Source of the DNA: a virus
DNA length: 20,960 nucleotides
Virus record (IMG/VR): IMGVR_UViG_3300047354_000437
Coordinates: 1-20,960 of that record
Strand: one strand, 5' to 3'
Shown here: positions 1 through 20,960 of the stretch, one piece after another
Layout: each line of letters starts with the position of its first letter
Numbering within the stretch: position 1 is the first letter of the stretch
Program-made: the position numbers and the translations under genes
Notes under the pieces: generated by a model
Told to the model about the DNA's origin: nothing
Seen by the model: only the letters and a program-made list of their open reading frames with translations
Databases searched by the model: none

Positions 1-1
1 A

Positions 2-61
2 GGAAAGTTAGATGACGATGCTGGTTACTGTATAACATGTGCAACACATTGTAAATTTTAA
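2..61 (+). CDS. 3' end of an upstream gene (partial)
   Basis: Only one + frame is open from the left edge: it reads 19 residues ending DDDAGYCITCATHCKF and stops at TAA 59-61. The other two + frames hit stops within the first 15 bases. Three cysteines and a histidine in ten residues (CxxCxxxHC) could bind a metal, but with so little sequence I cannot name the protein. By T4 gene order, the gene before gp14 would be the gp13 neck protein; nothing here confirms that. The stop is followed by a 31-nt gap containing a late-type promoter for the next gene. Confidence 0.5.
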   Translation, partial: GKLDDDAGYCITCATHCKF

Positions 62-79
62 CCAAAGTTTATAAAAACC

Positions 80-87
80 GATAAATA
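80..87 (+). promoter_or_regulatory. T4-type late promoter (GATAAATA), gp14-like gene
   Basis: The octamer GATAAATA matches the NATAAATA form of the T4 late -10 element (TATAAATA in T4). It ends 5 nt before the ATG at 93. With T4 numbering, where the octamer covers about -13 to -6, transcription would begin at or next to the A of the start codon. No Shine-Dalgarno sequence lies between. Confidence 0.7.
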
Positions 88-92
88 GTAAC

Positions 93-1163
93 ATGCCAAG
101 ATTAAGTTTATGGAATCCGACAAAAACAAATGACTACAGTTTCATTGATAGAGTTGTGGGTGAGCATATCTTTGCGGGTGGTACTGGTGTACATATACAC
201 AAATATATGGGTATTCAGGACACACCAAACGAGAACGATCCTACTAGACCAAGCAGTGGTTCAAGTGCTAATAGTGAAGTTTTTATACAAGATCTATTAT
301 TTTTAGAAAACAGAGATAGAAAATATAGCGAAGACATATATGAATTAAGGGGCCAATATAACTTAGGCGATAATGATGCATTTGATTTAACACAATTTGG
401 AATGTTTTTAGCAAACGACACATTGTTTATGAACTTCCATACTGAAAGCATGGTAGATGCAGTAGGCAGACGTTTAATGCCAGGAGATGTTTTAGAACTT
501 CCTCATTTACGTGATGATTTACTTTTAGGTAGTGATGAAGCAATAAACAGATTTTATGTAGTTACAGATGCTAGTAGGCCTGCAGAAGGTTACGACCCAC
601 GTTGGTGGTCACATTTATGGAGAGTCAAACTAGGTCCTATAACAGATTCACAAGAGTACAGAGATATACTTGGTACTGGTGAGGAAGAAGGCGATCTAAG
701 AAACTTAATTAGTACATACGCAAATGAAATAAAAATTAGTGATGCTATATTAGAACAAGCGGCACGTGATGTTCCTTTTGATCCACAATATAGAAGAACA
801 GGTCATCTTTACATGGATGATTCCGTACCAGATAAACCAGCACCAGGATTAGACTTTGGTGGTGCAGATGGTAATCCAGTAAATGGTTCTAGCATAGTAG
901 GAAGTGGAGCAACATTCCCATTAAATGGCACAGTTGATGGAGACTTTTATTTAAGAACAGACTTTAGTCCGCACAGACTATTTAAAAAATCAGGTACACG
1001 TTGGATAAATGTAGGATCTGATATGACAGGATCTTGGAGTGCGGCAAACAGAATACTAAAAGGATTTATAAATAACGATTCAACATTTACAAGCGACAAT
1101 GGAGAAACAATGCAAGAGAAGGTTGGTTTAAGTAAACTTGTAAAGCCTAAAACGGATAATTAA
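93..1163 (+). CDS. gp14: T4 gp14-like neck protein
   Basis: This is probably the head-completion/neck protein that closes the portal vertex and joins head to tail in T4-like phages. The first ~220 residues carry the family pattern: a ring of hydrophobic/acidic blocks (DRKYSEDIYELRG, FDLTQFGMFLANDTLFMNFH, RRLMPGDVLELPHLRDD) followed by a region ending WRVKLGPITDSQEYRDIL. T4 gp14 is 256 aa. The extra ~110 residues here form a C-terminal extension with a short beta-rich block (DGDFYLRTDF, then GTRWINVG) of a kind seen in phage fibre and decoration proteins. The start at 93 is 5 nt after a late promoter octamer and has no SD. Its stop is one base before the next ATG (TAAAATG), so translation is probably coupled. 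The assignment rests on recognised motifs, not an alignment. Confidence 0.75.
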   Translation: MPRLSLWNPTKTNDYSFIDRVVGEHIFAGGTGVHIHKYMGIQDTPNENDPTRPSSGSSANSEVFIQDLLFLENRDRKYSEDIYELRGQYNLGDNDAFDLTQFGMFLANDTLFMNFHTESMVDAVGRRLMPGDVLELPHLRDDLLLGSDEAINRFYVVTDASRPAEGYDPRWWSHLWRVKLGPITDSQEYRDILGTGEEEGDLRNLISTYANEIKISDAILEQAARDVPFDPQYRRTGHLYMDDSVPDKPAPGLDFGGADGNPVNGSSIVGSGATFPLNGTVDGDFYLRTDFSPHRLFKKSGTRWINVGSDMTGSWSAANRILKGFINNDSTFTSDNGETMQEKVGLSKLVKPKTDN

Positions 1164-1164
1164 A

Positions 1165-1500
1165 ATGAAATTTAATGAAATAAAAATATTACATGAGAAT
1201 CAAAAAGTAATTGATAAATTAGAAGATAAAAAATCCGATTTAGAATTGGCTTTAAGTTCTGCTAGAGATATTACTAAAAATATTAAGTATGTTGATACTC
1301 ACGTTGAAATAGTTAGTCAACTAGGAACACTTGCTGAAGAGAATGGTTTGGAACTAGACAGTTATGATGAGAATTCAGTTTTCCAAGCAAAGAATAAATT
1401 AGAGTCTGCTATATATCAACTAGAAGAAGTTTTTGAAGATGCAATTCGTGATGTTTCAAACAAAATAGACGAATTAGAAATGGAGATGGAAGGCTACTAA
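1165..1500 (+). CDS. Small coiled-coil protein between gp14 and gp15
   Basis: This 111-aa acidic protein has no signal peptide or membrane segment and almost no Cys or aromatic clusters. Residues ~5-55 and ~75-108 are heptad-like helices rich in Glu, Lys, Leu and Ile (for example the C-terminal run VSNKIDELEMEME), so an antiparallel helical hairpin or coiled-coil oligomer is likely. It lies in a TAAAATG-coupled series between two neck genes (one base from each neighbour), which suggests a structural or assembly role such as a neck accessory or chaperone. I do not recognise a family. The coupling and strand make the ORF itself secure. Confidence 0.75.
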   Translation: MKFNEIKILHENQKVIDKLEDKKSDLELALSSARDITKNIKYVDTHVEIVSQLGTLAEENGLELDSYDENSVFQAKNKLESAIYQLEEVFEDAIRDVSNKIDELEMEMEGY

Positions 1501-1501
1501 A

Positions 1502-2854
1502 ATGGCAGGAAAAAACTTAGACTATTGGTATGACGAGCAGATAAAAAGATATCTTATACAGATTATTCGTATCTTTTCAAATTTTCAGACACGAGAGTAC
1601 ACTAAAAGCGGTGTAAAATATAATCGTGTACCTGCAAGATATGGTGATTCAAACAGAATGGTTGCTAGTATATTGCGTAACGGTTCAGAAAATGTTATTA
1701 ATAGTGCGCCTTTTATAAGTGTTACTATACAGAGTTTACAGCCTGCAAGAGACAGAACACATGAACCATTTCTGGTAGACACTACTCAGGTTGCAGAAAG
1801 AGAATTCGATAGAGAAACACAGTCATATCAAAATGAACAAGGTAACTTATTTACCACACAAAGATATATGCCAGTACCATATAACATGACTATACAAATG
1901 GACTTATGGTCAAACAATACAGATACTAAATTACAAGTGTTAGAACAAATTTTTGTTTTATTTAATCCTAGCATTCAGTTACAATCAAATAGTAATCCTT
2001 TAGACTGGACTAGTGTGTTTGAAGTTGAGCTTACAGATATTGCATGGAGTAACAGAAGTGTTCCAGTTGGTACTGAAGACACGATAGATATTTCAACACT
2101 TACATTTGCTGTACCTATTTGGATTAGTCCACCAGCAAAAATTAAAAAGCAATCTATCATACAAAGGATTATAGCAAATATACATAGTGTAAGCAGTATA
2201 TCAGATTTAGGTTATGACGAAGACTACGCAGACTTTTTTGGTGATATAGAAGATACTGCGGAGGTAGTAGTTACACCAGGTATGTATAGTGTAAGAGTAA
2301 GTGGTGCATCAGCAGTATTATTAAATGAACAAGGCATAGAAGTACCCTGGACTGACATTACAGATATGCAAGGCGATTTAAGAACTACAAGTTTATTAAA
2401 ATTAAATACAAGTAACGATACAGATAATTTCCTGGGAGAAGTTATTGGTACAGTATCAGTTGACGCAACCACAAATTCAAATTTAATTTTTAATTTAGAT
2501 ACAGATACTTTACCAACAGACACAATAAATGATGTTGATAAAATTATAGACCCTAGAGGCAATTATCCAGGTGACGGCACATTGGCCGCTTCTGCAAATG
2601 GTCAAAGATATCTTATTACAGAAACACTTACAGCATCTGGTTATACTAATTGGAATATAGATGCATCAGAGAACGACATTATAGAATATAATGGTAGTGC
2701 TTGGGTAGTATCCTTTGATGCTAGTTCACAAGTGGGCAATACACATTATATGCACAATACATTTACATCCAAACAATATCAATGGACTGGAACTCAGTGG
2801 ATAAGTAGTTATGAGGGAGAATACAAACCAGGATATTGGAGACTTGTTTTATAA
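1502..2854 (+). CDS. gp15: T4 gp15-like tail completion / sheath stabiliser protein
   Basis: In T4, gp15 forms the hexameric ring that caps the tail tube and sheath and docks the tail to the neck. The N-terminal ~230 residues fit that family: a start like FxxxxxRYLIQIIRIFSNFQ, then the YNRVPARYGD block, then PYNMTIQMDLWSNN leading to QVLEQIFVLFNPSIQLQ, and finally the SPPAKIKKQSIIQRIIA segment. T4 gp15 is 272 aa. Here about 200 residues are added: a Thr/Asp-rich linker (~240-340) and a beta-rich module with repeated aromatic/Gly blocks (ENDIIEYNGSAWVVSF; KQYQWTGTQWISSY) like a fibre tip or carbohydrate-binding module. It is coupled to the upstream coiled-coil gene, and its TAA directly abuts the ATG of the Nudix gene. 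Confidence 0.75.
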   Translation: MAGKNLDYWYDEQIKRYLIQIIRIFSNFQTREYTKSGVKYNRVPARYGDSNRMVASILRNGSENVINSAPFISVTIQSLQPARDRTHEPFLVDTTQVAEREFDRETQSYQNEQGNLFTTQRYMPVPYNMTIQMDLWSNNTDTKLQVLEQIFVLFNPSIQLQSNSNPLDWTSVFEVELTDIAWSNRSVPVGTEDTIDISTLTFAVPIWISPPAKIKKQSIIQRIIANIHSVSSISDLGYDEDYADFFGDIEDTAEVVVTPGMYSVRVSGASAVLLNEQGIEVPWTDITDMQGDLRTTSLLKLNTSNDTDNFLGEVIGTVSVDATTNSNLIFNLDTDTLPTDTINDVDKIIDPRGNYPGDGTLAASANGQRYLITETLTASGYTNWNIDASENDIIEYNGSAWVVSFDASSQVGNTHYMHNTFTSKQYQWTGTQWISSYEGEYKPGYWRLVL

Positions 2855-3283
2855 ATGAATACCACGGCGGCTGGAGTAGTTTTCCTAGCCAAAGACACAG
2901 GCAGATGCATGTTGCAACTCAGAGAAGGCAACAAAAGATTTAATCATACTTGGGGTTTTTGGGGAGGCATGATGGAGAAAGGTGAAACTCCTTACAACTG
3001 TATTAAACGTGAGTTAGAAGAAGAGATTGGATTTGTTCCAGAACTGCAAAAATTAAATCCTATAGACGTATACCAAAGCAAAGATCAAAATTTTTATTAC
3101 TACAGTTTTGTATATGTGGTAGATAAAGAATTCCAACCACCAAAATTAAATGGAGAAAGTGCCGGATACGCCTGGGTAGACATAGGTCAATGGCCCAAAC
3201 CATTGCACAATGGTGCCAAAATTACATTAAGTAAGAATGGTGGCACACAAAAACTGCACACTATACTTAAAATAAATTCCTGA
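2855..3283 (+). CDS. Nudix hydrolase
   Basis: Nudix enzymes cleave nucleoside diphosphates linked to another group, using Mg/Mn held by the Nudix-box glutamates. The box Gx5Ex7REUxEExGU is complete at residues 38-60: G38, E44, R52-E53, E56-E57, G59-F60. The 142-aa length is normal for a single-domain enzyme. The substrate cannot be read from the sequence; phage relatives act on ADP-ribose, dinucleoside polyphosphates, oxidised dNTPs or capped RNA ends. The ATG follows the gp15 stop with no gap, so it is translated in the neck/tail late operon rather than with nucleotide metabolism genes, which is odd for a housekeeping-type pyrophosphatase. Its TGA overlaps the next late promoter. Confidence 0.88.
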   Translation: MNTTAAGVVFLAKDTGRCMLQLREGNKRFNHTWGFWGGMMEKGETPYNCIKRELEEEIGFVPELQKLNPIDVYQSKDQNFYYYSFVYVVDKEFQPPKLNGESAGYAWVDIGQWPKPLHNGAKITLSKNGGTQKLHTILKINS

Positions 3284-3289
3284 TAAATA
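3282..3289 (+). promoter_or_regulatory. T4-type late promoter (GATAAATA), 210-aa gene
   Basis: GATAAATA overlaps the last bases of the Nudix gene stop (TGATAAATA) and ends 6 nt before the ATG at 3296. There is no SD in the intervening TTTCAT. This is the second case in which the predicted start point falls on or within 1-2 nt of the start codon. Confidence 0.65.
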
Positions 3290-3295
3290 TTTCAT

Positions 3296-3928
3296 ATGAG
3301 CAAAGGCGAAATTATCGATTTTGTTATTTTGCGGATAACTACCGAATTAGACAAGTTTCAAAGACAAAAAACAATTCCACATACATTACTAGAAGGCGCA
3401 ATAGAAATAGACGAAATAAAGGATGTCTATTATGAAAAGTTATCACCAAAGTATCAGAAAATATTCAATAGACTTCTAAAAGAGTATCACCAGAATATTG
3501 GCAAAAATATCGAGTCCCTAAAAACAGCAATGAAAAAAGACTATGCTAGAGTTGTTAATAATATGTCTACTGAGCATGAAAGTTTTAGATTTAAGGAAGT
3601 AATGAATTCCTATCGACCAGGTATAAATCCTGTAAGAGCTTTATACTATCAATCACGTGATGTAACTAGGCGTTACAATCCTGAAAATCCATTCCATTAT
3701 TGGTTAATTGATTTAGTTGAAGATACTGAATTTAATAATATAATTTTAGATGCTTTAGCAAAAGATGTTAGAAAACTTGAACGTATAATTAAAAGATATT
3801 ACTTTCCATTAGTAAATCACGGTGATGGAATACCGTTAGAACTTTTTCATGCTAAACAGCAATTAAAAGATTTTAAACACTATTACTTATTTTTTAGAGG
3901 AATCAAAGAGTTTCATCCAGACGAATAA
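3296..3928 (+). CDS. Unrecognised 210-aa protein, helical and basic
   Basis: I do not recognise this family. It is a soluble, mostly helical protein, rich in Lys, Arg, Tyr and Phe, with no signal peptide, membrane segment or cysteine. There is a conserved-looking core around residues ~100-150 (SYRPGINPVRALYY, RRYNPENPFHYWLIDLVED). It has its own late promoter 6 nt upstream, so it is likely made late with the structural proteins. Its TAA (3926-3928) touches the stop of the convergent cyclase gene (3929-3931) with no bases between them. It could be a minor virion, assembly or DNA-binding protein; nothing in the sequence decides. Confidence 0.75.
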   Translation: MSKGEIIDFVILRITTELDKFQRQKTIPHTLLEGAIEIDEIKDVYYEKLSPKYQKIFNRLLKEYHQNIGKNIESLKTAMKKDYARVVNNMSTEHESFRFKEVMNSYRPGINPVRALYYQSRDVTRRYNPENPFHYWLIDLVEDTEFNNIILDALAKDVRKLERIIKRYYFPLVNHGDGIPLELFHAKQQLKDFKHYYLFFRGIKEFHPDE

Positions 3929-5998
3929 TTACTTAGATGTTTTACGTTCTATTCCGTCCCAATCTCCTACAGGCATAGGTTGTTTAATTCTTTCTGCATA
4001 AAGATCTGCTAGAGTATTGTTCCACTTATGATCTTTAATTATCTCTATTTGATGTGAACACTCTGCCCATGCCCTGTTTTGATAACTATCAACCATTCTG
4101 TTTACTACTCTTGCATATTTGTGATCATTTAGTATAGTATAAATTGTTACAGGATCAGTTTGTCCTTTTACTGCTATTTTATCCAGCATAGTTAAATTTT
4201 CTGGAGTGCTAATCTGTTTTAGTGTATGTTCTGTAAACATAAAGAATACACCGTACTCTTTTGTTTGTGCTTCTAGTCTCGCCGCTAAATTAACACTATC
4301 ACCTAAAACAGTATAATCAAAACGTTGGTTACTACCCATATTACCTACTACAGCATCTCCTGTATTAATACCTATACCAACACCTAACTCCATGAGTCCG
4401 TCTTCTTTAAGTTCTTTATTAAGATTTTTTAGTTCAACTTCCATTTCCTGTGCTGTTTCTATTGCCAACTGAGCATGATTGTCTACATCAAGTGGAGCAT
4501 TCCATATTGCCATTAAGGCATCGCCTATATACTTGTCTATTGTTCCTTCTTTACGCATAACTAAATCAGTCATTGGTGTCATATATCTATTAATAAGATT
4601 GCCCAAACCTTGTGGGTCTGTTTTAAACTGTTCCGATATCGGAGTAAATCCACGAATGTCTGAGAACAAGTATGTCATTGTTCTTGTGTCGCCACCTAAA
4701 CGTAATAAACTTGGATCTTTCTGTAACTTCTTAACCATTGCTGGTGCCAAGTAATGCTCAAATTGTTTTTTAATTTGTTCACGTAATTTAAACTGTTTGT
4801 AAAAGTTATTAAATGCCGCCTGTGTGAATACTAAAAAGCCACTTAATACAGGGAAAGACGCATCTAATAATACTAACTGGCTTGTATATAGATGTACACT
4901 ATAATACCCTATTCCGCCCAAGATAAGCAACGATACTGGCGCCGTTAGTAGTAAAGGGAGTCTATATACTGCTATTGCTACTAGAACCATTATCAGAAGT
5001 GCTGTCAGAAGCTCATAGAACGCGGCTGTTTGACTTCGTGTTATGTTACTGCCACTTATAAAGTTCTGTAGCATATGAGCTTGTATCTCTTGTGGATATA
5101 AGTTTCCACGTGGCGTTGGTACAGGGTTTGCTATACCCTCTGCTGTTACGCCTACTATAACCATTTTACCTGCTAAATCTGGTATGCTGTCTGCACCTGT
5201 ATACTCTATAGTTTCAAAACTATTATTAAATCGTATATATGCTGTACCATCTGGCTGTGTTACTATTGGTTCAACTCCTTTAACAGCAACCTCTTGTATA
5301 CCTATTTCACTGGTCTTAACTATATAACTTTTTTGCCCTCTGCTTACCCTAAGCATTTCAACTGCAAAACTAGGATAAATTCTGTCCTCTACAGTTATTG
5401 CTAATGGATAAGTCCTTGTTTGATTATCTGGTTGTGGGGCAGAAGCATTTACACCTTTACCATTCACTACAGACTCTAATATAGATATATTTGTAACTAA
5501 GTTGGGCCATTTAAGTAAATAGTCTTTTGCAGGTACTGGTCCTACTGTTCCTGTGCCTATATGAGGTCCTGATGTTTTTATACCTCTAACACTAGGTGTT
5601 TGACTTAGAACATTAAAATTAATAGGGTTACGCCTTGCTCCTTGTACATTTACTTTATTTTGTTCTAAGTATTGTCCAAATACTTCATCTCCACCAAAGC
5701 GATCTGATTCTGGAAACATTATTGTCCAACCTAAAACACCACTATTTTTACTAGCAACATCTACAACTAACTGAGCATAATATTGTCTGGGAAAAGGATA
5801 TTGCCCAAAGGTTGCTAACGTGTTTTCACCAAAGTTTAATAATACAATATCATTACTAGGTAAAATTTCGTCTAATTGCTGATAACTATCAAATACTTGT
5901 CCACGTAAACTTTGTACTGGAGTTGGATCTGCAACTCTGAGTACAAGTAAAAGTACAATAGATAGAGCTATCGCATAGCCACTGTATAACCATTTCAT
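3929..5998 (-). CDS. CHASE2-domain class III adenylate cyclase
   Basis: This is a membrane receptor that should turn ATP into cAMP in response to a periplasmic signal. Layout: TM at ~8-22, a CHASE2-type extracytoplasmic sensor at ~25-320, three TM segments at ~327-395, a linker helix, then the cyclase domain at ~435-600. The catalytic set is complete: metal-binding D447 (FSDIRGFT) and D493 (IGDALMAIW), adenine-selecting K489 and D567, transition-state N570 and R574. The K/D pair argues for ATP rather than GTP. A ~85-residue tail follows. The ATG is 5 nt after a late promoter octamer, with no SD. A receptor cyclase is unusual cargo for a lytic phage. It sits near the csg-like operon, and I recall CHASE2 cyclases often lying beside FecR-domain genes in bacteria, so the two may be linked; that is inference. 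Confidence 0.92.
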   Translation of the reverse strand: MKWLYSGYAIALSIVLLLVLRVADPTPVQSLRGQVFDSYQQLDEILPSNDIVLLNFGENTLATFGQYPFPRQYYAQLVVDVASKNSGVLGWTIMFPESDRFGGDEVFGQYLEQNKVNVQGARRNPINFNVLSQTPSVRGIKTSGPHIGTGTVGPVPAKDYLLKWPNLVTNISILESVVNGKGVNASAPQPDNQTRTYPLAITVEDRIYPSFAVEMLRVSRGQKSYIVKTSEIGIQEVAVKGVEPIVTQPDGTAYIRFNNSFETIEYTGADSIPDLAGKMVIVGVTAEGIANPVPTPRGNLYPQEIQAHMLQNFISGSNITRSQTAAFYELLTALLIMVLVAIAVYRLPLLLTAPVSLLILGGIGYYSVHLYTSQLVLLDASFPVLSGFLVFTQAAFNNFYKQFKLREQIKKQFEHYLAPAMVKKLQKDPSLLRLGGDTRTMTYLFSDIRGFTPISEQFKTDPQGLGNLINRYMTPMTDLVMRKEGTIDKYIGDALMAIWNAPLDVDNHAQLAIETAQEMEVELKNLNKELKEDGLMELGVGIGINTGDAVVGNMGSNQRFDYTVLGDSVNLAARLEAQTKEYGVFFMFTEHTLKQISTPENLTMLDKIAVKGQTDPVTIYTILNDHKYARVVNRMVDSYQNRAWAECSHQIEIIKDHKWNNTLADLYAERIKQPMPVGDWDGIERKTSK

Positions 5999-6003
5999 AC
6001 CGA

Positions 6004-6011
6004 TATTTATC
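6004..6011 (-). promoter_or_regulatory. T4-type late promoter (GATAAATA), cyclase gene
   Basis: The complement of 6004-6011 reads GATAAATA. It lies inside the palindrome CGATAAATATCG-like sequence at 6001-6012 and ends 5 nt before the cyclase ATG (5996-5998). The motif overlaps the end of the upstream 155-aa gene. No SD is present. Confidence 0.65.
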
Positions 6012-6474
6012 GTATTTTATTGCAATTTTGCTTGGCGTCATTTAGTAGTCTAAAGTTATTTACTACCACAAACATATATAGCATATTGGTGCTATTTAAT
6101 TCTTCTGGAGTAAGTTTTTTATAACCATCGTTATATAACAATGATGGAGCCAGTATTAAAGTTTTTGTTGCAACTATCCTAGAATCACTTGGACGTTCTG
6201 TGTATAATGGATTTATTTCTCTTATACAATCATACTTTATTGCTCGTGATGTTGAGTAAGCATCTAATATTTGGAGTGTAAAAAATGTAACCCATTGAAC
6301 TTTTGTTATTTTTTGATCCATATCAAACTTAAATGTGCTACTTGGAAGTTGTTGGCACTCTGGTGGATTATTATCGCAGTAATACGGGTCTAGTGGAAGA
6401 TTATAAGTGAGATCTAATGACATTGCATTCAAAGAAAAAAGCGACAATAAAAATATTATTACCGCTTTGATCAT
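6007..6474 (-). CDS. Small exported/membrane protein, DUF5658-like region
   Basis: This 155-aa protein starts with a typical signal peptide (hydrophobic ~3-15, probable cut after SLNAMS or nearby). The N-terminal periplasmic stretch has YCDNNPPEC. A hydrophobic segment (~57-72) leads to a TLQILDAYSTS...REINPLY pattern, resembling the D...T...E-NP layout of DUF5658-type small membrane proteins, and then a further hydrophobic helix. I cannot give a function. The start is 3 nt after the stop of the -1 frame of the upstream lipoprotein gene, so frameshifting there could couple to its initiation. Its SD is weak. The YCxxNPxEC motif is shared with the -1 frame extension of its neighbour. Confidence 0.7.
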   Translation of the reverse strand: MIKAVIIFLLSLFSLNAMSLDLTYNLPLDPYYCDNNPPECQQLPSSTFKFDMDQKITKVQWVTFFTLQILDAYSTSRAIKYDCIREINPLYTERPSDSRIVATKTLILAPSLLYNDGYKKLTPEELNSTNMLYMFVVVNNFRLLNDAKQNCNKIR

Positions 6475-6477
6475 TGT

Positions 6478-6606
6478 TTACTCGCACTCTTTAGGATTTT
6501 CAGAACAATATTTTTCAATTTTGTCCATATTTTCAAAAAGTAACTGCACCAACTCCTTGGTACTTAATTCCTTCTTACCATTTATCCTATCTAAGAAGGT
6601 TAGTCC
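6478..6606 (-). other. -1 frame extension of the lipoprotein (42 codons)
   Basis: Reading on in the -1 frame after the AAG of the slippery site gives GGA CTA ACC and 39 more codons to TAA 6478-6480. The segment ends EKYCSENPKECE and looks like real protein (Lys/Glu/Leu rich, no rare runs). It has no ATG except one 16 codons from its end, and no usable SD, so independent initiation is unlikely. The fusion product would be 146 aa (104 + 42). A simple indel in the A6 run, natural or from sequencing, would give the same picture. Confidence 0.55.
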
Positions 6607-6612
6607 TTTTTT
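6570..6612 (-). promoter_or_regulatory. Programmed -1 frameshift signal (slippery site + hairpin)
   Basis: On the - strand, A_AAA_AAG (6612-6606) is in the correct phase of the lipoprotein frame (CCA AAA AAG GAC TAA). After a 6-nt spacer (6605-6600), CCTTCTTA (6599-6592) and TAAGAAGG (6577-6570) form a perfect 8-bp stem with a 14-nt loop. Heptamer, 5-9 nt spacer and stem-loop are the three standard parts of a bacterial/phage -1 site. There is no T-tract after the stem, so it is not a normal terminator. Confidence 0.6.
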
Positions 6613-6917
6613 GGTGCTTCTTCTTCGTCTTGTAGCTCGTCTGTTTGTCTATCTACTTCATCGGAAACTGTTTTCACAACACCTTTTCCGAGGTCTGCTC
6701 CAGCAACAACAACAGTCTGTGCTGTATCAATTGCTAAAGTTCCAACAGATACAACATCATCAGCAACTGCTGTAGTTATTGTAGCCGCTCCGCCAACTAC
6801 TGCATCAACAGTACCTGTGACAACTTCTGTTCCTGCATTCCAAACACCCCCAACTGAGGCACAACTTGTCATGAGAAAAAGACTAAACATACCGAAGACA
6901 GTCGTTAAATTCTTCAT
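6600..6917 (-). CDS. Small lipoprotein (105 aa; candidate frameshift gene)
   Basis: The N-terminus is a lipoprotein signal: MKNLTT, hydrophobic core, lipobox LMTSC with C19 as the lipidated residue. The mature part is Val/Ala/Thr/Gly-rich with an amphipathic quasi-repeat (VVTGTVDAVVGGAATITTAVADDVVSVG and onward, about 11 residues per period), then an acidic tail ending APKKD. The start is well supported by AAGGAG 8 nt upstream. The leader holds a 9-bp hairpin and a late promoter. The last codons contain A_AAA_AAG, and a -1 shift would extend it by 42 residues. A short lipoprotein among tiny membrane proteins could be an outer-membrane lysis component (o-spanin type), but there is no motif that proves it. 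Confidence 0.82.
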   Translation of the reverse strand: MKNLTTVFGMFSLFLMTSCASVGGVWNAGTEVVTGTVDAVVGGAATITTAVADDVVSVGTLAIDTAQTVVVAGADLGKGVVKTVSDEVDRQTDELQDEEEAPKKD

Positions 6918-6940
6918 ACCTTATCTCCTTATATATAAGT

Positions 6941-6966
6941 GTTATAAAGCAACCTGCCTTTATAAC
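6941..6966 (-). repeat. Perfect inverted repeat / 5' mRNA hairpin
   Basis: GTTATAAAG and CTTTATAAC are perfect 9-bp arms around an 8-nt loop. On the - strand the hairpin begins about 1 nt after the start point predicted from the late octamer at 6973-6980, and it ends 10 nt before the AAGGAG of the lipoprotein gene. It would sit at the very 5' end of the mRNA, a position that usually protects against decay. No T-tract follows it. Confidence 0.7.
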
Positions 6967-6972
6967 AGTAGT

Positions 6973-6980
6973 TATTTATC
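6973..6980 (-). promoter_or_regulatory. T4-type late promoter (GATAAATA), lipoprotein gene
   Basis: The complement reads GATAAATA. The predicted start point is near 6967, giving a ~50-nt leader with a hairpin and a good SD before the ATG at 6917. A separate inverted repeat lies just upstream at 6987-7002. Confidence 0.65.
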
Positions 6981-6986
6981 ACTTTA

Positions 6987-7002
6987 GTATAGTAAACTAT
7001 AC
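6987..7002. repeat. Short inverted repeat upstream of the late promoter
   Basis: GTATAGT and ACTATAC are perfect 7-bp arms separated by AA, flanked by imperfect TTTAG/CCTAAA. It lies between the stop of the 101-aa gene and the late octamer. It could be an operator, or the remains of a terminator for the membrane-protein genes, but there is no T-run. Weak evidence. Confidence 0.35.
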
Positions 7003-7011
7003 CTAAATATG

Positions 7012-7317
7012 TTAAATTCTAAGATCGTTTAAAGGCTCTGCACCTAAACTGTGCATATCAGCATACCACAATTCTGTTAATAAAATTTCTCTTGTACTTT
7101 CGTTTTCTGTGGCGTGTATCAACATTATTAAATTGTCTCTGTTTGATTGTTCTATTGTATAAATTAATTCTACCCATTTATATAATAATAAAAACATTAG
7201 AGGAACACAAATCATTTTTAATAGAAGCAGTGGATAAAAATATGCAAGAATAAAAAAATGACCACCTAATAAAGTGTAGGCGTATATTTTTAAACTTTTA
7301 GTGTATTCCGATATCAT
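7012..7317 (-). CDS. Small two-TM membrane protein, paralogue of the next gene upstream
   Basis: This 101-aa protein opens MISEYTKSLKIY and has two hydrophobic segments (~12-30 and ~31-50) followed by a ~50-residue polar tail with acidic residues. The N-terminal half lines up with the neighbouring 96-aa protein (MISKFTNSLRVY, then a His at the start of TM1, then a turn with Pro), so the pair looks like a tandem duplication. The start overlaps the upstream gene by 20 nt. Size and topology would fit a holin or antiholin, but there is no family signature, and that role is a guess. Confidence 0.7.
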   Translation of the reverse strand: MISEYTKSLKIYAYTLLGGHFFILAYFYPLLLLKMICVPLMFLLLYKWVELIYTIEQSNRDNLIMLIHATENESTREILLTELWYADMHSLGAEPLNDLRI

Positions 7318-7588
7318 AATCTATTTCTAAAGGACTATCTACTACATAAAATGACAAGTCTGGTGTCATAAACATATTATTACTTAAGAACATTGCTTGG
7401 TCTGAAAAACCTGATTCTTTATGTACTTGGTGTATAATAGACATCACTATGCCTATATAAGCACATGGAATAAAAAATACAAATAATATTAAAGATGTTG
7501 TAGGGAACATTGTTATAAACAAAAGTATATGACCCATTGCGATTGTGCCGCCGTACACTCGTAAACTATTAGTAAATTTACTGATCAC
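7298..7588 (-). CDS. Small two-TM membrane protein (GTG start)
   Basis: This 96-aa protein begins at GTG (7586-7588), reading MISKFTNSLRVYGG. Two TM segments at ~12-28 and ~30-51 are followed by a soluble tail ending DIGIH. It overlaps the preceding 59-aa ORF by 11 nt and the following 101-aa gene by 20 nt, as in a translationally coupled trio. It is similar to the 101-aa protein in the first ~55 residues but not in the tail. Two related, differently tailed small membrane proteins in a row is a layout seen for holin/antiholin pairs; not proven. Confidence 0.7.
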   Translation of the reverse strand: MISKFTNSLRVYGGTIAMGHILLFITMFPTTSLILFVFFIPCAYIGIVMSIIHQVHKESGFSDQAMFLSNNMFMTPDLSFYVVDSPLEIDYDIGIH

Positions 7589-7757
7589 GACTATCTAACT
7601 CTTCCTTTATGAGAAATCTCACATATTCGTCTGCATTAGTTAAATTATAGTCTGATACTATTGCAAATATTAAAGTTATAAAGACAAGTGTCATTACAAA
7701 CGATAGATATAAATTTATTCCGGCTGTGATCTTCAGCCACTTTATCATGTGTTTCAT
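7578..7757 (-). CDS. Tiny single-TM protein (59 aa)
   Basis: A short ORF starts MKHMIKWLKITAG. One membrane segment (~14-35, rich in Leu, Ile, Phe and Val) is flanked by a basic N-terminus and an acidic C-terminal tail (KEELDSRDQ). The charge pattern predicts N-in. It overlaps the next gene by 11 nt. A textbook sigma70-like promoter lies so close that the 5' UTR would be about 4 nt. M4 at 7748 is an alternative start. I do not recognise a family; it is probably real because of the promoter and the coupled overlap. Confidence 0.65.
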   Translation of the reverse strand: MKHMIKWLKITAGINLYLSFVMTLVFITLIFAIVSDYNLTNADEYVRFLIKEELDSRDQ

Positions 7758-7767
7758 ATGTTTAAGT

Positions 7768-7796
7768 AGTATAACAAAAAGACTACGTTATGTCAA
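7768..7796 (-). promoter_or_regulatory. Sigma70-like promoter (TTGACA-N17-TATACT)
   Basis: On the - strand TTGACA (7796-7791) is separated by exactly 17 nt from TATACT (7773-7768). The predicted start is about 7761 (an A), 4 nt before the ATG at 7757. It is the only consensus host-type promoter I see in the window and implies that the small membrane-protein trio can be made by unmodified host RNA polymerase, before the late genes around it. Confidence 0.75.
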
Positions 7797-7803
7797 CAAT
7801 ATA

Positions 7804-8115
7804 TTACGATAACTTTTTTTGAATCCATTTGAAACTTGCATATATAGTCAAACCATAGACTGCAAATATTGTGAGAGGTATTGCCAGATAAGCAATAGTC
7901 CAAAAGTCTAAAAATAGTAATTGTGTTGTAAAGTCTAATACTGCTTCAGCATCTCCCATAGGTTCCAGTTGTAATGTTTCTGTGCTGTATTCCATGTCAT
8001 ATGGTTCTAGCATTTCGTTGAAACTTTCTTCTGTTACACATACCATACCTTCAGGACATTCAAATCCTCCTAATTCATATGGTAGTGGGTTTCCTAAGTC
8101 ATCTAAACTTTGCAT
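7804..8115 (-). CDS. Small membrane protein ending the curli-like operon
   Basis: This 103-aa protein has no signal peptide. A ~65-residue acidic N-terminal part contains a Cys pair (FECPEGMVC), followed by one long hydrophobic segment (~68-93) and a basic end (KWIQKKLS), so the likely topology is N-terminus outside, C-terminus in the cytoplasm. The start overlaps the stop of the second curlin-like gene (TAATG), so it belongs to the same operon. It could be an inner-membrane partner or chaperone for the exported proteins. I do not recognise a family. The Cys pair facing the periplasm matches the other proteins of this operon. Confidence 0.72.
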   Translation of the reverse strand: MQSLDDLGNPLPYELGGFECPEGMVCVTEESFNEMLEPYDMEYSTETLQLEPMGDAEAVLDFTTQLLFLDFWTIAYLAIPLTIFAVYGLTIYASFKWIQKKLS

Positions 8116-9005
8116 TAGTTATTCTGATTCACTGTAACTGAACAGCCTCCTCCATTATTACATATACCTGTAAGAGTATATGTTACTGCTGATGTTGAAA
8201 CATTTTGATTTAAATCAAATGTGTAAGCACCTGTACCAAATGTTAAATCAACTGTTGCAGAAGCATAATTTGTACCACGTTGATTAATATCAACACTATG
8301 ACCATTGCCGTCTAAAACAATGTCTGCCCATTTTTTACCACCACTGCCTTTTTGGTCTAAAATTACATCATTGTGATTGCCTGTGACTTCTATAAATCCG
8401 TCGTGTCCTGCCTTGCCTCTTTGTCTATGCCAAACATCATTATAGTCGCCATCAATTATATTTGCTAAGTGATGACTGTCTCCATTTCCACTATCTCGGT
8501 TAGTGTCTGTTTGAAAACTAGAAAACTCATTGTAGTCGCCTGTTACAGTCCAATATGCTTCGTGATCGCCTGTTTCATCTGTGTCAATGGAGCCGTCATG
8601 GTGCATACCTTGGAATACAAGTCCTGTATTATTTGTTCCAAATCCTGATAATCTAACAAAATTATCATTACCGCCGCCACCTTGGAATACTTTTAAAGTA
8701 TTAAGACCGCCACTGGTCCAATTACCTTCAAACAGATTACTAGTACCTGTTTGCATAATATGTAAAGTATTGTCGTCTCCTGCAAACTGGCTTGAGGTTG
8801 ATATACCTGTGACTGTGTTATCAGTACCTGCTTGTAGTATGTCTAGTTCTAAATTATCACCACTTATGTTACCTAAATATACTTCATTGTCATCTGCATT
8901 TGCTGATAAGGGTATTAATAAAAACATACCCAATATGATATATCCTAATACTAGTAGTGGAGTATCTTTGGGTCTCATTTCACTAAGTTGCTTATCTATG
9001 CTCAT
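8115..9005 (-). CDS. Curlin-repeat-like exported protein 2
   Basis: This is a candidate curli-type fibre subunit. The signal peptide spans ~10-37, with a cut after SANA leaving DDNEVYLG. The mature protein has repeated beta-strand units of the curlin kind (hydrophobic-polar alternation with QxGxxN turns): DILQAGTDNTVTG, HIMQTGTSNLFEG, VDINQRGTNYA, plus degenerate GDYN/GNHN turns, about ten in all. The canonical unit is Sx5QxGxxNxAx3Q; here several Gln and Asn positions remain. The C-terminus has a Cys pair (ICNNGGGC), which E. coli CsgA and CsgB lack. The mature N-terminus is clearly related to the 267-aa curlin-like protein upstream. A late octamer ends 5 nt before the ATG. The role as CsgG cargo is inferred from operon context. 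Confidence 0.7.
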   Translation of the reverse strand: MSIDKQLSEMRPKDTPLLVLGYIILGMFLLIPLSANADDNEVYLGNISGDNLELDILQAGTDNTVTGISTSSQFAGDDNTLHIMQTGTSNLFEGNWTSGGLNTLKVFQGGGGNDNFVRLSGFGTNNTGLVFQGMHHDGSIDTDETGDHEAYWTVTGDYNEFSSFQTDTNRDSGNGDSHHLANIIDGDYNDVWHRQRGKAGHDGFIEVTGNHNDVILDQKGSGGKKWADIVLDGNGHSVDINQRGTNYASATVDLTFGTGAYTFDLNQNVSTSAVTYTLTGICNNGGGCSVTVNQNN

Positions 9006-9010
9006 ATTAC

Positions 9011-9018
9011 TATTTATT
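9011..9018 (-). promoter_or_regulatory. T4-type late promoter (AATAAATA), curlin-like gene 2
   Basis: The complement reads AATAAATA, a NATAAATA variant. It overlaps the stop of the FecR-domain gene and ends 5 nt before the ATG at 9005 (AATAAATAGTAATATG, almost the same string as GATAAATAGTAACATG before the gp14-like gene). It would allow extra, internal transcription of the second curlin-like gene. Confidence 0.55.
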
Positions 9019-10186
9019 ACTCTTGTGTGATACTAATGAATATTCCTTCACATTCATTAAGGCACATTATAGTATCTCCTAAATCTTTATCACTGACTTC
9101 TATTTGTCCTGAATTGCCTCTTTTTATTTTTAAACTAACATAGTTTGTACCTTGCCTTAAAAAGAATACTTTACCATCTACATCAGGTACAATATTAAAC
9201 TGATTATCAGGCTGTAATCCAAATGCTCTGTCTACTAATCTATCACCTGCTGTGGCTTCTTCTCGTGTACCTAAAGTATCTGCTTCTTCCATAACCTCTA
9301 ATAAATCCCTTAAGAAGTCAACATCTAAAAAGTTTATATCTAATTCTGAAAATTCTAATTCACGTTCTGCTTGTTCGTCTAATCCTTCAATTTCTAAAAG
9401 GTCTATATCTAATCCGTTAAAGTCTAACAAGCCACCATCTCCTTTTAATTGATCTGCTTGTTCTTCTTCTGCCTGTACTATTTCGTCAGGCTTACTTATA
9501 ATAAACATATTGTCTATCTGATTTAAATCTAAGTCTACTAATGTTACAGGTTGTGTTGGTGCTTGTTCAAATGTACTAACCATCACTGCCTGAAAGGCTT
9601 CTTCTAATGTTACTGTTCCGCCATCATTAGTAACTGTTATACTACCACTGGGCCTACACCCTTCCTCTAATTTTACTTTGTCATCGCAATTAGCATCTGG
9701 TAATAATATAACTAAACTTCTACCCAATTCGTCAACTGTTGTAGTAAAATCTGTTCCCCTAATACCTATTGTGGCAGTAGGAGTTTGTATAACTATATTT
9801 TCTTTTGGTACTAAACCTAACCCGCCTGTGGCAAACCGTGCAGTCCCTTGCACAAAGTTCATTGCCATTTTACTTTTACTTGGGTCTGGGTCATAAACAT
9901 ACTCGTCTATTTCCATATATGTGTGTTCTGTTAAACTGACCTGTGTTTCATCAACAAACTGTATTTTAAGCCTGCCGTTCTCTGTTTCAACTTCGTCGAA
10001 ACTTACTATGTCTGTTTCTAAGTTTGCTGTTAGTTCTTCACCTGAAAGGCGAAATATATTTCCAGCCTTTCCACTTTGCTCAATTATGCCGCCAATTGAA
10101 TCATCGGCGGCATAAACATTTCCGATTGCAATTAGTAAAACTGCGACTAAAAGATTAGTCGGTTTGTTTAATACTAACTGAAGCAT
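9017..10186 (-). CDS. Exported FecR-domain protein
   Basis: Signal peptide 1-26 (cut after VYA). Residues ~50-160 form a FecR domain (PF04773 type), shown by DETQVSLTEHTYMEIDEYVYDP, NFVQGTARFATGG and TPTATIGIRGTDF (135-147). The middle (~205-305) is very acidic and Leu/Asp/Glu-rich, with irregular repeats (LDIDLLEIEGLDE, LDINFLDVDFL). The C-terminus is a small beta region with a Cys pair (CLNEC); another pair lies at NCDDKVKLEEGC. Free-standing FecR-domain proteins act in the periplasm as sensors or scaffolds; this one has no TM anchor and no sigma-factor partner here. The start lies 32 nt inside the upstream curlin-like gene, with no SD, so coupling is expected. The position between two curlin-like genes suggests a periplasmic assembly or surface component. 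Confidence 0.85.
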   Translation of the reverse strand: MLQLVLNKPTNLLVAVLLIAIGNVYAADDSIGGIIEQSGKAGNIFRLSGEELTANLETDIVSFDEVETENGRLKIQFVDETQVSLTEHTYMEIDEYVYDPDPSKSKMAMNFVQGTARFATGGLGLVPKENIVIQTPTATIGIRGTDFTTTVDELGRSLVILLPDANCDDKVKLEEGCRPSGSITVTNDGGTVTLEEAFQAVMVSTFEQAPTQPVTLVDLDLNQIDNMFIISKPDEIVQAEEEQADQLKGDGGLLDFNGLDIDLLEIEGLDEQAERELEFSELDINFLDVDFLRDLLEVMEEADTLGTREEATAGDRLVDRAFGLQPDNQFNIVPDVDGKVFFLRQGTNYVSLKIKRGNSGQIEVSDKDLGDTIMCLNECEGIFISITQE

Positions 10187-10958
10187 TTTCGCTGTCTAAC
10201 TCGACATTAATAATACCGTGACATGCAGGTGAACAGGTTGTAGTCATATTCTGAGTGAACTGGAAATCTCCATCACTACCTGTTAAGTCTACTGTTAAAC
10301 TGTGATCACTGTTACCACTTTGATTAGTAGCAAAAGCATTGTCATCACCTGTAATATCAAAGTTCCATACAACGTTGTCTGCATCAACTAAGATACCTAC
10401 CATTGCACTTGAACCTGTACAGTTTGTTCCACAAGAGTCACCATCTCCAGCCGCCGCCCAAACTTTACTATTTGTAAAACTAGTGTCGAAATCATTTCTG
10501 TCACCTAGTATTACTAAATCAAAGTTTAAACCTTCTGCACTGGCATTTTCACCTATACCTATGTCAAATAAGTTACCGTCACCCTGAATGCTTGAAAGCA
10601 TATCAGCATTATCGGCACTATTATCCCCTACGTCAAAATCAAAGATGTTGCCATCTCCTAGATTGTAAAAATCTAACACAGTTGATCCTGAACCGTCCAA
10701 AACAAGTGCACCAAAGAAATCATTGTTGTCACCGTCTTGTATAAGGTCTAATATTATGTTGTTACCAGTAAGTGTTAAGTCTGCTGTTGCACCGCTATTA
10801 CCAGACACAGTATTACCTGTACCTGCTTGTAGAATTGTTAATGTAAGGTTATCACCTTCCTGATCTATTAACACTTCGTTGTCATCAGCAATTACTGGGT
10901 TAGACATAAGTCCTATTAATGCGAAGACACCAACCGCTAAGTTTTTAATTATCTTCAT
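10155..10958 (-). CDS. Curlin-repeat-like exported protein 1
   Basis: I start this gene at the ATG at 10958 rather than 30 nt upstream, because GGAG lies 7 nt before it and it gives a clean signal peptide (MKIIKNLAVGVFALIG..., cut after VIA). The 267-aa protein then reads DDNEVLIDQEGDN and has curlin-like units: LTILQAGTGNTVSG, LDLIQDGDNNDFFG, SSIQGDGNLFDIG, VILGDRNDF, then QTD at the end. Mature N-terminal residues match curlin-like protein 2. Cys pairs (CGTNC, CSPAC) are unusual for curlins. The protein is very acidic (Asp-rich), so beta-helix folding may be calcium-aided. It overlaps csgG by 14 nt. The fibre subunit role is inferred from repeats plus context. Confidence 0.72.
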   Translation of the reverse strand: MKIIKNLAVGVFALIGLMSNPVIADDNEVLIDQEGDNLTLTILQAGTGNTVSGNSGATADLTLTGNNIILDLIQDGDNNDFFGALVLDGSGSTVLDFYNLGDGNIFDFDVGDNSADNADMLSSIQGDGNLFDIGIGENASAEGLNFDLVILGDRNDFDTSFTNSKVWAAAGDGDSCGTNCTGSSAMVGILVDADNVVWNFDITGDDNAFATNQSGNSDHSLTVDLTGSDGDFQFTQNMTTTCSPACHGIINVELDSENASVSIKQTD

Positions 10959-11982
10959 TATTTTTCTCCAATATTGGTTTATTTTCATTCTTTAAAAGAA
11001 TGCGTTTCCACAAAGGTAAATCATTTGGATCTTTAGAGTACTGTTCTTCATCTTCCTCGTCAGTAAGATTGCCTGCTTCTTTAAGACTCATCCAGTATGC
11101 TTGTTCTTGTTCTGCAACTTGTTGGTCCCAATCCTCAGGATAAACAATCTTCCAATATCCTCTTTCATCACCTTGCCTAATAAGTTCTAACACCGCGGCC
11201 TCGATCGCTGATCGGACTGCAAATGTTACACTTTCATTCTGTGTCATACCGCTTTCAAGTTCTAACAAACGAGTATCCATATCTACAAATCTAAATACGT
11301 CTCCTGCTTGTCCTGAACTTAAAACAGTTTTTTGTGTTTGCACGTTTAATATAACTTCACCTGTAAGTGTGCTTACAGCACGAAGTGATATTACTATGCT
11401 ATCTCTTCGATATTGGTTTGTTGTCCCAATACCCAAATATCTTGCCCCTGTACCTCCTGATTCAATATTAGTGTCGTATCCTATAACACCACCTTCTAAT
11501 ATCATACCAGCAAATAACATTGGCTGTAGTTCTTGAAACTCCTCTAGTCCGTTCTGCTTGGCAGTTTCGGATCTAGTACTTCGAACTATTTGTCTTTCTC
11601 TAACTAAGTTATCTAAACCTAGTCCTCTTTCAACTACTCTAAACCAAGTTCCTTTGGCATCACTACCTGAACCTGCCGCCTTTAGAGCGTCTACTAATAA
11701 ACTTTTTGCATCTTGCGTAACTGCTGTACTAAAACTAGCAACTCCGTCTTGACTTTTTCTTTGGCCTGTGCCATCTCCAAATTGATATATAGCAACCACA
11801 GGCATAACTTCTGCCGGTGGCAAATATCTAAGTTTTCTATATGTGGGTAGTTCAACTTTCTTAGGTTCTTCAACACACTCAAGAAAGTCTGTTTGGCACA
11901 TCTCATCGCCCGGAATAGCGATACTGGCACAACCACTTAAATATAAAACACCTATTAGTGCTATTAAAATATTTTTAGTCAT
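10945..11982 (-). CDS. csgG: CsgG-family outer-membrane curli secretion lipoprotein
   Basis: CsgG forms the nonameric outer-membrane pore through which curli subunits leave the cell. The lipobox is LSGC with C18 lipidated. The CsgG domain runs from ~55 to ~280 and matches the E. coli protein closely in key places: ASFSTAVTQDA, VVERGLGLDNLVRERQIVR, GGVIGYDTN, GGTGARYLGIGTTNQYRRD, SAIEAAVLELIRQGDERGYW. The constriction loop differs: E. coli has Tyr, Asn, Phe (mature Y51, N55, F56); here the Phe remains (F84) but Ser replaces Asn, no Tyr is present and the loop is one residue longer. A ~60-residue charged tail is extra. A strong AGGTGG SD precedes the TAATG overlap with csgF. Very confident on family; the phage role is inferred. 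Confidence 0.95.
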   Translation of the reverse strand: MTKNILIALIGVLYLSGCASIAIPGDEMCQTDFLECVEEPKKVELPTYRKLRYLPPAEVMPVVAIYQFGDGTGQRKSQDGVASFSTAVTQDAKSLLVDALKAAGSGSDAKGTWFRVVERGLGLDNLVRERQIVRSTRSETAKQNGLEEFQELQPMLFAGMILEGGVIGYDTNIESGGTGARYLGIGTTNQYRRDSIVISLRAVSTLTGEVILNVQTQKTVLSSGQAGDVFRFVDMDTRLLELESGMTQNESVTFAVRSAIEAAVLELIRQGDERGYWKIVYPEDWDQQVAEQEQAYWMSLKEAGNLTDEEDEEQYSKDPNDLPLWKRILLKNENKPILEKNNEDN

Positions 11983-12473
11983 TAACCACCTGCAATTTGG
12001 CCAATACCAATTGGTATTTCTATTGTTGTTATTGTTCCATCTGGGTCTACAATAGTAAGTTTAATTACTTCTAACCCATCTGCATTTGTAATAACTTCAT
12101 AGGTAACTGTATTACCTTCAATATCAAATGCTCCACTTGTTGATCCAGTACAACTAATTACGGTTGCAGGATCACAAAACATACTATCAACTAATCCTTT
12201 AGAAATTTGTGAATAAATCCTACTCTCCAAATTTCTAATAAATTTATTAATCGTGCTATTTTGATCTGCTCGTTCAGCCGCCTTTAAGGCCGCTTCTATA
12301 TCTGCTTTAATTTTATCCTTACGTGACTTTTCCTGGTTCTCAATAGTCAAATAATGAGCACCTGTTCCTTGTCCGCTAAAACTAGGATTCTTAAATTTAA
12401 ATTTAATTTCATCTGCTTGTAGACTAAAACTAAAAAGTCCTAGTAAAAAACATACTGGTAATATTATTTTCAT
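11982..12473 (-). CDS. csgF: CsgF-like curli assembly factor
   Basis: CsgF plugs into the CsgG pore and guides the nucleator in curli assembly. The signal peptide (cut after LQA) leaves DEIKFKFKNPSFSG, matching the FxFxNPxFxG peptide by which E. coli CsgF inserts into CsgG. The helical middle (~50-95, KSRKDKIKADIEAALKAAERAD, then RNLESRIYSQISKGL) corresponds to the CsgF helix but is longer. The C-terminal beta part (TYEVITNADGLEVIKLTIVDPDGTITTIEIP) matches the CsgF tail. Length is 163 aa against 138 in E. coli. Two Cys (MFCDPATVISC) are extra. The order csgF then csgG is as in E. coli (csgDEFG). ATGA overlap upstream and TAATG overlap downstream show tight coupling. Confidence 0.93.
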   Translation of the reverse strand: MKIILPVCFLLGLFSFSLQADEIKFKFKNPSFSGQGTGAHYLTIENQEKSRKDKIKADIEAALKAAERADQNSTINKFIRNLESRIYSQISKGLVDSMFCDPATVISCTGSTSGAFDIEGNTVTYEVITNADGLEVIKLTIVDPDGTITTIEIPIGIGQIAGG

Positions 12474-12766
12474 TTCTTCTTCCCTTCCTGTTTTTCCAGA
12501 GCCTCTTTCATTTTATCTTGCTCCAGTATTTTTTGTGTTGCTTTGTATTCCAACACTACGTTTACTTTCTGTTGCAAACGTATCATATCCTGATCTAACA
12601 TACGAGTTTTATCTATAACTCTTATAAGTGCAAAATGCATTTCTTCTAATGCAGGATCTATATGTTCTCCAATAAAGTTCCATATAAAATATATAAAGTA
12701 ACCCAGTCCTACAGTCATTACAACTGGAAAACCAAATTCAGAAATTAATGCACCTACATCTTCCAT
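12470..12766 (-). CDS. Small single-TM protein, paralogue B
   Basis: This 98-aa protein starts MEDVGALISEFGFP and has one TM (~12-32), followed by a long charged helix with heptad character (~36-90) ending in Lys-rich EGKKK. This matches the layout of small phage proteins often called holin-like (BhlA/UviB/YvrJ type): short N-terminus out, one TM, cytoplasmic coiled coil. It is a clear tandem paralogue of the gene before it (both open MEDxxxLIxExGxP). The gene has TAATG overlap on its 5' side and ATGA overlap with csgF on its 3' side. I know similar proteins in marine T4-like phages only as hypotheticals. It could be a holin-like factor, or energy/anchor support for secretion. Confidence 0.7.
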   Translation of the reverse strand: MEDVGALISEFGFPVVMTVGLGYFIYFIWNFIGEHIDPALEEMHFALIRVIDKTRMLDQDMIRLQQKVNVVLEYKATQKILEQDKMKEALEKQEGKKK

Positions 12767-13062
12767 TAATCTCTCCTAGCATCTACTTTGCCATCTTCTA
12801 CAAAGTTTTCTGCTCTTGCTATACGTTCGATATCTGGTCTTAATTCCAAAGCACTACTCACCAGTAAATCAATTTTCATCATTTCATTACTCATGGTACT
12901 TGCCCTGGCTTCTAAACTTTTACAGAAAATGGTTAAGGTTTTAACCTGATCGACAATACCTTGCATTATCTGTTTAATAACTAAAAAGATAAAAAATCCC
13001 ATTGCCATACTTCCGGCGATGGGGGCTCCTACCTCCGCAATTAATTTAAAGATATCTTCCAT
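12766..13062 (-). CDS. Small single-TM protein, paralogue A (first gene of the operon)
   Basis: This 98-aa protein starts MEDIFKLIAEVGAP with one TM (~13-32), then a helical, Met/Lys/Asp-rich region (~40-90). It shows the same start, TM position and length as the next gene, so they arose by duplication. AAGGAG lies 7 nt upstream of the ATG. It is the promoter-proximal gene of the curli-like operon, ~30 nt after the late octamer at 13093-13100. The function is unknown. The holin-like resemblance is by size, charge pattern and the MED start, not by a diagnostic residue. Confidence 0.72.
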   Translation of the reverse strand: MEDIFKLIAEVGAPIAGSMAMGFFIFLVIKQIMQGIVDQVKTLTIFCKSLEARASTMSNEMMKIDLLVSSALELRPDIERIARAENFVEDGKVDARRD

Positions 13063-13092
13063 GCTACTCCTTGTTTGTGTGTTACTAGTCAG

Positions 13093-13100
13093 TATTTATC
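13093..13100 (-). promoter_or_regulatory. T4-type late promoter (GATAAATA), csg-like operon
   Basis: The complement reads GATAAATA. The predicted start is near 13087, giving a ~24-nt leader that includes AAGGAG before ATG 13062. The terminator of the fibre gene (13138-13167) lies just upstream, so this should be the main promoter of the eight-gene operon down to 7804. Confidence 0.72.
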
Positions 13101-13137
13101 ATTTTCATGTAATAAAATTGCGTTAGAAAAGCAAGTC

Positions 13138-13167
13138 AAAAAAAAGGAGCAAATAAATGCTCCTTTT
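13138..13167 (-). terminator. Rho-independent terminator after the 1509-aa fibre gene
   Basis: On the - strand, AAAAGGAGCA, a 6-nt TTTATT loop and TGCTCCTTTT form a 10-bp perfect stem followed by a T-run extending to 13138 (eight T in total including the stem end). It starts ~15 nt after the fibre stop (13183-13185). The + strand also has a short T-run after the stem, so it might work both ways, but no + gene ends here. Confidence 0.88.
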
Positions 13168-13182
13168 AAATTTTTTGTATGC

Positions 13183-16100
13183 TTACATTAATGAAACAAG
13201 TACTTCAATAATTCCAGGGCCTTCGCCTTCTGGATGTTCACCTATTGCTTTACCTAGGATTGAACCTGGTCTAGCACTATTGTTTACTGCCGCACATCCT
13301 GATTCTTCTGATGCAACCATTATGTCACCTTTTTCAACTTTTCCAACTACCTTACACGGTACTCTTCCTGTTAAAGCAACATATTGTCCTTCTGCTTCAC
13401 TGTTCATCATATATGCTGGGTCTGTACTAATAACACCAAGTACTTTATGAGTTCCTTCTTGGTCACATGCTGTGGCTTCTTTATCTCCACCTAGCATTAC
13501 AACTGTTCCTGGCTCATACTCTTCATCTGTTTCGTATTTCTCAGCCAAATCCGCATATTGAGCCTGTGTTGCTGTAGCAGTTATGGTTCCTGCGGCAAAG
13601 TTACCACTTCCATCTCTAACTACTGCTCTACTTGCTGTATTTGTACTTGCAAACACTCCAGTATCAGTTAAATCAACGTTTACTGTAACACCACCTGATG
13701 AACCGCCGCCACTTATACCTGAACCTGCTGTTACGGCTGTAATATCACCAACTGTTGTTGAATAACCAAATGATTGGATCTTATCTTGGATAGCCGCCGC
13801 TGTCATTAACGTTGTATCATTATCTACAAAACTTTCACCACTTGTTTGTAATGTACCACTTGATAGTTCTGAAACTGTTAGTCCACCAACATTAAGTGTA
13901 ACACCACCTGATGTACCACCTCCAGAAAGTCCTGTACCTGCTGTTACTCCAGTAATATCACCTGTTGTAGTTGTATAACCATAACTTGTAATTTTATCTT
14001 GAACTGCCGCCGCTGTCATAAGTACTGAGTCACTATCACTAAATGATTCTGAACCAGTTTGTATAGCCGCTCCGCCAAAGTCACTAACTGCTAAGTCTGG
14101 TAGTCTAGCACTATTTAAAGTACCTGAACTAATATTACTTGCACTTGTAGTATCTGTTGTAGCCGAACTTGCTAGTCCACTAACTGCACCTGCACCAATG
14201 GCTATATCTATGTTACTTGCACCTGTTATACGTCCATCTGCATCAACTGTAAATTGTGCTACTGAATCTGCATCTGCGTATGTTCCTGCTGATACTGTAG
14301 TTGCCGCTAGTTGTGTAGCACCAATACTACCTGCTGTAACACTAATCTCACCTGAACTTAAAGTAATACTTGTACCACCACTAAAGTGTGCTCTAGTTTC
14401 ACTTGCACTTGGGCCTGTATATGTTATAACACCTGTTCCTGCACTATATGATAATGAACCATCTCCGCCTGAATCAGTAACACTGATGTGAGCTCTTGTT
14501 TCTGCGGCACTTGGTCCTGTGTAACTAATAACACCTGTGCTGTTATCATAACTAAATGAACCGTCACCACCATTATCACTAGCACTCAAATGTGCTCTTA
14601 CTTGTGCGGCACTTGGTCCTGTGTAAGTAATAACACCACTTGTACTGTTGTATGACATTGAGCCATCGCCACCTGCATCAGTAACACTGATGTGGGCTCT
14701 TGATTCTGCGGCACTTGGTCCTGTGTAAGTAATTACACCTGTGCTACTATTATATGCGAGACTTCCATCTCCACCTGCGTCAGTAACACTAATACCTGAT
14801 CTTATATTTGCTGTTGTAGGAATCGAGTAGTATGTTGAACCGTCATTTGTGAACTGCCAAACATCTGCACTTTCGTCCCATTGTAATTTAACATTAGTAG
14901 ATGATCCACGTTCTACTTCAATACCAGCATCTTCAGAAGGGGTTCCTGATTCGTTGTTATTAAGTACAATGATGTTATCATCAACTGTTAATGTTTCTGT
15001 ATTAATAATGGTTTGTGTACCATTAATTGTAATATTTCCACTAAATATTGCGTCATCACTAAATGTCTTAGCACCACCAATACTTTGTGCTCCTGATGTT
15101 CTAACAACTGAACTGTCAACTGCTACTGCATCTGCGGCAACACTAATACCGTCACCTTGTCCAACTGCAAAACCTCTACTTGCTGTGATGTCACCACCAC
15201 CTGTAAGACCTGCACCTGCTGATAAATTAACACCTGAATGATCAATATGTTCGTTTGCAACATATCCACTTAAAGCATGGATGTCAATTGCGCCGTCGTT
15301 AGTGCTAATAGCACCACTACTTAAATTAATACCTGTTCCTGCACTAAAGTGAGCTCTTGTTTCTGATGCTGTTGGTCCTGTCATCGAGAACACACCAGTT
15401 GAACTGTTGTAACTAAATGCTCCGTCGCCACTTACAAAAGTACCACTTACTGCCGCTCTTGCTCTTGCAGTTGTGTGGAATAAGTTTGTTGAACCTTCAG
15501 TAATATCATCTGAGTCACCACTTAGTTCACCTAATGCATCTTTGGCCGCCACTTGAGCGTCTACGTATGCTTTTGTTGATTCTGCTGATGGTACATTAGT
15601 TGCACTTGCACCTGAGAAAGTATCAGAATCGACAATGGCCGCCTGTACTCTAGCATCTGCTCTGGCATTTGTATAATAAAGGTTACTTGAACCTTCTGAT
15701 ACGTTATCTGTATTACCACCTAATTCACTTAAATGATCTACTGTATCAACTTGTGAATCAACGTATGCTTTTACTGATTGCTGACTTGGTAATTTAGTAG
15801 CACTATTTGAAGACATGTCATCTTCATCAATTAATGCATTTGTAATCCTTGCGTCTGCTCTTGCATTTGTATAATAAAGGTTAGTTGAGCCTTCTGCTGT
15901 TTCGTCTGTTGTTTGTGCATCTACGTATGCTTTTGTTGATTCTGCTGATGGTACATTAGTTGCACTAGCACCTGCAAAAGTATCTGAATCGACAATAGCC
16001 GCTTGTACTCTAGCATCTGCTCTTGCATCTGTATAGTATAAGTTACTTGAACCTTCTGAAAGGTTATCAGTATCTTTAGCAGAAAATCCTGCATCTACTC

Positions 16101-17712
16101 TAGCGTCTGCTCTTGCATCTGTATAATAAAGATTTGTATTTTCTGTTATATCGGCTGTACTTGTTGGTAAACTAAAATATGTTGACCCGTCATTTGTAAA
16201 CTGCCATCTATCTGTACTTTCTTTAAACTGTAATTTTACGTTAGTTGCCGTTCCTCTTTCTACTTCAATACCAGCGTCTTCAGAAGGGGTTCCTGATTCG
16301 TTGTTATTAAGTACAATTAAATTGTCGTCAACTGTTAATGTTTCTGTATTAACAGTAGTCTGTGTACCATTTACTGTTAAGTTACCGTTAAAGATTGCAT
16401 CGTTACTAAATGTTTTAGCACCTGCAACTGTTTGAGCGCCAGTTGTTCTTACTACAGTATTGTCTACTGAGAAAGCACCACTACTAACATCTAAACCGTC
16501 ACCAGCACTAACATGAGCTCTTACTTCACTTGCACTTGGGCCTGTATAAGTAATAACACCTGAAGTATTATTGTATGCTAAACTTCCGTCTCCACCTGCA
16601 TCAGTAACACTTACTGAAGTTCTTGCTCTAGCAACTGTAAAGTAAAGGTTTCCACCTTCTGCTGTTTCGTCTGTTGTTTGTGCATCTACGTATGCTTTAA
16701 CTGATTGCTGTGATGGAAGTTTAGTAGCACTATTTGATGCCATGTTGTCTTCGTCAACTAATGCATTTGTAATTCTAGCATCTGCTCTTGCGTCTGTATA
16801 ATAAAGGTTATTTGAACCTTCTGTAATTTCGTCTGTATTATCTTTTGTTAAGATTTGGGCATCAACATAGGCCTTAGTTGCACCGTCTTGTGCCGCTACT
16901 GGATCATCCAAATTGTTAATACTGTTGCTGTTCATATTGATGTTAGATGCTTGTACTAGACCACCTACTTGTGAAATAGTCTTACCTGCACTTAAAACAA
17001 CATCTGATTTAAGTTGTATACTTCCACCTGCTGTTAATTCAACATCACCTGAACCAGTTGTTAAAACACTGATGTTTTGGTTGTTATCAGCACTAACTTG
17101 GATTGTACCTGAATTATCTGATAATACTTGTTGTCCATTAACGTATAAGGAACCTGGTCCTACAAATACGTCTTTCCAAACATGAGTTGCACTACCTAAT
17201 TGGAATGTATTGTTTGAACTTGGTATCAAGTTACCTGAAAATGCTTCATGGTCTACTGCTACTGTAACTGTACCTGATGTACCGCCACCACTCATACCTG
17301 AGCCTGCTGTTACGCCTTCAATATCACCTGCGTCATTGGTAAAACTAAATGCACCAGTACCGCTGTTATATGTTAAGTCGCCACTTGCACTAAACAGTCC
17401 TCTAACTGTTGCAGTATTAATTGCTACATCATTTGCATTAACAGTAATACCTGTACCAGCACCTACGGCCAATGTTGCATCACCTGAAGTTGCGTCACCG
17501 GTTAAACCTGCTCCTGCAACAATTCCTGTAATATCACCTTCACCTAATGCTGTAATTTCTGAATGTTTTGCTAGTCTGTGTCCACCTGCTGTTGAGCCAT
17601 CATGTACACGGACTGTATTGTTTGTTGTATCGATCGTAATCTCACCTGCAAGACCAGTAAATGATCCGTGCTGGGTGGCTGTACCTCGACGTCTTTGAAT
17701 TGCTGTTGCCAT
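13183..17712 (-). CDS. Giant repetitive tail fibre / adhesin (1509 aa)
   Basis: This is a very long Ser/Thr/Gly/Asn/Asp-rich fibre with almost no Cys except near the end. Residues 1-55 (AIQRRRGTATQHGSFTGLAGE, then ITIDTTNNTVRVHDGSTAGG) resemble the N-terminal domain of phage tropism/fibre proteins of the Mtd type and probably attach to the baseplate or another fibre. The shaft has seven copies of a NLYYTDARADAR-type motif, two ~100-residue copies of a block running from KTFSNDAIFNGNLTVNG to DGSTYFSLP, and six ITYTGPSAxExRAH units. The last ~123 residues form a distinct domain (YADLAEKYETDEEYEPGTVV, LGVISTDPAYMMN, YVALTGRVPCKVVG). Start: AGGGG 7 nt upstream of ATG; a late octamer lies 43 nt upstream. 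It is probably a receptor-binding or long side fibre. Confidence 0.88.
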   Translation of the reverse strand: MATAIQRRRGTATQHGSFTGLAGEITIDTTNNTVRVHDGSTAGGHRLAKHSEITALGEGDITGIVAGAGLTGDATSGDATLAVGAGTGITVNANDVAINTATVRGLFSASGDLTYNSGTGAFSFTNDAGDIEGVTAGSGMSGGGTSGTVTVAVDHEAFSGNLIPSSNNTFQLGSATHVWKDVFVGPGSLYVNGQQVLSDNSGTIQVSADNNQNISVLTTGSGDVELTAGGSIQLKSDVVLSAGKTISQVGGLVQASNINMNSNSINNLDDPVAAQDGATKAYVDAQILTKDNTDEITEGSNNLYYTDARADARITNALVDEDNMASNSATKLPSQQSVKAYVDAQTTDETAEGGNLYFTVARARTSVSVTDAGGDGSLAYNNTSGVITYTGPSASEVRAHVSAGDGLDVSSGAFSVDNTVVRTTGAQTVAGAKTFSNDAIFNGNLTVNGTQTTVNTETLTVDDNLIVLNNNESGTPSEDAGIEVERGTATNVKLQFKESTDRWQFTNDGSTYFSLPTSTADITENTNLYYTDARADARVDAGFSAKDTDNLSEGSSNLYYTDARADARVQAAIVDSDTFAGASATNVPSAESTKAYVDAQTTDETAEGSTNLYYTNARADARITNALIDEDDMSSNSATKLPSQQSVKAYVDSQVDTVDHLSELGGNTDNVSEGSSNLYYTNARADARVQAAIVDSDTFSGASATNVPSAESTKAYVDAQVAAKDALGELSGDSDDITEGSTNLFHTTARARAAVSGTFVSGDGAFSYNSSTGVFSMTGPTASETRAHFSAGTGINLSSGAISTNDGAIDIHALSGYVANEHIDHSGVNLSAGAGLTGGGDITASRGFAVGQGDGISVAADAVAVDSSVVRTSGAQSIGGAKTFSDDAIFSGNITINGTQTIINTETLTVDDNIIVLNNNESGTPSEDAGIEVERGSSTNVKLQWDESADVWQFTNDGSTYYSIPTTANIRSGISVTDAGGDGSLAYNSSTGVITYTGPSAAESRAHISVTDAGGDGSMSYNSTSGVITYTGPSAAQVRAHLSASDNGGDGSFSYDNSTGVISYTGPSAAETRAHISVTDSGGDGSLSYSAGTGVITYTGPSASETRAHFSGGTSITLSSGEISVTAGSIGATQLAATTVSAGTYADADSVAQFTVDADGRITGASNIDIAIGAGAVSGLASSATTDTTSASNISSGTLNSARLPDLAVSDFGGAAIQTGSESFSDSDSVLMTAAAVQDKITSYGYTTTTGDITGVTAGTGLSGGGTSGGVTLNVGGLTVSELSSGTLQTSGESFVDNDTTLMTAAAIQDKIQSFGYSTTVGDITAVTAGSGISGGGSSGGVTVNVDLTDTGVFASTNTASRAVVRDGSGNFAAGTITATATQAQYADLAEKYETDEEYEPGTVVMLGGDKEATACDQEGTHKVLGVISTDPAYMMNSEAEGQYVALTGRVPCKVVGKVEKGDIMVASEESGCAAVNNSARPGSILGKAIGEHPEGEGPGIIEVLVSLM
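14911..14970. repeat. 60-bp direct repeat, copy 1 (fibre gene)
   Basis: This is identical to 16258-16317 except for one base (cat versus cgt in the middle). It encodes the SGTPSEDAGIEVER part of the ~100-residue fibre block. Near-perfect DNA identity between units 1347 nt apart suggests a recent duplication or gene conversion. Confidence 0.85.
15560..15660. repeat. ~100-bp direct repeat, copy 1 (fibre gene)
   Basis: This matches 15920-16020 at an offset of exactly 360 nt with only a few differences. It encodes the RVQAAIVDSDTFxGASATNVPSAESTKAYVDAQ stretch of the fibre shaft, so the repeat unit is 120 residues. Confidence 0.8.
15920..16020. repeat. ~100-bp direct repeat, copy 2 (fibre gene)
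   Basis: Second copy of the 15560-15660 repeat, 360 nt away. Such repeats make the fibre gene prone to length change and can also cause assembly collapse in short-read data. Confidence 0.8.
16258..16317. repeat. 60-bp direct repeat, copy 2 (fibre gene)
   Basis: Second copy of 14911-14970, with one mismatch. Confidence 0.85.
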
Positions 17713-17754
17713 TTTTTACCCCTAATATATCTTATTAGCAAAATTTATATAATG

Positions 17755-17762
17755 TATTTATC
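17755..17762 (-). promoter_or_regulatory. T4-type late promoter (GATAAATA), giant fibre gene
   Basis: The complement reads GATAAATA, 1 nt beyond the stop of the 476-aa gene. The predicted start is near 17749, giving a ~37-nt AT-rich leader with AGGGG before the ATG at 17712. Confidence 0.65.
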
Positions 17763-17763
17763 A

Positions 17764-19194
17764 TTATAGTAAAATCCGCTGTTCTAATTCGTCATTTAAG
17801 TCCCTGACCTTAATCCAGGAACTTCTTATATTTTGTCCTCTGTACATGCTCACTGTACCCTTTAATGCTACTAGTGTCCATCCTCTTTTAACTCTTGGTA
17901 TATACTCTCTGTCTGTGTCGTAATTTATAGGCATTACTGGTCTTCTTAACTCTGATCCATTTTCACTTGTCTCATATATTATGGCATCTTCTGGTAAGGC
18001 AAAATTAGGACTTAAACTTGATACATATTCACTATGTAGCACACCTGATTCATCTTTCCATTCAACAACTTTATACTTTGTGGACTTTTTATTGTCCATA
18101 TTATATTTGTCTTGCCAAATATTCCAACCTGTATTACCTATAATTGCCGCACTCTCAACTACTACACCAATTATGTTTTCATTATCATCATTAGCATCTA
18201 TAAGTTCACCTGCATCATTTATTGCAACTGTTAATCCTGTTCTATCTTCCTCTCTTGGATTACCATCTGCCCATTCAAAAACTTCTGCATAACCTGAACT
18301 ATTACTAAAAAATCCTTTGTGTGTAAACGTTTCGCCTGATCCAGTTACTCTAAACATACTTGCTTTGATATCTTCATTGCAATTATTTTTAGCATCTATA
18401 AAATTATAGGCGTCACTTACATCTGATGCATGTTGTAAATTTAATACATTACCAGCATTGTACTTACTTGCTGTAACTATATTAAATCCATCTACATCAA
18501 AATCATTATTATATGCAGTAAACAAACTATTATCAGGATCTTGATTTGTTCCTAATAAAACTTTTCCTGTACTGCCTACATTAAAACCCTGTCTATTTCC
18601 AGTACTTAATGCTCTGAAAATAAATGTATTTGTATCATCACCGTCGCCTTCTATTACAACACCTCTTGTACTTCCATCTCCATTAGTTGGAATTGGCGAC
18701 TTTCCAGCACCTTTCATTCTAAAGTGTGCTGTACCTAATCCTGTTGTCCTTGGCGATCTGTTTCCAAAAGCCAATGCACCATTATTAGTAAGTGTAAAGA
18801 CAACATCATCTGATTGTGCTTTCTTTACAGTTATGCCATCTACTGTGGCACTAATATCTACCAAACTGTTAGACATATTAAGAACTTGGCTCTCACCTCG
18901 TTGCATACTTTCTAACTGCTTTAATTTAGCATTAAATTCACTTTCTACTTCTGCCCTAATCTGTAACTTTAATTCTGTTAAATCTATGTTAGGTTTTTCT
19001 GCAGGTTCAAATTCAAATGAAAGTAATGTTTCCTCTAACTGTTCTTGTAATTCTTTCTTTAACTCTTTTTTTAGAGCGGCTTTTAATTTTTTTGAATCTA
19101 CTTCTGTAGATTTGGCTACCGGATTCTTTACTACTTTCTTTTCTGGTACCTTCTTTACTGTTTCTTTCTTTACAGTCTTTTTTGCTCTTGGCAT
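17764..19194 (-). CDS. Fibre/appendage protein with a peptidase G2-type C-terminal domain
   Basis: 476 aa. The N-terminus is very Lys-rich (MPRAKKTVKKETVKK), followed by a coiled coil (~35-100) that likely trimerises the fibre. A beta-rich middle (~105-290) has the pattern seen in phage pre-neck and tail appendages (GVVIEGDGDDTNTFIFRALST, FNVGSTGKVLLGT). Residues ~296-476 match the peptidase G2/IMC autocleavage domain known from the phi29-type appendage protein: GYAEVFEWADGN, EDRTGLTV, IIGVVVESAAIIGNTGWNIW and VKRGWTLVALKGTVSM. In that family the C-terminal domain acts as an intramolecular chaperone and cuts itself off after folding. SD AGGA lies 8 nt before the ATG; the 21-nt gap to the 315-aa gene fits one operon. 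Domain call strong; whether it cleaves here is unknown. Confidence 0.85.
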   Translation of the reverse strand: MPRAKKTVKKETVKKVPEKKVVKNPVAKSTEVDSKKLKAALKKELKKELQEQLEETLLSFEFEPAEKPNIDLTELKLQIRAEVESEFNAKLKQLESMQRGESQVLNMSNSLVDISATVDGITVKKAQSDDVVFTLTNNGALAFGNRSPRTTGLGTAHFRMKGAGKSPIPTNGDGSTRGVVIEGDGDDTNTFIFRALSTGNRQGFNVGSTGKVLLGTNQDPDNSLFTAYNNDFDVDGFNIVTASKYNAGNVLNLQHASDVSDAYNFIDAKNNCNEDIKASMFRVTGSGETFTHKGFFSNSSGYAEVFEWADGNPREEDRTGLTVAINDAGELIDANDDNENIIGVVVESAAIIGNTGWNIWQDKYNMDNKKSTKYKVVEWKDESGVLHSEYVSSLSPNFALPEDAIIYETSENGSELRRPVMPINYDTDREYIPRVKRGWTLVALKGTVSMYRGQNIRSSWIKVRDLNDELEQRILL

Positions 19195-19215
19195 GTGTGT
19201 TCCTGTTTAATTAAA

Positions 19216-20163
19216 TTAACTTATTACTGCTCTGTCCTGGATTCGTCTCCAGTTTGAGCCATCATAAAATGCCATAGTGGCTCCTCCCGTTTCATCACTT
19301 ACAAAAATCATATCGCCTGAACTCATTCCTGAAATTGATCCTGCTTCTGAAACTGTATAACTATCATGTGATGTAGGCTGTCTATCATCAGTGGTTATGT
19401 TACCCATATCAATGGTTACATTAGTTGCTTGTGATATTAATCCATAATCTTCTACATGGCTAAATGTGCCTAATACATCTAAATTAGTTACTGTTAATGT
19501 ATTGTCTGATTTATCAAACGTAAAGTCTGAATCTCCTGCTAGGTCACCGCCATCATTAAATTGTACTTGGGTATTACTTCCACTTGCAGGAATAGAGCCA
19601 AAACTTAATATCCCAGAACCGTCTGTTTTTAAAACTTGATTTGCACTACCATCTGCTGTTGGTAAGGCATAAGCATTATTGATAGTAGTAGTACTACCTT
19701 GTACTTTAAATACTTCAGCACTATTACTTGCATTGTATACTTTAAAAATTGGGTCTGAGCTGGAACCGTTATCTCTTACTCTTAACTGGGTAGCAGTTCC
19801 GTTACTGTGGGTTACATCTAAATATGCACCACTAAATTTTAATGTTGGATTTGTTCCTAATCGTAAACTACCATTTACAAATAGTTTATCGTTAGAACTA
19901 GTTGAGCCGACGGAGACTGTGTCATTGCTACTGTCTACAAATAATGTACCAGAATCAACGTTCAAGTCTGTCAAAGTACTTCCTACACTTACCCAAGCAT
20001 TGTTATAGATTTGTAAAGTCGAATTAGAACTATCTACATAAACATCGCCTTGAGAGATACCGCTACTTGGCTGGGTGCCGGTAGAGATTTTCGAGCCTTC
20101 AGAGTTTTTCCCAATCTGAAATTCAGACTGCGTGGTACCCTTAAAATTTCCAAAAATCGCCAT
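19216..20163 (-). CDS. Tail fibre / virion structural protein (315 aa)
   Basis: A Ser/Thr/Asn/Gly-rich, Cys-free beta protein without a signal peptide, typical of phage fibres and appendages. Residues ~35-60 (GDVYVDSSNSTLQIYNNAWVSVG) and the C-terminus (GDMIFVSDETGGATMAFYDGSNWRRIQD) are two copies of a small beta module (G-D-x-[FYI]-x-x-D then W-x-x-[IV]). The middle has LPTADGSANQVLKTDGSGILSF and NTQVQFNDGGDLAGDS, both common in marine phage fibre proteins. It is the first gene of a fibre cluster (315, 476, then 1509 aa). It follows a ~110-nt structured leader after a late promoter. Its SD is weak (GGAT). It may be a short fibre or an adaptor for the larger ones. Confidence 0.8.
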   Translation of the reverse strand: MAIFGNFKGTTQSEFQIGKNSEGSKISTGTQPSSGISQGDVYVDSSNSTLQIYNNAWVSVGSTLTDLNVDSGTLFVDSSNDTVSVGSTSSNDKLFVNGSLRLGTNPTLKFSGAYLDVTHSNGTATQLRVRDNGSSSDPIFKVYNASNSAEVFKVQGSTTTINNAYALPTADGSANQVLKTDGSGILSFGSIPASGSNTQVQFNDGGDLAGDSDFTFDKSDNTLTVTNLDVLGTFSHVEDYGLISQATNVTIDMGNITTDDRQPTSHDSYTVSEAGSISGMSSGDMIFVSDETGGATMAFYDGSNWRRIQDRAVIS

Positions 20164-20280
20164 ACTTTTATATCCAGGTCAGTTCATCGAGTTGTGATAA
20201 GGACACCATGCCTTACGAACCGATGTCTGTGTCTTCATGGCCAATCCATGAGTGTCGACACAGTCTTCTCCGTCTACTTC
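20164..20280 (-). promoter_or_regulatory. GC-richer structured leader before the fibre cluster
   Basis: This leader is clearly richer in G+C than the surroundings. On the - strand it holds a nested hairpin: CTGTGTC/GACACAG (7 bp outer, 20262-20226) enclosing CATGG/CCATG with a 5-nt loop, and a GTGTCGACAC palindrome. A later CATGGTGTC segment (20209-20201) could instead pair with GACACTCATG, so two exclusive folds are possible. Short ORFs exist on both strands (19 codons on -, 35 codons from 20208 on + with AAGGA before it), but neither is convincing. Confidence 0.4.
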
Positions 20281-20288
20281 TATTTATC
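20281..20288 (-). promoter_or_regulatory. T4-type late promoter (GATAAATA), fibre cluster
   Basis: The complement reads GATAAATA, 3 nt past the stop of the diiron gene. The predicted start is near 20275, giving a ~110-nt leader to ATG 20163, the longest in the window. Confidence 0.65.
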
Positions 20289-20291
20289 TTT

Positions 20292-20960
20292 TTATATAGT
20301 TTTAAGTGGTTTTGATAGTTCTTCCCAACTAGTTTCGAAATCTGAGTCACCATCTGCATAACCCATTACACCTAATTTTTCATATTCAGGTATAAGTTCG
20401 TCTGTTAGTAGTCCTATTCTTTTTAGGTTGGGCATTATTCGACTGAATAATACATCTTGAAATTGTGTTTGAAATATATGTTCTTTCTGATATGCTTCTG
20501 TTTGTTCTATGTCCATGCCATATTTTTCCCAAACATCATATGCTCTTAATCTGTTTCTGCTCACAGTACAGGCCTCTAAGGCAAATTGAGCTCTGTCTTG
20601 GCGTTCTTGTTCTGTAAGTGTTTTTACATATTCTTCTAAGTAGTTTACACCAAAGGTAACATGTCTGGCTTCGTCTCTGATAATATAATCTAACATTTCA
20701 TATAGTACAGGATCACTTGTTCCTGTTTTGGCGGCATTAAAGGCCGCTAATGCTAGACCTTCTATAACAATTTGCATACCAATAAACTTTAAATCCCATC
20801 GTGGGTCTGTAAGTATTTTGTCTAATAGTCCTTTAAGTGCTGTGCCAATAGGCCATGTACGTTTAATTCTGGTTTGTAAGTATTTGTTAAAGGCTTCTAC
20901 GTGTCTTGCTTCATCAAATGTTTGTGAGGCCGCATACAGTTTAGCATTAAATGTAGGAGC
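20292..20960 (-). CDS. Ferritin-like diiron-carboxylate protein (partial, 5' end missing)
   Basis: The - frame is open to the right edge. It continues 61 residues beyond the internal Met at 20777, so 222 residues are visible and the true start lies outside. Two helices carry the same metal-binding signature: FDEARHVEAF (residues ~15-24 of the visible part) and RDEARHVTFG (~95-104), each with an ExxH pair, plus a Glu in IVIEGLALAAF between them. E...ExxH repeated on four helices is the classical diiron site of the ferritin/RNR-R2/AurF superfamily. The C-terminal ~70 residues are amphipathic and charged. It could be an oxygenase, N-oxygenase or hydroxylase acquired from a host; the substrate is unknown. 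It is followed directly by the fibre-cluster promoter. Confidence 0.8.
   Translation of the reverse strand, partial: APTFNAKLYAASQTFDEARHVEAFNKYLQTRIKRTWPIGTALKGLLDKILTDPRWDLKFIGMQIVIEGLALAAFNAAKTGTSDPVLYEMLDYIIRDEARHVTFGVNYLEEYVKTLTEQERQDRAQFALEACTVSRNRLRAYDVWEKYGMDIEQTEAYQKEHIFQTQFQDVLFSRIMPNLKRIGLLTDELIPEYEKLGVMGYADGDSDFETSWEELSKPLKTI

Follow-up and report, generated by a model that had tools for sequence, protein, structure and literature searches.

A CHASE2 receptor-type class III cyclase in the curli/FecR module of a predicted marine jumbo phage, and the apparent exchange of sensor and enzyme halves among its phage relatives

The window, that is, the whole stretch of DNA analyzed here, is a 20,960-base virus record from an uncultured marine giant phage. 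At positions 3929-5998 its (-) strand carries an intact open reading frame (ORF) with an ATG start, a real gene whose 689-residue product is a CHASE2 receptor-type class III nucleotide cyclase. Residues 15-341 (4976-5956, (-) strand) make up the periplasmic CHASE2 sensor (Pfam PF05226, E = 7.6e-32), and residues 440-622 match Guanylate_cyc (PF00211, E = 5.6e-20). In an AlphaFold model of the protein (pLDDT 86.7, pTM 0.63), a membrane helix at residues 7-23 precedes a periplasmic part of about 300 residues (24-325), three further membrane helices, of which the last comprises residues 381-413, and a cytosolic catalytic domain (residues 430-625; 4124-4711, (-) strand). Profile and model thus agree on the architecture of a CHASE2 receptor cyclase, with periplasmic CHASE2, membrane helices and cyclase in this order, and the full sensor and membrane segments that a first-pass annotation had read from the sequence are borne out, with four predicted membrane helices. 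A fold search fits the modeled catalytic domain to the structures of CyaC, Cya2 and CyaB (TMt 0.82-0.88), and no solved CHASE2 structure is among the fold matches listed for the cyclase model. CyaB of Pseudomonas aeruginosa and CyaC of Spirulina share the catalytic fold, and CyaB the K/T substrate pair as well, but both carry other sensors and neither is a phage gene. The late promoter assigned to the gene by the same annotation was not recovered, since no T4-type late promoter (TATAAATA-type site) was found upstream of the cyclase ORF; the sole well-placed site of this type on the (-) strand lies at 17749, 5' of the tail-fibre gene.

D447, K489, D493, N570 and R574 occupy the positions claimed for them in the first-pass annotation, where they line up with class III cyclases of solved structure. 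D567, which it had also counted as catalytic, was rejected as a catalytic or specificity residue: it is a conserved Asp nearby, and alignment with P. aeruginosa CyaB places T563, seven residues before the Asn, as the adenine partner of K489, in a class IIIb-like K/T pair. The window enzyme therefore has every residue expected of a class III adenylate cyclase (two metal-binding Asp, Lys with Thr, Ser or Asp, Asn and Arg), the complete set being D447 and D493 for metal, K489 and T563 for adenine and N570 and R574 for the transition state. From these residues the gene product is very probably an adenylate cyclase, and we are confident that the catalytic type it represents is an active adenylate cyclase. 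Among 221 full-length phage cyclases, three catalytic types can be told apart: A, that of the window (K/T, N), B (K/D, N replaced by S) and C (K/S, N). The metal, Lys and Arg sites are invariant in 221/221 sequences. In all 83 type B enzymes (e.g. L002), which retain the metal Asp, Lys and Arg residues, Ser replaces the transition-state Asn at window position 570, and Asp stands at adenine position 563. Median dN/dS lies at 0.07-0.08 in all three catalytic types and at 0.12-0.27 in the sensors; in the window's type, the low values of both parts (catalytic about 0.07, sensor 0.12) indicate purifying selection.

The cyclase gene closes a row of genes that all lie on the (-) strand. Two tandem 98-residue proteins with a single transmembrane segment and coiled coil (12470-13062), found before csgF in most phage modules, are followed by CsgF (11982-12473; PF10614, E = 4e-13), the outer-membrane curli pore CsgG (10945-11982; PF03783, E = 3.5e-46), a first curlin-repeat protein (10155-10988; PF07012 at E = 5e-4, just under the cut-off, in a conserved position), an exported FecR-domain protein (9017-10186; PF04773, E = 8e-11), a second curlin-repeat protein (8115-9005; PF07012, E = 2e-9), several small membrane protein or lipoprotein ORFs (6007-8115) and, last, the cyclase. 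Homologs of several of these small ORFs were found only in the jumbo lineage described below, among them those of a DUF5658-like membrane protein at 6007-6474 ((-) strand; E = 3e-4, below the cut-off). The distance of 1.8 kb between cyclase and csg-like operon given earlier holds only if the operon is taken to include the ORF at 7804-8115, which abuts the last curlin gene; measured from the end of that curlin gene, the distance is 2.1 kb. Histidine kinase(s) have been reported before csgF in podophages (PMC9599517); the tandem 98-residue proteins, which occupy that site, are far too short for one and have no match in Pfam or PADLOC. Where 6 kb or more of upstream DNA is available, 77/77 phage loci contain FecR and 76/77 CsgG, in a gene order that is fixed across unrelated phages, so that the proposed membership of the cyclase in one module with csg and FecR is upheld. 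At one locus (L101:6520-7626) the FecR gene lies on the opposite strand to the cyclase, unlike at nearly all others. A phage-encoded cAMP receptor was also considered and discarded, as a cyclic-nucleotide-binding (cNMP) protein (PF00027) was found in 0/14 phage records, several of them fragments.

The model of the FecR-domain protein opens with a signal-peptide-like helix (short and hydrophobic, residues 8-24) and continues into a beta domain at about residues 30-205, for the most part modeled with confidence; a linker of low confidence then leads to six short C-terminal strands. Residues 61-228 match PupR (6OVK, Z 15.7), and the N-terminal part fits 5IX9, the domain by which an antifreeze adhesin is anchored at the cell surface (Z 10.3 over 74 residues at 2.3 A), to which the sequence match is weak (E = 0.18). 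A tag of the form [VILAFT]x[VILF]x[QN], a pattern chosen after the sequences had been seen, occurs near the C-terminus of 109/113 FecR proteins and 206/221 curlins, against 58/2152 other ORFs. The FecR domain is shared with anti-sigma regulators such as FecR and PupR, but the phage protein differs from these in its predicted signal peptide, curlin-like tail and export; beyond the FecR domain it has no Pfam match that could represent an N-terminal cytoplasmic anti-sigma domain, and only the short hydrophobic helix precedes that domain. Judging by sequence and model, the product resembles a fibre-associated protein that is exported and perhaps retained in the pore more than it does an anti-sigma regulator.

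Convergent with the cyclase, a block of structural genes on the (+) strand (93-3928) encodes a virion protein, a gp15-like tail sheath stabilizer, a Nudix protein and a 210-residue protein. The stabilizer is closest to those of the jumbo phages PA5oct and Paride (39% identity), the order of structural protein, stabilizer, Nudix protein and protein of about 200 residues is the same as in Paride, and one relative (L034) lies on a contig of 250,519 bases. The backbone is neither that of a pelagimyophage nor that of an HTVC023P-type podophage, and on these gene comparisons we assign the window phage to an Arenbergviridae-like jumbo lineage, with PA5oct and Paride as relatives, that corresponds to no known pelagiphage type. 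The stabilizer, Nudix and 210-residue genes accompany the cyclase in 85/85 loci with the window's sensor type (S1, see below), always in the same place and in many samples, which confirms the presence of the gene in related phages and rules out chance as well as an assembly artefact or join. Farther along the (-) strand, the tail protein encoded at 17764-19194 contains an autoproteolytic domain, Peptidase_G2 (IMC; E = 6e-17), and lies beside a 1509-residue fibre gene, and a ferritin-like/AurF-like diiron protein with weak matches only (20292-20960) is cut by the window edge.

Modules with the order csgF-csgG-curlin-FecR-curlin-cyclase have been published for pelagiphages, and hence the basic association is not new (PMC9599517). 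That study, in which the word CHASE2 is absent, found two families of pelagiphages to carry curli, FecR and adenylate cyclase, built a cyclase tree, proposed an alphaproteobacterial origin with cross-family transfer and reported pelagiphage modules without a cyclase as well. HTVC008M and Melnitz carry the same row, with the cyclase last. The window module is like these in gene set and order, but it stands in an Arenbergviridae-like jumbo backbone rather than a pelagimyophage or podophage one and has small membrane genes inserted before the cyclase; its sensor is only about 30-32% identical to those of HTVC008M and Melnitz, and the catalytic types differ (A in the window, C in HTVC008M and B in Melnitz). 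As far as our searches reach, the jumbo lineage, the exchange of the enzyme half, the character of the FecR protein and the link to bacterial export appear to be new.

Comparison of the two halves of the 221 phage cyclases (sensor, residues 1-400; catalytic domain, residues 430-625) indicates that they do not share one history. The sensors form two main clusters, S0 (125 sequences) and S1 (85), and a few small ones, and they combine with the catalytic types as S0-C (76), S1-A (50), S0-B (48), S1-B (24), S1-C (11) and one S0 sensor with an A-like domain, in proportions that are not natural frequencies because the samples are the best 80 matches per query. L028 and L062 are 92% identical in the sensor and 46% in the catalytic half, and L155 and L139 are 35% identical in the sensor and 96% in the catalytic half; the DNA of the latter two matches over a 0.9-kb catalytic cassette, around which there are only short or weak matches. 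Likewise, catalytic identity between S1-B and S0-B enzymes reaches 91%, with sensors that are only 34% identical. In pairs of relatives identity changes sharply at residues ~403-413, where the last membrane helix ends, which places the putative recombination junction at 4760-4792 ((-) strand) in the window and makes the catalytic domain the exchanged part. The catalytic type changes six times on the sensor tree, and AU tests, run on quick trees with some long branches, reject a single type B clade on sensor data (p = 8e-5) and a single S1 clade on catalytic data (p = 3e-11). Of 3,160 bacterial pairs, 99.9% have a higher identity in the catalytic domain than in the sensor, a rule that the isolate genomes Melnitz and HTVC008M also break (54% in the sensor against 36% in the catalytic domain), so that an assembly-artefact origin of the mismatch can be discarded. 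On this sequence evidence, sensor and catalytic halves almost certainly recombine, and the exchange of the catalytic half between phages, unrelated families included, may alter the strength, regulation or nature of the output. A search for a bacterial donor of type B through 14 genomes of kin and 398 genomes drawn from the same phylum found none, the best matches being only 33-42% identical.

The neighboring genes can be compared with the two halves in the same way. FecR covaries with the sensor (rho 0.77) rather than with the catalytic half (0.18), and so does CsgG (0.64 versus 0.24), whereas the downstream structural genes of the jumbo lineage follow the catalytic half (rho 0.58-0.64). FecR was accordingly dropped as a specific sensor partner on covariation grounds: it follows the sensor barely more than CsgG does, and linkage is here indistinguishable from function, as physical linkage would account for the correlation no less well than a functional partnership.

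The kinship with bacterial receptor-type class III cyclases proposed in the first-pass annotation is confirmed by identities of about 30-38% to alphaproteobacterial CHASE2 cyclases of the kind of Sinorhizobium meliloti CyaD1, CyaD2 and CyaK, which present the same succession of CHASE2, transmembrane segments and class III cyclase. In the 80 nearest bacterial loci (L241-L320), which come nearly all from Alphaproteobacteria, many of them Bradyrhizobium, and are thus not independent, the suspected FecR-CHASE2 neighborhood does occur: a FecR ORF, often adhesin-sized, lies directly upstream of the cyclase in 23/80, an HlyD and ABC pair lies within 2.5 kb in 19, and FecR ORFs or type I secretion genes adjoin the cyclase in 42 of the 73 evaluable loci, two of which (L256 and L264) have the order FecR-ABC-HlyD-cyclase. 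In five marine loci (L274, L275, L281, L283 and L284), the cyclase gene overlaps or abuts a gene for an HlyD membrane-fusion protein with an N-terminal cNMP-binding domain, and one or two small cNMP proteins follow the cyclase; an ABC exporter also belongs to these operons (C39-like in the case of L274), and all but one of the five have a FecR ORF at a distance of about 6 kb, with RTX repeats in L274. Such an arrangement suggests that the cyclic nucleotide is placed to act on surface-protein export. The nearest homologs of the phage cyclase thus often belong to surface-protein export, like the phage gene with its curli, but they adjoin FecR ORFs, type I secretion genes and sometimes cNMP-binding proteins where the phage ones adjoin curli genes. 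Homologs of csgG or csgF were not found within 10 kb of any of the 80 bacterial cyclases, and the idea of a module taken as a whole from a bacterium is not supported by these loci. A literature search combining CHASE2, type I secretion, cNMP-binding and adhesin returned nothing; the bacterial neighborhoods, with FecR adhesin, type I secretion and cNMP-binding HlyD, point to a cAMP-based parallel to the way in which c-di-GMP controls giant adhesins.

The frequent association of the bacterial homologs with surface-protein export favors a receptor that reports on export, and we give an even chance to the reading in which the window enzyme is a receptor adenylate cyclase that reports how the curli/FecR surface structure encoded by the phage is exported and assembled. 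Located in the host periplasm, the CHASE2 domain would monitor the status of either the FecR-domain protein or the passage of curli through CsgG; the catalytic dimer would change in response, cAMP would be raised or lowered, and it would act on cyclic-nucleotide-binding proteins of the host, where we place the target because the related phage records searched carry no recognizable protein of that kind. The sensor would stay with its export module while the catalytic output is exchanged between phages. We infer enzyme activity, cAMP as the product, FecR or curlins as the input and a host receptor as the target. In favor of this reading are the catalytic residues, the fixed gene order, the dN/dS values, the bacterial link to FecR and type I secretion, the features of the FecR protein, the covariation of FecR and CsgG with the sensor (for which linkage is an equally good explanation) and the precedent of S. 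meliloti, in which CHASE2 cyclases answer a protein signal via the outer-membrane barrel NsrA (PMC13001267); against it stand the nearly half of bacterial relatives with no recognized FecR or type I secretion neighbor and the type B enzymes lacking the transition-state Asn. In relatives from unrelated phages the sensor half is retained and the enzyme half swapped, which suggests phage tinkering with a host second-messenger signal tied to surface export. If so, phages would steer host second-messenger signaling through a receptor tied to the export of surface fibres, and the natural recombinants allow a direct test of the input to CHASE2 domains and of the way in which these drive a cyclase.

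It is rather unlikely, though more plausible than the alternatives that follow, that the gene encodes a general host-takeover cyclase, the cAMP of which would redirect host metabolism or transcription via a CRP-like regulator independently of curli, the csg linkage being a matter of history. The active-site residues, the frequency of metabolic genes in phages and the catalytic exchange, which fits selection on output alone, are all in keeping with such a role, but a constitutive cyclase would need neither a large periplasmic sensor kept under purifying selection nor a fixed order with csg and FecR across unrelated phages. A variant of the export-reporting reading, quite unlikely in our judgment, is that the three catalytic types make different messages, type B (Asp563, Ser570) differing in product or activity from A and C, so that a single export-linked sensor would have its second messenger swapped to suit or evade the host.

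Published proposals that link phage curli to superinfection defence and sibling capture (PMC9599517, PMC7029224) or to lysis timing (PMC9004378) would agree with a signal in which cAMP, made upon a change in surface export, alters the host surface or the time of lysis; the Melnitz cultures showed no clumping under the conditions used (PMC9004378), and we hold this role to be decidedly improbable. A decoy or interfering enzyme that makes or mimics a cyclic nucleotide against a nucleotide-based, Pycsar-like defence is very improbable: the PADLOC PycC-type profile PDLC00734 does match the catalytic domain (E = 1.5e-29), and type B has its unusual Ser in place of Asn, but this is a class III cyclase profile that matches all three phage types, PADLOC found no effector among the five neighbors scanned, and the CHASE2 sensor and the K489/T563 pair fit an adenylate cyclase. 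Finally, a passenger gene with no present function, to which the pelagiphage modules that dispense with the cyclase might point, is scarcely credible in view of the dN/dS of 0.07-0.12 in the window's type and of the metal, Lys and Arg sites kept in every full-length copy.

Follow-up and report, generated by a model that had tools for sequence, protein, structure and literature searches.

A small lipoprotein gene of an uncultured marine T4-like phage very probably gives rise to two products by canonical bacterial -1 programmed ribosomal frameshifting, a reading that rests on comparison of the gene with its relatives. The comparative evidence is unusually clean, in that the slip motif has been exchanged while the tail has been kept. 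The best-known phage examples of frameshifting are tail chaperones and virion proteins, and a lipoprotein of the host envelope would be an unexpected kind of gene for it. In the literature and protein-family libraries searched we found no case of frameshifting in such a lipoprotein gene and, as far as that search extends, the lipoprotein represents a new gene class for the mechanism. The family is common to many uncultured marine viruses of bacteria, it has no Pfam or PHROG family, and its tail would escape gene finders that end the gene at the 0-frame stop. The family also offers a naturally occurring series of slip sites and stems that can replace one another, together with a two-form membrane protein that lends itself to direct tests.

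The predicted slip cassette of the lipoprotein gene

The window, that is the whole stretch of DNA analysed, is a 20,960-base IMG/VR virus record, and the gene lies on its minus strand. An in-phase heptamer near the 0-frame stop, a downstream structure and a -1 frame conserved as protein are all present in it. A Shine-Dalgarno sequence, AAGGAG (6925..6930), is found 7 nt upstream of the ATG at 6917, and from there the 0-frame coding sequence (6600..6917), an open reading frame with 70 distinct relatives, encodes the default product of 105 aa. The signal peptide and lipobox LMTSC (6861..6917) place the putative lipid-bearing residue at Cys19, followed by Ala at +2, as in the outer-membrane type. 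At its 3' end the gene reads CCA AAA AAG GAC TAA, so that the slippery heptamer A_AAA_AAG (6606..6612) stands in 0-frame phase. It is followed by the 6-nt spacer GACTAA (6600..6605), which includes the stop TAA at 6602-6600, and by a putative stimulatory hairpin (6570..6599) with an 8-bp stem, CCUUCUUA/UAAGAAGG, and a 14-nt loop, identified by folding and by the hairpins of homologues. In the DNA of the minus strand the arms are CCTTCTTA (6599-6592) and TAAGAAGG (6577-6570). Phase, spacer, stem and loop are as given in a preliminary description of this DNA; that description placed the heptamer two codons before the stop, but only one sense codon, GAC, lies between them. A second hairpin of uncertain role, GUACCAA/UUGGUGC (6546..6563), is predicted by folding just downstream, in the close relatives of the window.

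The -1 frame tail, GLTFLDRINGKKELSTKELVQLLFENMDKIEKYCSENPKECE, takes up 6478..6606 including its stop (6480-6478), with sense codons running from GGA to GAG (6606-6481), and its 42 codons would extend the first 104 residues of the lipoprotein to a fusion of 146 aa. These two products, the 105-aa lipoprotein and a 146-aa form with a cysteine-containing tail, were those originally predicted, and comparative sequence supports that interpretation. In the mechanism that we propose, most ribosomes would terminate at 6602-6600 and release the short lipoprotein. Some would be paused by the hairpin 6 nt downstream of the heptamer, where the tRNAs in the P and A sites (in the window, tRNA-Lys in both) could re-pair one base back on A_AAA_AAG, a slippage whose occurrence and rate we infer. 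Reading in the -1 frame would then add the helical 42-residue tail with its two cysteines. One mRNA might in this way give a fixed ratio of plain to tailed subunits, like that of gpG and gpGT, and both forms would be expected at the membrane.

Slip motifs among homologues

Relatives were gathered from IMG/VR contigs in overlapping scans, which yielded 12 loci with a single sequence, 80 with an alignment, 26 with a diverged member, and 35 and 9 with the tail alone. Removal of identical stop regions left 70 sequences, which fall into 21 clusters at 80% identity; six long contigs each carry a single copy of the gene. A strict heptamer of the form X_XXY_YYZ adjoins the stop in phase in 66 of the 70 (45 A_AAA_AAG, 12 G_GGA_AAG, 7 C_CCA_AAA, 1 C_CCA_AAC and 1 G_GGA_AAC), while the background in long open reading frames of these contigs amounts to 0.44% per codon, or about 2% over the last four codons. 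In two more (L013 and L111) the sequence is G_GAA_AAG, which provides the tetramer A_AAG, and L112 resembles them in having A_AAG only, without a strict heptamer. Conservation of the heptamer had been put forward as a check, and 68 of the 70 homologues prove either to retain it or to have a different -1 slip motif in its place. Measurements in E. coli rank the V_VVA_AAR heptamers as the most efficient and show the tetramer A_AAG to be prone to shifting (PMC4066793).

Within clusters A_AAA_AAG is exchanged with G_GGA_AAG, C_CCA_AAA with G_GGA_AAG, and A_AAG with G_GGA_AAC. On a poorly resolved tree, parsimony requires at least 12 motif changes during which the tail was kept, all of them to the X_XXA_AAN type or to A_AAG. 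Such counts are rough because the closeness of the window to L019 reflects a probable recombination block: the DNA of the mature coding region is nearly identical between the two, while signal peptide and tail have diverged.

These exchanges bear on two other explanations of the junction. RNA polymerase might slip on the A6 run of the window and produce mRNAs of mixed A number on which the ribosome need not slip at all, and this is a known alternative mechanism (review PMC5009743). The homologues with G_GGA_AAG, C_CCA_AAC or G_GGA_AAC have only three A's and yet keep the same phase and the tail, which argues against transcriptional slippage; moreover, the motif is always in the phase for tandem slippage and most lineages have a structure downstream. 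We therefore consider polymerase slippage very improbable. A homopolymer at the junction could also point to a sequencing error or a plain indel that splits one open reading frame of 146 aa. The chance of this is practically negligible, as two independent contigs (L002 and L003) are identical to the window at the A6 run, and all 70 relatives, other heptamers among them, keep the two frames. No homologue encoding lipoprotein and tail in one frame was found among the 70. Both cases that had been named as grounds for rejecting a frameshift, an indel in the A6 run and a one-frame homologue, are thus answered, at the level of sequence, in favour of ribosomal frameshifting.

Two different contigs, L153 and L154, have the tail in the -2/+1 frame at GAA GAA AAG AAG TAG, without a standard heptamer, and a switch of frameshift direction inside one family is possible. 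The tail genes of different phages likewise vary between -1, -2 and +1 frameshifts (review PMC5009743). At 804-814 of L133, C_CCA_AAA and A_AAA_AAG overlap at one junction, both in phase.

RNA structure downstream of the slip site

The 60 nt downstream of the window heptamer, with both hairpins included, fold with z = -3.7. When 45-nt positions are compared for the window alone, folding at +3 is unexceptional and ranks 9 of 17 among its neighbours. Over 35 lineages, which include related ones that are not fully independent, the mean z was -1.47 right after the heptamer and -0.59 at other positions (Wilcoxon p = 0.0008). In most lineages a hairpin starts 4-13 nt past the heptamer. Covariation of the stem had been suggested as a check; what the homologues have is unrelated stem sequences at similar spacing, as in the window (CCUUCUUA), L024 (GCCUGUUCUC), L059 (CCUUUUCUC), L075 (GCUCUUC), L134 (CCUUUUCUCU) and L157 (CUUCAUC). 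In the group of L141, L143, L152 and L156, which has A_AAA_AAG, folding found no clear hairpin.

Coding evidence for the tail

Read in the -1 frame, the tail has a pooled pN/pS of 0.30 in the window group, 0.28 in the salt-marsh group, 0.27 in the L059 group and 0.59 in the C_CCA_AAA group, and the same DNA read in other frames gives 0.75-2.1; some of these control frames also fall below 1, and the test is a contrast and not a proof. These ratios bear out the expectation of selection on the -1 codons and indicate that purifying selection acts on the tail as read in that frame. An alignment of 18 diverged members shows an invariant Lys at the slip, conserved residues directly past the slip site, and a pair of cysteines of which the first is invariant. 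Exactly two cysteines occur in 68 of 68 -1 frame tails, spaced as C-x6-C in 62, the window included, and as C-x5-C in 6. When the tail alone was used as query, further lineages were recovered, nearly all with the lipoprotein and a heptamer immediately upstream.

Such conservation could in principle belong to a separate small gene, either with a start codon of its own or translated by ribosomes that re-initiate past the stop of the lipoprotein. The preliminary description correctly gave the -1 frame as open for 42 codons and held that it had no usable start of its own. Start codons do exist in the window (TTG, GTG and ATG at 50, 53 and 74 nt beyond the 0-frame stop), and an AAGGAG is located right at the TTG, but all three lie inside the conserved tail. 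Neither start codon nor ribosome-binding site is conserved, and in 6 of 25 lineages examined (L059, L083, L099, L079, L082 and L110) the -1 open reading frame has no ATG, GTG or TTG, so that in those six the tail can be reached only through the lipoprotein frame or from a rare start codon. A separate gene would also leave unexplained both the heptamer and the conservation straight after the slip site, and it is as improbable, in our view, as slippage of the polymerase. Ribosomal frameshifting remains the preferred reading.

AlphaFold models the tail as a helix with a pLDDT of 82, rising to about 95 at residues 21-40, which form the conserved half. A Foldseek search with this model returned no relative. 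The cysteine pair probably forms a disulfide in the periplasm.

Properties of the lipoprotein

The lipobox cysteine is invariant in the alignment and is the sole cysteine of the mature lipoprotein, and the +2 residue is A, S, G or T in 68 of 68 sequences, with Asp absent. By signal peptide, lipobox cysteine and +2 residue the product is predicted to be lipidated and of the outer-membrane type. All eight mature proteins tested have a hydrophobicity period of 96-98 degrees (11/3). This periodicity is typical of synuclein-like and apolipoprotein-like helices that lie on membranes, and a long 11/3 amphipathic helix would be expected to lie on the membrane here as well. The AlphaFold model of the lipoprotein is helical, with a pLDDT of 53.

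Profile searches of Pfam, PHROG, NCBIfam and the PDB gave no convincing family match, only weak generic lipoprotein matches in NCBIfam. The best of the latter, to the NF038104 family lipoprotein (L075; 19.8 bits, E 4.6e-4), is below the NCBI cut-off of 50 bits and was rejected. L083 gave one weak PHROG match to a tape measure family (E 0.011).

Comparison with known frameshifting genes

The tail assembly chaperone G/GT of lambda and other long-tailed phages is likewise made by -1 frameshifting, and the lambda heptamer, G_GGA_AAG, is that of 12 sequences of the lipoprotein family. The lipoprotein product differs in its signal peptide, lipobox and Cys-pair tail, and it has no similarity to G/GT. 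We rejected an identity with the chaperone on account of the signal peptide and lipobox, and of the lack of an adjoining tape measure gene in the neighbourhoods read. The dnaX gene has an upstream Shine-Dalgarno stimulator, and nothing of this type was seen at the lipoprotein gene; dnaX and the IS3-family transposases are, moreover, enzyme genes. They share with the lipoprotein gene the efficient heptamer class, having A_AAA_AAG and a downstream stem (PMC4066793). A minority C-terminal extension by frameshifting is also found in gp10 of T7 and T3 and in the Ig-like domains of A2, A118 and PSA (review PMC5009743), but those are virion proteins, whereas the lipoprotein is predicted to reside in the host envelope.

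Genomic context and possible functions

The carrier phage is T4-like, with a gp15-type sheath stabiliser, and its nearest isolates, at about 39% identity, are PA5oct-like jumbo phages, with which it has the gene order gp15, NUDIX, hypothetical in common. In the window lineage the lipoprotein gene lies between a CHASE2 cyclase and a curli-like cluster (8115-12473, minus strand) that comprises curlin repeats, a FecR domain, CsgG (E 3.5e-46) and CsgF. Such a cluster is already known from the pelagimyophages HTVC008M and Melnitz (PMC7029224). The CHASE2 plus adenylate/guanylate cyclase gene (3929-5998, minus strand) also has homologues in these two phages. A tblastn search of cultured phages with the lipoprotein and several diverged members gave no match, a profile search of HTVC008M and Melnitz gave only two chance-level matches, inside a 687-aa frame of HTVC008M, and the bacterial genomes searched gave a single short match that was spurious.

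Elsewhere the gene has other neighbours. In L097-L108 it adjoins spanins of the Rz-like and lipoprotein kinds; in L089 a lysozyme and spanins are close by; and in the salt-marsh group it lies between gp43, which is nearest to that of cyanophages, and nuclease, UvsX-like and helicase-like genes (named by reading of the open reading frames). The lipoprotein gene is not tied to one module, because these four neighbourhoods differ. This variety also speaks against a role restricted to curli or to lysis.

As a first guess, the products might assemble into a lipoprotein complex that modifies the envelope, with a small number of tailed subunits binding a partner in the periplasm or inner membrane. 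Superinfection exclusion, an accessory role in lysis or any other specific function would be a doubtful assignment. Service as an accessory of the phage curli-like secretion system (CsgG, CsgF, curlin repeats) is suggested by the location of the gene in the window and some relatives, but appears improbable when other lineages place it by gp43 DNA polymerase, spanins or lysozyme, and when no copy is detectable in HTVC008M and Melnitz, which do have the curli cluster. A lysis factor at the outer membrane would be less improbable, though still unlikely. The o-spanin Rz1 is a small lipoprotein of the same membrane type, and lysis genes are near in L097-L108 and L089; yet those lineages already have a separate spanin pair, so the lipoprotein is not the o-spanin there, it does not overlap an i-spanin gene, and the other neighbourhoods have no lysis genes. 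Equivalence with Rz1 was rejected on the same separate pairs, and because the gene does not lie within an Rz gene. Slightly better odds might be given to superinfection exclusion at the outer membrane, as by Llp of T5, a small phage lipoprotein of the host outer membrane; lipoproteins of the Llp and Cor type act by blocking a receptor. This would suit a small outer-membrane-type lipoprotein of a T4-like phage that sometimes adjoins a small hydrophobic membrane protein, but the family has no detectable similarity to Llp or, at cut-off, to any family of Pfam, PHROG or NCBIfam, and no receptor is known. We know of no frameshift in Llp.

The gene downstream (6007..6474, minus strand) encodes an exported protein with weak similarity to DUF5658 (E 3e-4, below the Pfam cut-off). 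Its N-terminal YCDNNPPEC nearly equals YCSENPKEC of the tail, and a next gene bearing YC-x2-NP-x2-C is also present in L017, L018, L019, L135, L143, L145, L147, L153 and L154. Among 2.2 million residues translated in six frames from all fetched loci, [YFW]Cx2NPx2C is confined to the tails and this neighbour. The shared motif suggests that the two products have a partner in common or that the loop arose once. A tentative picture, which we hold with no great confidence, is that a widespread group of uncultured marine T4-like phages builds a two-component lipoprotein assembly on the envelope of the host, with the proportion of tailed subunits governed by ribosomal slippage. The disulfide loops formed by YC-x2-NP-x2-C in tail and next-gene product would then bind a single partner in the periplasm, either both at once or in competition.

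In the window the ATG of this next gene (6474) follows the -1 frame stop by 3 nt, as first described, and frameshifting was then thought possibly to couple the translation of the two. Among relatives the gap ranges from -4 to 199 nt and the next genes differ, and coupling as a general or conserved role was rejected for these reasons.

Upstream of the lipoprotein gene is a gene for a small hydrophobic, putatively membrane, protein (7012..7317, minus strand) with relatives or look-alikes in several lineages; two families of such upstream proteins, 16 and 19, have no significant match to each other. In the window it is one of two tandem paralogues of about 100 aa (7012-7588, minus strand) that precede the lipoprotein gene and have kin in several lineages.

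Follow-up and report, generated by a model that had tools for sequence, protein, structure and literature searches.

The window analysed here is a 20,960-base virus fragment (IMG/VR record IMGVR_UViG_3300047354_000437), and coordinates refer to the whole window. It carries a series of genes in the order tmA, tmB, csgF, csgG, curlin 1, FecR, curlin 2, accessory genes, cyclase; these genes and the other features described below lie on the minus strand. An earlier note, made from the sequence alone, had placed a curli-like secretion operon at 7804-13062. The predicted open reading frames match the coordinates first given and overlap tightly, and profiles bear out a single operon encoding CsgF, CsgG, two curlin-repeat proteins, an exported FecR-domain protein and two small membrane proteins. 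The unit runs further than had been claimed, however, to a cyclase gene at 3929-5998, and the CHASE2 adenylate cyclase, a curlin-type tail on the FecR protein and the jumbo-phage carrier had all been left out. Profile matches and the neighbouring genes support reading this locus as a putative curli-type export unit that a phage carries together with curlin-repeat cargo of its own, much as the note had proposed; the phage context and a late promoter of T4 type were upheld as well. No tRNA or Rfam matches were found in the 20,960 bases, along which G+C content ranges from 32 to 41%.

The predicted late promoter of the operon, GATAAATA, lies at 13093-13100 and was assigned by motif enrichment and placement. 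The window has 7 copies of this motif where 1.67 would be expected, and 0 of 100 shuffles reached 7. Across 13 loci it reaches 2.57 copies per kb in intergenic DNA vs 0.057 per kb in coding DNA, and 40 of the 44 intergenic copies have a gene on the same strand starting <130 bp downstream; an ATAAATA-type motif is found ≤130 bp from tmA in 55 of 80 further loci. The late promoter recorded at this position in the earlier note is therefore of a real late-promoter class, but it reads GATAAATA, T4's being TATAAATA. The T4 motif has one site in the window vs 3.6 expected, and GATAAATA was preferred. A terminator-like hairpin at 13142-13167, with a 10-pair stem and a T tract, stands between the operon promoter and the preceding fibre gene, whose stop is at 13183; the CTCCTTTTTTTTGAC sequence of the hairpin recurs upstream in several relatives. 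Another predicted late promoter, again GATAAATA, precedes the start codon of the cyclase by 6 bp (6004-6011). Because the motif is enriched and placed between genes, and because a hairpin stands before the promoter, predicted transcription of the operon late in infection is well supported at the level of sequence.

CsgG, the candidate outer-membrane pore lipoprotein (10945-11982; PF03783, E 3.5e-46), has the lipobox LSGC and a dN/dS of about 0.1, and its family profile matches E. coli CsgG structures in the PDB with E 1.7e-64. It is preceded in the operon by a CsgF-like secretion factor (11982-12473; PF10614, E 4.3e-13) whose conserved plug segment aligns with that of PDB CsgF (FKNPSFSG / FRNPNFGG); the plug F-x-x-P-x-F-S-G is invariant in 13 relatives. 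A CsgG with a lipobox, a CsgF with an N-terminal plug peptide and curlin-repeat cargo in the same operon together correspond to type VIII (curli) secretion. The absence of CsgE reported in the earlier note was borne out by a search with PF10627, which detected no CsgE adaptor in six phage records, four of them possibly incomplete contigs. Viral modules without CsgE are also found in PMC9599517, and the adaptor would thus not be required for the phage variant.

Two exported curlin-repeat proteins are encoded by the operon. Curlin 1 (10155-10988) is conserved, and its match to PF07012 (E 4.6e-4) falls 0.2 bit below the cut-off; 15 of 19 orthologues match the same profile at E 0.01, and dN/dS is 0.16-0.23. 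Curlin 2 (8115-9005) is allelic, with three stretches matching PF07012 (E 2.1e-9) and a profile match to the solved curlin-repeat protein PDB 8c50 (E 8e-10). AF2 models of both are repetitive beta structures of moderate confidence (pLDDT 68 for curlin 1 and 71.5 for curlin 2); Foldseek comparison of these two moderate-pLDDT models with the PDB gave no match below E 0.07, several of the nearest being solenoid-type folds. The moderate models without a significant PDB match, and the position of curlin 1 just below the Pfam cut-off, were counted against a fibre model. By inspection, the repeats start directly after the predicted signal peptide, and no Gly-rich targeting leader of the N22 type was found on either curlin. 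N22 is described as the exception among curlins (PMC10192328), and such a leader is for that reason not defining for a curli system.

Both curlins end in what we call the curlin terminal strand, defined by the motif phi-x-phi-x-Q-x(0-3)-COOH. In curlin 1 it is SVSIKQTD-COOH (10158-10181), a region that overlaps the start of the FecR gene, and in curlin 2 it is SVTVNQNN-COOH (8118-8141); such a strand ends 23 of 23 distinct orthologues of each curlin, by a relaxed motif for curlin 2. The same type of strand, IFISITQE-COOH (9020-9043), closes the exported FecR-domain protein (9017-10186; PF04773, E 8e-11). In the loci set the motif ends 23/23 distinct curlin 1, 22/22 FecR and 23/23 curlin 2 proteins, none of the CsgF, CsgG, tmA, tmB or cyclase proteins, and 3 of 274 other phage ORFs, two of which proved to be curlin 1 genes missed at first pass. 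It also closes 77 of 130 bacterial curlins vs 25 of 996 other ORFs. Extended to all distinct phage FecR proteins the count is 52/52, vs 220 of 8490 fragments overall, a figure that includes the modules themselves. In a 250-kb relative, an export signal and a curlin-type tail are combined only in curlin 1, FecR and curlin 2. The FecR tail is 7-8 residues long, and only 7 of the 52 phage proteins have the complete curlin kernel N-x-phi-x-phi-x-Q, Asn included; the shortness of the tail and the rarity of the kernel were counted against a fibre model.

Full-length homologues of the FecR protein were found only in phage modules, its bacterial profile relatives being mostly N-terminal domains of large open frames. 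A curlin-type tail was scored in 0 of 29 bacterial FecR loci, a count that is weaker than it appears because several of these loci end before the C-terminus of the protein. The phage protein has an N-terminal export signal and no further transmembrane segment, PF04773 is its sole domain above cut-off, and no FecI-type sigma partner gene was seen among the scanned proteins of the window. A sigma-factor regulator would have a cytoplasmic anti-sigma N-domain, a transmembrane segment and a linked FecI-type sigma gene, and on this architecture such a role was rejected. The terminal (half-)repeat of curlins sits at the subunit stacking interface (PMC10192328), which suggests that FecR could dock onto curlin in the same way, and the protein probably serves as a fibre cap, anchor or sensor rather than as a sigma regulator.

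The operon begins with tmA (12766-13062) and tmB (12470-12766), each of 98 aa with one predicted transmembrane segment, followed in tmA by a helical tail; both belong to phrog_18771. A scan for the pair identified at least 548 viral contigs, and neighbours were counted in the best 80. In these tmA loci, where there is enough sequence, tmB follows tmA in 78/78, and csgF, csgG and FecR follow in 67/68, 63/64 and 54/55, respectively. The pair was missing from 384 of 385 alphaproteobacterial genomes; the remaining one holds phage-module contigs. tmA and tmB are module-specific. Contigs L037-L042 and L118 have the phage module and mixed taxonomic labels, and L118 looks phage-like; a bacterial origin was rejected, and they were taken to be misbinned phage. 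Genes preceding csgF are called "histidine kinase" in PMC9599517, and we infer by position and gene order alone that these are tmA and tmB. Neither Pfam nor NCBIfam detects kinase domains (HisKA/HATPase) in them, and proteins of 98 aa with a single transmembrane segment and no kinase domain were rejected as histidine kinases. A holin identity for tmB was likewise rejected, there being a single weak holin-type PHROG match (E 0.09). In PMC9599517 FecR is also labelled an iron regulator; for the proteins of the window we find support for neither label.

At the far end of the module lies the predicted CHASE2-adenylate cyclase (class III; 689 aa, 3929-5998), with matches to CHASE2 (E 7.6e-32) and Guanylate_cyc (E 5.6e-20). 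Its profile aligns with solved adenylate cyclases, the catalytic Asp/Lys/Asn-Arg motifs are intact (FSDIRGFT, DKYIGDA, NLAARLE) and dN/dS is 0.09-0.13. Alphaproteobacterial curli operons resemble the phage unit in their csgF-csgG-curlin-curlin order, seen in five operons (csgF was not detected in one), in needing no CsgE or CsgD and in curlin tails such as HSVTVTQN. They differ in lacking tmA, tmB, FecR and the cyclase, none of which was found in these five or in 74 other bacterial csgG loci. In contrast, seven bacterial loci have FecR adjoining a CHASE2 cyclase without curli. Such pairs (e.g. L169-L173, L180) share with the phage an exported FecR-domain protein beside a CHASE2 transmembrane signalling enzyme, but they have no curli linkage and their FecR is without the curlin-type tail. 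In Burkholderia, FecR/CHASE2 is paired with a histidine kinase in biofilm control (the BiofilmReg operon; PMC5192318). Since bacteria carry curli and FecR-cyclase genes in separate operons, the most plausible reading of the phage unit is that a curli export operon and a FecR/CHASE2-cyclase operon were fused, with tmA and tmB added.

Modules of this kind have been described. The genes csgF and csgG were noted in pelagimyophages (PMC7029224), and Wittmers et al. 2022 (PMC9599517) reported CsgF, CsgG, CsgA/B, FecR, a second CsgA/B and a cyclase in podo- and myo-pelagiphages, which infect SAR11. The earlier note had considered the unit more complete than those reported; this fails, because PMC9599517 describes the full set in matching order, with FecR, the cyclase and both fibre genes among its members, and the unit is already of a known kind. 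The pelagiphage T8SS module (PMC9599517; HTVC008M, KC465899; Melnitz, MZ577097) has the same two small proteins, CsgF, CsgG, curlin, FecR, curlin and adenylate cyclase, but CsgG identity to the window is only 42-47%, and alignment with HTVC008M shows a C-terminal extension on the CsgG of the window. The window also has extra genes between curlin 2 and the cyclase. They encode three small membrane proteins of 59, 96 and 101 aa (7012-7757), which are variable accessory genes, a small lipoprotein (6600-6917) with GATAAATA upstream at 6973-6980, and an exported 155-aa protein (6007-6474) with a weak match to DUF5658 (E 3.4e-4, below cut-off). A further accessory protein, small and with a C-terminal transmembrane segment (7804-8115), is present in few relatives. 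What we add is the jumbo carrier, the nature of tmA and tmB, the curlin-type FecR tail, the swapping of curlin 2 and the reading as a fusion of two operons.

The carrier is a large marine bacteriophage and, judged by its genes, belongs to a jumbo T4-superfamily lineage, unlike the Kyanoviridae or podovirus carriers of the pelagiphage modules. Its tail-sheath stabiliser is closest (39%) to those of PA5oct-type Pseudomonas jumbo phages and Sinorhizobium phage Phosso. L010, the 250-kb relative, shares both module and neighbours with the window, and its terminase has 58% identity to that of PA5oct-like phages and 52% to that of Phosso; tmA was found on contigs of up to 340 kb. PA5oct-like phages (about 287 kb) and Phosso, although the closest isolates by both proteins, gave no match in a CsgG search of the phage collection. 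In the literature searched, which other papers could extend, we found no report of a curli module in jumbo phages. Two possibilities that the earlier note had raised against the operon did not hold. No csgG/csgF without curlin and FecR neighbours was found in related phages, and a chimera of phage and bacterial DNA is excluded because many independent contigs share the gene order, which is kept in 33 IMG/VR contigs and two isolates (HTVC008M, Melnitz). Every core gene is under strong purifying selection (dN/dS 0.02-0.23 vs nearest relatives).

Curlin 2 departs from its neighbours. Across relatives, the identity of FecR correlates with that of curlin 1 at 0.97 and with that of curlin 2 at 0.61. 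Between the window and L005, FecR is 90%, curlin 1 87% and curlin 2 45% identical, and between L009 and L030 the values are 86%, 95% and 45%. These comparisons show the apparent replacement of curlin 2 alone between close relatives. The curlin 2 of HTVC008M carries a PA14 domain, and both observations fit a ligand-facing subunit.

From homology, the conserved gene order, purifying selection, the predicted late promoter, the shared C-terminal strand, the swapping of curlin 2, the PA14 domain and the bacterial FecR-CHASE2 pairs, we consider it reasonably likely that the operon directs the assembly of a curli-like fibre late in infection, exported through CsgG and CsgF and displayed by the infected cell on its surface. 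CsgG would form the outer-membrane pore with CsgF, curlin 1 would be the conserved core subunit and curlin 2 an exchangeable subunit that faces ligands. The terminal strand of FecR may dock where the curlin solenoid is open, as a cap or anchor. The FecR domain and the CHASE2 cyclase would act as a periplasmic sensor pair, as in bacteria, that converts the state of the fibre into cAMP, and tmA and tmB may be inner-membrane partners, perhaps substituting for the missing CsgE or gating the pore. The likeliest benefit would be adhesion, in which neighbouring cells or debris are tethered and progeny encounter is raised. A further observation counts against a fibre: Melnitz carries the module, yet its cultures showed no clumping (PMC9004378).

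More tentative is the suggestion that the fusion of two bacterial operons couples the fibre to signalling. FecR, since it carries a curlin terminal strand, would cap or anchor the fibre and signal to the inner-membrane cyclase that the fibre is being secreted or has bound a target. We know of no curli system for which a secretion-coupled signalling device has been described. Curli modules are widespread in ocean phages, and their accessory genes had been interpreted as histidine kinases and as iron regulation. The reading offered here in exchange can be tested: FecR would be fibre-associated through the shared C-terminal strand, curlin 2 would be an exchangeable face, tmA and tmB would be module-specific membrane partners, and the cyclase would pair with FecR as it does in bacteria.

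Adhesion or tethering is the function we prefer over four others. Exclusion of superinfecting phages, proposed in PMC9599517, requires the same fibre, which would remodel the surface and coat the cell against competitors, and an exchangeable curlin 2 would suit competition between phages; late expression comes late for this purpose, and we give it a minor chance, while noting that nothing in the sequence separates it from adhesion. Lysis timing was hypothesized for Melnitz in PMC9004378. A CsgG/CsgF pore repurposed in this way, pinholin-like or gated and with the curlin-repeat proteins as plugs or bystanders, would agree with the predicted late expression and with small membrane proteins preceding csgF, one with the weak holin-type match given above. 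It is nonetheless improbable: the Melnitz proposal assumed no csgA/B, although the Melnitz record annotates curlin-repeat proteins, the CsgG family consists of outer-membrane lipoproteins and not inner-membrane holins, CsgF retains its plug peptide, and the cargo genes are conserved under purifying selection within the unit.

Uptake of nutrients such as siderophores and vitamins through an ungated CsgG pore, with FecR as an iron regulator, was suggested in PMC9599517 and draws on the name of the FecR domain and the lack of CsgE in the six records searched. Given an exported FecR with a curlin-like tail, bacterial profile relatives that are mostly N-terminal parts of large open frames, the lack of a sigma partner in the window and expression too late to feed replication well, this seems hardly probable at all. 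A place for the curlin-like proteins in the virion, as fibres or whiskers, instead of in cell-surface fibres is highly improbable: all of the cargo has export signals and is encoded beside an outer-membrane secretion pore, even though the module of the jumbo lineage is flanked by fibre genes and neck genes that share its type of late promoter. HTVC008M and Melnitz have it at another position, following replication genes, namely those for ssDNA-binding proteins. Because placement and carriers differ in this way, the curli cassette has moved between phage lineages, and its presence in a jumbo-phage lineage indicates that it is not confined to a single phage family.

The interval between curlin 2 and the CHASE2-adenylate cyclase gene behaves as an insertion hot spot when relatives are compared by eye, its gene content varying between L010, the 250-kb relative (13830-16977), and loci L007 (11800-12540) and L011 (10164-13073). 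Across these loci the genes, again judged by eye, are oxidoreductase-like, glycosyltransferase-like, sulfotransferase-like and sugar-epimerase-like. In loci L017 (15112-19769) and L025 (9457-14012), extra genes sit between the small lipoprotein gene and the cyclase gene. They encode a secreted protein of 450-480 aa composed mostly of Thr-Asn repeats, an exported protein of ~1070 aa and a TM/coiled-coil protein, all of which are possible additional surface cargo. A single locus, L232, retains tmA-tmB in the absence of csgF and csgG, with the cyclase and FecR genes downstream on the opposite strand, an arrangement that represents either a rearrangement or a misassembly.

In the window, the late promoters at 6004-6011 and 3282-3289 end only ~6 bp 5′ of the start codons of the cyclase gene and a 210-aa gene, respectively, and this spacing suggests leaderless transcripts or later true starts for both genes. 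The 101-aa and 96-aa membrane proteins encoded at 7012-7588 resemble tandem paralogues (N-termini MISEYTKSLK and MISKFTNSLR). The fibre gene at 17764-19194 carries a Peptidase_G2 domain (intramolecular chaperone autoproteolysis). Upstream of the fibre genes, and kept there in relatives, 20292-20777 encodes a ferritin-like/R2-like protein which looks partial and weakly matches R2-like oxidase and the ribonucleotide reductase small chain.

Contigs with the phage curli module (L037-L042, L118, L174 and L175, from genome_contigs) were also binned into bacterial MAGs, whose labels include Saprospirales, Planctomycetaceae, Synechococcus and Rhodobacteraceae, among others. Four copies of csgG of the phage-module type occur in a single MAG, G006. 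A csgG gene also lies on a short, unannotated 'phage' record of 1499 bases in the phages collection, OR851715.1 (Salmonella phage S.Kent 1-2-1), which may derive from the host and not from a phage.
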